Shown piece after piece: positions 1-64,000 of a stretch of 64,000 nt of DNA; position 1 is the stretch's first letter, and each line of letters opens with the position of its first letter. Below the pieces are notes generated by a model. It searched no databases and was not told the DNA's origin. It saw only the letters and a list, made by a program, of their open reading frames with translations. The DNA comes from Atrina japonica (Eukaryota > Mollusca > Bivalvia > Pterioida > Pinnidae): positions 482,001 through 546,000 of the forward strand of contig BROG01000292.1 of assembly GCA_030159075.1 (NCBI GenBank). Direction: 5' to 3'. The position numbers and the translations under genes were made by a program.

Positions 1-464
1 TATACAAAACATTCAACGTCTAACTAATTCATTACCAAACTCAAACTATATATACAAAACATTCAAAATCCCAGGAAGAGTAACAATACCTGATATGGCG
101 TTAAATAATTTAGATTAAAATGACTGTTCTATAATCCAACAACAAATGTGGATCGCCAGGTGTGCTTATCTTACGGCTCTGATCTAACTAAAACTAATTC
201 ATAACTTGCCTACATGCAATTAAATAAAGAGTATAGAAAATAAATAAAATACAAAGTAGAAATTTGGATAATAATAGAATAATGGGCGTGTTATATGATC
301 AGAACACATTTTGTCTGTCATATATATCCTCTATCGTTGTTATGACAAGTATGATAAAATGATTCAAAACACACCATTTCTGCCACTATTCAAAGTATCA
401 AAATATGCAACTGTCATACCGTTGAATAACAACGCATGGGCAATTAAAAAAGAAACTTCTTGGT
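1..464. other. AT-rich sequence, nothing recognised
   Basis: No coding exon, RNA gene or repeat could be supported. The only open frame here (from 311) runs into the Naiad relic that starts near 465 and is taken as chance. Confidence 0.5.
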
Positions 465-736
465 ATCAGCGATTACTGTTTGAAACCGAAAGTTGCGTCG
501 GCAGATTCAAATACCCCGGCATTTGAACATCAAGATTCTTATTTTGTGCAACATCACTCAGATTCAACACATCGATACCAAGCAGTAGATATAAAATGAT
601 GCTAGAATTTTTATATGAGGTGTTTTGAGACCAGGTAGTTCAGCAAATTTGTATTAATTTGACATTTAGATATATCGGTGATGTTTTGTCAATTAATAAT
701 GGCAATTTCTATATAATTATGAATGTTATATAGTGC

Positions 737-883
737 ATATTATAAACATAATACCAAAGTTACAATCTCAAAACGATTGTTTATGTCAATTAGACTTCAT
801 CAGTTGAACAATTTAAAATGTCTATGTATCTTCTAAAGAGAAAGTGATATCATACAGGTCAAATAATAAATCTAAAAGTATAG
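737..883 (-). repeat. Retrozyme-like monomer fragment, nested in Naiad relic
   Basis: Matches the array monomer of 44.5-46.0 kb from its first bases (TATTATAAACATAATACC) through the ribozyme region to the AAGTATAG block. On the minus strand the CTGATGA core survives near 795-801, but the stem I strands and the stem III side have changed, so it is a degenerate ribozyme. Its ends fall inside Naiad sequence, so it arrived later than the Naiad. Confidence 0.7.
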
Positions 884-1041
884 ACGGTACACGTAGACGG
901 GAACTATACACCAAACGATATGTGGGTTTTCCTATTGTCAGCTTTCCACATTTAATAAGTAATATCCCTTATTCGTCTGTATATGGTGTTTATACATCAC
1001 ATATATATTAGATCGTGGAAAACAGATGAACATTGCTTATA

Positions 1042-1243
1042 TAGAGCCGAACTACTTACTGCTAAGTTTTTGTCTTATCAAGATTAACATATAAACTTTT
1101 CTTATACAGACTCTGTAACAGAGCCACGCTACTTACTGCTAAGTTTTTGTCTTATCAAGATTAACATATAAACTTTTCTTATACAGACTCTGTAACAGAG
1201 CCACGCTACTTACTGCTAAGTTTTTGTCTTATCAGGATATCAG
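1042..1243 (+). repeat. 77-bp tandem duplication, about 2.5 copies
   Basis: GCTAAG recurs at 1061, 1138 and 1215, a spacing of exactly 77, with nearly identical sequence between. It lies within the C-terminal part of the Naiad relic, so it is a local duplication after the element died. Confidence 0.85.
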
Positions 1244-1310
1244 AGTTATCAGGATTCGTGTTTAATGTCAACATTTCGCTATGTGTACGGTTGATATAAT
1301 GGTATTTTAA

Positions 1311-1864
1311 ATTTCGGAGTTAATCATTACGATTAATACTTTAACAATTATCTTATTTTTTGCATGAATTATTAAAATGAATGTTAATTCGGGGTTTTAA
1401 TTTTCTTGCTCACTTCATCTACGGCTGGAGAGAAATGACAACTTTTGTCAGGACGTGAAAAACAAACGACAATAAAACTTTAGGGTGCATAGCAACACAA
1501 TATCAGTATCATGAAGATTTGTTTATTTTATTTTTTTTTTCAATATTTTGACCTCAGAAAGGTCAGGTGTTGCTAAAATGTATATCTAAGTGAATCTAGT
1601 TTAAGCATGGCTTAACAATGTGAGAAACTGGGAAAATGTTTTATTTTTTTTTGTTCGATTAAATCACAAACTTAAAGTAACAATTTAATCAATAAGTTTG
1701 TGTAGTTGTGTCAAATCAATGTGTTATCAGCATGACTGAACAAATTGCCTTTAAAAGTAAAATAAGCGTAGCCTGGATACCACCAAGATGACTGGAATGA
1801 AAATATTGTTGACATCAAAAAATTATCGTGATACATTGCTCCTGCCTTATAAAGAACACATTTC
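1311..1864. other. AT-rich spacer, nothing recognised
   Basis: No exon, RNA gene or repeat recognised between the Naiad relic and the left duplication unit. Confidence 0.4.
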
Positions 1865-3173
1865 CGTAGCTGAGTAAATGAAGTATATGAAGTTAAGTAC
1901 CAGAACTTCTCAACTTAATTACAGTGAGTATTAAATCACTGGGGCTTAAGGATATTATGTTGGGAAGTTGAAACGATTACACAAACAGACGTTTATGTCT
2001 ACTATTATAAAGAGAATGTTTTCGTAAATAATATAGTTTAGGTTTCCTCTGTATTTAGCACATGTATTTTAATTTTCTACTTGAACCACTGAAATTTGCC
2101 CATGTGACCTTCTATGGGGAACAAAAAAAATGTAAATGAAATCGTCCAACCGGTTTTGGAACGCATATTGGCTATAAAATAATTCCCCTTTGTCGTTGCA
2201 TAATTTAAATGACAAAGTAGATGAATGCAGGTGCTTGGTATAAGTGTATCAGTTGAACTATTTATTTATCTATGAAAGCTGATAATCTAATTATCTATCG
2301 ATTCTTAACGTGCATCCGTGGAAATTACAAACAATCACTTTCACTCATTACGCCGATAAGAGACATATATATTGTTTAACCCTTTCACCTGCACATAGGT
2401 CCAAAACAATATGAAAGATCATTCCATCTAGATACTAGATAATAGAACAGGTTGAAATGTAATACCTCTTTGAAACAGCGACAACAAGAACAAGTAAGTA
2501 CTGATCGCTAAACACTTGGTATGGTTAATTTATATATTTGAAAACGGTATATATCTATGCATTTAATTATTTACATTAGCTATATAAAAATTGATAGTGA
2601 TCAAATATGGATCTTCGGGATATCCAGTGATCAGATCAGGATAACATATTATAGGCATGACAATAGACTGCATTTAACTGATAGACTATTTTTATTATAG
2701 TATCAACATATGTGATTGAAAATGATTGTATGCGACTGGGTAATATTTCGGATATTTAATGACGCCAATTAGTTTTTGAAGAATTATAGTAACATAAGTA
2801 GCAAATATTTTACCTACAAGTCATGCGAGAATGAATAGAGTCTCGATCTTACTGCTGAAAACATATTTTATGTTCATAAAGTGTTTATCATAAGTGAATA
2901 TATACAACATACTGAAATAGGACATACTGTACGTTATATATTGATTACACAAGGAAATATGACACGGTAATCTAGTTCCTGAACGCTTACTTGCTACGGT
3001 GAAGTTATACGTTTATCACAATTTAAATTGACTATTGTTTCAGCGTTTAATCTTAATCAAGATATTTTTAGTGAGGCACTATTAGCGATATGATACACGT
3101 ATAAAATGTATGAACTAGAATTTATCTGGCCGATGTGTAATATTTACCGTAGATAGAAGTAATAGCCGCTTGA

Positions 3174-3492
3174 TGTTTGTTTGTTTGTTTATTGTTGTTT
3201 AACGTCCCACTCAAGAATCTTTCACTCATATGGAGACGTCACCAATGCCGGTGAAGGGCTTCAAATTTTGGCCTATGCTCGACACCTATGGCCATTGAGC
3301 AGTGAGGGTTCTTTAACGTGCCGACACTCACTGTGACACGGGACCTCGGTTTTTACTGTCTCAGTCCGAAGGACAGGAGCGTATCCGGGTTGGTAACCAT
3401 TTCACATACTTCCCTGCCCAATCCGAGGATCGAACCCGGGTCGCATTGGTGAAAAGCGAGTGCGCTAACCACTGCGCTACCCGGACACCCTT
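3174..3492 (-). mobile_element. tRNA-derived SINE, with 12-bp TSD
   Basis: Read on the minus strand it starts with a tRNA-like head: box A TAGCGCAGTGG and box B GGTTCGATCC with tRNA-like spacing. A body follows with the block coding-strand CTCATATGGAGACGTCACCA on plus, and it ends in an (AAAC)n-type tail at 3174-3185. ATAGCCGCTTGA flanks it at 3162-3173 and 3493-3504 as target-site duplication. The duplicate locus near 27165 lacks the insert. The body type is widespread in mollusc SINEs; I cannot fix its superfamily name from sequence alone. Confidence 0.9.
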
Positions 3493-3582
3493 ATAGCCGC
3501 TTGAGGCCGGTAAAGTGTTGATTATTGGCAAAATGAAGATACTAGGTTGGATATCCAATATCATACGTGATACGTTGAAAAA

Positions 3583-4205
3583 TATGAAAACTCAGATACC
3601 AAAGTATAAATCTTCAAGATCTCTAGGTTATATATACAAATCTGGTGAATATTGGACAAACACGAACCTCTGAGAATCCAGAGGTGGAGCCATGTGACAT
3701 GGAGGAGTAAACACCCATGTTGACCGCATCACCCGGTCCACAGTCAAATTAGAATGAAACAGTTGAGGAGGAAATTATCGTCTCAATCGGTACAGACTAC
3801 TCAAAACCGGCTATCGAACAGGTAACTCAATATTTTGTTTAGTGAAACAGGGTAATCCTAAACAAGGCTATTATACCAACCATGAAATTTCCAAAACGTT
3901 GACACTAAACGCTATGTTTGATAACCTTGTGTCAATAACTTGTCAGTGTGTAATTACCCTATGCATATGAAATGTTCAGATGGTAAATTTACACTGTTAT
4001 ACCGGATCAGTTGTGAGATATCGTTGCGTTTGTCGTATAGCCTGCTTGTTAATTTTTTGCCTGTGTCTATAGTAAGTAAAATGTCCAAAAACGAAACGTT
4101 TGCTAGATTCTGTTCTGTCATTAATTTATTGTTCATTGGGATATATCGCATTGGCACGTGTATGAAAATTGTCATTTTTAAATAACAAAACTTCGTCGAT
4201 ATATA
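3583..4205 (-). mobile_element. Naiad 3' end relic with pseudo-LTR
   Basis: Minus-strand match to the 3' end of the Naiad at 12.1-15.5 kb: pseudo-LTR (3583-3740), 3' UTR, FRKFYGRY region and the segment back to the YIDD motif near 4175-4205. It has stops and indels. The pseudo-LTR and 3' end are also present in the right duplication unit (27257-27530), so the insertion predates the duplication. Confidence 0.8.
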
Positions 4206-4254
4206 TATATATATTTCCGACATGAGAACTCGGTCGCAGAGATAGAGGTGAAAT

Positions 4255-4600
4255 GTTTTAAATCCTTACGTAAATGACGATGGTTCGATTACGATGCATA
4301 TAGAGAAATACTAGTATAGATAAAGCACAGATTTCACTTCAACATTACCATTTACTATGGACCTTGGATCACCAATGACACTATCTGCGTAAAATAAATC
4401 ATATATAAAGCAGAAATACTTTGTCATTTATGTTAGGATTATCATAAGTATCATTTCTGATCCAAGGTCTATATTAAATGGTAATGTTATACTGAAATTT
4501 GTGTTCTATATATATACTTGTATTTCTCTATATGCATCGTAATCGATCCATTCTCAATTACGTCAGATGTCATATTGTACAGGATTTGATCCCAGGACCC
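4255..4600. mobile_element. Palindromic (long-TIR) MITE or foldback element
   Basis: The segment 4263-4395 and the reverse complement of about 4440-4572 align over more than 100 bases, sharing for example CGATTACGATGCATATAGAG and ACATTACCATTTA and GACCTTGGATCA, with a short AT-rich spacer in the middle. There is no ORF. The outer ends are blurred by indels, so I could not define a target-site duplication. Transposition class is unknown. Confidence 0.7.
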
Positions 4601-4675
4601 TAACCTTGACAAATCTTTTTAATCAAAAATTTCTGTGCAATGCACATGTTATAAAAGGTAGTCATTACTATAATT

Positions 4676-5400
4676 CTTACCAAATCAATCACTAGAGCCT
4701 ATAGCACTAACCATATCATTTAATGTAGTATTTATCAAATCAATTACTATAGCTCTTACCAAATCATTCACCACTGCATATTTTAGTAAGTACCAAATCA
4801 ATTAGTACAGCACTTCAAAATTAATTACTATAGCTCTTACCAAATCATTTACTATAGTACATTTTGGTAAGTACCAAAATCAATTCGTATAGCACTTACG
4901 AAATTAATTACTGTAGATCTTACCAATTCATTTACTATATCACTTACCAAATCAATTAGTATAGCACTTACAAAATTAATTACTATAGCTCTTACCAATT
5001 CATTTACTATATCACTTACAAAGTCAATTAATATAGCACTTACCAAATCAATTAGTATAGCTTTTATCAAATCAATTACAATAGCTCTTACCAAACCAAT
5101 TACTTTACCTCTCACCAAAGTAATTACTAGGGCCTATTGCTCTTACCAAATCAATTAGTATAATTCTTACCATATCAATGACAATAGCTCTTACCAAATC
5201 ATTTACGATAGCTCCTACAATATAAATTATTATAGCTCTTATCAGGTAAATTACAATAGCTCTTTCCAAATCAATTACGATTACTATAACTCTTACCATA
5301 TCAATGGCAATAGCCCTTACCACTTCAATTACTATAGCTTAACCATATCAATTACAATAGCTCTTACCAAATCAATTATTATAGCTCTTATCAAATCACA
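4676..5400. repeat. 24-bp minisatellite
   Basis: About 25-30 diverged copies of a unit close to CTTACCAAATCAATTACTAT plus AGCT. The minus-strand open frames over it (repeating VRAIVIDL-type residues) come from the repeat, whose period of 24 is a multiple of three, and not from a gene. Confidence 0.9.
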
Positions 5401-5409
5401 GCCAGTACT

Positions 5410-5847
5410 TCATTTTTAGGTCAAAGGTATGAGTGATATCCTGAAGTCAAATTTTTATTGGCGGAGGAGTAGAATCACAAGGTAGCAATATTGATCCATC
5501 ACACCAACATGATAGGACTTTTATACGGTCAAACCCACTTACATTGAACCCCATTATATTGAAATCCCCGTTTATTTGAAATGATTTCCTGGGAAAATTT
5601 CTCTATTACCATTATAACCCGGTCATTTCAAAAACAAAAAACATTTATTTAAACAAAAAATCACTCCACTTCAGATTCAATATATCTGTGTTCAGAGGTA
5701 TTTGTATAAGACAATGGCGATCATAAAAGCTAAATCGGTACAGAGAACCACTGAGAATGTTATTACTTACACATCAAAAGTATTGTTGTAGCACATAAAG
5801 TTTGCCTTTTCTGTCATTTCAGTCATTATTAATACATTTGTCATAAA
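5410..5847 (+). promoter_or_regulatory. Conserved 5' flank of gene A
   Basis: 5515-5847 is closely matched by 29518-29848 in front of gene B, up to the start codon. It should hold the 5' UTR and proximal promoter, but I see no clear TATA box or initiator, and part of it (CAGTCAAACCCA..., 5516 on) resembles the end of an interspersed repeat. The transcription start cannot be placed. Confidence 0.4.
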
Positions 5848-8800
5848 ATGGATATTGATATTTCAACCATCAGTCGGATAGCTGCGTTAATCGTCGGTTG
5901 TATGGGTATGTCAACTGCAGGGTCTACGTTAGCATTTGGAGCATACATCAATGCCATAAAAAAGCATTTCAATTACACACAATCAACAGGTAGGTCTCAC
6001 TGGAGTTAATATGAAAATACAGCTTTTGTCAGCAAACGTTGTGTTCTGGTATTTCGTTTTGTCCTCTCATTATCACTGTCACGTTCTATGTCAACATCTC
6101 TCAGTTCTCTCTCTCTCTCTCACTCTCTCTCCGTTTATACATGTATAACTATGTTTGTGAAACTGTACACTAAAGATGTAAAAATAATATGAAACATAGT
6201 AACACTGAACCTGTGCTCTTTGTTCTAGTTGAAATGTTGGGATCAATGTCAAATTTTGGGATTTCACTTGGTTTCCCAGCTGGAATGATGTGTGAACGAT
6301 TTGGTGCAAGATGGACATCTTTGGTGGCTCTTCTAATTGCCGCCCTTGCATTTATGCTATTGTACAGCACAACATTAATGCAAACATATTACCATTCCAA
6401 GGCATGGCTGCAGTATATATACTTCTTTCTGACCGGTAAGACTATATATGGCGAATATCACTTTACACTATATATCTGAACCATTTGTTACTTTGACTGG
6501 AGTAATTTAACTAATATACTTAACTTCTTAATGCTATTTCTACGGCATCTACTACTTCTGGAGTTAGGGCGCTGTCCTACTGTATCACTACAGGAATCGT
6601 ATCGGTCCTACCGTGTCATTTCAGCTTTGGTATCAATCATACCCTATCATTTCAGCGTTGGTATCAGTTCTTCCTTGTCATTTCACCTTTGAGTCCTATC
6701 GTGTTATTGCAGAATTTATATCAGTCTGTGTTTATCATTTCAGCATTGGTATCGTCCTAGCATATCATGTCAGCATTGATATCAGTCATGTCATTACAGC
6801 ATTAGTATCAGTTCAACCGTGTCATGTTAACACTGGGTCCTATCGTGTTATTTCAAAATTAATATCAGTCACACCGTGTCATTTAAGCACTGTCATCAGT
6901 CCCAGAGTGTCATTTCAGCATTGGTATTAGTCCTGCCATATCATTACAGAATTATTCTGAGTCCAACCAAAAAATGGTAGCATTGAGTCCTACCGTGTTA
7001 TTTCAGAATTTATATCAGTCACAACGTGTCAGTTAAGCATTGGCATCGGTACGACGTGTAATTCCAGCACAGGTATCAGTCCTACCTTGTCAAGTGAGCA
7101 CTTGTATCAGTCCTTGCTTATCATTTCAGCATTGATATTAGTCCTAGCGTGCCATTTCAGGATCGGTATCAGTCCTAAAGTGTCACGGCAGCATTGGTAT
7201 TAGTCCTAAAGTGTCACGGCAGCATTGGTATCAGTCCTAAAGTGCCACGGCAGCATTGGTATCGGTCCTAAAGTGTCATCTCACCATTGGTAACAGCCCT
7301 ACCGTGTCATTTTAGGATTGGTATCAGTCCTAAAGTGTCATGGCAGCATTGGTATCAGTCCTAGAGTGGTGTCATCTCACAATTGGTAACAGCCCTATCG
7401 TGTCATTTCAGAAATAATATCAGTCCTACTATGCCATTGCAGCATTTTATTAGTCCTAACGTGTCATTTCAGCATTGGTAACAGTCTTGTCGTGTCATGT
7501 TAGCATTGGTATCAGTCCTGACGTATCAATCATAAAGTGTCCTTTCAGCATTGAATCTTACCGTGTCATGTTGGCATTTGTATTAGTCCTACCATATCAT
7601 TGCAGAATTGGTATCAGCCCTATCGTGTCGTGGTGTCATTTGTACCGGTTCATCTAAGTAATTCACCTTCGGTCAGGGATGTTTTCGTAAACAATTGTCA
7701 CAATGTATCGGTAAATTAACGCAAAGATGATTTGAAATATAAAATGAAAGTATTTATATGATGTTCAAGGGAGGTATCGAGACAATTGAATTTCAAATCA
7801 GTATGACATGTACAGGATATGTGTATACTTTGTATTTAGTGTTCTGTGTGTGTCAGGACTCGCGGGAACCCTTGACCTGATTGCGTATTTGGTAATAGGC
7901 ATGTTGTTTATTCTTGGGAATAAAATGTTATAGAAACAAGCAATTATATCTGGTATATATTTAAGCCACCAAAACTACAATTAAAACAGAATTGTATTTC
8001 AACCTGTAAAAACAGCTCCATACGTAGTAAACATGTATTATACATTTATTTTCAGGATTTGGTGCTATTTTCATGTATATGGCCAGTCTAAGGACCAGTA
8101 TGAACAATTTTCACCCTAAGCATAGAGGAAAAGTCGTGGCTCTTTTGGATGCCTCCTTCAGTGCAGGACCTGCATTGTTTGCATCACTATATGGGACGGT
8201 GTATGTGAAAGGACACACTAAAGACGAACAAAATCAAAATCTCGGTGGTTTTTATTTCATGTCCGCTATTGTTTTCGTTGTATCTGGGTTCCTTGGGATG
8301 TTTTTCTTACGAGAAGTGTCGATCGATGTTAATGAAATGGATGATGAAATAAATGTTCAAGCAAATAACTACAGTGGCATCGAAAACAGCAATAATTTAC
8401 CTGTAAATTCAAAGAGAGTCTCCGTAACAGGAAAACAGTTATTTATCCGTTTCGATTTTCACTACCTTTTATGGAGCTATATATTCTGTGCAGGACTTCA
8501 ACTGATGTTTCAAAACAACCAGGGAACGTATCTAAAGTCATATGATCTAGAGAACTATACAACTTTTTTCACAACAATGAATCCTATAGCGGGGGTTGTG
8601 TCCAAATTGTTCGCTGGATTTTTTTCCGATGCTATCGTGGAAAAAGTACCTAGATCAGCTGTATTGCTGGGGTTTAACACGATTCAAACTATCATTTTGT
8701 TGATTTCAGTCTTTTTCGCAAATAACATGACTGTCTTTACGATTTTAGACATCATAATCGGACTTGCAAATGGGGCACTTTGGTGTTTAACGCCAACAAT

Positions 8801-9059
8801 GGTTAGCGAGATTTATGGCATGCAGTATTTTGCACGCAATTGGGGATATATAATGCTTGGTAATGCGTTTGGCGGATTAGCTATTCAAGAAATATTTGGA
8901 TGGATTTATGATAGCAGTATTGATATCAAAGGGTCAACAGACTGTACAGGTCTGCATTGCTTTACGTGGAGCTTTATATTGGCCACAGTGTTAAGTTTGT
9001 GTTCTGTGATCTTTAATTTAGGTCTACTTCAGGGGAAAATTGATGAGAAGAAGAATTGA
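5848..9059 (+). CDS. NFD4-like/nodulin-like MFS transporter, gene A (3 exons)
   Basis: Membrane transporter of the major facilitator superfamily; substrate unknown. Coding exons are 5848-5989, 6229-6435 and 8056-9059, with GT-AG introns in phase 1, giving 450 residues. Residues 9-31 form TM1. Exon 2 carries the TM2-TM3 loop motif CERFGAR (69-75), an MFS motif-A form. A hydrophilic central loop (about 203-247) separates two six-helix halves; the second half has GFFSD (304-308) and the conserved CTGLHCF block near the C-terminus (413-419). These features resemble plant NFD4/nodulin-like proteins more than SLC16 or SLC43 members. The start ATG is the first in frame and is shared with gene B. Differs from gene B at roughly 3 percent of exon 3 residues. 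No stops or frameshifts. Family call is from remembered motifs and not from a search. Confidence 0.82.
6106..6134. repeat. Short (CT)n microsatellite in intron 1 of gene A
   Basis: Pyrimidine CT run upstream of the exon 2 acceptor; the same site in gene B has expanded to 35168-35224. Confidence 0.8.
6597..7660. repeat. 31-bp minisatellite in intron 2 of gene A
   Basis: Diverged copies of a unit around AGCATTGGTATCAGTCCTAC followed by CGTGTCATTTC. The same array occupies intron 2 of gene B, so it existed before the duplication. The plus-strand open frames over it arise because the unit has few stops, in all three frames since 31 is not a multiple of three. Confidence 0.9.
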
Positions 9060-9460
9060 AAATTAATCTTAATTAATTTCACACGCTTCTCAATTCAAAA
9101 CAAACTTTATTTTTTGATTGTTTTAACTAAAAACAGAATATTTTGTCCAATTTATCACTTGCATTAAAGTTTGATGTGACCAGTCGGCATGGAATCCGTA
9201 CTATCTAATTCTTATCAGTTAAACATAGTTTGTCGCCAGATACTGGAAAACTAAGTGTAACTAGAAAAGTGGGTTTACCGAGAAAAACTAATTTTGAGTG
9301 ATATTGGATGTCAAAAGAATAATTGTTATGGGTCAGAATTAAACTAACGTATGCCAGCAAAAATCACGAACAGGGTAAATGAAGTAAATTTATAAATTAT
9401 ATTAACAATAAGAAAATAAAAACTATCTAAGTAATTAAATGACAGTTTACAATAAATAAA
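9060..9460. other. 3' flank of gene A
   Basis: The first about 230 bases match the flank after gene B (38739-38935). A segment near 9255-9300 has AACTAG/AAAACTAA-type motifs also seen at 39.0-40.0 kb and 55.3-55.8 kb. No clear polyadenylation signal could be chosen. Confidence 0.4.
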
Positions 9461-9950
9461 ACTCGTAACTCACTGTCCATTGTTGTTCAGCTCCTATTAT
9501 CAGAGATCCAATCGAACAGGCACATAAATTACAATATGAATGTATTATTAAAATAATTCCACTCGAATACACAATAAATTCCACTTACCATAGTAACATT
9601 GATGTGCACTACTTCCGTATAACTTCCAATGCATAAAATGTGGTCTGCTCTCAAATAACATGGTCTTGAAAATAGTCTTAGCTGTTCTAAACTTGATGTT
9701 CCTTAAAGATCTGACCATCTACCTGTTTATATACTCTAGGTCAGTTCTAGATCAGTAATAATCAAGAAAATGACCTTTCTAGTACTTTCACGTTTTCAAT
9801 AGAAATTTTCTATTGCTAAATATAATAACATGATAATATAGTTAAACCGACCTTGAAACAAACACCATCACAACTGATCTTCCAGAAAGGTCAATATGTT
9901 CAAAGTTCATCAAGTACAAATACTAGTAAACAAGCACCCAACAACCCTAA

Positions 9951-9972
9951 TAACACCCCCCCCCCCCTTAAC
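9951..9972 (-). other. Candidate polypurine tract and 3' LTR start of the Gmr1-like element
   Basis: On the minus strand a run of G (AAGGGGGGGGGGG) is followed by TGTTATTAGG. It lies downstream of the RNase H relic, where a polypurine tract and the TG of a 3' LTR are expected. The rest of the putative LTR (roughly 9460-9955) has no second copy in the window, so it cannot be confirmed. Confidence 0.35.
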
Positions 9973-10104
9973 GAAAAGTTTGAATATAAATGAAAACTTT
10001 GATACAAATAATACAGACAAACAATAACAATCTCACAAATAAACAGTGTGTGTGATATAAACAATTACGTACAAAAAAAAAATCAAATACATAATGTAAT
10101 CAAA

Positions 10105-10440
10105 TATAACTCACTCGGGACAAAGCATCTGCCAAAACATTGCCTTTTCCCTCAATGTAATTAATAACAAGATCATACTCTTGTAACAGTTGCGAGGGTT
10201 ATGATCTGTATATGCAAGAATAGGGTGCAAAGTAACACTAGAATAAACATCGAAATGTTGGGATGCCATCAACAACCCATGGCACTCCTTCTCAACTGAA
10301 GAATAATTTCTTTGACTCTTTGTCAGTTTCTTAGAAAAAAAACAAATAACTCTATCTACGCTGTCACTACCCTCTGGAAATAAAGCAGACACGCCTCCTA
10401 CATCAACAGTGCGTTTAAACTGTTTTGGAAAGTCTGGACT
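10105..10440 (-). pseudogene. Ty3/Gmr1-type RNase H relic
   Basis: Minus-strand translation gives VCFFSKKLTKSQ-like and YSSVEKECHGLL blocks, then HFDVY and YTDHNP, which are the usual Ty3 RNase H series. A deletion and frameshift then join it to a QLLQEYD... and DALSR-like end near 10110-10180 in another frame. It is probably a piece of the element whose RT and integrase parts lie at 16.4-18.6 kb on the same strand, with later insertions between. Confidence 0.75.
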
Positions 10441-10459
10441 ACAGATAAATAGGGGTTTG

Positions 10460-10690
10460 ATTTTTTTTTATTTTAAAAATTGTTAATTTGATATTTACAA
10501 TTTATCTATAACAATATTGGCATGAATTAAACTTTTTTATCTGATAAAAATGTCAGATATTTGTTGGTGTCCAATTAAATTTATAAACGTTGGTATTTGA
10601 TTAAATTTATGAATCCTTTTTATTTTAATAGTAATAATTTATTTTAATTTCATAAAAAAATGTTTTAATTTACTCATTATAAAAAAGATG

Positions 10691-10776
<86 letters not shown>

Positions 10777-12065
10777 CCTGTGTGTGTCTGTGTCTGTGTG
10801 TGTGTGTTATTATCATTGTTATTGGTATTTGTCATATTAGGTAAGTGTGAGATAACACTTAAATGGCATTCTTAGTTAGGCTGAAATTTATCATAATTTT
10901 TTTTTCTATTATAAATCAAAATAAACAGCGATTAAATCAGCTGTTAATTCCAGTTAATTGTCCATAATATTTAAAGCTGTTAATATCACCGTTTGTGAAA
11001 TACGGCTGTACATCCATGTTTCTTTCTAGGTCATCGGGTAAATTTTGCTTGTAGCATTTTTCGATTTATTTGAAGACCGGGTCGTGGATGAAATTTGTAG
11101 GTGTGGGGATGTTTAAAATACCACTTTCTGATTGGTTGAAACCAAATGATCGGGAATCAGCAGATAGAAAGAGGTGTCGTTTTGAATCACTTTCACTGCA
11201 GTATTCGAAGTAATAAAACGTAAATTTAATATTTACTTTTGTTCTTCTTTCAACCATCAGGTAAGAAATTGTGTGCTATTTTAGTCATAAGATTCTTGGT
11301 TTAAAGATTCTAATATTTGAAATAACTTTTCTTATGCTAATCGCATTGGGATATAAGTAATTATCGTTATTAATTTATTTCTTTTAGCATTAATTATTCA
11401 TGCCATAGTAATTGATAACATATCTGTGAATAAATACATGTTGAAAAAACAAGAAATCATTTGATGTTTTTTATATTACATTTGTTGTTTTATCGCGAAT
11501 TCTATGTCATTATGTTTTGCCTCTTTTTGTTTAAAATGTGTTGTGTTTTTGTTTAAATCTCTTATTACTTAAATTAGTTAAGTAAAACGTTAAGTAAATG
11601 AGTATGTGATTTCGATGTTACTTCACATTTTTCATTTTATCATTTTTCTCATTACAACAAGAAAAACGAACAAAATAACTCTAAATATTACGTAATAATA
11701 TTTATTTCTACTAAACGAAGTATTTCGGTCAAAATGATTTTGGTATTTGCTAATTATAATAATCGGCCATTATGCTACATTAGTACAGGTTGTATATTTT
11801 TGTTTGAGAAAGTACATTTTCTTATATTAAAGTATTAATTAATGTTCTTGGTAAACTGATAAGCAAAGTATTACAAAATTAGTTATCACGCATAGCAATA
11901 TCATTACTTATTATTATATACAAAAAAACTATTATTTAATAATTAATTCATAATAAAATTATCTTTCTTTATTTTTTATTTTATTCCACGACTTGGCCAG
12001 TCTTTAAAACTTCATTGTTTTATTGTGATTATTTTCTTCTCTACATGAAGTTGTTTTTCACTTCT
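10460..12065. other. AT-rich segment without a recognised gene
   Basis: Holds the dinucleotide run at 10694-10807 and otherwise long A/T-rich sequence. 11195-11270 (core TATTCGAAGTAATAA) is matched in the same orientation at 16200-16255, which could be flanks or ends of an unrecognised element that carried the intervening 5 kb, but I could not define its termini. Confidence 0.4.
10694..10807. repeat. (TA)n followed by (TG)n microsatellite
   Basis: About 34 TA units followed by an imperfect TG run with TC interruptions. Confidence 0.95.
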
Positions 12066-12216
12066 TGACCGGTCGACAGGGGATGCTTACTCCTCCATGG
12101 CACCTGATCCCACCTCTTGGTTTCCAGAGGTCCGTGTTTGTCCATTTTTACCGGATTTGTATCTGTGTCCTGGACATTCTATTGATTTATACTTTGGTAT
12201 CTGAAATTTTTATATT
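12066..12216 (+). repeat. 5' pseudo-LTR of Naiad copy A
   Basis: Direct repeat of 15325-15475 with only a few differences over about 151 bases, from TGACCGGTCGACAG to GGTATCTGAAATTTTTATAT. The close match suggests a fairly recent insertion. The 3' copy continues further upstream (GGACTCACGGCGGG), so the 5' copy may be truncated. Confidence 0.85.
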
Positions 12217-12284
12217 TTTACCACCGAGTATGTGTCACTGCTGGTGGACATATTGTCCCCGAGGATACTTGTCACTCGGTACAT

Positions 12285-15214
12285 ATGCATTTAATGGATA
12301 AAAAAGTACAAAAACATTACATACTGGATGGCACGGCGCCCAGTATAAAAAGGTGTCCTTCTGCGAAGTCTATCGGGAGCACAGACTCGCAGAGATTGTT
12401 TGGTGCTCCCCGGGTTGTCCTTCGGGACATTAATAATTTAACATTTGTACAGTCAAAAGATGACCAGTTATGGTATAAACATAATAATGCTTGTGTTCCC
12501 ATAAAAATTGTCAGATTCCACTTGACGACATTTTTGATAGTTCATTTTCAAAAAATATACCAACAATTTCTAAATGTTCTGTCAAAAATTGTAAAACATG
12601 TCATATATTAATAACGGATCAAGTGTTCACCAGCAATCTGACAAATAAGCATTATAACACCAGAAGCTGGGATCATCTAGACTGGAAATCATCTAACGTT
12701 GTTTACGGAATTGAGTGTACCTTGTGTGATTTGATTTATGTTGGCGAAACTAAGGGGCCCTTAAATAAAAGAGTATGTGGTCATCGATTCGAGATTAATA
12801 ATGGGGGTAACCAGATACTCTATCGACATTTCAACTCTCCTGACCATTCCATCTTGTCTATGAGAGTTCGTATAATTGAAAAAAATATACCACTGGATCA
12901 ACAATCCCACCTTGAGTACCCTCTTCCGTAGACAACGTGAAGAATTTTGTATTAAACAGCTTGGCACTGTATATCCCTATGGATGTAACGATAATATCCA
13001 AAGTGTAGGCAATCTATCAGGCCCACTGTGTAATTGTGTTAATGTGATGGAACTTTTTAATTCTAACGTAAGACGTAAACGAACATCGTTCGTACAACCG
13101 ACCCTACATACATGATGTCACTTTTTCATCTTTTTTACCTTACGTTAACAAAAAATTGGGTCTTCATCACATTCGCAGCAAACCTCAATAAACTTTTTCA
13201 AGAAGCAAGAATGAATCCCTACACGGATTCTTCAACCCCAGAATACATACTGAACTCCATTATAATGGACATCGCTTATCACAGACTGTTTAAGCCTGCA
13301 CGCGTTACATACGATGACTGTTCTGAACAGAAACGTCTTTTCTTTAAACTTAAATTCACAAATAAAGGCATAGACGCTTTAAAAATTGGCAATGTTCTAA
13401 ATCACAAAAAAGTTCAGTCCTGTATTCCACCATATTTTAAACTAAAGACCACGCCTTGCATTTCATATAGCTATACACCTAGCATAGCATCCAAGCTATT
13501 CAATTACAAACAGGTTTTGCAGTGCCTAGACATCAACCATCTTCTACACAACACTGTCACATGTCCATGTGCTTCATCTCCTTTCAAATACAATACTATC
13601 GGGCATGTCATTACCGGCGACGTTTCTTTTGTTGAAAATAAAAGCCTCAAAAATCTTATTTTAAGGGGCCCTAAATACCGGGAAGCCCGTTCCTTTAATT
13701 GGCGTCAGAATTTTAGTTTAGTTATGGATTCTGTCGAAGATTAAGCCAGACGATGGGCCAAACATGAAGACGTAGAACCAGACACTTTGTCTGAATGGCT
13801 GAAAGCCATACGGTGGTTGATAAAATCTCGTATTCGAAAACTTATAAACTTATTTAATGATCCAGAAGTAGTAACTGAACTGGATAGGTTACATGACCAA
13901 TATGTACTGGTACCAGCAGACAAAGCCTCAAATAATATAGTTTTTATTTGTAAGGCACATTACTATAATTGTTTATTAGAATAACTTGGGTTTAATACGA
14001 ATTCCGGAAATCCTACATACACACGTAGCTCACTTTCAAAGGACGAAATCCTTCAAAATCACGTGTCCGTATTACGTTCATTTGATATACCTACAACGGA
14101 TACCGATTTCGAGCTACCACATTTATACTGGATACCTAAACTTCATAAAACCCCATATAAGCAAAGATACATAGCAGGATCCAGCAAATGTTCTACCAAA
14201 CCTTTATCTTTACTCCTTACCAAGATATTGACAGCCATTAAGGAGAAACTTCAACAATACTGTACAGTTGCTTATTCCAGAAGCGGTGTAAATCAGATGT
14301 GGATACTTAAAAATTCTAAACAGCTTTTAGAAAATTTGAAGGCACACAATTTTTCTCGAATTCATAGTATCAAAACTTATGACTTGTCTACTCTTTACAC
14401 TACTATTCCACATACAAAATTAAAAGAAAGACTTTTCAGCATCATAGACAACTGCTTTTTCACTAAAGGTGGTACCCGAAAATTTAAATATCTACTGATT
14501 GGCTATCAGGATACTTATTTCGTCAAACACCACTCTGATTCTACACATAAATACACTGAAGTTGATATAAAAAACATGCTGGAATTTCTAATAGACAATA
14601 TATTTGAAATGTTCGGAGACGTGGTCTTTCAACAAACTATCGGCATTCCTATGGGAACCAATTATGCTCCTTTATTGGCCGACCTGTTCCTTTATTCATA
14701 CGAAGCAGACTTCATTCAGAAACTGCTGATTCAAAATAAGAAAAAGTTAGCGGTGTCCTTTAATTTGACATTTAGATATATCGACGACGTTTTGTCAATT
14801 AATAATGACAATTTTCATACATATGTCAATGGGATATATCCCAGCGAACTAGAAATTAAAGATACAACAGAATCAAGCACACACGCTTCATAATTAGACA
14901 TTTTACTTAAAATAAACACAGACGGGAAATTAGCAACTAAGCTATACGATAAACGCGACGATTTCGACATTCCCATTGTAAATTTTCCAAATTTATGTAG
15001 TAATATCCCTCAGTCACCCGCATATGGAGTTTATATTTCACAAATGATCCGATATGCCAGGGCGTGCACAACATATGAAGATTTCATATACAGAGGTAAA
15101 CTACTCACTGACAAATTATTGACACAGGGATATCGAACACCGCGTTTAATGTCAACGTTCCGCAAATTTTACGGTCGGTATAATAGTTTGCGAGTACTCT
15201 GTTTCACTAAGTGA
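12285..15214 (+). pseudogene. Naiad-type PLE polyprotein (GIY-YIG ahead of RT), inactive
   Basis: Order along the strand is a zinc-binding cysteine cluster CSVKNCKTC (12575-12601), a GIY-YIG endonuclease with a CxxC inside the GIY-YIG linker (YGIECTLCDLIYVGET, about 12704-12751), then a long linker, then reverse transcriptase: WIPKLHKTPY (about 14132), YDLSTLY (about 14378), GIPMGTN (about 14642) and YIDD (about 14777), and a C-terminal FRKFYGRY block (about 15155). Known Penelope elements usually have the endonuclease after the RT; the reverse order seen here defines the Naiad/Chlamys group. Frame changes occur near 12500, 12900 and 13110. From 13112 one frame continues with three in-frame stops (13742, 13982, 14891), each a single-base change judged from sister copies. 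It is not active. Confidence 0.88.
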
Positions 15215-15324
15215 AATGTTGAGTTGCCTTTTCGTTGGCGGTTGTTGAGACGTCTGTACCAATTGTGACGAGGATACACTCCTCACTTGTTTCGTTGGAC
15301 TTGACTGTGGACTCACGGCGGGTG

Positions 15325-15475
15325 TGACCGGTCGACAGAGGATGCTTACTCCTCCATGGCACCTGATCCCATCTCTTGGTTTCCAGAGGTCCGTGTTTGT
15401 CCATTTTTACCGGATTTGTATCTATGTCCTGGACATTCTATTGATTTATACTTTGGTATCTGAAATTTTTATATT
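15325..15475 (+). repeat. 3' pseudo-LTR of Naiad copy A
   Basis: Direct repeat partner of 12066-12216. It follows about 100 bases of 3' UTR after the end of the coding part. Solo or truncated relatives occur at 16053, 27863, 29030, 3583 and 63700. Confidence 0.85.
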
Positions 15476-15592
15476 CTTATTTCATGACATAAGTTTCACA
15501 GGTGTCGCCGTGGTTTAGTTTTTTTTTAAATATGTATTTTATTGTATACTGAGTTGTCGGAGTTTATATATTATATTTGTTTTTTACATTCC

Positions 15593-16185
15593 AGAAGCGG
15601 TGTAAATTAGATGTGGATTCTTAAAAATTCTCAACAACTTTTAGAAAATTTAAAAGCACACAATTTTTCTCAAATTTGCAGTATCAAAACATACGACTTC
15701 TCTACTCTTTACACAACCATTCCACATACAAAATTAAAAGAATGACTTTTTAGTATCATAGACAACTGTTTTTTTCACTAAAGGTGGTACCCGAAAATTC
15801 AAATATCTAGTGATCGGTTATCATGATACTTATTTTGTCAAACACCACTCTGATTCTACGCATAAATACACTGAAGTTGATATAAAAAACATGCTGGAAT
15901 TTCTTATAGACAATATATATTTGTAATGTTCGAAGACGTTGTCTTTCAACAAACTGTCGGCATTCCTATGGGAACCAATTGTGCCCCTTTATTGGCCGAC
16001 CTGTTCCTATATTCATACGAACAGACTTCATTCAGAAACTGCTGAATCAAAAGAAGATGCTTACTCCTCCATGGCACCTGGTCCCACCTCTTGGTTTCCA
16101 GAGGTCCGTATTTGTCCACTTTTGCCGGATTTGTATCAGTGTCCTTGACATCCTAAAGATTTATACTTTGGTATCTGAGATGATT
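15593..16185 (+). mobile_element. Second Naiad fragment: partial RT joined directly to a pseudo-LTR
   Basis: Starts inside the RT (nucleotides equal to 14277 on in copy A), covers the TYDFSTLYT-like block, and GIPMGTN near 15960, and runs to the ADFIQKLLNQK-like segment at 16045. There it jumps straight into the pseudo-LTR (GATGCTTACTCC at 16056). The YIDD motif and the whole C-terminus are missing. An in-frame TGA near 15743 and an extra T run near 15770 also disable it. Confidence 0.85.
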
Positions 16186-16399
16186 TATATTTAATGACTT
16201 CTACTGCTGTATTCGAAGTAATAATATGTAAAGTTCTTCTTTCAACCAGCAGGTGAATGATAAAGCCATATAGAACGGCATAGTCGGAGAATAATAGTGA
16301 CAATCAAAATTAAAGCCATAGCTCGGTATAGATTGGTAAAATAAAACAGTTATTCCACATTCATTCCCCGCAAACCTTTATCCACGCTAATACGCTTAT

Positions 16400-16566
16400 G
16401 ATATTTTACTGAATGATTTGTCACAGTTTTGGTCCATTCAAAGTTTACTTTCTTTTGCACGAGATTCGTAAGTGGGCTTACAACTGTGGAAAAAATAGGG
16501 CAAAAATTTCGATAAAGTCAACCATACCCAAAATATCATTAACTCTTTCTTATTTGTAGAAATCGG
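16400..16566 (-). pseudogene. Gmr1-like RT connection segment
   Basis: Minus-strand reading in shifting frames gives NKKELMIF, VDFIEIFALFFPQL, AHLRISC and KVNFEWTKTCDKSFSKIS, which match the part of Ty3-type RT that follows the palm (the LGMVGFYR... segment). It continues the RT piece at 16974-17860 after an insertion of about 400 bases. Confidence 0.7.
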
Positions 16567-16973
16567 AGCTTTTCAATTACGTCCAATAAACTTTTTACAC
16601 AAAGATACGTTGTTGAACGCTTGAAATCGTCGTTTAAGAAGCTGTATGGTCGATACGGGGATCTTGTTAAACATTATGAAATTCCCCTCTCAGGAATATT
16701 AGATAGCTTGCTGGTGCACGACCACAGAGAGTGGCTCCCTTTCGCTAATCGTGCTTTTCACCGAATTTGACCCGTTCATCGAACTAGAAAGGTTTCCATG
16801 GGGCATTTGCAACGGGTGTGGCATGCCAGCAGAGGACGCTCACTCCTTCCGGACACCTGGTTCTATACCGTTTGGGATTTTCAGCTGTTATTCATGTTGA
16901 GACCATTTGCACATCTAATTCGTCGTGTTGTAATGGACTTGATAAGTTTCAATTATCAATTCGCACTTCTTCA
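16567..16973 (+). mobile_element. 3' end of a divergent PLE family
   Basis: Plus-strand translation at 16600-16740 gives SFKKLYGRYGDLVKHYE, parallel to the FRKFYGRY end of the Naiad copies, followed by a segment with AGAGGACGCTCACTCCTTCC that is laid out like the Naiad pseudo-LTR (AGAGGATGCTTACTCCTCC) but diverged. The same sequence occurs in reverse at 44032-44300. It interrupts the Gmr1-like RT. Naming it a PLE end is inference from the shared layout. Confidence 0.55.
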
Positions 16974-17950
16974 TGTTCACTTCTATCTTAGCCATAGTAG
17001 GTCTAACATAACCTTGACCTACTTTGTGACCTAAATAATCTACAGTAGCTTGACAAAATTCATTCTTAGTTAAATTCACAGTCATATTCTCTGTAGCTAA
17101 TCTGTAGAATAACGAACTCATAATCTTGAGGTGACCATCCAAGTGTTGAGTATACACGATGCCATAGTCAATGTACGCCTCGCATCCGGCTAGATCTTGA
17201 ATAAGTGAATGAATCATCCTCTGCAACGTAACTGACGCGTTTTTCATCCCGAAAGGCATAACTTTGTCTCTCAGGAGTCACGAAAGCTGATATTTCTTTG
17301 GCTCTTTCACTTAATGGTACTTGCCAATAGCTTTTGAGGAGATTGAATTTACTGACATACTTTGCGCTGCCAATTTTATCGATACAGTCATCAATTCTGG
17401 GGATCGGATATGAATCACTTCTTCTGACTGCGTTCACTTTCCGAAAATCAGTACATAGACGATAAGTACCACCTGGATTTGGTACTAAAGTACACGGAGA
17501 GCTCCATTCACTATTACTTGGTTCAACAATGTCATTGTCTATAATGTGTTGTAACGTTTTGTGCAATCGCATACAGATGATAAGGATGCTGTTTAATTGG
17601 CTGGGCATCACCTAGTTCTACGTCGTGAACAGTTGCATTAGTTTTTCCTGGAATGTCAGGAAATATTTTCACATATTTATGTATCAAATATCTTGCATGT
17701 GCTTTCTGGTTCACATTCAAATGTTCTAATTTGTCCTCAATGATGGCGAGAATTTCGTATTTTTTCAAGTGGACACTGACTACTGTCTTTCTCTGAGAAT
17801 TCAACACGACAGTCACTAACATTACTAACATTAACAGAATTTTGAGAAATATTGCCAACTGGATAAGGTGGAAACAGGTTTTACAGTGTTTCTTTCAAAA
17901 TAATCTTGTAACATGTTAATGCGACAAACATTTTTTTTCTTTACGCCGAC
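16974..17950 (-). pseudogene. Gmr1-like (Ty3 group) reverse transcriptase relic
   Basis: Minus-strand pieces in three frames show HDVELGDAQPIKQHPY, IVEPSNSEWSSPC, FRKVNAVRRSDSYPIPRIDD, MPFGMKNASVTLQRM, a changed catalytic block (YIDYGIVYT where Ty3 RTs have YIDD), and DYLGHKVGQG. Integrase C-terminal sequence lies immediately upstream on the same strand (18273-18575). That gives the order integrase then RT, the reverse of usual Ty3/gypsy and typical of the Gmr1 lineage. Frameshifts near 17270 and 17590 and the lost catalytic aspartate show it is dead. Confidence 0.8.
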
Positions 17951-17954
17951 CTGG

Positions 17955-18267
17955 ACCCAGTTGTTCATCTACTGTATAAATTTTAACCCCCGGTTAAATA
18001 TCATAACCAAGGATTAAAATTTAACCTAAGGTTAAATTCTGTTGCTCAATGATTGGTAAAGTATAAATTTGTTAAATCATTGCTTAGATATGGAAAATTT
18101 AGCCATATTTTGAGACTCGGTTACACATTTTAACCAGTTAAGGGCTATGTTTTCAAAATGTCACTGTTATCAAAATTCAGTCCTAGGTTATATAACCCTC
18201 GGTTACAATATTTAAACCAGGGTTATATTTAACCGGTGGTTAAATTTAACCAATAGATGAACCGGGT
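17955..18267. mobile_element. 313-bp MITE with TIRs and 5-bp TSD
   Basis: Ends are ACCCAGTTGTTCATCTACTG at 17955 and the reverse complement of ACCCGGTTCATCTATTGG at 18267; the inverted repeats extend about 45 bases with a few indels (shared ACCNCCGGTTAAATAT). CCTGG occurs at 17950-17954 and 18268-18272 as target-site duplication. Outside it the Gmr1 integrase tail reads across: LNYVVKTP on one side and the RINMLQDYF block on the other. There is no ORF inside. The TTAACC-rich interior contains many short palindromes. The superfamily is not determined. Confidence 0.9.
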
Positions 18268-18272
18268 CCTGG

Positions 18273-18575
18273 TGTTTTTACAACATAATTCAAGTCATCT
18301 TATTATCAATTTCATATCAACCCTAGCTTGTAATGGATGTCCAGGAACCGTCAAAAATACAAGTACTTTATCACCTGGCTTAAAAGTTCAGTTCCTGGCA
18401 TCTTTGTCATACCATACATTCATTTTGACTTGAGAACCCTTAACATTGGCTTGTGCCAGATTACATGCATTATGTAATCTTTCTTTAAATTTAGACACAT
18501 AGTCCAACAAATTCATGTCATTAGTCTCATACAACCACTTCTCTTTTAAAAGTTTCAAAGGTCCCCTGACACAAT
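18273..18575 (-). pseudogene. Gmr1-like integrase C-terminal relic
   Basis: Minus-strand reading shows RGPLKLLKEKWL, NLLDYVSKFKERLH, VWYDKDAR, FKPGDKVLVFL and VPGHPLQARV, the integrase C-terminal region typical of Gmr1-like and related Ty3 elements. One stop and one frameshift are visible. It is truncated at its upstream end by the CCACTA satellite. Confidence 0.8.
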
Positions 18576-21500
18576 GACCACTATCACAAAAAAAATGCCG
18601 TTAGTTTACTACCACGAAACCACTACCACTAGTCCACTACCACTAGAACACTACCACTTCTACTAGCACTAAACCACTGTCTCTAGAACACTACCACGAC
18701 AACTATCACTGACCACTACCATTAGACGACTACTTCAAAACGACTACCACTAGACTACTCGGCCATTACCACTACACCACTGCCTCTACAACTGAAAAAC
18801 TACCACTAGACTGTTATCACTGGGTCACTACCAGTAGACCACTTCCACTAGATAACTACAACAGACAATTATCATTACCACTAGAACACTACCACTAGAT
18901 TACTACTACCACTAGACCACTACTTCCACTAGACTACTACCACTAGACCACTACCATTAGACCACTACCACTAGACCACTACTACCACTAGACTACTACC
19001 ACTAGACCACTACTTCCACTAGACTACTACCACTAGACCACTACTTCCACTAGACTACTACCACTAGACCACTACCATTAGACCACTACCACTAGACCAC
19101 TACCACTAGACTACTACCACTAGACCACTACTTCCACTAGACTACTACCACTAGACCACTACTTCCACTAGACTACTACCACTAGACCACTACCATTAGA
19201 CCACTACCACTAGACCACTACCACTAGACTACTACCACTAGACCACTACTTCCACTAGACTACTACCACTAGACCACTACTTCCACTAGACTACTACCAC
19301 TAGACCACTACCATTAGACCACTACCACTAGACCACTACTACCACTAGACCACTACCACTAGACCACTGCTACCACTAGACCACAACTACCACTAGACCA
19401 CAACTACCACTAGACAACTACTACCATTAGACCACTACCACTAGACCACTACTTCCACTAGACGACTACCACTAGACCACTACTTCCACTAGACTACTAC
19501 CACTAGACCACTACCATTAGACCACTACCACTAGACCACTACTACCACTAGACCACTACCACTAGACCACTGCTACCACTAGACCACAACTACCACTAGA
19601 CAACTACTAACATTAGACCACTACCACTAGGCCACTATCACCAGACCACTACCACTAGACCACTACCACTAGACAATTTCCACTAGATCACTACTACCAC
19701 TAGACCACTACCACTAGACTACTACCACTAGACCATTTCCACTAGATTACTACTATCACTAGATCACTACCACTACACCACTAATTACTACTACCACTAG
19801 ATCACTATAACTAGACCACTACCACTAGACCACTACCACTATGCCATTTCAACTAGATTACTACAACCACTTGACCACTACCACTAGACCACTACCACTA
19901 GACCACTACCACTAGAACACTATCACTAGACCACTACCACTAGACAATTTCCACTAGATTACTACTACCACTAGATCACTATCACTAGACCACTATCACT
20001 AGACCATTTCCACTAGATTACTACAACCACTTGACCACTACCACTAGACCACTATCACTAGACCACTATCACTAGACCATTTCCACTAGATTACTACAAC
20101 CACTTGACCACTACCACTAGAACACTATCACTAGACCACTATCACTAGACCATTTCCACTAGATTACTACAACCACTTGACCACTACCACTAGACCACTA
20201 TCACTAGACCACTACCACTAGACCACTACCACTAGACCACTACCACTAGAACACTATCACTAGACCACTACCACTAGACAATTTCCACTAGATTACTACT
20301 ACCACTAGATCACTATCACTAGACCACTATCACTAGACCATTTCCACTAGATTACTACTACCACTAGACCACTACCACTACACCACTACCACTAGATCAC
20401 TACCACTAGACAACTACCACTAGTCTTCTACCTCTAAGTCACTACCACTATTTCTACCAATAGAAAATTATCACAGACAATTACCACTACCACAAACCAC
20501 TACCATTAGACCACTATAACTAGACTACTATTACCACTAGGCCGCTTACCACTAGACCACTAACAGAAACCAATGCCACAAAACACTGGCTAAACAACTA
20601 CCACATATCACTATCATAGACCACTACCTTCAACTATTACTAGACCACGAACACTACCACTAGGCCATTACAACTAGACAATTAGACACTAAACCATTAC
20701 CACTTTTTAGACCACTGGACCACTACCAGTAGACCACTACCACTAGAACACTATCAGTAGATCACTACAACTAGACTCCTACCATTAGACCACTACCACT
20801 AGACCACTAGCGCTACTTCACTACCACTAAACGTCTTCCATTGGATCACTACCATTAGACCACTAATGCTACTTCACTACCACTAAACCTCGTCCATTAG
20901 ATCATTATCACTAGACCACTACCACTACTTCACTACCACTAAACCTCGTCCATTAGATCACTACCACTATAAGTAGACCACTACAACTAGACTCCTACCA
21001 TTAGACCACTACCACTAGCATCACTAACACTAGACCACTACCACTACTATTAGAGTACTACCTCTAGACCAGTACTACTAGACCACTACCACTAGCATCA
21101 CTAACACTAGACCACTACCACCATACTGCTACCACTACTATTAGAGTACTACCTCTAGACCAGTACTACTAGACCACTACCACTAGAATCACTATCACTA
21201 GACCACTACCACCAGACTGCTACTACTATTAGAGTACTACCTCTAGACCATACTGACCACTACCACTACACTAACACTAGACCACTACCACTACTATTAG
21301 AGTACTACCTCTAGACCAGTACTACTAGACCACTACCACTAGAATCACTAACACTAGACCACTACCACCAGACTGCTACCACTACTATTAGAGTACTACC
21401 TCTAGACCAGTACTACTAGACCACTACCACTAGAATCACTAACACCACTACCACCAGACTGCTACCACTACTATTAGAGTACTACCTCTAGACCAGTACT

Positions 21501-21697
21501 ACTAGACCACTACCACTAGACCACTACCACCAGACTGCTACCACTATTATTAGAGTACTACCTCTAGACCAGTACTACTAGACCACTACCACTAGACCAC
21601 TACCACCAGACTGCTACCACTACTATTAGAGTACTACCTCTAGACAAGTACTACTAGACCACTACCACTAGCATCACTAACACTAGACCACTACCAC
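18576..21697. repeat. CCACTA satellite block, about 3.1 kb
   Basis: Tandem units based on the 14-mer GACCACTACCACTA with variants (ACTACTTCCACTAGA, ATTACTACAACCACTTG). Higher-order repeats are visible: a segment of roughly 120 bases recurs several times between 18900 and 19330, one of about 110 between 19900 and 20300, and an AGAGTACTACCTCTAGACCA group between 21050 and 21640. A second, more diverged block lies at 41085-41855. TAG stops are frequent and there are no ORFs. Confidence 0.95.
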
Positions 21698-22016
21698 CAG
21701 GTCCCATTTTATTTAAAGTTATACGAAAATAGGCACATCAACATCACATACTTATTGGAATTATTGCGTATTCGAGTGGACCTCGACTTTCGGATTGGAA
21801 TTTGTATGTATATTCGAGTGAATCTCTGGCTATAAAACAACAACAGACATTGATATTGTGAGTTTTGATTCTTTTTATTGTAAACCATCATTTAGATTAA
21901 GTTTTTATACTGTTATTGTAAAAAAAATATCGATAAAATTACTTTACTGTTTTGGGTTTTTTTTTTATTTTACGGGAAACGTTAGGGTAATTTTGACCCA
22001 TAACAATATGGATGTG
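21698..22016. other. AT-rich spacer
   Basis: No gene or known repeat recognised between the satellite and the retrozyme monomer. Confidence 0.4.
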
Positions 22017-22143
22017 TTGTTTAACCTTGTGTTATACCACTTTCTCTTTAGGAAGATCTTTTATAAATGAGAACTCAACTGAAGCAGATTAGCTGACCGA
22101 AACGATCGTCTCGAGCATTACAACTTTGGTATTATGTTTATAA
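22017..22143 (+). repeat. Degenerate retrozyme-like monomer
   Basis: Aligns to the 3' half of the array monomer (CCTTGTGTTATACCACTTTC... to ACTTTGGTATTATGTTTATAATA). The ribozyme region 22072-22117 has CTGAAGC where CTGATGA is needed, while GAAACGATCGTC is kept, so it is probably inactive. It stands in front of a transporter pseudogene, as does the copy at 42.1 kb. Confidence 0.7.
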
Positions 22144-22144
22144 T

Positions 22145-22560
22145 ATTTTGAGTTATGGATACTTTTAGAGGGTAAGACCCGATATATCTCAACAGTGACC
22201 AGAAGCTATGGATAGAAAATAGAAGACATTCAAGTATTTGATAAAACTTTAACAAAAGGATGACGCACGCATGCATATATCTGTGGTGATACGACATTTA
22301 GATTTTTGCTATCTTAATATGTTCGCCCTTTAATATATTTCTTGTGCCAGCGATATTCATTATTATTCAGTATTCATACTGTGTTGTATTGACCTTGTAA
22401 TATGAGAACCGAACTAATTTGAATTGTTCTCGTGAACACTCCTGGTGTGTCATTTAATATGAAATATGGACAAATTTAAACAGGATAATAAATAAAAATT
22501 CAGTTACGAATAGTATAATCGCTAATAAACCCAGATGTCCAAGTATAAATGCATTAAACA
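22145..22560. repeat. Block repeated at 42.23-42.64 and 43.26-43.52 kb
   Basis: Shared features include the AGTGACCAGAA segment, TTTGCTATxxTxATATG, ATATATTTCTTxTGCCAGCGAT and a TGCCATTTAATATGAAATAT-like stretch. In two of three cases it sits just beyond the 3' end of a transporter pseudogene, so it is best read as old 3' flank of that gene lineage, duplicated with it. Confidence 0.65.
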
Positions 22561-22618
22561 AACATCTCTGAAATACAGTAATTTCATTTCTTAAAAGTGG
22601 CGTTGCAATCAACCATTC

Positions 22619-23150
22619 TTATTGGTATTCATGTTGGACATCCGACCCCAACTCTTGTTTTATGAGCACTATTTGTACATATCTTGATTTCGTAAACGTA
22701 ACCTTGTAGATATAGCATAGCGCAAGAGCGCTACTAACAGGAACACGCAACAAAAACCCAGAAGAGCACATGTAACAAAACACACGTAAAGCAGTATAAT
22801 CTGTAACAATATTAATCAACCTCGTTGGATTCACATATGCCATCCTTGTAGACACAGCCGAATATTTCCTGGATTACCATTGTTCAGTACCAGTCACGAT
22901 CGCTTCATGATTCCTTGCAAAATAAGATATTCTGTAGCACTAACTAACTATCGTTGAAGTCAATACAATAAGGAAAAATGTTTGAACTATACCAATTATG
23001 AGAATAAACACAACGAGGGAGCCGGTTTAAAAAAGCATCAGACAAACCCCGACTACTACACCAGAAATGATCCCCGGTAAAGAAGACACCTTGCTTGTAA
23101 CAGTAGTATAGTTATCATAACCAAATGACTTAAAGCTGAACTAGGAAGAT
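22619..23150 (-). pseudogene. NFD4-like MFS transporter pseudogene (C-terminal part)
   Basis: Minus-strand sequence aligns to exon 3 of gene C. Recognisable pieces are SSLPGIISG-like (near 23060), the VFILIIGIVQTF-like segment (near 22990), IFG...VYKDG (near 22850), LYCFT (near 22795) and the final membrane segment. Frameshifts and in-frame stops break it, part of the middle is deleted, and exons 1 and 2 are absent. It shares the ESNEV residues with the pseudogene at 43.56 kb, so those two are sisters. Confidence 0.8.
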
Positions 23151-23366
23151 AAAATGCGTTTGAACTTTGAACAAAAAAAAATGTTGAAAAAAAATGTTTT
23201 GAAACATTCCCAATTCATTTCTCAACAAAGCAGATATATTTGTAATTATTTCACAGGAAAACAAGTCTCACAGCAGATGTAAAAGGCGGATTAGTTATAT
23301 TAGTCGTCATTGTATATCTGTACTTTCGACGTGACACGTGCGAAGTCCCAGAGGCTGAAAAAAACC

Positions 23367-23549
23367 TCATATTTTTACAGTGGTTACTCTTTGACGGATT
23401 TTGGCTGTATGTTTAGATTTATTATTTGACCTTGTCTGATACCACTTTTTCATGAGAAAATCTGTTTAAAATTGGAGCTCACCTGATGAAGTCTAGTTGA
23501 CAGAAACGATCGTTTTGAGCGTTATAACTTTGGCATTATGTTTATAATA
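23367..23549 (+). repeat. Retrozyme-like monomer (partial)
   Basis: Begins in the ACAGTGGTTACTCTT block of the array monomer and ends at TTTATAATAC. Contains a nearly complete hammerhead at 23477-23520. Confidence 0.8.
23477..23520 (+). ncRNA. Hammerhead ribozyme motif, near-complete
   Basis: Stem I GCTCA(C) pairs with (T)TGAGC; core CTGATGA; stem II loop GTC-TAGTT-GAC; GAAA; stem III ACG/CGT with a very short loop; cleavage triplet GTT instead of GTC. The short stem III loop suggests it would work, if at all, as a dimer. Confidence 0.7.
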
Positions 23550-24320
23550 CATATCAAACCTATATCGAGCTGACAACTTGGTTAATTTATTTCCGAAACT
23601 ACTCATTCTCGTAGCTAAGTAGATGAAGTTAAGTATCTGAACTTCTCAACTTAATTAGTGCGAGTATTAATTCACTGGAGCTTAAAAATATTATGTTGGG
23701 AAGTTGAAAAGTTTACAGCAAAATTCGGACGGTTATGTCTACTCTTAAGGTCTACAGAAAATATTTTCGTAAATAATTAAGTAAATAGTACAATTGACTT
23801 TTCCACTGTGATTAGCAAATGTATTCCAGCTTTTTTATTTTCAAATTACATCAGTTAAACCTGCCAAGGTAATCTTCCGCGTGGAATAAAAATAATTGTG
23901 TGAAATAAAAATCGGTCAGTCCGTTTTGGAACGCATATTGGCTATAAAATAATGCTTCTTAGTCATCGCATTACATAGTTTAGAAAGTAGGTGAAGGTAG
24001 GTGGTTGATATAAGGGTATTTCAGGTGTATCAGCTGAAATATTCGTTTATCTATAAAAGGTGATAATCTAAATATCTATTGATTCTTATAAAGTCGATAA
24101 GAGAGATATACTGTTTAACCTTTTCACCTGTACAGGCCGTAAAGGACTGGTCAAAACAATGGAAAAAGGACATCTAGATATTAAGGGATGACGGATTTAA
24201 ATGTTATATGTGTTTGAAACAGCGATAGGAAAAACAAGTAAGTTATCTTGGTTAAACATTTGGTATTGTTGCTTTATATAAATGAGAGAACTGTATACAT
24301 TTAAACAGTTAATTATCTAC

Positions 24321-24582
24321 AGTAGATGTTGTTGATGTGTAATTTAAAGTCCCGCCATATGGAGACGCCACCAAATGCCGATGAAGGGCTTCAGATTCTG
24401 ACATATGCTCGGCACTTAGGGTCATAAAGCAGTGATATATCTTTAACGTGTCAACACCTACTGTGACACGGGTCCTCGGTCTTTACTGTCGCATCCGAAG
24501 AACAGGAATCCGACCTGCCGCCGTCTAGACTCGAACTCACGATCAAGAGTCGAGCGCGCTACCGATCGAGCAAGGCCGGCTC
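24321..24582 (-). mobile_element. tRNA-derived SINE with a different tRNA head
   Basis: The body (CATATGGAGACGCCACCAA, TGACACGGGTCCTCGGT on plus) matches the SINE at 3174-3492. The minus-strand tRNA-like head is different: GATCGGTAGCGCGCTCGACT for the D-arm/box A part and GAGTTCGAGTC for box B. The left duplication unit lacks it at about 2570. Confidence 0.8.
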
Positions 24583-24627
24583 CATTAGCTTTATAAAAAC
24601 AATCAATAGTGATCAAATATGGATCTT

Positions 24628-26612
24628 AGATAGAAGTACGAAAGTAGAAGACAGTAAAGCATATAGCAGATAAAGGCGGAGGTAAAAGAGTAAAGAGTAG
24701 GAGATTTAAGAAGAAAGGTAGAGACCCCCTTTAAAAAAAGAGAAGAGAGAGATGAAGAGGGAGAATAATAGCTTAGAATATGTAATAAGTATATAGAAGA
24801 GTAAACAGGAGAGTCATGCAGGGAGGTAAGTTATTAGAACTATGAAGTGGGTAAGGCGCGAATAGTAGTATAATGTAGCTTAAGTAATCTATATTTAATT
24901 GGGTGAAATAGTAGAATGAGTAGTATTGAAGATTAGAAATTTAAGAAGTAGTAGTTAGAATATGTAAAAATTTAAGTTAACAGATGAATTAAAGAGGGTA
25001 ATTTAGATTGAATAGAGATTGAGTAGAAAAGAAGAAAAGGAGTAGGGGAGAAGGATAAGTAGAATTAGAGATTTAAGAGAGATGTTAAGAACATAGTGAG
25101 AAGGAGTAGAGTATAGAAGCGAGGATAGAATATTAAGTTAGAAAAGATTAGTTATGTAAAATGAATAAGAGAAAAAATGGATAAGAGTAGAGAAAAGAAT
25201 TAAGAGTAGGTAGAGCGTAAAAAGGAGTAAGGGTCAGTAAATGAAGTGGAAAGGAGCCGGAGGTCTAACAGGGTAGTACATAGTAAAGAGACGATAAAGA
25301 AGGCTTATTTAGATCGGAAGTAAGATAGGTGGAAGTAGATATAGATAATAGCAAAGAGTGTTTAGACTAGACGTGGAGCTAAAAAAGGTGGAATCTCTTA
25401 GTAATATAGAGCAAAAATAGGTAGTAAAGAGAAGGAAAGTAGTAAGGTAAAAGGGTAGTCTTATAAGAGGAGTAGGAGAAGTGAGAGAGATTGAAGCCAG
25501 GAGTAGCTTAGCTTAAGGTTCTTAAAGTGTTACTTAGGAGTTAGTTAGTACAGAGACTCTTAGAGTAGGGTTAGACAGCTGTAGTTATGCTTATAGAAAA
25601 TAGAAAGTAAGCGTAAAGATATAAAAGGGTTATGGTAGTAGATAGATAAGAATATAGATTAGGGCTTAAGTTAGAAGGAGAGGAGTGAGAAGAACTTAAG
25701 GAGTAGGTAAAGATAGGAAATAGAGAAGTAGAAGAAGTAAGTAAGGAAGAGAAAGAGTAGAAAGTTAGTAGCTTAGTAAGAAGAAGAGCTTGAAGGAATA
25801 GCTATTAAAGGGGGGAATAGTAAGTATAGAAGTAAAGCTTAGTTACGTTATATAGCCTTAGGTAGGCCTATAGAATTGATGATTAGCTTAGAGAGGTAAG
25901 AAAGAATATTAGGAAAGGATAGAGAAGAGACATTAGCTTAGAGACTAAAGAGAAGTAAAGATATGGAGGAAGTAGAAGACATGTAGATAGAAGGTTAGGA
26001 GTGAGAGGTACAGGAGAGAAGAAGTAGATACAGCTTACGAGAAGAGAAGCTAAAGATTAGGCAAACTTAGTATGAGTATAATAATAGAAGATAATAGTTT
26101 TGGAGAATAGAGAGTTAGATAGAGAGGTAGAGAGAGTAATAGATTAGAACAATATAAGATAAATCAAGAGAGAGAAAGTACTTAGGGTGAGTGTAAAGAT
26201 AGAAATTAAATAGGAGTTAAGAGAGTTGTAGGAAGGGAAGAGTAAAAAAGTTAGATACAAATAGGGGGGAAAGAAAAAGTAGGGAGATAGAGTTATAGTA
26301 GCGAGATAGAAAGAGTAGATTAGTAAGACATAAATTATAGAGAGAAATAGAGATAATAGCCTAAAGTAAGGAGGGAATATTGATTTAAGCTTAGGAAACA
26401 TATATAAAGTAGGATTAGAAAAGAGAATATGAAAAGAAAAAAAAAAATATATGTAAAGAATCAAAAAAGGAGTAAGAAGATTATAGGGATACAGCGAGTA
26501 GATTTAGGAAAACTAGGTTAGAAGAGAGGAGGTAGGGATAGAATTAGGGAAAAGGAGAAGGAGTTAAGATAATCTTACTAATAAGGTAGAGCGTAGTAGC
26601 AAGGGAAGGAAA
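24628..26612. other. Cytosine-depleted, purine-rich block of about 2 kb
   Basis: The plus strand is almost free of C: eight sampled 60-base lines (480 bases) hold 19 C, and line 25021-25080 has no C and 21 G. Words such as AGTAG, TAGAG, GCTTA and AGTAAG recur but I see no fixed period. TAG and TAA are so frequent that no plus-strand frame is open. The edges are sharp and the left duplication unit runs straight across at about 2607-2615, so it is an insertion or local expansion. Nature unknown. Confidence 0.8.
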
Positions 26613-27256
26613 TCCAGTGATGAGATCAGGATAAAATATTACAGGCATGACAATGCACTGTATTTAATTGATAGACTAATGATTTATATAGTATCAACAT
26701 ATGTAAATGAAAATGATCGTATGCGACTGAGTAAGATGTCGGCGATAGAATGACGTCTATCGTTTATTGAAGAATTATTGTAACACAAGCAGAGTGAATA
26801 TTTTACTTTATATATAATCTACGCAAGAATGAACAGGATTTCGACCTTACTGGTGGCGGAAAACATTTTGCTTACATCATAAAGTGATAACAAGTGAAAA
26901 TATCCATCTTACTGAAATCGGTTATAATGTAAGTTATATATTGATTGCACACGGAAATATGCCACGGTAATCTAGTTTCTGAATGATTACTTGTTACGGC
27001 GCAGTTACGCTTATCACAGTTCAAACTGACTGCTGATTCAACGTTTAATCCTAATCAAGATATTTTTAGTGACACAATATCTTACCATCAGGTTCACGTG
27101 TACTGACTAGAATGGATCTTGCTGATTTGTGATATATTCCGTAGATAGACGTAATAGCCGCCCGCGAAGGTAGTGTTGGGTGTTCGCAAACTGAAGATAC
27201 TAGTTTTGATTTTTTAATAACATGTCATACGTGTTACGATTAAAAATATAAAAACT

Positions 27257-27530
27257 CAGATACCAAACAATAAATCTTCAGGATGTCCAGGATACATATA
27301 CAATTTTGGTGATACTGAACAAACACGGACCTCTGGAAATCCAGAGTAGGAACCAGGTACCATGGATGAGTAAACACCCATGTTGACCGGATCACCCTCC
27401 GCTAGTCCACAGTCAAATTGAAATGAAATAGGTCAGGGAGAAATTCTCGTAATAATTGGTACTCAAAGCTAAATAATCGCTATCGAACAGGTAACTCAAC
27501 ATTCCATGTAGTGAAACAGAGTAATACAGG
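27257..27530 (-). mobile_element. Naiad 3' end relic (duplicate of 3583-3860)
   Basis: Begins with the minus-strand pseudo-LTR end (AGATACCAAACAATAAATCTT) and runs through GGACCTCTGGAAATCCAGAG and the 3' UTR. It is the right-unit copy of the relic at 3583, truncated earlier. Confidence 0.8.
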
Positions 27531-27639
27531 GTTACTATTCTTACTGCTTATGACAGTTATTTCCCCTTTTTATTATTAAAAAAAAATCTTCTCAACCAAT
27601 AATCAGCGCATTGTCACTGTAATCATGTTTTACTTGGGT

Positions 27640-28140
27640 GACCGTTAAGGCCCAATGAGCCTCTTGTTATCTCATAAATTTGAAGATAACATGGTTTTGA
27701 ATGGCCTGGTATAAATTTATCAAACTGCATGTTGCCAAAAATACTTAAATGGCCATTTTTCCATTTTTTTTTCAAAATAATGTTTCACATATAGCAATGA
27801 TGTAGTATAGTTGAAGTGTATTAGATTATTGTATTAAATTATTGTATTAAATTACTGTATGGACTCACGGCGGGTGTGATCGGTCGACAGGGGATGCTTA
27901 CACTTCCATGGCACCTGATCCCACCCCTTGGTTTCCAGCGGTCCGTGTTTGTCCATTTTTACCGGATTTGTATCTATGTCCTGGACATTCTATTGATTTA
28001 TACTTTGGTATCTTAGATTTGTTGTACGTAACTATAAAAATTTGTATTGCTAACTATTAATACGATATCTTCTGTAATATTTGAATAGTTCACACTTCAC
28101 TGATTATCATTTTTAAGCAAAATATGTTTATTTGCACTTG
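27640..28140. repeat. Dispersed repeat, also at 54.74-55.01 kb and partly at 42.65-42.92 kb
   Basis: 27700-27800 (AAATTTATCAAACTGCATGTTGCC) and 28030-28130 match 54745-54850 and 54905-55005 in the same order. The leading GGTGACCGTTAAGGCCCAATGAGCCTC is matched in reverse at 42.65-42.92 kb. A Naiad pseudo-LTR splits this copy. Class not determined. Confidence 0.6.
27860..28015 (+). mobile_element. Solo Naiad pseudo-LTR
   Basis: GGACTCACGGCGGGTGTGAT through GGTATCTTAGATTTG, closely matching 15307-15475, with no Naiad coding sequence next to it. Confidence 0.85.
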
Positions 28141-28179
28141 AATAGATCTTGCACAAATTAGGTGCATAGGGTCTGCCTA

Positions 28180-28410
28180 CTTTGCATCCCACTTTTTGTT
28201 GTAAGTGCGGTGACATCCCAATTTTTGTTGTAAGTGCGGTGACATCCCGCTTTTTGTTGTAAGTGCGGTGACATCCCACTTTTTGTTGTAAGTGCGGTGA
28301 CATCCCAATTTTTGTTGTAAGTGCGGTGACATCCCACTTTTTGTTGTAAGTGTGGTGACATCCCACTTTTTGTAAAAAGTGTTGTAAGTGTGGTGACATG
28401 CCAATTTTGC
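28180..28410. repeat. 29-bp minisatellite, about 7 copies
   Basis: Unit GTGCGGTGACATCCCACTTT plus TTGTTGTAA; successive GTGCGG at 28205 and 28234 give period 29. The three overlapping minus-strand frames (GCHRTYNKK-type) are products of the repeat. Confidence 0.95.
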
Positions 28411-29027
28411 TTCATATTATGGAAACTATTGATTGCTAGCTGAAAAGATTAAAAATGTCACATATGATGTATTTTCTAAATTCTGGATACATCAATTAGT
28501 GTGTAGGTATGTTCCATGAGCATGAAAGTAAATCAATAGAGTACCAGGAGATTGCTTGCCATTTTACAGATGAGTGTTCTACTGATTATATTGATAATCA
28601 TATATGTGACACAAAGGACAGACATTATATTTTAACAACATTTGATCTAAGGCTCAAGGTGACCTTTTATGATAATTGTCTGTCGTTGTACGTTGTGTAT
28701 CTTCAACTTCTCAAGAACTAGAGAGTTTGAAAAACAAATCATTGAAATTATATTATGAAATGTAAAAATGTCATACCAAACAGGGGTCAACGATTGTGTA
28801 AATTTGAATTTGTCTGATAGTGTTTAAATCTATTTGTCCGAATGCAAAAATGAATTGTCCGAATATCAACTTTAACATTTAAAGGTATAATTTTGTATTT
28901 CATTAACTTTTGTTTTCAATAATTTCACTCGTCCTTTCGGACAAGTGAGAAGTATTATCAACTTATCAGAACACAAAATGGACTTGTCCGGACAACCGGG
29001 CAAACCCTAATGCTGAACACTGCTAAA
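28411..29027. other. Spacer without a recognised gene
   Basis: Contains a short self-complementary part around 28925-28950 (GTCCTTTCGGAC). The open frame at 28509-28721 has no recognisable domain and no sign of splice structure; not called. Confidence 0.4.
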
Positions 29028-29029
29028 AG

Positions 29030-29360
29030 TAAAAATCTTCAGGATGTCCAGGATATATATACTTGTCTGGTAAAATTAAACCTAATAAAGAGATGGGATC
29101 AGATGTCATGAATGTATAAGCATCCCCTGTTGACAGGTCACACCCACCGTGAATCCACACTAAAATACAAATGTAATACAAGAGGAACGAGTCCTCGTCG
29201 CTACTGGTACAGACGTCTGAACACCTGCTGTCGAACAGACAATCCAATATTTCATTTTGTGAAACAGAGTAATCGCAAGCCAGACTATAATACCAACCGT
29301 AAAATTTGCGGAACGCTGACATCAAACGCAGTTTTCGATATCCCCTTGTAAATAATTTCT
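29030..29360 (-). mobile_element. Naiad 3' end fragment with pseudo-LTR
   Basis: Minus-strand reading from 29360 down: KLFTRGYR-like, then LMSAFRKFYGWYYSL, the 3' UTR and the pseudo-LTR (ATGTCATGAATGTATAAGCATCC on plus). A frame remains open across it by chance; it is only the tail of the element. Confidence 0.8.
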
Positions 29361-29517
29361 CAGTGCATATAAAAGTAAGACAAAACACTTCAATAATTCT
29401 AAGATAAAGCGAAAAAAGAAAAATGATTTCCATTACATCAAAAGTTCATTTCTTATTGTTTTTGCGTTTGTTTGTTATTGTTTACATAAAAAAAATAACA
29501 TGAAAAACATAATTAAA

Positions 29518-29848
29518 GTTCAACACAGTCAAACCCAGTTAAATTGAAACCCATTATATCGGAATCCCTGTTTATTTGAGATAACGTCCCGACAAAATGT
29601 CTTTGTTGCCATTATAACCCGGTTATGTTAAAAACCATCTCTTTTAAACGAAAAAAACCCATTCCGCTTCAGATTTAATATATCTGGGTTCGAAGGTACT
29701 TGTATAAGACAATCGAGATCACAAAAAAAGCTAAATCAAAACAGATAACCACTAAGAATGTTCTTACTTACACATCAAAATTATTGTTGTAGCACATCAA
29801 TTTTGCCGCTTCTGTCATTTCAGTTATTATTAATAAGTTTGTCATAAA
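29518..29848 (+). promoter_or_regulatory. Conserved 5' flank of gene B
   Basis: Matches 5515-5847 in front of gene A. Likely holds the 5' UTR and promoter; no core element could be pinned down. Confidence 0.4.
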
Positions 29849-32800
29849 ATGGATATTTCAACCATCAGTCGAATAGCTGCGTTAGTCGTTGGTTGTATGG
29901 GTATGTCAACTGCAGGTTCTACCATAGCATTTGGAGCATACATCAATGCCATAAAAAAGCATTTTAATTACACACAGTCAGCAGGTAAGTCTCACTGGAG
30001 TTAATATGAAAATACAGTTTTTGTAAGCAAACGTTCATTGTTCTTGTAATATCTGGTGATTAAACCACAGAGGCTCTAGTGAGCCTTAGAAACAACAGAA
30101 CACGTCCAGGGTGATTAACGTGTATTCTAAAGATGGCTGCTTAGCCACGAGGTACAGATGGGAGGTAACTCTAATGCACAAACTACATTTACATATGTAT
30201 TAATATGCGAGCCTTATTAAAGTCAATTATATCACATCCCTCTTACTGAAAAATATTAAATTCTGTGGATGAAGTATTGAACACTTTGTAAATAAAGTCA
30301 CTTATATTATAACAAACTTAAGTGTCGCTTATAATAGTATAATACTATATCAGACTTTTGGAAACAAATCAAGACTCTAGTTCTGACAGTTGCACGGGGA
30401 TTATTGTGCCCTTTACACAGTGCATACTGCTAAACTAAGCAAATACAGTTAAACACAGAACTCTTGTTCTGACAGTTGCACAGGGATTATTGTGTCCTTT
30501 CACAGTGCTTCTGTTAAATTAAACATAAGCATATCTACTTGAATTCTAGTTTCACAAGGTCCATGTAATTACTAGATGTAAATTATTGTAGCTTGTTTAA
30601 ATATCAAGTCTGTCTGGTTTGATTATAACACGTCCTGATCTGGTTCGTATGGGTTTCTGTACAGAAAGTGTTTGTTCTCCTTAGATGGTTCTGGTATACT
30701 ATCGTTCTCCGATCTTACAGTTTCATCAAACCGAGGCTCCTCATTATCATGTATAGTCTCTCCTGTTTTTTGTAAGTGAACACTATTCCTACGGTATAAT
30801 TTCCCATTGCTTTTTACTATATACGATCTAGGTTTCTCTGTTTTACTAACTACAAATCCTGGTGATAGTGATTTAGTTCCTGGTGTTTTCATTCGTATAA
30901 TGGTACCTTCCCGAAGGGGGGGGGGCAATTCTGTTATCATAATGGAATTTTTGTTTCCTTCTCTGTATATTTATTTGTTGTTTCACTTTACGAGTGCCAT
31001 GTCCTATTGGTTTCAACACATCCTGTGATGATGGTAAAGAGTTTCTTGGTCTACGTCCCATTAACAGTTGAGCTGGTGATAGACTGAGGTTCTGTAATGG
31101 GGTCGTACGATTATCAAGCAGCGCAAACTGTTTATCATCACACTTTGTCCATAAATGTTTCACTGTTTGCACTGCTCTCTCTGCCTTTCCGTTGGAACTT
31201 TGAAAATAAGGGCTGGTCCTTTCATTTCTTATTCCGTTCGCTGTACAGAAGTCCTTAAATAGTGCTGAGCTGTATTGTAGCCCATTATCTAACCGAAGCA
31301 CAGACGGGACACCATGACATGCTAATGCCGTTTTCATAGCGTTTATGATAGCTTTAGTATTCTCTGAATGAAGCTCTATAGCATCTATGTATTTGGAGTA
31401 GTAATCAACAGGAATAATGTATTTCTTGCTGTCAAACTAAAGAATATAATTCCCTGCATGACTGTAAGGTAAGTCTGATGCTGGTGTTGGTTGAAGTGGT
31501 TCACTATTTTGCTTCTTCTGGTATTCTGCACACTTGGAACAACTATTGACGTTTTCAGTATTCATACATGGCCAGTACATGACTTCCCTACCCAGAATTT
31601 TGGATTTAAAAATCCCAAGATGAGACTTGTGTATAAGAGTTAGCATTCCTTTAATCACACTAGGTGGAATTACTATCCTGCTGCCCTTGTATATACTACT
31701 ATCGAGAACAGAGAGTTGGTCTCTTGAATCAAAATATGACCTTACTTCAAATGGTTTCGTTCCGGGTATCCGGTCATCCTGATTGTATCGTTTCCATCAG
31801 AATATCCAGTTCAGCTGCTGTGGCTGTCAGAATTTCAGTGTATTTATCAGACGTTATAGATAGCATACCGATCAGGTTTAATCTCTCATTTTCCTCATCT
31901 TTCTGGTCCTGTATATAAGCTCTAGATAAGATATCTGATATATACATCAGTTTTCCTTTACGGTAGATAATATGTATGTCATACCACTGTAGTTCGATCA
32001 TCATCCTTTGAATTCTCATTGGTGCGGCCAGTAAAGGTTTCTTGAATATGATCTCAAGTGGTTTATGATCACTATAAATTCTCACTTAATTATGAAATTT
32101 CTGACAACTGTACACTATATCTGTGTTTATATTAAGTAAAATGTCTAAGTATGAAGCGTGTGTCCTTGATTCTGTTGTATCTTTAATTTCTAGATCGCTG
32201 GGATATATCGCATTGACATATGTATGAAAATTGTCATTATTAATTGACAAAACGTCGTCGATATATCTAAATGTCAAATTAAAAGAAACCGCTAACTTTT
32301 TCTTCTTTTGATTCAGCAGTTTCTGAATGAAGTCTGCTTCGTATGAATAAAGGAACAGGTTGGCCTATAAAGGAGCACAATTGGTTCCCATAGGAATGCC
32401 GACAGTTTGTTGAAAGACCACGTCTCCGAATATTACAAATATATTGCCTATTAGAAATTCCAGCATGTTTTTTTTATATCAAATTCAGTATATTTATGTG
32501 TAGAATCAGAGTGGTGTTTGACGAAATAAGTATTCTGATAGCCAATCACTAGATATTTAAATTTTCGGGTACCACCTTTAGTGAAAAAGCAGTTGTCTAT
32601 GATGCTGAAAAGTCTTTCTTTTAATTTTGTATGTGGAATAGTAGTGTAAAGAGTAGACAAGTCATACGTTTTGATACTGTGAATTCGAGAAAAATTGTGT
32701 GCCTTCAAATTTTCTAAAAGCTGTTTAGAATTTTTAAGTATCCACATCTGATTTACACCGCTTCTGGAATAAACAACTGTACGGTATTGTTGAAGTTTCT

Positions 32801-35162
32801 CCTTAATGGCTGTCAATATCTTGGTAAGGAGTAAAGATAAAGGTTTGGTAGAACATTTGCTGGATCCTGCTATGTATCTTTGCTTATATGGGGTTTTATG
32901 AAGTTTAGGTATCCAGTATAAATGTGGTAGCTCGAAATCGGTATCAGTTGTAGGTATATCAAATGAGCGTAATACGGACACGTGATTTTGAAGGATCTCG
33001 TCCTTTGAAAGTGAGCTACGTGTGTATGTAGGATTTCCAGAATTCGTATTAAAACCAAGTTCTTCTAATAAACAATTATAGTAATGTGCCTTACAAATAA
33101 AAACTATATTATTTGAGGCTTTGTCTGCTGGTACCAGTACATATTGGTCATGTAACCTATCCAGTTTAGTTACTACTTCTGGATCATTAAATACAGAGGG
33201 ATAACGTGTTTTCACAGTCCCTTTAAGTTTTCGAATACGAGATAACTTATTCTATAGTTTTCATGGGATGGTGTTCCCTCTTGATTGCTTTATTTAGATC
33301 CCTAGGGTCTATACAAATTCTCAGTTTGTCTCTTTTTAGACTGACAGCCATACAGCTGACCCATTCTGTAGACTTATCAACATTTGTGATATATCCATTG
33401 ATTTCCATCTCCTGTAATTTCTCTATCGCTCTTGGCTTGACTGCAGCTGGCAGTTTTCTTACTGGGTGAACAACTTCTTGTACTGAGTCATCAATGCTGA
33501 GACTGTAACGTTACTGTGGTTTTCGCTAGATCGTGAAAATCTCTACAGAGTTCATTTTCCACATTTACTGCTCCACATGGATTTAACACTGTCGACACTT
33601 GTGTGTGCTGCTGTAATGGGACTTCTATAAGTCCTAGTCCCATTGCTGAGTCACCACTGATAATATTCTCCTGCTGTAAGTCTACAACTTCAAAATGAAT
33701 ATTAGTCTCATGTTTGCCATGTTTCACTGGTAGTCTTACACATCCTACTGGTGTGATCTTATGGTTACTGAATGACTTCAGAGTTTTATTTGATTTTTCT
33801 AGTTGACATCCTTTCAGGTTTCTGACCTGGTTTAAAGTTAAGATACTGGTCTTTGCCCCATTGTCTTTTATACATAGAACTGTTTGGCTTGCTATGTTAA
33901 CGGGATTTACCCACGTGTCCTCCTGTACAGAACTAATAGAATATTGAGAATATGTTGAGTCAACATTTACTACTGTGCTGATAGTGAGAAGATTGTCATC
34001 CTGTATCTCCATATCTGAATCAGACTCGGGTCTACATGAACACTATTAACTTTCTTGTTTTTAAGCCTTTTGTGACACACTTTCTTCCAATGATTATACT
34101 TTTTACAATAGTTACACTTTGTTCCCCAAGCTGGACAACTTCCATGTTTGTGCTGAGTACCACAATTCTTACAAGTTACTTGTATGTTGTTTGCGTGTAA
34201 ATTACGGTGACCACGAATTGTTGACCTATGACCTGAAGTCTGAGTGGTGTCTGCCACTTTCCGACTCTTATGACCGTTAGATTTGTTCACATGTGATATT
34301 TTCATTATCTCTTCTCCTCCCATAAATTCAACCTGAGCTTGGGATAATTCAAATTGTTGGCCTATTTCGATAGCTTTGTTAAGTTTTACATCCTGACCTT
34401 GTTCGAGAAGTCTTTTTTTAACTTTCTTATGACGAACGCCAAAAATAATTGGGTCAATGAGCACATCGTCACGATCTGCATAATCGCAATCCATTTTGAA
34501 TCTTTAAATCTTTAACAAAATTATCAAAGGTTTCTGACTCGTTTTGCGTTCTCTGGTGTAACTTGAATCTAGCCAGCTTATTTTTCTTGGGACGTACGTA
34601 ATTTTCAAGTTCTTCAAGTATATTATCAGGCTTCTCCTCTTCGTCATTTTCAAATTGTAAAGTTTTTAAAACTTCCCTACACTTTGTCCTATCCAGAGGG
34701 CAATCCAACCTGCTTTAGTTTTGTTATCGGCTTTAGCGAGTGGTGCTCTAAACATGAATCCCACATGTTGTTGAAATCTTTGCCACTCCTGATACAAATC
34801 ACCTGCAGCCCAGTCTAGTAGCGGGTGTTCGAATGGTATCGTCGACAAGGTTCCTATCCGTTATCTTCTGACACTATGTAATATCTGGTGATTAAACCAC
34901 AGAGGCACTGGTGAGCCTTAGAAACAAAAGAACACGCCCAGTGTGATTAACGTGTATTTAAAAGATGGCTGCTCAGCCACGAGGTACAGATAAGGGGGGT
35001 AAATCCCATGTACAAACAAAGGGAAATAACTGTATTTACATATTTGAGTTTGATTAAAGTCAAATATATTACAGTTCTGAACTTTCTTTTTGGTTCTTTC
35101 TTTATGGCTCTGTCACTATCAGTGTCACTTTATGTTTCAACATCTCTCCTCTTTCCCTCTGT

Positions 35163-35229
<67 letters not shown>

Positions 35230-38200
35230 TACATGTATAACTACGTTTGTGAAACTGTACACAAAAGAAGTAAACATAATTTGAAACATAGTAACACTGA
35301 ATCTGTGCTCTTTTTTGTAGTTGAACTGATGGGATCAATGTCTAATTTTGGGATTTCACTTGGTTTCCCTGCTGGAATGATGTGTGAACGATTTGGTGCA
35401 AGATGGACATCTTTGGTAGCTCTTCTAATTGCTGCACTTGGATTTATGCTATTGTACAGTACAACATTAATGCAGACATATTACCACTCCAAGGCATGGC
35501 TGCAGTATATTTACTTTTTCATTTCCGGTAAGAATAAGTCTGGCAAGTATCATCTGACAAAATAGTATATATCTGAACCATTTGTCAGTTTGACTGGAGT
35601 AATGTAAATAATAGTTATCTTCATAATGTTATTTCTACGACATGTACTACATTTGGAGGTGTCATTTCACCACTGGTAATAGACTTATTGTGACATTTCA
35701 TTATTGGTATTAATCCTACCATGTTATGTCAACATTGATATTAGTCTTACCATGTTAAGTCAGCATTGGTATTAGTCTTACCGCGTTATGTCAACATTGG
35801 TATTAATCTTACCATGTTAAGTCAGCATTGGTATTAGTCTTACCGTGTCATGTCAGCATCGGTATTAGTCTTACCGCGTTATGTCAATATTGGTATTAGT
35901 CTTACCATGTTAAGTCAGCATTGGTATTAGTCTTACCGTGTTATGTCAACATTGGTATTAGTCTTACCATGTTGTGTCAGCATTGGTATTAGTCTTACCG
36001 TGTTATGTCAGCATTGGTATTAGTCTTACCGTGTTATGTCAACATTTGTATTAGTCTTACCATGTTGTGTCAGCATTAATATAAGTTTAACCGTGTTATG
36101 TCAGCATTGGTATTAGTCTTACCGTGTTATGTCAGCATTGGTATTAGTCTTACCGTGTTATGTCAACATTTGTATTAGTCTTACCATGTTGTGTCAGCAT
36201 TGATATTAGTCTTACCGTGTTATTTCAACATTGGTATTAGTTTTACCGTGTTATGTCAGCATTTGCATCAGTCCTACCGTATAATATCATCATTGGCATT
36301 AGCTCTGCCGTGTTTTCAGCATTGGTATTAATCTTACTCTGCCATTACATAATTGGTATCAGTCTTAATTTGTCATTTAGGCATTGGTGTAGGCCCTACT
36401 TTGTAATGTCAGCATTGGTATCAGTCCTACAGTGTCATTTCAGTACTACTGTAACATTACGGCATTGGTATCAGTCCTACCGTGTCATTTCAGTACTACT
36501 GTAACATTACGGCATTGGTATCAGTCCTACCGTGTCATGTCAGCATTGGTATCAGTCCTACCGTGTCATGTCAGCATTGGTATCAGTCCTACCGTGTCTT
36601 GTCAGCATTGGTATCATTCCTACCATATCATTTCAGCATTTGTATCAGTCCTACCATATCATTTCAGCATCGGTATCGGTTGTGCCGTGTCAGTCATACC
36701 GTGTAATGTTAGCAGTGGTGTCAATCATACTGTACCTTTTCAGGATTGATATGGATACTACAGTGTCATTGCAGAATTGGTATCTGTGCTACCAAGGCAT
36801 TAAACATTGGTATCAGGCATACCGTGACATTACGACATTGGTATCAGTCCTACCGTTCCATTTCAGTGCTGAGTCCTAAAGTGTAAAGTTAGCATTGGTG
36901 TCAGTCCAACCGTGTCACGTCAGCATTGGTGTCAGTTCATCTGTGTTATGTCAGCATTGGTATCAATCTTACCGTGTCATATCAGCATTGATATCAGTTC
37001 CACAGCATCATTTTAGCATCATTATCAGTTGTGCCGTGTCATTTAAGTATTTGTGTCAGTCATATCGTGTCATGTTAGCATTGGTGTCAATACTACTGTA
37101 CATTTTCAGGATTGGTATGAATACTACCGTGTCATTGCAGAATTTGTATCAGTTCTACCAGGTCATTAAAACATTGGTATCAGTCCTACCAAGTCATTAA
37201 ACATTGGTATCAGTCCTACCAAGTCATTAAACATTGGTATCAGTCCTACCAAGTCATTAAACATTGGTATCAGTCCTACCAAGTCATTGCAGAATTAGTA
37301 TCAGTCCTACCAAGTCATTAAACATTGGTATCAGTCCTACCAAGTCATTAAACATTGGTATCAGTCCTACCAAGTCATTGCAGAATTAGTATCAGTCCTA
37401 CTAAGTCATTAAACATTGGTATCAGTCCTACTGTGTCATTATTATCAGTTCTACCAGGTTATTTAACATTGATGTGTCATTTCAGCACTGAATCCCACCG
37501 TGTCATGTTAGCATTTGTATCAGTGCTACAATGCCATTACAGCACTGGTATTAGAAGCATCATTTTGTATGTCTCAATATATTTAGGTCACGAAAACAGT
37601 ATCTAAAATCTAAATAGAAGTATAACAGCCTATAAAAGATAGCTTCATGTGTAGTTATTGTAAATATAATAGTATAACAGCTGTAAAAGACAGCTTCATA
37701 CGTAGTTGATATAAATCATCTTTTTATTTTTCAGGATTTGGTGCTAATTTTATGTATATGGCCAGTCTAAGGACGGGTATGAACAATTTTCACCCTAAGC
37801 ATAGAGGAAAAGTCGTGGCTCTTTTGGATGCCTCCTTCAGTGCGGGACCTGCATTGTTTGCATCACTATATGGGACGGTGTATGTGAAAGGACACACAAA
37901 AGACGAGCAAAATCAAAATCTTGGTGGTTTTTATTTTATGTCCGCTATTGTTTTCGTTGTATCTGGGTTCCTTGGGATGTTTTTCTTACGAGAAGTTTCG
38001 ATTGATGTTAGTGAAATGGATGATGAAATAAATGTTCAAGCAAATAACTACAGTGGCATCGAAAACAGCAATAATCTACCTGTAAATTCAAAGAGAGTAT
38101 CCGTAACAGGAAAACAGTTATTTTTCCGTTTCGATTTTCACTACCTTTTCTGGTGCTTTATATTCTGTGCAGGACTTCAACTGATGTTTCAAAACAACCA

Positions 38201-38738
38201 GGGAACGTATCTAAAGTCATATGATTTAGAGAACTATACAACTTTTTTCACAACAATGAATCCTATAGCAGGGGTTGTGTCCAAATTGTTCGCTGGATTT
38301 TTTTCCGATGCTATCGTGGAAAAAGTACCTAGATCAGCTGTATTGCTGGGGTTTAACACGATTCAAACTATCATTTTGTTGATTTCAGTCTTTTTCGCAA
38401 ATAACATGACTGTTTTTACGATTTTAGACATCATAATCGGACTTGCAAATGGGGCACTTTGGTGTTTAACGCCAACAATGGTTAGCGAGATTTATGGCAT
38501 GCAGTATTTTGCACGCAATTGGGGGTGTATAATGCTTGGTAATGCGTTTGGTGGATTAGTTATTCAAGAAATATTTGGATGGATTTATGATAGCAGTATT
38601 GATATCAAAGGGTCAACAGACTGTACAGGTCTGCATTGTTTTACATGGAGCTTTATAATGGCGACAGTGTTAAGTATGTGTTCTGTGATTTTTAACTTAG
38701 GTTTACTTCAGGGGAAAATTGATGAGAAGAAGAACTGA
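29849..38738 (+). CDS. NFD4-like/nodulin-like MFS transporter, gene B (3 exons)
   Basis: Paralogue of gene A, same architecture. Exons 29849-29984, 35321-35527 and 37735-38738, all with GT-AG introns in phase 1; 448 residues. It is two residues shorter than A because one DI pair of the N-terminus (MDIDIST versus MDIST) is missing. The motif-A segment CERFGAR and the C-terminal CTGLHCF block are intact. About a dozen substitutions separate exon 3 from that of A, mostly conservative and in membrane segments. Intron 1 is 5.3 kb, against 239 bp in A, because of the gypsy insertion at 30045-35073. The splice sites are untouched, so the gene could still be expressed, though the antisense LTR element may disturb transcription. 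Substrate unknown. Confidence 0.82.
30045..30236 (-). repeat. 3' LTR of the gypsy element
   Basis: 192 bp, about 90 percent like the other LTR by eye, preceded on minus by the polypurine tract. Confidence 0.9.
30623..31436 (-). pseudogene. Gypsy integrase core and C-terminus
   Basis: The core shows SVLRLDNGLQYSS and NERTSPYFQSSNGKAERAVQ, giving the second Asp and the Glu of the DDE triad, followed by LLMGRRPRNSLP. An overlapping frame (30623-30940) carries the basic C-terminal part ending in YRRNSVHLQKT. Two frames are needed, so at least one frameshift is present. Confidence 0.85.
31437..31760 (-). pseudogene. Gypsy integrase zinc-binding N-terminus
   Basis: HKSHLGIFKSK, YWPCMN and CSKCAEYQKK show the HHCC-type zinc finger of Ty3 integrases. 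It ends in a stop near 31437, before the core domain. Confidence 0.8.
31774..32085 (-). pseudogene. Gypsy RNase H, C-terminal half
   Basis: YSDHKPLEIIF, RIQRMMIELQWYD and YISDILSRAY are the last conserved RNase H blocks. The N-terminal half and the RT palm are missing; Naiad sequence starts at 32086. Confidence 0.85.
32086..33245 (-). mobile_element. Naiad RT fragment inside the gypsy element
   Basis: Minus-strand RT region closely matching 13.8-14.9 kb: VLVPADKASNNIVF, WIPKLHKTPY, YDLSTLY, then a frameshift near 32455 and YIDDVLSINN near 32260. It keeps residues between RIRKL and FNDPEV (32.2-33.24 kb) that the 13.8-kb copy has lost. Both ends abut gypsy sequence, with about 750 bp of gypsy RT and RNase H coding sequence missing at the junction. 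No target-site duplication was found. Confidence 0.88.
33246..33490 (-). pseudogene. Gypsy RT N-terminal segment
   Basis: Minus reading: KPRAIEKLQEMEINGYI, STEWVSCMAVSLK, LRICIDPRDLNKAIKREHHP. This is the start of a Ty3 RT; it stops right after, at the Naiad junction (TIE then a stop). Confidence 0.85.
33491..34012 (-). pseudogene. Gypsy protease
   Basis: VLCIKDNGAKTSIL carries DNGA where aspartic proteases usually have DSGA or DTGA. It is followed by the ENIISGDSAMGLGLI block typical of these proteases. One long frame is open. Confidence 0.75.
34013..34870 (-). pseudogene. Gypsy gag with zinc knuckle
   Basis: Three overlapping frames: the N-terminal part (WQRFQQHVGFMF), a capsid-like part (KLARFKLHQRTQNESETFDN, then RDDVLIDPIIFGVR) and a nucleocapsid part with CKNCGTQHKHGSC and CNYCKKYNHWKKVCH. 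At least two frameshifts separate them. Confidence 0.82.
34877..35073 (-). repeat. 5' LTR of the gypsy element
   Basis: 197 bp. On minus the sequence just after it, TAGTGTCAGAAG, is the place for a primer-binding site; I cannot assign a tRNA. Confidence 0.9.
35168..35224. repeat. (CT)n microsatellite in intron 1 of gene B
   Basis: About 27 CT units upstream of the exon 2 acceptor, expanded relative to gene A (6106-6134). Confidence 0.95.
35655..37560. repeat. 31-bp minisatellite in intron 2 of gene B
   Basis: Copies of CAGCATTGGTATCAGTCCTA plus CCGTGTCATGT, exact period 31 at 36541-36572. Sub-blocks have homogenised locally: a TTAGTCTTACC variant at 35700-36240 and an AAGTCATTAAACATT variant at 37150-37420. 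Twice the length of the array in gene A. Confidence 0.95.
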
Positions 38739-41080
38739 AAATTAATCTTAATCTATTTAACACTCTCTTCATTATTTTTTGTACTGAAAACAAAACGTTT
38801 TATCCAATTGATAACTTGCATATCATTTTGCTGTGACCGCTCGACATGGAATCCGTACTATCTAGTTTGTGTCAGTTAAACAGTTCTTCGCCAGATACTG
38901 AAAAATACTATGTATGTAGGTTTAAGTGAAATCACAATGATGACAAACTCCAGATAATACAAATTACGAGAACAAAATGAAATGAACTGTTTCAACACTC
39001 ATTAATGCGGTTTTGTCGTCGCAATGTGGATCCAATGGCGTAAAACATTAATACATTGTACTTATAAAATGGTTTTGGTGCAAATAATCTTAGTTTTTCT
39101 CAAATAAACTAGTTTTTTTTCACAAGAAAAAACTAGATTTGACTATTTTGGCTATATTGACGCAGTTAAACTTAGGTTTTCTCAAGTTATTGTGCATTAC
39201 TGATAAAAACTAGGTAAATTTGAGGGTAAACAAGATTTAATCGAGATAAACTAAACTAAACTCATTAATGTTATTTTACGAAACCATGCAGGAAGATTAT
39301 TCTATGATACAATTATACCACATGTTATATTAGTCCATTACCCAAATCTTGCCTGTGTTATGAATTTTACCACAATCATACCACACCTTAACAATTACAT
39401 TTGTATCTATGTCAATTATCACTCTTGATGTTACTGGACACCCATTAAATTTCAATATGGAGGCTGAAGCCGATAAATCCCGAGATGATATATATCAGTT
39501 CCCTGAAGAGGACTTCGAAAAATGCGTGATTTTGTTTTCGGTACGGCAGTATGGTATAGATGACGTAAGTTTGCCACTATATCGTGTAAATATGCAAATT
39601 TTGATTATAAATATAAAATATATCAATCATCATAGGTTTTGTTAATGCTCCATTGACTAGTAATATACAGTAGTACCACTAAAATAAATAGTTTACCCCG
39701 AAAAATAAAAATATTGTATTTTCTAGCGCACATACATGGTACGTCAAAACCACATTCAGTTTTTTTTAGTAAACTGGGTACATTGTTATCGGGTTTTCAA
39801 CTCCATTTCACTGGTTTGTTGGGTGTGGTGTAAAACAACATTTGAATTCAAATTTTGAATTTTCTCAGTTAAACTTATGTTAATATGAGAGAAATTACGT
39901 TTAACTGGAGAAAAAAACAAGTTTTCATAACATCCTTTATTTTTTATAAAGGAATACGTTTGTAGGATTGCATCCAGGAAATATAAATTGCGACGCCAAA
40001 ATCACGAACTTGCATTAACTGAAAAAACTAGGTTTTGCAGCATGCGTTATTCTTGAACACTTTTGTAAAATATAGTCACCTGATATACATAACTGATATT
40101 GAAGTACTAGAATGATTTTGTTTTGTTGGTTAGTTGTTGTGTGTTGTTATGGATTTTAATCTCAACAGAATATGAACCTGGTAAGAATTTATCTATAATT
40201 TATACCCGTATCAACCACCTAAGTATATATCTATTTGTTCTATTTATAGTAACAGCCGAAATGTTGGTTGACCGTAAAGCTTGACAATCTCAATGTTGAA
40301 ATTTCATATTATGTTTTATATTATATATGCCTGACGCTTGAAAACGACACACGGACGACGGGCACAAGGTAATGGTTATAGGTTACATGGCCCTTTATCC
40401 AGTAAGTCATATGACGTTTAATAATTTCCATATTCAAGGATACATACATCGATATATCAATATACAATGGACGTGATATCTCAGCTTGTCAACTACAACA
40501 CAATATGTAACATCATTGTAAATATTAACAGTGTACGACATATTTCATTTAATATTTCATTCATTTTGAAGATATTGTGTTACACAAGTTCATGATCACT
40601 TCTTAATCAGTAGAAAATCTGTTGTACTTATAGAACGTACTTGTGTTCTCAATATCAGACTAATAAAGGACAATGGAATCGCTTTGTTTTATAGATGTTT
40701 TACATTTCCTCATGAATTTTAAACATACATGTGTACTGAAATATAGAAATATATTTCTCCCACCTTGGACAGGTTATCTACCGTTTAAACTAGCCACAAT
40801 TCCTCCGTCCAAACATAAGATGTAGAGAAGCTACAGGCACTATGTGATGAAAATGCAGTGCAATATACCTTGCGTCAGATTAAAAATTTACGTGCATAAA
40901 CATCTGCTTGAATAACTGGAAGGGGAATCTCCACCCTTGTGGTAAGAATCTGAAAGGCAAATCCGCGGGGCACCATGGGATTGTTACTACTCTTGGATTC
41001 CGTATCCATTCCACACACATGTAAGATTCTGTAATTGATTTGCCACACGTCTTGACTTGTGATACAGACTGACGTCAATG
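38739..41080. other. Intergenic, mostly unassigned; AACTAG-rich segments
   Basis: 38739-38935 is the gene B 3' flank. 39040-39250 and 39720-40050 contain scattered AAACTAG/AACTTAGGTTT/GTTTAACTGGAG motifs also found at 55.3-55.8 kb. A frame at 39409-39645 followed by a plausible donor (GATGAC/GTAAGT at 39565) could be an exon of something, but nothing in it is recognisable. The rest shows nothing. Confidence 0.4.
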
Positions 41081-41084
41081 CAGT

Positions 41085-41855
41085 TCACGCTACTTTTACC
41101 ACTTCACCACTACCACGAGACATCTACCACTATACCACTGCTACCATTAGACCACTACCACTTGAACACTACCACACAACCACTACCAATAAACCACTAC
41201 CAGAAGACCACTATCTACTATACCACTGACACTAAACCACTACCACTAGACCAGTGCCTCTAGATCACGACCAATACCAGAAAACAATTATCACAAAACA
41301 ACTACCAGTAGACCACTACTACTACACCTACTCCACTAGACCACTACCAATACCACCAGACAACTACTATGTTACAACTACCACGAGACCACAACCACTA
41401 GACCACAATCACTAGACCATTACCACAACTACCACTAGACAAGGAACACGAGACCACTGCCACTACACCACTACAATTAAATACCTACCACCACAGCTAA
41501 ACAACTACCACTAGACAACTGCCACTAGGTACCTACCACGAGACTATTGTTACCATTAGACCATTATCACTACCACTAGGCTTTTACACCTAGACCACTA
41601 TCATTAGACCACTAGCACTCGACCACTACCACGAGCATCTACCACTAGATCAAAATCATGAGACAACTATCACTAGACCACCAATAGCGTAAAACAACTA
41701 CCACTAGACTACTGCCTCTACCATTAGACTACTACCAAGAGGCCACTTCCACTAGACCACTACCACTAAACCACTACCAATACAACTAGACCACTAACAC
41801 TAGACCATTACCACTAGACTACTACCACTTGACCACTATCACTAGATCACTGTAG
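41085..41855. repeat. Second CCACTA satellite block
   Basis: Same motif as 18576-21697 (CCACTACCACTAGA with variants), more diverged and without visible higher-order units. Confidence 0.92.
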
Positions 41856-42076
41856 GCAGGTTAGTTGAATGTAAATGTTTCATAGTTGTACGTAATCGAA
41901 ATAAAAACATCAAAATTATTTATTTGGTTCGTAATGTAAAATATAGACAACGCATTTAATGAATGTTTATTTCCATGTCTTCATAATTGATAGGATGTTT
42001 AATGATAAATAATCGGAGATGTATTCTTCTATGTATGTATGTATTCTTCCGGACATGTAATATACTCCTTTTTTCT

Positions 42077-42231
42077 CGGGATTTACTATACTTTTGGATT
42101 TGTTAATTGGTCTTGTGTGAAACCCATTTAACGTCAGAAAATGTGCATCTTTATAAACTAGAACTGATGAAGTCTAATTAACAGAAATGATCGTCCCAAG
42201 CATTATATCTTTGGTATTATGTTTACAATAT
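42077..42231 (+). repeat. Degenerate retrozyme-like monomer
   Basis: Aligns from the ATACTTTTxGA block to TTTGGTATTATGTTTACAAT. CTGATGAAGTCTAATTAACA is kept at 42163-42182, but GAAAT replaces GAAAC and the stem I strands (CTAGAA / CCAAGC) no longer pair, so it is inactive by inspection. Confidence 0.75.
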
Positions 42232-42640
42232 TTCAAATCATGGAAACTCTTAGGAGAGTAAGACCTGTTATATCACAAAACAGTGACCAGAACTTCAGTA
42301 CTGAAATCTAGAAAATATTAGTGTATTTGATAAAAGGTTTGAAATGTTTGGCGCGCGTTCGTGAACCCGGGGCAGATTGAAAATTTAATACAACTATGTA
42401 CATTTTGTAGTAATTCCATTTAATAACTCATTTGTACTGTTAAAAGCATCTAGATATTTGCTATTGTGATATGATCGACCTTCAATATATTTCTTTTGCC
42501 AGCGATAACCAGTGTTCACTTTGTGTTATCTTAATCACGTGGAATCAGACCCAAACTAGTTTGATTGGATCTAGTTAAGCAAAGGTTATAATTCTGACCT
42601 CTCTTTATGATGTGCCATTTAATATGAAATATTTACAAAT
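42231..42640. repeat. Copy of the 22.15-22.56 kb block
   Basis: Same order of features as 22145-22560, including the AGTGACCAGAA and CCAGCGATAACCAGT segments. Confidence 0.65.
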
Positions 42641-42649
42641 CTTAAACGA

Positions 42650-42925
42650 GATTAACGAACAAGAAGATGCCCAATGGGCCTTAATGACGCTAGCCTGGAC
42701 AACAATGCAGAGGTATAAATTGTGTAAGTTATCAATACCTGATACTATTTGTTTACTTTGAAGATTTTTAAAGATCCCTTTTGAATCCTCTATGGAAAAT
42801 AGCCCGTTTCCATTCCCAAATAATATGTAGCTTAATGTATGGAGGTAGTTCCTGCCAAATACAAAAGATGCTAGTAATAGATGTAGGTCACCCGAGCCTT
42901 TCGCCCATGTGACAAACATATCCAC
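42650..42925 (-). repeat. Partial dispersed repeat (GGCCTTAA / GGTCACCCGAG ends)
   Basis: Starts AAGATGCCCAATGGGCCTTA and ends near GTAGGTCACCCGAG, the reverse of the motif at 27640-27670. A minus-strand frame is open over it, but no domain is recognisable. Confidence 0.4.
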
Positions 42926-43066
42926 TTGTTTCCTTCTTTCACTGTCTCTCTATCTATTAAAGGGGTATTATCTATGTTTACAAAAATATTTCGATATTTT
43001 ATTTCTACTCTTACTTCTTGTACTTGATGTATAATAACACATATTAAGAATTAAGAATTTGTATGC

Positions 43067-43071
<5 letters not shown>

Positions 43072-43105
<34 letters not shown>
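43072..43105. repeat. (TA)n microsatellite
   Basis: About 17 TA units. Confidence 0.95.
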
Positions 43106-43110
<5 letters not shown>

Positions 43111-43254
43111 GTTATTATAACAATCTAAGAATTAAAAAAGGAAAACAAAAATTGAAAAAAGACACAGCTAATGACCTTTTAACAAAGATGTATTGGAAAT
43201 GTTTCAACACAATTATGCACATTTTGTAATAGTTTCGTATAAAAACTTGTACGC

Positions 43255-43520
43255 TGCTAAAATGCATCTAGATATTTGGTATTATGATATTGTCGACCAT
43301 CAATACATCTATTTTGCAAGCGATTACCAGTCTCCATATTGTATGACAGTAACCTCATAACCTCATACTCAAATTAATTTTAATGTTTCTAATTAAGCAA
43401 AAAATCATAATTCTGACTCTCTCGTACTGGTGTGCCAGAAATTTAACGCTTAATGAATACAAATCCAGGCATCAATAGGGTAATTGTTAATAAATCCAGA
43501 TTACTTGATACAAATATTGT
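43255..43520. repeat. Third copy of the 22.15-22.56 kb block (partial)
   Basis: ATGCATCTAGATATTTGGTAT, TTTTGCAAGCGATTACCAGT and the downstream TAATAAATCCAGAT match 22300-22540. It lies next to the pseudogene at 43560, as in the 22.6-kb locus. Confidence 0.65.
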
Positions 43521-43559
43521 ACACAGTAGACAAACAAGGACCTCTGATCAAAAATATAA

Positions 43560-43985
43560 TATCATTTTACTTCTAAAAGTCAACCGAGCCCAGTTTCTTT
43601 TTAAATGTGCATAATTTATACATATCTCTATTATGTAGATGTGACCTTGTGGATACACCGCAGCGCAAAAGCACCATAGCAATACGAAGCAAAAACTCAG
43701 AAGTGCACACATAACATATAACATATAAAACAATGTAATCCGAAACATTCCACTTCGTTGGATTCATATATGCCATTCACGTAGACCAAGCCAAATATCT
43801 CCTGGATAACCATTTTCTATAATCCAATACCAATCATGAACGCTCAATAATTCCTAGCAAAGTATTACATTCCGTAGGATTCACTCATTATCGATCAAGT
43901 CAATGAAAGTTAACTCCATCTCCGATTCCCAAAGCTAAAATATGGTTTTTGGAAAAGAATGTTGCTACAATAAGAATATAAAAAA
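43560..43985 (-). pseudogene. NFD4-like MFS transporter pseudogene (C-terminal part)
   Basis: Minus-strand DNA aligns to exon 3 of gene C. Recognisable are the ALGIGDGV-like segment (near 43930), GLVYVNG (near 43780), FGLHCF (near 43740) and the last membrane segment, broken by stops and small indels. Upstream exons are absent. Sister of the pseudogene at 22619-23150. Confidence 0.8.
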
Positions 43986-44031
43986 TCTCAGATATTGCTT
44001 GGTTGTATTAGACCAACATTACTAAGGTAAA

Positions 44032-44300
44032 TTAACAATGATTGATACATTGTGATATTGATCCATAGAAAACTAAAAAGTAAAGTAAATCAAAATGATA
44101 AGTACCAATTAATAATCGAAACTCAAGTCCATTAGAACACAACGAATTAGATGTGCAAATAGTCTTACATGAAGAACAATTGCGAATCCCAAATGAGATA
44201 GGACCAGGTGTCCGGAAGGAGTCAGCGCACTCTGCTGGCATGCAACATCCGATGCAAATGTTCCATGGGAACCTTTCTAGTTCGATGAACGGGTCAAATG
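44032..44300 (-). mobile_element. Divergent PLE 3' end (copy of 16.57-16.97 kb)
   Basis: Reverse complement matches 16780-16972, including CGTTCATCGAACTAGAAAGG and the CTCCTTCCGGACACCTGGT block. Only the 3' UTR/pseudo-LTR-like part is present. Confidence 0.55.
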
Positions 44301-44493
44301 TGGTGAAAATATAAATTATGAAATAATACCTCTTGATAAATTATTGCGACTCATTTGTTCAATAACCATTGGATACTTTGAACTGACTCAATACTACTAG
44401 GGTTATATTGTGTATATATATTTTGTTAATAATTACAAGTTATCAATAGATCATTATTAATCAATATTATAAACATAATACCAAAGTTATAAT

Positions 44494-44539
44494 GCTCAAG
44501 ACGATATCGTTTCTGTCAATTAGACTTCATCAGTTGAGC
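44494..44539 (-). ncRNA. Hammerhead ribozyme, array unit 1
   Basis: On minus: stem I GCTCAA paired with TTGAGC (6 bp); core CTGATGA; stem II GTC-TAATT-GAC; GAAA; stem III ACG-ATAT-CGT with tetraloop; cleavage triplet GTC just before TTGAGC. One A on each side at the base of stem II would face each other, where most hammerheads have a G-C pair. Confidence 0.85.
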
Positions 44540-44847
44540 TCCAATTTGAAATGTATGTGTATTTTCTAAAGATAAAGTAGTATCATACAAGGCCAATATC
44601 TCTAAAAGTATAGCCGAAATCCGTCTAAGAGTAACCACTGTAAAAACATGACTATCTTAGCTTTAGACAATTTTCTTATTGAAATAGTGTTAACAGTGCC
44701 AAATATTACTTGAGTATAAGATGAACAGCTGGTACCGAAATACCAGGTACTAGGTTTATGTATACCCTCGGGGACTCAAACGGTCCACCAGCAGTGGCAA
44801 CGACCTAGTGGTTATAAATATTATAAACATAATACCAAAGTTATAAT

Positions 44848-44893
44848 GCTCAAGACGATATCGTTTCTGTCAATTAGACTTCATCAGTTGAGC
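44848..44893 (-). ncRNA. Hammerhead ribozyme, array unit 2
   Basis: Identical to unit 1 over all 46 bases. Just outside it, about 12 bases (CCAATTTGAAA...) are deleted relative to the other units. Confidence 0.85.
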
Positions 44894-45191
44894 TATGTGT
44901 ATTTTCTAAAGATAAAGTGGTATAATACAAGGCCAAATAATATCTCTAAAAGTATAGCCGAAATCCGTCTAAGAGTAACCACTGTAAAAAAATGACTATC
45001 TTAGCTTTAGACAATTTTCTAATTTAAATAGTGTTAACAGTGCCAAATATTACTTTAGTATAAGATGAACAGCTGGTACCGAAATACCAGGTACTAGGTT
45101 AATGTATACCCTCGGGGACTCAAACGGTCCACCAACAGTGGCAACGACCTACTGGTTATAAATATTATAAACATAATACCAAAGTTATAAT

Positions 45192-45237
45192 GCTCAAGAC
45201 GATATCGTTTCTGTCAATTAGGCTTCATCAGTTGAGC
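45192..45237 (-). ncRNA. Hammerhead ribozyme, array unit 3
   Basis: As unit 1, with one change in stem II (GCC instead of GTC), which breaks the middle pair of an already short stem. Confidence 0.75.
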
Positions 45238-45548
45238 TCCAATTTGAAAAGTATGTGTATTTTCTAAAGATAAAGTGGTATCATACAAGGCCAAATAATA
45301 TCTCTAAAAGTATAGCCGAAATCCGTCTAAGAGTAACCACTGTAAAAAAATGACTATCTTAGCCTTAGACAATTTTCTAATTTAAATAGTGTTAACAGTG
45401 CCAAATATTACTTTAGTATAATATGAACAGCTGATACCGAAATGCCAGGTACTAGGTTTATGTATACCTCGGGGACTCAAACGGTCCACCAGCAGTGGCA
45501 ACGACCTAGTGGTTATAAATATTATAAACATAATACCAAAGTTATAAT

Positions 45549-45594
45549 GCTCAAGACGATATCGTTTCTGTCAATTAGACTTCATCAGTTGAGC
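45549..45594 (-). ncRNA. Hammerhead ribozyme, array unit 4
   Basis: Identical to unit 1 over all 46 bases. Confidence 0.85.
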
Positions 45595-45907
45595 TCCAAT
45601 TTGAAAAGTATGTGTATTTTCTAAAGATAAAGTGGTATCATACAAGGCCAAATAATATCTCTAAAAGTATAGCCGAAATCCGTCTAAGAGTAACCACTGT
45701 AAAAAAATTGACTATCTTAGCTTTAGACAATTTTCTAATTTAAATAGTGTTAACAGTGCCAAATATTACTTTAGTATAAGATGAACAGCTGGTACCGAAA
45801 TACCAGGTACTAGGTTTATGTATACCCTCGGGTACTCAAACGGTCCACCAGCAGTGGCAACGACCTAGTGGTTATAAATATTATAAACATAATACCAAAG
45901 TTATAAT

Positions 45908-45953
45908 GCTCAAGACGATATTGTTTCTGTCAATTAGACTTCATCAGTTGAGC
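45908..45953 (-). ncRNA. Hammerhead ribozyme, array unit 5
   Basis: As unit 1, with one change in stem III (CAATATCG instead of CGATATCG) that costs a pair. Confidence 0.75.
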
Positions 45954-46023
45954 TCCAGTTTGAAAAGTATGTGTATTTTCTAAGATAAAGTGGTATCATA
46001 CAAGGCCAAATAATATCTCTAAA

Positions 46024-46849
46024 TCAACAAACAAATTATTACCAAGAATTAACGTCATCACCATTCTATGTTAGTAAGTTTTCATGTTTATATGAAATGA
46101 GATGAGTAACAAGACAATTAGCAGTAATAGGCCTATGTTTGTAAGAATATTGCGGAAAAAATATGGATGTGAATTCCGTTTTAAATACTCCATATAGACC
46201 TTTGTTTTGTTTATGGAAAGTTTAGTTATTAGTTTCGTGACACACTCAACATTATTACTAGAGTCTATTAGTACATGTATTAGTTTTCCCTTTTACTCAC
46301 TTCAGAAGGCCTTGTTTATCAATCTCCTTTCCCAAGAAATGTAAATTATCATATAAACTGGTATAGTTTCCGCAATAAAATCGTATGTTTATCGGTAGTT
46401 TCTGTTGAGGCGTCGAGGACATTCGGTGGGAAGCATACCCACGACGTTTCAGTAGAAATCAGTTAATTGTTTGTCTGTCACGGAATTCATCAAGTCCGCT
46501 ATGGATTTCCTGCGTTATCTTTAATACAACGACTTCCTGACAATAAGTGAATAATGATAATCGCCAGCTCGGCACTTTTAGAACTTGAAAAGTGAGTGTT
46601 TTACTTATCATACATGCATGTCATACATGGTTACACTACTTAATGATAATTTTTTTTGTATCTATTTAGAAACGATAGCGCAGGCACCCATAAAATAGTT
46701 CAAGATTATTGTTCTCCGTAAAATACGATAGAAGGGGCGATCGGTCTGATCTATTAGATCTGTTTATTTACTTATTTTACACTCTTTATATAACAATGAT
46801 CCCAGACCTAGCCCAACGCCGTTTAATCCATCTTGAATAATGTGGTCCA
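46024..46849. other. Spacer, nothing recognised
   Basis: No exon or known repeat recognised. Confidence 0.4.
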
Positions 46850-48930
46850 AAAGTATGTATGTATTTACGATGTTTTTTTTTATGTTTGTACTTGTCCATG
46901 TGTGTTTGCTGTGTGAGAGGATGCTTAAACTTCGAACAAACTTTGTTGTACTATTTGCCTGTCATTACACTTGTGTACCAATTGCATAAATATGCCTACC
47001 TGTAATAAGTTTAAAATTGTATCAATGAATTGTAGGGGCCTAGGGAATTTAAGTAAGAGGAAAGATGTTTTGGATATTTGAGAGAGAAATCTGCATCTAT
47101 TTGCTGTATTCAAGATACCCACTTCTCAGATAATATGGTGAAAAATATTCGAATGCAATGGGGAAATGATGTTGTATCAAGTTATGGCACTAGTAATTCA
47201 AGGGGGCTATCAATATTGTTCAATAATAATTTTGAATATAAGCTATTGGAATGTGTCATAGATAAGGATGGGAACTATATTATTATAAACATTGAAGTAG
47301 TATATCCGTGGAGAATACAAAACCCTAATTCAAAAATGTTTACTTGGTTTCGTAAAAATCCAATAAAAAAAGCTAGACTTGAGTTTTTCCTTGTCTCTAA
47401 ACCACGTCTAAACATTATAGAGAAAACACAAATATTACCTGGCTATAGGACAGATCATTCTTTGATATATTTTGAAATTAAAATATCCAATTTTGAAAAT
47501 GGGAAAGGATTTTGGAAATTCAATAATTCACTCTTGAAGGATAGGCTATATAAATATAATTCTACACACTAAATTTGAATATGCTGTCCCAGTTTATAAC
47601 AGCCTAAACTTAGATCAAATTGATGAAATGGATTTAAACTTTACTATAAATGATCAGTTATTCTTTGATATACTTCTAATGAAAATACGGGCAATGACTA
47701 TACCATTTACAGCTGATAAAAAACGTAACAAAATTAAACATAAACTAGATCTTGAAAATAAAATTAAGAACTTACAGGAAGAGATAAATAAAAATAACAA
47801 TACATATAATGATCTATATAATGCACTTGAAGAATTAAAATATGAACTTCAAACAGACAACATGAGCTTAATGTACTTTTCCTTAGAACTAAATGTAGAT
47901 GGATAGAACATGGTGAAAAATCTACAAAGTATTTCTCGGCATTAGAAAAAGGGAATTACACAAATAAAAACATAATTAAGAAAATAAAAGATGATGGGTC
48001 CTGCCTAACTAACCAAAAAGATATATTGAATGAGATAAAATTGTTTTATGAAAACCTATATAACAATTAAGATCACTACTTAGAAAATGTAAATCTAGAT
48101 GAAATCTAAATTTCCAAGTAAATAAAAATAGGACTGAAGACAGAATAGAACTAGAAAAACCATTAGACATCTCAGAAATAGGAAAGGGGGTTAGTTCTCT
48201 TAAAAATGATAAAAGCCCTGGCCCAGATGGTTTTTCGTCTGAATTTTTAAATTTTTTTTTGGCCAGACTTAAAATTCTTCTTATTTAGATCATTTAAGGA
48301 ATGTATAGAAAATGGAGAACTCTCAAGAAAGTCTTCTTTATTTGTTTTTAACATGTAACATAAGAAATTCCTTTTGGAGAGAGCTATTTGCCTGGCTGGA
48401 TACATATTGTCAATTATATGTTAATTCGGATAAAGATATCATAACGCTTGGTAACAAACTCTGTGGAAATTACAGTAACCCTGTTAATTTAGCTTAGATT
48501 TTAGCAAACCAAATCATTTTTTCGATGAAAATTCAGAAAAGGAAACCTGAGCTAGCGCCTTTTAAAAATAAACTTAAACATTTTTATATGATAGAAAAAT
48601 GATATACACAAAAAGTAATAGAAGTGAACTTTTTAACAGTAGATGGCAAACATTTTCTATAGCCCTTGGGTGATCACTGATCCACTTATCTACAGAATGT
48701 ATATTGTTATCTACATATTTAAGAAATGTTTACAAGTAATATGCTTTAAAAAATGACAGTGCACATAATATCATTATATTCTTGTTGATAGCCAACATTA
48801 CAAAACATATACATATAATATATAAGCTGCGCAAAAGTGTGTGTGAAAGTTGCCTCTGTCTTATGTGTACGCCTATGTATGTACTTATTTATATGTTAAA
48901 AAATTTAATAAAAAAAATAAAATAAAAAGT
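46850..48930 (+). mobile_element. L1/Tx1-type LINE relic with A-rich 3' end
   Basis: ORF2 start near 46992 (FKIVSMNCRGLG), endonuclease pieces (CCIQDTHFS, SILFNNNFEY, PGYRTDHSLI), GFWKFNNSLLKD, a lysine-rich linker, WIEHGEKSTKYFSALEKGN, and LKNDKSPGPDGFSSEF, the start of RT. After about 48300 the RT core is deleted and a C-terminal stretch (NIRNSFWRELFAWL) follows. The end is an A-rich tail at 48897-48930. Frames change near 47070, 47570 and 47900; it is dead. Clade is inferred from the motif style. Confidence 0.82.
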
Positions 48931-49195
48931 CAAAAAGTATTTATTTTGTTCATTTCCAAACAAAATCATGCAAAATGTACTGATACTTCAAACGCACGTA
49001 GTCATTTAACCTGCATTATTCTGTATTTTTTTATATTAATTTTATGTTTATATGCCAATGTGCTCAATAATCAAGTTAATAATTGTCGCACTGCTAAATT
49101 TATAAAAATTATAAATCACAAATGGATTATAATGACCTTGCTTGTTTAAAATTTAGCTGATTATACTGCAAATTATGAATTTATATATACATATA
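48931..49195. other. AT-rich spacer
   Basis: Nothing recognised; the open frame 48850-49149 overlaps the LINE tail and has no domain. Confidence 0.4.
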
Positions 49196-49196
49196 T

Positions 49197-50840
<1,644 letters not shown>

Positions 50841-51323
50841 TATCCGATGGTTTTACATTTTTATGTTATCATTCTTCAAATCGATACAAAATAGATCAAT
50901 ACTTCTACCAATAGTAATAATGCAAATAAGATTTAATGCCTATAGTTATAATGGATAAGCAATGTTAGGTGCAATGACTGGAACGCTTAGTTAAATGCAT
51001 AATTTGCATCAATTGTAAACAACAAGGTCTTTATAATAATTTTTTTGTGCTATATAATCTTTTTAAATTTAGAACTGTATTGTGACAATGATAAACATGG
51101 TCATTTTGTCTGATGAATGATTTGTTTACGCACATAGCATCATTTTTTATCCATGGTTCATAGTAAATGTTCTATTGTGTGGAGTGATACATATATATAT
51201 TTCGAGGAAAGCAAGATAACGTAATTCTTTTTTATCTGATTTGTTTGGTAATTTTTTAGAATATTGTATAGGCATTTACTTCTTCTCGTAAAAAATGTTA
51301 AGAAGCGGTAGAAAATCCCAACT
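50841..51323. other. 3' flank of gene C
   Basis: AT-rich; should contain the gene C 3' UTR on the minus strand, but no convincing polyadenylation signal was chosen. Confidence 0.35.
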
Positions 51324-54300
51324 TTATTTGCTTAAATTATCTAAGACAAAGTTGTCGTCTGACTTACACAGATTATAAGTGTCCTGATCCGGGTTAAGTT
51401 GACGCTTCCTATTTAATACGTCACGATACAAAAGTGCTAGTGTCAAAAACACACTGAAAAAACTCAGACTACCACAAATTACAAAACTCCAAGTGAAACA
51501 ATGTAAACCGTAGCAATCATTTGTTTTGGTTCCAGACACACCATTCTCGTAGATCCATCCGAATATTCCCTGAAGGACCATTATCCACATCCCTAAACCG
51601 ATCATAAAAGAACCAAAATTTCTTGCAAAATATATCATCCCATAGGATTCACTAAGTATGGTCGAAGTCAACGATGATATCACTCCATCTCCAAATCCCA
51701 TAGTTAGAATTAAAATTATCAAAACAATCAAATTGTAGGAGAAAAATATTGCTGCAATAAAGACAAATGTTTGAACAATGCACATAACGAGAATAAACAC
51801 AGAACGCGAAACATGGCTCAAAAGAGCATCAGACAAAACTCCAACAACTAAACCGGAAATGATTCCTGGCAATGACGACATAGTCGATAAAATAGTTGTA
51901 TACTTTTCAAAGCCAAAAGACTTTATACATACTACCTGGTTGTTAAGTATCGTCATTTGAGATCCTGAGGCGAATAAACAAGCCCAAAAAAGACATTGAA
52001 AATCTAACCGACGTATTAAATTTAACCCAGTGACATTGTCACATGGTGTGTTGTCATCCGAGATAAGTGCTGTTGCTTCTGTACATTCACCGTTGTCCGT
52101 CACGGTATATTCTCTCAAGAAGAAAACACAGAAAAGACCAACGATGACAAAAACTATAGCCATCATAATATAAAAACCGCCCAAGTTTTGTTCTTCTACG
52201 TTATGATTCTGATCCCCAACGAAAGCTGTTCCAAACAATAGAGAAAATATTGCCGGTCCGGACATATAACAGGAATTAAATAATCCAACTGCTTTTGCAC
52301 GGTGCCTGGAACTTATATTATCTATTCCGATTCTAACACATGGTATAGCCATACAAACGGAGCCAAACCCTGAAATAAAGATACAATATATCAACTAAAA
52401 AATAAATGATTTCGTATACCTCTATAGGATGCTTACTTATCCAAGACAGCTGATCAACTAAAATATACATGCTTTTGTATAACCTCTATAGGATGCTTAC
52501 TTATCCAAGACAGCTGATCAACTAAAATATACATGCTTTTGTATAACCTCTATAGGATGCTTACTTATCCAAGACAGCTGATCAACTAAAATATACATGC
52601 TTTTGTATAACCTCTATAGGATGCTTACTTATCAAAGACAGCTTATATCACCTTTGAATTTTCTGGATGTCCGTGCCCAACGTTCACCAGATTTGTATAT
52701 AGTCTCTTGGTCCACCTGGCGGTTATTTATTCGGTGTCTGTGCATTTTATACCGTTATTCTGTTTTCTTGTAATTTATTTAACACTGAAATTTTCAACTG
52801 TGAAATTTGGTATTTTAAAGATCATAGGGCAGTGTGTCCGTAGTTTGGCATTCTATGAGTCATATTTCTGGGTTTTACACTTATGATCGTATAATATTTC
52901 CCCACAGACACAGTCAAAGTATACATTGAGTAGGAGGTTGCTGTACATTACAATCGAAATTGTAAATATATGTGAACATTATCATAAAAATCAAGCATGT
53001 TTTCATCACACTAATACTAAAATACGTTTATATTTGGCACTGATTCTACCAACTTTCTCTTTAGAATTCAAAACTTTTCTGATGAAGCTAATTGATAGTC
53101 AGCATTTTTATTAGTGGCTGCTGGTAGACCGTTTCGGCTAAACTAGTTCAGAGATATTGTTTGGCCTTGTATTAACCATTTAAATTCACCACAATGTTCT
53201 CTTTAGAAAATACACATAACTTTTAAATTGGAGCTCAACTGATGAAGTCTAATTGACAGAAACGATATCGTCTTGAGCATTATAACTTTGGTATTATGTT
53301 TATAATAACTAGATAACATATCTGCGATACAAAAATAATTTCCGTCCTTCAGAAGTATTGTGGTATATCTTACTTGCTTTTAAAATGTCATTTTTCAATT
53401 AGATTTAACCACGATACATTTTTACCTTTATCGCGCTAATGTAAAATTCATATGGGTTAAGCGGTCAATTCATCTTTTGTTTCACCCTCGCTGGGGTGGG
53501 TAAACTGTCTTGACGGCTGCCGCATGAATAAAATAGTGCCCGTGGTTTACAGCTTAAACTGTGTTCACAATTTCAAAATGGATCTTTTTAAAATGAGTCT
53601 CAATTGTTTCTAAACATTCAGGACTTCATTATGTTTGCGTATATTATCTTGTTATGTTTTGGTTTTATTATTCGTACAAGCAATTGTCGATGTTTGTTGT
53701 TTTTAGAGGTAAATGGATGCACAGGACACTCTTGTTCATTTGTTTTGTTTGGACCCCCGTTGACTTATAAACTGCGTCCTCGTGTACATCTTCTCGTGAC
53801 GATTAATGACCTAAAAAAATTTTGAAAATGCTCTGTTAGATATTACGCTATATAAACTTTCGGTATCATTGCTTCATAGTGGACATAATGAAGTAAACAT
53901 TAGAAGCAGTGTACTTCACTGATAAGAAACTTGCGGTAGTCTTTGGAGATAGGAAATTCGGGAAAATATTAAATAGACAAGCACAAATATGTGTATAATC
54001 GGACATCGTTGAATTGTGTCACAATGAAATGATATGCATTAATGTTTTCGATTTCATATCAATAATATTTCGTTGTGCGTGCTCTTAATAGCAATACTGA
54101 TTTTTATATTCACTGTGTTAATTTTTTCTGCAATTTATAGAAAAAAAAACATTTGAAATATATAGATTATGTATCAGCCATATCTATGTTTTTGACTACT
54201 TACATCCAAAGTAGCTGTTTATCAAAAATATATAATTATACAAAAACCAAATTGAGATATCTGCGTACATTTGAAAACCACTACATACCTGAAAAAGCGA

Positions 54301-56129
54301 AGTACAGACACTGTAACCATGGAACGTAGTGATAAAATCTTGGAATGAGTGTCGTAGTGTACAGGAATAAATAACTGGATAAACTCAAACAAAGAGCGAT
54401 CAAGGACGTCCATTTGGGTCCTACACGCTCGAACAAAATTCCTGCTGGAAGACCCATAAAGGTTGCTATAGTAGTTACCGATCTTATCATTTCAACTGAA
54501 AGAAAATTGTAACGAAATAACGTAATCCTTAAAAAAGACTACAGTAATTATATTTATCCACTTATAAAGGTATTCCACAACAAAAATTACAAGATTCATG
54601 TACACACTCGGGGAAATAACTCTTGAAACACTATGATTTTGACATTGTAAGATTTTGCTGAAAGTATCTTGATGATAAATGTTTATGAAAAAAAAATGTT
54701 AAGGGGTATTTCAGTATTACCAGTTCAATGGTAAATGTTATGAAGTTGTAAATGACCTTATATAAATTTGTCAAACTTGGCATGTTGCCAAAATACCTTA
54801 AATGGACGTTTCACAGTAATGTTTTGATAATATTTTACTTACAGCAGCTGTAGTATATAATGCCAGCCATATTAAAAATACTGTACAGTTAATAAAATGT
54901 CCATTGTTAGTTATTAATACAATGTCTTCTGTTATATTGATAAAATTCCTACTAGTTTTCATTATTTTTAAACAAATATATTTTACTTAACCTTTTGATT
55001 GGTAACTGAGAAGATGAATAAAATTCACCTATTTTTTGTTTTTTTCTAAATGTCGGATATTTTATGGCGCATTTTGGTGGTGTAGACATGAACCTTAAAT
55101 AAATCTCATGTCAAAGCACCTGTGATATATTTTTTATAACACTTTTTGTTTACATACTATACCCTTGGTGATTTACACTGCTATCAAATGTTGTTAATTA
55201 CATTACATGTTAGATATATATAGATTGTCAATGGACAACAATTGCTCCTTAAACACACAAGTAAGCTTACATATAAACCATGTTTAACTTCACCAAAATC
55301 ACATTAACACTCATTTTTGGCACAGTAAACGTAGTTGTTCTCAGTGAACCAAGATGTTGGTTTCCTGCAGTTTTACATAAGTTGTTCTTCAGATAATGCG
55401 AGGAAATGAGAAAACTAGGTTAAACTAAGAACAATAAGGTTTAACCGAGAACTAGGTTGCACTGACATAGTACACCAATGTACAACAATGAGTTAATTTT
55501 TTTTTTCTCATTTTTTTTTCTGTATTAAATACAAATATGAATAGATAGTGTTCATCAAGAGGAAAATTGTTTGTTGAATTCATTGATTTGTTTTTACGTC
55601 GGAATTTGTATCAACTAGGGATCAACCTAGTTTAACTGCGCCACAATCGCATTAATACTTGGGAAAACTAGATAAAATTCATCCTGTGATTTTACCGTAG
55701 CTCATCCTAGTTTTTGCAAGTTAAACCCACTTTCCTACAGTTAAAATGAGTTAATGAGTAAGTAAAGTTTTAACTGAAAAAAAAACTAGTATTTTGACCT
55801 AAAATTTGCTGGCAACATTCCCCAAATAGCAAAGTATTATAAGATGTCTTCATCTAATTTGGATAACTTTGTTATTCAAAAATAAGTCGCATGATACTAT
55901 TTCCCTTCAATTACTCAAGTTTAAATTTGAAATAACTCTAACAAGAGGTAATTTTCAAATTTGAAATAAACTACTTTTGTAACCTACCCGTTGTTTGTGT
56001 GTAGTTGAACTTCTTCTTTAGCGTATAAGAGTAGGACCAAAATGCTAAATTAGATCCCGCCATTAAGGTCCCTACACAACTTGTAATAACGGATGCAATC
56101 TTCATGCACGAGTCTGATCTAGAACACAT
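51324..56129 (-). CDS. NFD4-like/nodulin-like MFS transporter, gene C (3 exons)
   Basis: Exons on minus: 56129-55988, 54495-54289, 52369-51324; GT-AG introns, phase 1; 464 residues. Exon 1 (142 bp) and exon 2 (207 bp) have the lengths seen in gene A, which supports the ATG at 56129. A later in-frame ATG (MKIAS) is possible. TM1 begins near residue 9. Exon 2 has FERVGPKW, the motif-A loop. The second half has GVLSDAL, and DCYGLHCFTWSF lies near the C-terminus, where A and B have DCTGLHCFTWSF. A longer hydrophilic tail (about 20 residues, ending DNLSK) distinguishes it. No stops. Intron 2 holds a 64-bp tandem repeat and a retrozyme monomer; intron 1 has repeat-derived sequence. Role: probable membrane transporter, substrate unknown. 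Confidence 0.82.
52419..52650. repeat. 64-bp tandem repeat in intron 2 of gene C
   Basis: CCTCTATAGGATGCTTACTT starts at 52419, 52483, 52547 and 52611, exact period 64. Includes CAAGACAGCTGATCAACT. Confidence 0.95.
53114..53308 (+). repeat. Retrozyme-like monomer in intron 2 of gene C
   Basis: Starts at the GTGGCTGCTGGTAGACCGTTT part of the monomer and, after an internal deletion, continues from the AGAGATATTGTTTGGCC block through the hammerhead to TTTATAATA. It is antisense to gene C. Confidence 0.85.
53233..53278 (+). ncRNA. Hammerhead ribozyme, intact dispersed copy
   Basis: 46 bases identical to array units 1, 2 and 4 (stem I GCTCAA/TTGAGC, CTGATGA, GAAA, GTC). It would form only in transcripts antisense to gene C, so it should not cut gene C pre-mRNA. 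Confidence 0.85.
55300..55830. repeat. AACTAG-rich segment in intron 1 of gene C
   Basis: GAAAACTAGGTTAAACTAAG, CCTAGTTTAACTGCGCC and related motifs in both orientations, shared with 9.25-9.30 and 39.04-40.05 kb. Probably an old dispersed repeat with internal inverted copies; boundaries unclear. Confidence 0.45.
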
Positions 56130-57960
56130 TATTGTTGCTACGGAAACATATATCCTGCAAAAAAAAAAAGAACCTAAAGATATGTTAATACATTTTAGAC
56201 AATGACCAAGTAGTATGGAAGGTAAATAGCCACTTTTTATGAAAATCTTACAATTCTGTATATACACAAGTTAAAATTTAGCATGCGATTGTGTTTAATT
56301 GTGTTAATATAATGCTTGTACTAAATTAATGGTTAATATTTAAAGCAATATGAAATGTCGACCGTGAAAATTTAAAATGCGCATTTTATGTAATAATTGA
56401 TCTGATATACATCACAAAGAGGCCATCTGATGGTTAGAATAACAAATGCATGCATATATTTGCAACAATGTTGACAAATGTAATCCGTTCTATTAGTCTG
56501 TTTACAATTCGTCATCACTCTTCCCATTTTAAATTAGCTTTCGGTAACTTTTACGAAGATCAACGATTGCCAAAAAAGCACATACGATTTGAAGTTAATA
56601 TACATCTTATTCTTATTACTTCATCATTTTAATACTTGAATCAAGCGAAGTTGGTCGTTTCAAAACATTCGTTTCTCACATATATCGGGTGATCTCGGCC
56701 CATTTTAAACTCGTACCATCGCAGTCTCGGCTTTATCATTCTTGACACATATCAAACTCGACAAAAAGCAAAAGTACAGATAAATTGACAGTGGGAGAAA
56801 CAAGGTCGCAATCGCCTAAATAATTCACGATCATAGCTTAACTCCACTTGACAGCAACGTAGATACGCAGAATTCCGCTTTGCGTCTAGCGTTTAAAATG
56901 ACGTAGAAAAGCACATATTTCACTAATCATTTCCAATAAAAATCGCATCCTGTCTTTTGAAAGTAAATGTAAAATACATTAAATACAGCCGACCTTAACA
57001 TACGCCGAGTTGTTAAGGGCAGGGAGTATTGTTATCGAGATTACTGATACACAGAGCATGTAATGGACAGAGATTCCCCTGATCCAATAACGAAGCGCAT
57101 TTGGTTCGGCAAAAGAGTTTACCTGAATGGTCATTGCATTCAGAAAAGTAGCCGGGTTCTTTTCAGGTACGGAAAGACCTAATCATATTTTGTCTACAAA
57201 TAACTGAAAGGAAGATCCTTTACTCCGTTTAACGTGTTTGATTATGTATTTTAAGGTGTTATCAATTTTATGGGCAAATGTTAAAGATCATCATTACCTG
57301 AATGTGAAACAACAAAATCCAGCATCCATTCAAATATAAGTGAATTTGTGGTCCACAATCTTTCATTATGTCCTTTTTTATATATTATGTTACACAGCGT
57401 CCAAAGAATGCAGACAGCTGAACAGACAGCTAACCACGTGGTGACATATAAATAGATACTTGAAATCGTAGTAAATTCAAGTATCTCCGTGTATATAACG
57501 CACACGTTTGTATATATTATAATTATATTGCATAAAATATTCTACATTAAACAAAGAGTGCTTAGTATCAAAACCATTCATGATTAAATTATGCATGACA
57601 AGCTAATTATCATAAATATATTACACATATTTAAAAATGGCGTCTAATTTAGACAACATGGCGCCCTTGTTATCTCTTTAGTTATGGGATATATAAACAG
57701 TATACTTACACTACACAATGTGCAGTTTATCCTTACCTTGGGTTCTGCATTGTCAGTTAATAAAATAAACGTATATATCATGTTTACTTATTGCATTTGT
57801 TGTTCACTAAACACATATTCTCTGTTTGTTTATTGTTCTGTAAACACAAATAGTTGTATACACATATAATTTTTTTTATTTTTATCTATTGTAACATAAA
57901 CATACACATACACATTGTATTCATTCTTCCTTGAGCACATTATAGCATATACACATTGTA
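56130..57960. other. Upstream region of gene C, nothing firm
   Basis: Should include the promoter and any 5' non-coding exon of gene C. A minus-strand frame at 57281-57505 ends at a plausible donor (TTCAG/GTAATG) but encodes nothing recognisable. Confidence 0.35.
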
Positions 57961-57974
57961 TTCATTGTACCACT

Positions 57975-59192
57975 TAGACCAATAATCCCACCTTGAGTAT
58001 CACCTACCGTAAACAACGTGAAGAATATTGGATTGGACAATTTGGTACTGTATACACCTCTATCTATACATATATGGATGTAATAATAATATCCAAAGTA
58101 TGGGAAATATATCAAGTCCACAGTGTAGTAATGTCAATTTGATGGAACGGACATCGTTCATACAACAGATCCAGCATACATGATGCCATTTTTTCATCTT
58201 TTACCTTACGTTAACTAAACATTGGGTCTTCATCACATTCGCAGCAAACTTTATTCTATTCCTTTACACTTCTTAATGAACTTTTTCAGGAAGGGAGAGT
58301 GAACCCCTACACGATTTCCTCAACCTCAGAATACACAGTGAAATAAAGGTATAGACGCTTTAAACATTAGAATGTTCTTAATCACACACACACACACAAA
58401 TCAGTCCTGTGGTCCATCATATTTAAAACTGAAGAACACGCCTTGCATTCCATATAACTATAAACACTGCATCGTATTCAGACTGTTCAATCATAAACGG
58501 GTTTTGCAGTGCCTACACATCGACCATCTTCTACCTAACACTGCCACGTGTTCATGTTCATCATCTCCCTTTAAATACAATCCTATAGGGCATGCAATCT
58601 CCGGCGACGTTTCTATTATTGAAAATGAAAACCTCAAAAATCTTCTTTGAAGAGGTCCAAAATACAGCAAAGCCCGTTCATTAAATACGCGGCAGAATTT
58701 CAGTATAGTTATGTATTATGTCGAAGATTATGCCAGACGATGTGCCAAATATGAAGACGTGGAACTGGACACTTTGTCTGAATGGCTTAAATCTATTCGA
58801 TGGCTGATATAATCTCGTAGCCCACTCGTACTGATTTTGAGTTACCATATATATAATGTTTACTCCTTACCAAGATACTGACACCCGTTAAGAAGAAAGT
58901 TAACAATACTGAACAGATGCTTATTCCAGACGCAGTGTAAATCAAATGTGGATACTTAAAAATTCTTAACAACTGTTATAGAATTTGAAGGGACAGTTTT
59001 TCTTAGATACACACGTAAGTATCAAAGGAGTAAAATTGAACCAATTATGCTCCCATTTTCGCTGACCTGTTCCATTGTTCATACACACTTCATTCAGAAA
59101 CCAGAATTAATGATACAACGGAATCAAGCACACACGCTTCATACTTAGACATTTTACTTACTATAGACGGGAAATTAACAACTACGCCATTC
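57975..59192 (+). mobile_element. Naiad copy D, left part (decayed)
   Basis: 57975-58180 matches the end of the GIY-YIG region of copy A (CCCACCTTGAGTA on). 58200-58760 matches the linker region, including a frame 58372-58650. 58810-59100 is RT with large deletions, and 59105-59182 the segment after YIDD. Cut by the LINE at 59193 and resumed at 62973. Confidence 0.82.
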
Positions 59193-62100
59193 AAAAATCG
59201 TTTTACTTGAACGTTCAAAGTCTTCTCCCTAAGTTGGAGATACTCGAGGCTGAATTGCATAATCACAGCATCTTGTCATTCACCGAGACTTGGTTAAATG
59301 ACTCGAACATTAACTCGGATATATATTTCAACAATTTTCAACCACCATTCTGTCTCTGTAGGAATCAACGGGTGGGGGGGTGGGGTAGCAGTTTATGTTA
59401 AAAACAACATTCACGCCAAGAGACGCTCTGACCTTGAACTTCCTTCACTTGAGTGCATTTGGCTCGAACTAACCATGCGTGGTAAATCTTACCTGTACGG
59501 TACATTTTACAGACCACCTAACTCACTTGTTTCTGTATGGAACGACATTGAACATTCTATTGACATGGCCTTTAATACCAATATTAACAACATTATTATC
59601 ACGGGCGACTTCAATACTAACCTTTTAACTCCTGCTCTAACACCCAATCACTTATCAAATATTATTTTATCGTACGGCATGACCGAATTGATAGACGAAC
59701 CCACACATTTTACAGAAAATTCTTCATCTCTCTTAGATATCATCCTAGTAAGTAACAATTTGATATTAGAAAAGACAAGTGTTGGCGAGTGATTCTTGAA
59801 CCAACCCATTAGGTACCACTACCCTATATATGACCTCTTCTCCCTGCCTTCCTTACCTGCCAATACTTTCAAACGAAACATATGGCTCTTCAGTCATGGT
59901 AATTACAATGAATTAAGACATAGACTAGACAATATTGACTGGGACGACATACTAGACGAACAGGACTTGGATAAATGTGTAGGTAACGTGACGGACATTT
60001 TACTTGAAAACGCGAAGATGACAATACCAAACAAAACTGTGACAGTTAGACGGACAGACCCACCTTGGCTTGGCAACTCTATAAGGAAATCATTACGTAA
60101 AAGAAGACGACTTCACGGACGAGCTAAACGTACGAACAATCCGGATGACTGGGCACTGTTTAGGTTGACAAGAAATAGGTGTATTGACCGCGTACGGAAA
60201 GCTAGAGACGATTATTATAATAAATTTTCAGACGAAATCTCTACATGTAATGATTCTAAAAAGTGGTGGAAGCTTATTAATAAGTTAACACATACAAGTT
60301 CAAACAACAGACATAATATTCCACCCATATATCGTGACGACATAGCCTACGAAAACGACAAAGACAAAGCGACGATTTTTAATACTTTCTTTTGTAGACA
60401 ATCTGACATTGATGACTCAAATACAAATCTCCCCGAAGAATACTAACGTGATTTATCCCCTTTCTGATATAGTTGTCACTATCGAGGAAGTCGAAACTGT
60501 TTTGCTCTCTCTAGACACATCTAAAGCCACTGGGCCTGATTTAATAAATCATCGTTTGCTTAAGGAGACTGCCACTGTCATAAGTTATCCTCTTTATATT
60601 CTTTTCAATAGATCTCTGTCACAATCTTTCTTTCCTAAAGCTTGGAAACAAGCTAATGTTACACCGGTCTTTAAAAAAGGCAACCAAAACGAAGTAAGTA
60701 ACGCCCTATATCTGTATTATCTATACTGGGAAAGGTAATGGAAAGATGGAATTGTGTTTATTCTTACCTGACGTAGTAATCAATCAGGATTCATATCAGG
60801 TGATTCACAATAAACCAATTATTAAACATTTCTAACGATATTGGACAAGCAATTGACGCAGGTAAACTTTTGCGATATAAGTAAAGCCTTTGACCGAGTC
60901 TGGCACAAGGGTCTTCTTTTCAAATTAGAACTAGAGGGTATAACGGGTACACTACTGAACTGGTTTAAAGATTATTTGACCGATAGGGAACAAAGGGTCG
61001 TCCTGAATTCCACTGTCTCACAATGGGGAAAAATCAATGCCGGTGTCCCCCAGGGCTCAATTCTAGGCCCTCTTTTATTTCTTGTTTTTATTAATGACAT
61101 TGTTGAAGGAATACACTCTAATATCAAATTGTTTGCTGATGATACAACCATTTATATCATTGTAGAAAATCCCGTAGACGCTGGAGCAATATTAAACAAC
61201 GACCTGGAAAAGGTGAACACTTGGTCAAAACAATGGCTAGTGAACTTTTAATCCGGCAAAAAACTGAAAGTCTCATAACAAACGTATACCAAAACCATCC
61301 AACTTTAATGATAGTGCTATTTCTGAAGTCGAAGTTCATAAACACCTACATTTTTCTAAAAATTGCCAGTGGTCGGATCATGTACACGCTCTGTCAAAGG
61401 CATCATTACGAATGAGGAAATTTAAATTTAGGCTTGATAGAAAATCTTTACAGAAACTATTTTTTCACATTAGGCCAATACTTGATTATGCCGATGTAAT
61501 ATGGGACAACCTTTCCAACGACCTAATTAATAAGTAGAACAAATAAACATTGAAACCGCGCGAATTGTAACAGGAGCCACTAAACTCACTAAATTTTATA
61601 CATAGAAACAGGATGGGAGACACTACGCAGCCGACGCCAAAAACACAAACTCATTCACTTCCATAAAATGGTTCACAAACAAACACCCGAATATCTATCA
61701 TCACTTGTACCGCCTAGGACACATGAAACACACAACTACATAAAGACAAACAAACAACATTACACAAGTAAAAACAATTAACCTATACAATAACTCAATC
61801 ATCCCACTACTATAAAGCTCTGGAACAATCACCCTTTAACAGTACAAGAAAACCCATCACTCTCTCACCTCAAACGTTTCACTCAACACCAACATGTCCG
61901 ACCCGTGCCACCAATGTAACCGAATTGAACAAATACTTCACATCAGACTTAACTGTAGTTCCCTCAAGTCTCATCTTTATGCGCGTGATATCATAGATAA
62001 CCCTAACTGTACTTGTGGAATCCCTGAAACAATCCGTCACTTTCTACTAGAATGTCCTCTGTACACCGCCGCCCGTGCGCGTTATTTAGATCCACTCCCA

Positions 62101-62640
62101 TTTCCAAAAACTGAACAACTTATTGTGTGGAATAACGTAGCAGACAACATTGAAATTGTCAAAGCGGTTCATAAATACATAACTTCAAGTAAAAGTATCT
62201 CGTACTTGATTGACCAGTAATTATTTTCAATATTACCTAGTAGTATATAAGTGAAAGCTTGATACTTGAGTAACATTAGATATAGCCGAGTAACATTACC
62301 AATCTTGACATGTATTTCTACATCTACAACCCCCCTCCTCTTCCCACGAAATTTCGATTTATATTTCAACATGTTACCGGTGTCTAGTAGTTCCTGTTTT
62401 TTTTTTTGTTTTGTTTTTTTTTTTACTAAAAGACACCAAATAAATTAATCTGAATTCCTGATTACACGTAAATGTATGGATTTTCGAAATGCCGACTGAC
62501 CTGGATAACATTAATAACATTAATATTGTTATATATCAAGGCACACGTGTTTCCTCAATTATATGAACAACTTGTGTGAATATCAACAATTCTTACATTG
62601 TATCTAAATTGTTACGTTACTAGCTAGAGAACAAAAATTA

Positions 62641-62689
<49 letters not shown>

Positions 62690-62962
62690 TAAGTTATTTC
62701 TTACCTCAAGTATACCATAAAATTTATATATATCATTTTCATCTGGTGCTATCTGATTAGGTATTACTTATTTATATATTGTTAATATACGGATTATTGC
62801 TTCCTGGCAACCAAGGGATAAGATTATCATTATTAATTGTAAATTAAAGGAGACGGATTTATATAAGTTGCCAAACTTGTTTCCGAATCCTATTGTTATT
62901 AATACTGTTCACCTGTTACATGTTATATTGATTTGAAGCAATAAAATAGAGTTTAAACTAAT
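59193..62962 (+). mobile_element. CR1/jockey-group LINE, 5'-truncated, 10-bp TSD
   Basis: Flanked by TACGCCATTC at 59183-59192 and 62963-62972. Codes an AP endonuclease (SFTETWLND, YRPPNS, GDFNTN, LLDIILVS), a linker, RT (SKATGPDLINHRLL, NVTPVFKKGN, DISKAFDRVWH, AGVPQGSILGPLLF, FADDTT at 61132) and a C-terminal zinc-binding block (CTCGIPETIRHFLLECP). It begins right at the endonuclease, so ORF1 is lost. Frame changes or stops near 59350, 59790, 60440, 60720-60840, 61250 and 61540-61890 inactivate it. No poly-A; the end is AATAAAATAGAGTTTAAAC. Confidence 0.9.
62642..62686. repeat. (CT)n microsatellite in the LINE 3' UTR
   Basis: About 22 CT units. Confidence 0.95.
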
Positions 62963-62972
62963 TACGCCATTC

Positions 62973-63845
62973 GACAAACGCGACGATTTCGACTTTCCCA
63001 TCATCACATTTCCACATTTAAGTAGTAATATCCCACAATCTCTCGCATATGGAGTTTATATTTCACAAATGATCCGATACGCCAGGTTGTGTGTTCAAAA
63101 TATAAACATTTCATTTACCGAGGAAAACTACTCACTGACACATGGATACGGTAATATACGGGATGCTTTGGCGTCGTGAAAAATTTGGCCTCTTTGGTCA
63201 AAAAATGAACAGTTATTTTTTGACAGTTGACAGTTAGACATTGGTCTAATCTGTATTTATCAACCGTTATCAATATTCTCTTTGATTATTTCCTATATCC
63301 CTTTACCCTATATTGTAACCAATTGTAACCACCTGTCCTCTGTGAGCAGGGGCCGCTGGAACCAAGCTATGAAAGTAGCAGAAATAATTCTGGGTTAATA
63401 TTAGAAACAAATCCATATTCTCCAGATGCTGAATGTGATTATATTTTGGACAAGTTAATTTTGGTCATTTCATTAGGATGGCCAAATTTACCCAGCTCAA
63501 ACAATAGCCAACATATTTCAATTTACGCATCGAAAACCGCGTCTGATGTTAACGTTCCGCAAATTTTACGGTCGGTATAATATTCTTGTTAGCGATTACT
63601 CTGTTTCACCAAGAGGGATGGGTCACCTGTTTGATAGCGGTTGTTAAGACGTTTGTACCAATTTTGACGATGATTCGTGTCCACGTATTTCATTTTGATT
63701 TGACTGTGGACTCACGGTGGATGGTTTCTCCTCCATAGCACCTGATCCCACCTCTTGATTGCAAGAGGTCCTTGTTTCACCAGGTTTTTACCTATATCCT
63801 GGAGATCCAAGAGATTTATACTTTGGTATCTGAGATTTTTTTAAT
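62973..63845 (+). mobile_element. Naiad copy D, right part with 3' pseudo-LTR
   Basis: 62973-63150 continues the coding DNA directly from 59192 (GACAAACGCGACGATTTCGA). An unrelated insert of about 370 bp (63160-63530) follows. 63535-63845 then carries the TTCCGCAAATTTTACGGTCGG block, the 3' UTR and a pseudo-LTR ending GGTATCTGAGATTTTTT. Confidence 0.82.
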
Positions 63846-64000
63846 ATTCATTTTTCCGTGAACATATATGGTGTGTTCTCTTATAGCATTGATACTTCCG
63901 TGAACACATATGTTCTGTTTGCTAATTGCATTCTTTATGTCAGGAACAAATATGTTTTAGAACTGTTGATGATGACAATACACCGTGATCTTCATCAGTA

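Follow-up and report, generated by a model that had tools for sequence, protein, structure and literature searches.

The 64-kb window analysed here (the whole stretch of 64,000 nucleotides from Atrina japonica, contig BROG01000292.1, positions 482,001 to 546,000) carries on its minus strand a tandem array of hammerhead-bearing units, and we assign this element, as a new member, to the non-LTR retrozymes of animals, whose published members we compared by their descriptions. We give a probability of roughly 70% to the reading that it spreads as a circular RNA reverse-transcribed from a preferred internal start, the enzyme most likely being an abundant PLE in which a GIY-YIG-like endonuclease stands before the reverse transcriptase (RT). 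An end point clustered inside the unit, a ribozyme conserved between arrays and a tail shared with this PLE make the spread of the retrozyme directly testable.

The array was delimited by TRF at 44463-46023 (period 358, 4.4 copies, matches 94%), in line with the tandem arrangement proposed in a first-pass annotation made from the letters alone. The count of five monomers given there has to be replaced by four full units, with five predicted cleavage sites and a part-unit at either end, while the repeat length of 344-359 bp agrees with the measured full units (Table 1), whose GC content is 0.337-0.350. The ends of the element do not coincide with a cleavage site: the minus-sense 3′ end lies 35 nt beyond one, at plus-strand position 44465. 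No stop-to-stop frame of at least 110 aa overlaps the array (44465..46021).

Table 1 Retrozyme and PLE features of the window (positions on the plus strand; 3′ ends of single copies are given as unit positions, position 1 being the first base past the cut)
Feature	Position	Strand	Remarks
Single truncated retrozyme copy	737..886	-	3′ end at 36
GIY-YIG-like frame of PLE	12488..12931	+	Pfam, below cut-off
RT frame of PLE, candidate helper	13985..14893	+	Pfam RVT_1, below cut-off
PLE 3′ tail	15450..15479	+	ACTTTGGTATCTGAAATTTTTATATT and following bases
Single truncated retrozyme copy	22017..22148	+	3′ end at 38
Single truncated retrozyme copy	23369..23549	+	3′ end at 35
Second copy of PLE RT region	32120..33193	-	DNA 97% identical
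Single truncated retrozyme copy	42086..42233	+	3′ end at 38
AATCAA direct repeat, left copy	44459..44464	.	candidate target-site duplication
Retrozyme array	44465..46021	-	4 full units and a part-unit at either end; 4.4 copies; GC 0.337
3′ tail beyond last cleavage site	44465..44499	-	35 nt; ends ACTTTGGTATTATGTTTATAATA
Hammerhead	44494..44539	-	every stem intact; predicted cut 44500/44499
Full unit 4	44500..44853	-	354 nt
Hammerhead	44848..44893	-	stems intact, outer stem I side lost (~15 nt); predicted cut 44854/44853
Full unit 3	44854..45197	-	344 nt; ~15 nt lost beside its hammerhead
Hammerhead	45192..45237	-	stem II C-A mismatch; predicted cut 45198/45197
Full unit 2	45198..45554	-	357 nt
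Hammerhead	45549..45594	-	every stem intact; predicted cut 45555/45554
Full unit 1, 5′-most in element sense	45555..45913	-	359 nt, cleavage site to cleavage site
Hammerhead	45908..45953	-	stem III A-C mismatch; predicted cut 45914/45913
AATCAA direct repeat, right copy	46022..46027	.	candidate target-site duplication
Single truncated retrozyme copy	53011..53307	+	intact hammerhead 53233-53278; 3′ end at 35

The five minus-strand type I hammerheads noticed in the first reading are present, complete or nearly so, each with a 6-bp stem I (GCUCAA/UUGAGC), CUGAUGA, GAAA, GUC and, after the cut, UUGAGC; all stems are retained in three of them. Across 40 loci of the family (see below) we collected 112 hammerhead instances, 75 of them exact and 88 with the core and all stems intact. 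In the commonest form, GCUCAA CUGAUGA A GUC UAAUU GAC A GAAA CGAUAUCG UC / UUGAGC, stem I has 6 bp, stem II has 3 bp over an A.A mismatch, and stem III has either four pairs around UA or three pairs and an AUAU loop, stem III and its loop together forming a perfect palindrome of 10 nt, ACGAUAUCGU. At the base of helix II (positions 10.1/11.1), 5/5 hammerheads of the array and 111/112 instances of the 40 loci have this A.A mismatch. A loose type I descriptor gave five matches in the window and two in 100 mononucleotide shuffles combined, and thus the hammerheads of the window are not chance occurrences. The Rfam hammerhead models, which had been suggested as a check, returned no match in the window at the gathering score or in 44300-46200 at E ≤ 10. 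Since at E ≤ 5 they also gave no hammerhead match in the retrozyme arrays L010 and L021 or in the hammerhead-like motif of a viral sequence described next, their silence says little and we read it as insensitivity of the models. The unit folded as a circle was no more structured than shuffles (z -0.24), and the isolated hammerhead has its energy minimum in a different structure; we therefore make no claim of a circle rich in internal pairing.

In a sequence from a viral collection (IMGVR_UViG_3300029319_000787, L001) we observed a 26-nt hammerhead core and helix II with the A.A mismatch identical to that of the retrozyme (ACTGATGAAGTCTAATTGACAGAAAC), at 683-708 on the minus strand, and a second such motif at 1093-1118. 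The motif at 683-708 is completed by a perfect 6-bp stem I (GTAATA/TATTAC) and a longer stem III of its own, and its likeness to the retrozyme hammerhead may be due to homology or convergence. The collection ‘phages’ contained no match to the retrozyme unit, and the contig collection genome_contigs none to the hammerhead core.

When the assembly (832,074,514 bases, 2347 contigs) was searched with one retrozyme unit, as had also been proposed, dispersed copies were indeed recovered: there were 3708 unconfirmed first-look candidates, the 40 that were scored gave 130 matches, and the arrays are spread over many contigs. Loci were fetched for the 130 matches, two of them (L002 and L003) were dropped as duplicates of the window array, and the copies were mapped on a circular unit numbered as in Table 1, yielding 40 arrays of at least 380 nt, from 1.1 to 9.5 units long, and 21 shorter pieces. 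Besides the array, the window itself holds five truncated single copies. Some hammerhead-bearing pieces are divergent (L018 3306-3348 and 4318-4432, L039 598-765, L009 351-382), their match stopping at position 9 or 353, and perhaps belong to older or sister families with a different tail.

The 3′ ends of the copies are clustered at a point inside the unit. In 35 of the 40 arrays the 3′ end falls at unit positions 33-47, where it follows ...ACTTTGGTATTATGTTTATAATA (last base = position 35) and a few AT-rich bases that may come from target or template; the other five arrays end at positions 63, 290, 4, 207 and 17. In the window, each of the five single copies has its end at 35-38, and eight of the 16 short pieces in other retrozyme loci have the common 3′ end, the other eight (70-96% identity) ending at 353, 349, 9, 9, 144, 349, 4 and 9, one of them truncated by the locus boundary. 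The 5′ ends are spread, with an excess at 208-355, and fall at 33-47 in two of the 40 arrays only. The query of the genome search started at the common 3′ end and therefore gives these ends an advantage among elements close to one unit in length; arrays of at least two units contain a whole unit in any phase and are thus free of this bias, and 14 of 18 such arrays have their 3′ end at 33-47 (the exceptions are L018, L023, L035 and L038). If a linear monomer were copied from its cut end, the copy would end at position 359; the common end therefore points to a start inside the RNA.

As judged from the genomic copies, the clustered 3′ ends, the scattered 5′ ends and the hammerhead kept between arrays favour spread through RNA. 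In the mechanism that we propose, a multi-unit minus-strand transcript would self-cleave at every one of its type I hammerheads, and the resulting units of ~358 nt would be circularized by an RNA ligase of the host, as inferred from the published retrozyme family. Reverse transcription, primed at an AT-rich target, would then begin at a preferred point ~35 nt beyond the cleavage junction and proceed round the circle over a distance ranging from part of a unit to over nine units, with no fixed stop, so that the 3′ end of a new array would be fixed and its 5′ end variable. The enzyme would most likely be supplied by the abundant PLE with GIY-YIG before the RT, the copies of which have a similar ACTTTGGTAT tail at their end.

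Pieces of this candidate helper lie in the window (Table 1). The PLE is very abundant: a genome search with its RT gave 35881 first-look candidates, and all 130 that were scored matched. The order of its domains, GIY-YIG endonuclease before RT, is indicated at the locus L064, where a frame of 710 aa covers the GIY-YIG and the beginning of the RT region, the remainder of which, with YIDD, follows after a stop; the Pfam GIY-YIG and RVT_1 matches are below the cut-offs. It resembles the Naiad-type PLEs, which reportedly have GIY-YIG before the RT, a CxC stretch and a very high copy number, as the candidate helper does. Naiad-type PLEs are not known to carry hammerheads, and the likeness to the retrozyme would thus reside in the tail, not in the ribozyme. 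A hammerhead search of 20 PLE loci of 3.9 kb gave one loose core match (L049), away from the tail.

The tail motif GATTTATACTTTGGTATCTGA, with up to four substitutions, was found in 18 of the 20 PLE loci, where it is followed as a rule by (A/G)ATTTTTATAT and then by unrelated sequence; the 3′ terminus of the retrozyme is CATTATAACTTTGGTATTATGTTTATAATA. Both tails have ACTTTGGTAT in common, 13-15 nt upstream of the end of the retrozyme and 15-16 nt upstream of that of the PLE, these distances varying with the assignment of the AT-rich junction. All 14 exact occurrences of ACTTTGGTAT in the window lie in such tails, eight in retrozyme and six in PLE tails. With slightly less than an even chance, animal retrozyme circles could be rolling-circle templates for the RT of a Naiad-type PLE that recognizes the shared 3′ tail and starts ~35 nt past the cleavage junction. 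If this is true, a helper would be found by its tail and not by a shared ribozyme, and the two elements would stand in a SINE-LINE-like relation with a circular template. In the open-licence literature we found no link of animal retrozymes to a particular PLE through a shared tail, and according to PMC7761336 no motif that would identify the retrozyme helper was known; a clustered 3′ end together with a tail common with one kind of PLE provides a candidate motif, testable in vitro.

The retrozyme could instead be moved by another enzyme, either a LINE or a canonical PLE bearing a hammerhead, the likeness of the tails then being due to chance or AT-rich convergence. Such an explanation, which we consider somewhat unlikely, is helped by the weakness of the tail similarity when it is unanchored (421 of 20000 dinucleotide shuffles reach its score), by a second RT family in the window at 60826-61251 (Pfam RVT_1 E=1.6e-18), and by PMC7229834, in the relevant passages of which both LINEs and PLEs are left open as mobilisers of retrozymes. 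However, the 10-mer ACTTTGGTAT stands at a similar distance from both ends, and an anchored run of at least 10 is reached by 75 of 127910 window 45-mers, a count that includes the tails; over both measures the significance of the tail likeness is moderate. The 10-mer also has no other use in the window; the comparison of tails covered those of the retrozyme and the PLE.

To compare units, we aligned 48 of them from arrays of at least 700 nt, units outside 300-400 nt being dropped, so that none was left from L017 and L024 and those of L021 and L040 were represented in part. Mean identity was 98.7% within arrays (57 pairs) and 97.0% between arrays (1071 pairs), the mean within arrays being higher than in any of 1000 label shuffles, and the nearest neighbour of a unit came from its own array in 39 of 46 cases. 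In the six arrays with at least four aligned units, the minority substitutions private to a single unit were 15/15 in the window, 3/3 in L010, 2/2 in L021, 7/8 in L018, 11/13 in L023 and 9/13 in L040. The likeness of units within an array would fit repeated copying of one circle, and crossing-over would also raise identity. In L040 (1435-4409) the 8.3 units include a repeated super-unit (spacings 358, 357, 507, 357, 357, 506 and 343), showing that some later rearrangement happens.

Substitutions in the 46-nt hammerhead were compared with those at the other 312 positions in 15 arrays of at least two units. Among substitutions fixed in an array, none lies in the hammerhead and 45 lie elsewhere, whereas 18 private substitutions lie in the hammerhead and 85 elsewhere (Fisher p=0.0017); variants common to some units only number 2 and 10, respectively. 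When each variant was counted once, the fixed numbers were 0 and 35 and the private ones 16 and 81 (p=0.0064). The arrays had been picked by their overall likeness to one unit, a criterion that is not expected to be biased towards the hammerhead. With 0/45 fixed against 18/103 private substitutions, the hammerhead is preserved across insertions and later changes like its surroundings, and this contrast is genomic evidence, independent of RNA assays, that the ribozyme matters for spread.

These observations bear on a further alternative, in which the template is an uncut linear multi-unit RNA, the internal tail is where a PLE-like enzyme begins to copy this long transcript, and the hammerhead only trims the RNA. 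Fixed 3′ and variable 5′ ends would fit it equally well, and its main argument comes from the Anolis PLE, which starts internally and in vitro inserts with its hammerhead disabled, that is, without a need for hammerhead cleavage (PMC11167929, in part). We nevertheless regard it as quite improbable: the retention of the hammerhead between arrays would be unexpected if it were dispensable, and a linear copy would carry over the differences of its source units, unlike the young arrays L010 and L021, whose units are near-identical, with three and two minority substitutions, respectively, each in one unit.

At the target, the two flanks of 48 insertions share a longest match of 4.90 on average, compared with 3.98 in shuffled pairs (4.72 and 4.01 without the microsatellite loci L008 and L031), and with or without these two loci the observed sharing was reached by none of 1000 shuffles. 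The window array is flanked immediately on either side by the 6-bp repeat AATCAA; metazoan non-LTR retrozymes as a class are delimited by tandem units of ~170-400 bp and by target duplications that, when present, are >4 bp. L034 is inserted in a PLE copy, and its empty site is spanned by 40 alignments and reads CATT/GACAT among the matches listed (3), with TT duplicated. L033 has lost ~8 target bases, and L036 shows no clear duplication. That we are dealing with an ordinary satellite that grows by unequal crossing-over of DNA and keeps its hammerhead as a relic is hardly credible: the super-unit of L040 and variants common to several of its units indicate that such rearrangement occurs, but the arrays lie on many contigs, their 3′ ends are clustered while the 5′ ends scatter, the truncated single copies share the end point of the arrays, L034 has an empty site with a TT duplication, and the hammerhead is conserved between arrays.

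Eight of the 40 arrays lie inside PLE sequence or at most 100 nt from it, every one in inverse orientation. The flanks are in any case often made up of PLE sequence (at 1-1.4 kb from 39 arrays, 5-12% in inverse and 3-5% in the same orientation), so that, of this proximity, only the orientation is suggestive; an insertion preference near PLE sequence was rejected, as the flank background is already PLE-rich. Seen from the PLE, 22 loci (100,312 bases, without the duplicates L043 and L051) contained two retrozyme pieces, both divergent and neither with the common 3′ end.

The retrozyme reading given in the first-pass annotation is borne out by unit size, type I hammerhead, tandem layout, low GC (0.34) and dispersal, which match the description in the consulted parts of PMC7229834. 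According to the same source, the mussel Mytilus galloprovincialis has a retrozyme with repeats of ~350-390 bp that resembles ours in its type I hammerhead, tandem units of ~350 bp, low GC and many dispersed copies, and PLEs are present in the same genome. The axolotl HHR_Amex2, the hammerhead of which works better as a dimer, likewise combines a mismatch at the base of helix II with a short stem III and a unit of ~350 bp; its mismatch is U.U and ours A.A, and ours has the palindrome ACGAUAUCGU in stem III (PMC7229834, in part). What sets the present element apart from the metazoan retrozymes, as far as PMC7229834 describes them, is the clustering of 3′ ends past the cleavage site and the tail shared with a PLE, a difference between descriptions alone, so that both features may hold there too.

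An internal start on the retrozyme RNA would have a parallel in Poseidon, the PLE of Anolis carolinensis. As reported in sections of PMC11167929, Poseidon starts reverse transcription inside its RNA, downstream of the hammerhead cut site, the ends of its genomic copies coincide with these start sites, and its target is AT-rich, being cut at, or favouring, ATT. The element described here would thus be like Poseidon in its internal start past the hammerhead cut, in copies ending there and in an AT-rich target, whereas Poseidon encodes its own protein with a C-terminal endonuclease (PMC11167929, in part) and the present element is noncoding.

The window contains several other features. Long arrays of short ACTACCACTAGACC-like repeats occupy 18608-21697 and 41097-41851, and long arrays of 31-bp ATTGGTATCAGTCCTACCGTGTCATTTCAGC-like repeats occupy 35703-37439 and 6574-7519. 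An integrase-core (rve) frame at 30873-31436 (minus strand) comes from another retroelement, as does the second RT frame mentioned above (plus strand). Three similar transporter-like frames, at 8031-9059 (plus), 37710-38738 (plus) and 51324-52394 (minus), form a local gene family, the first and the last of them being matched by Pfam MFS_1.
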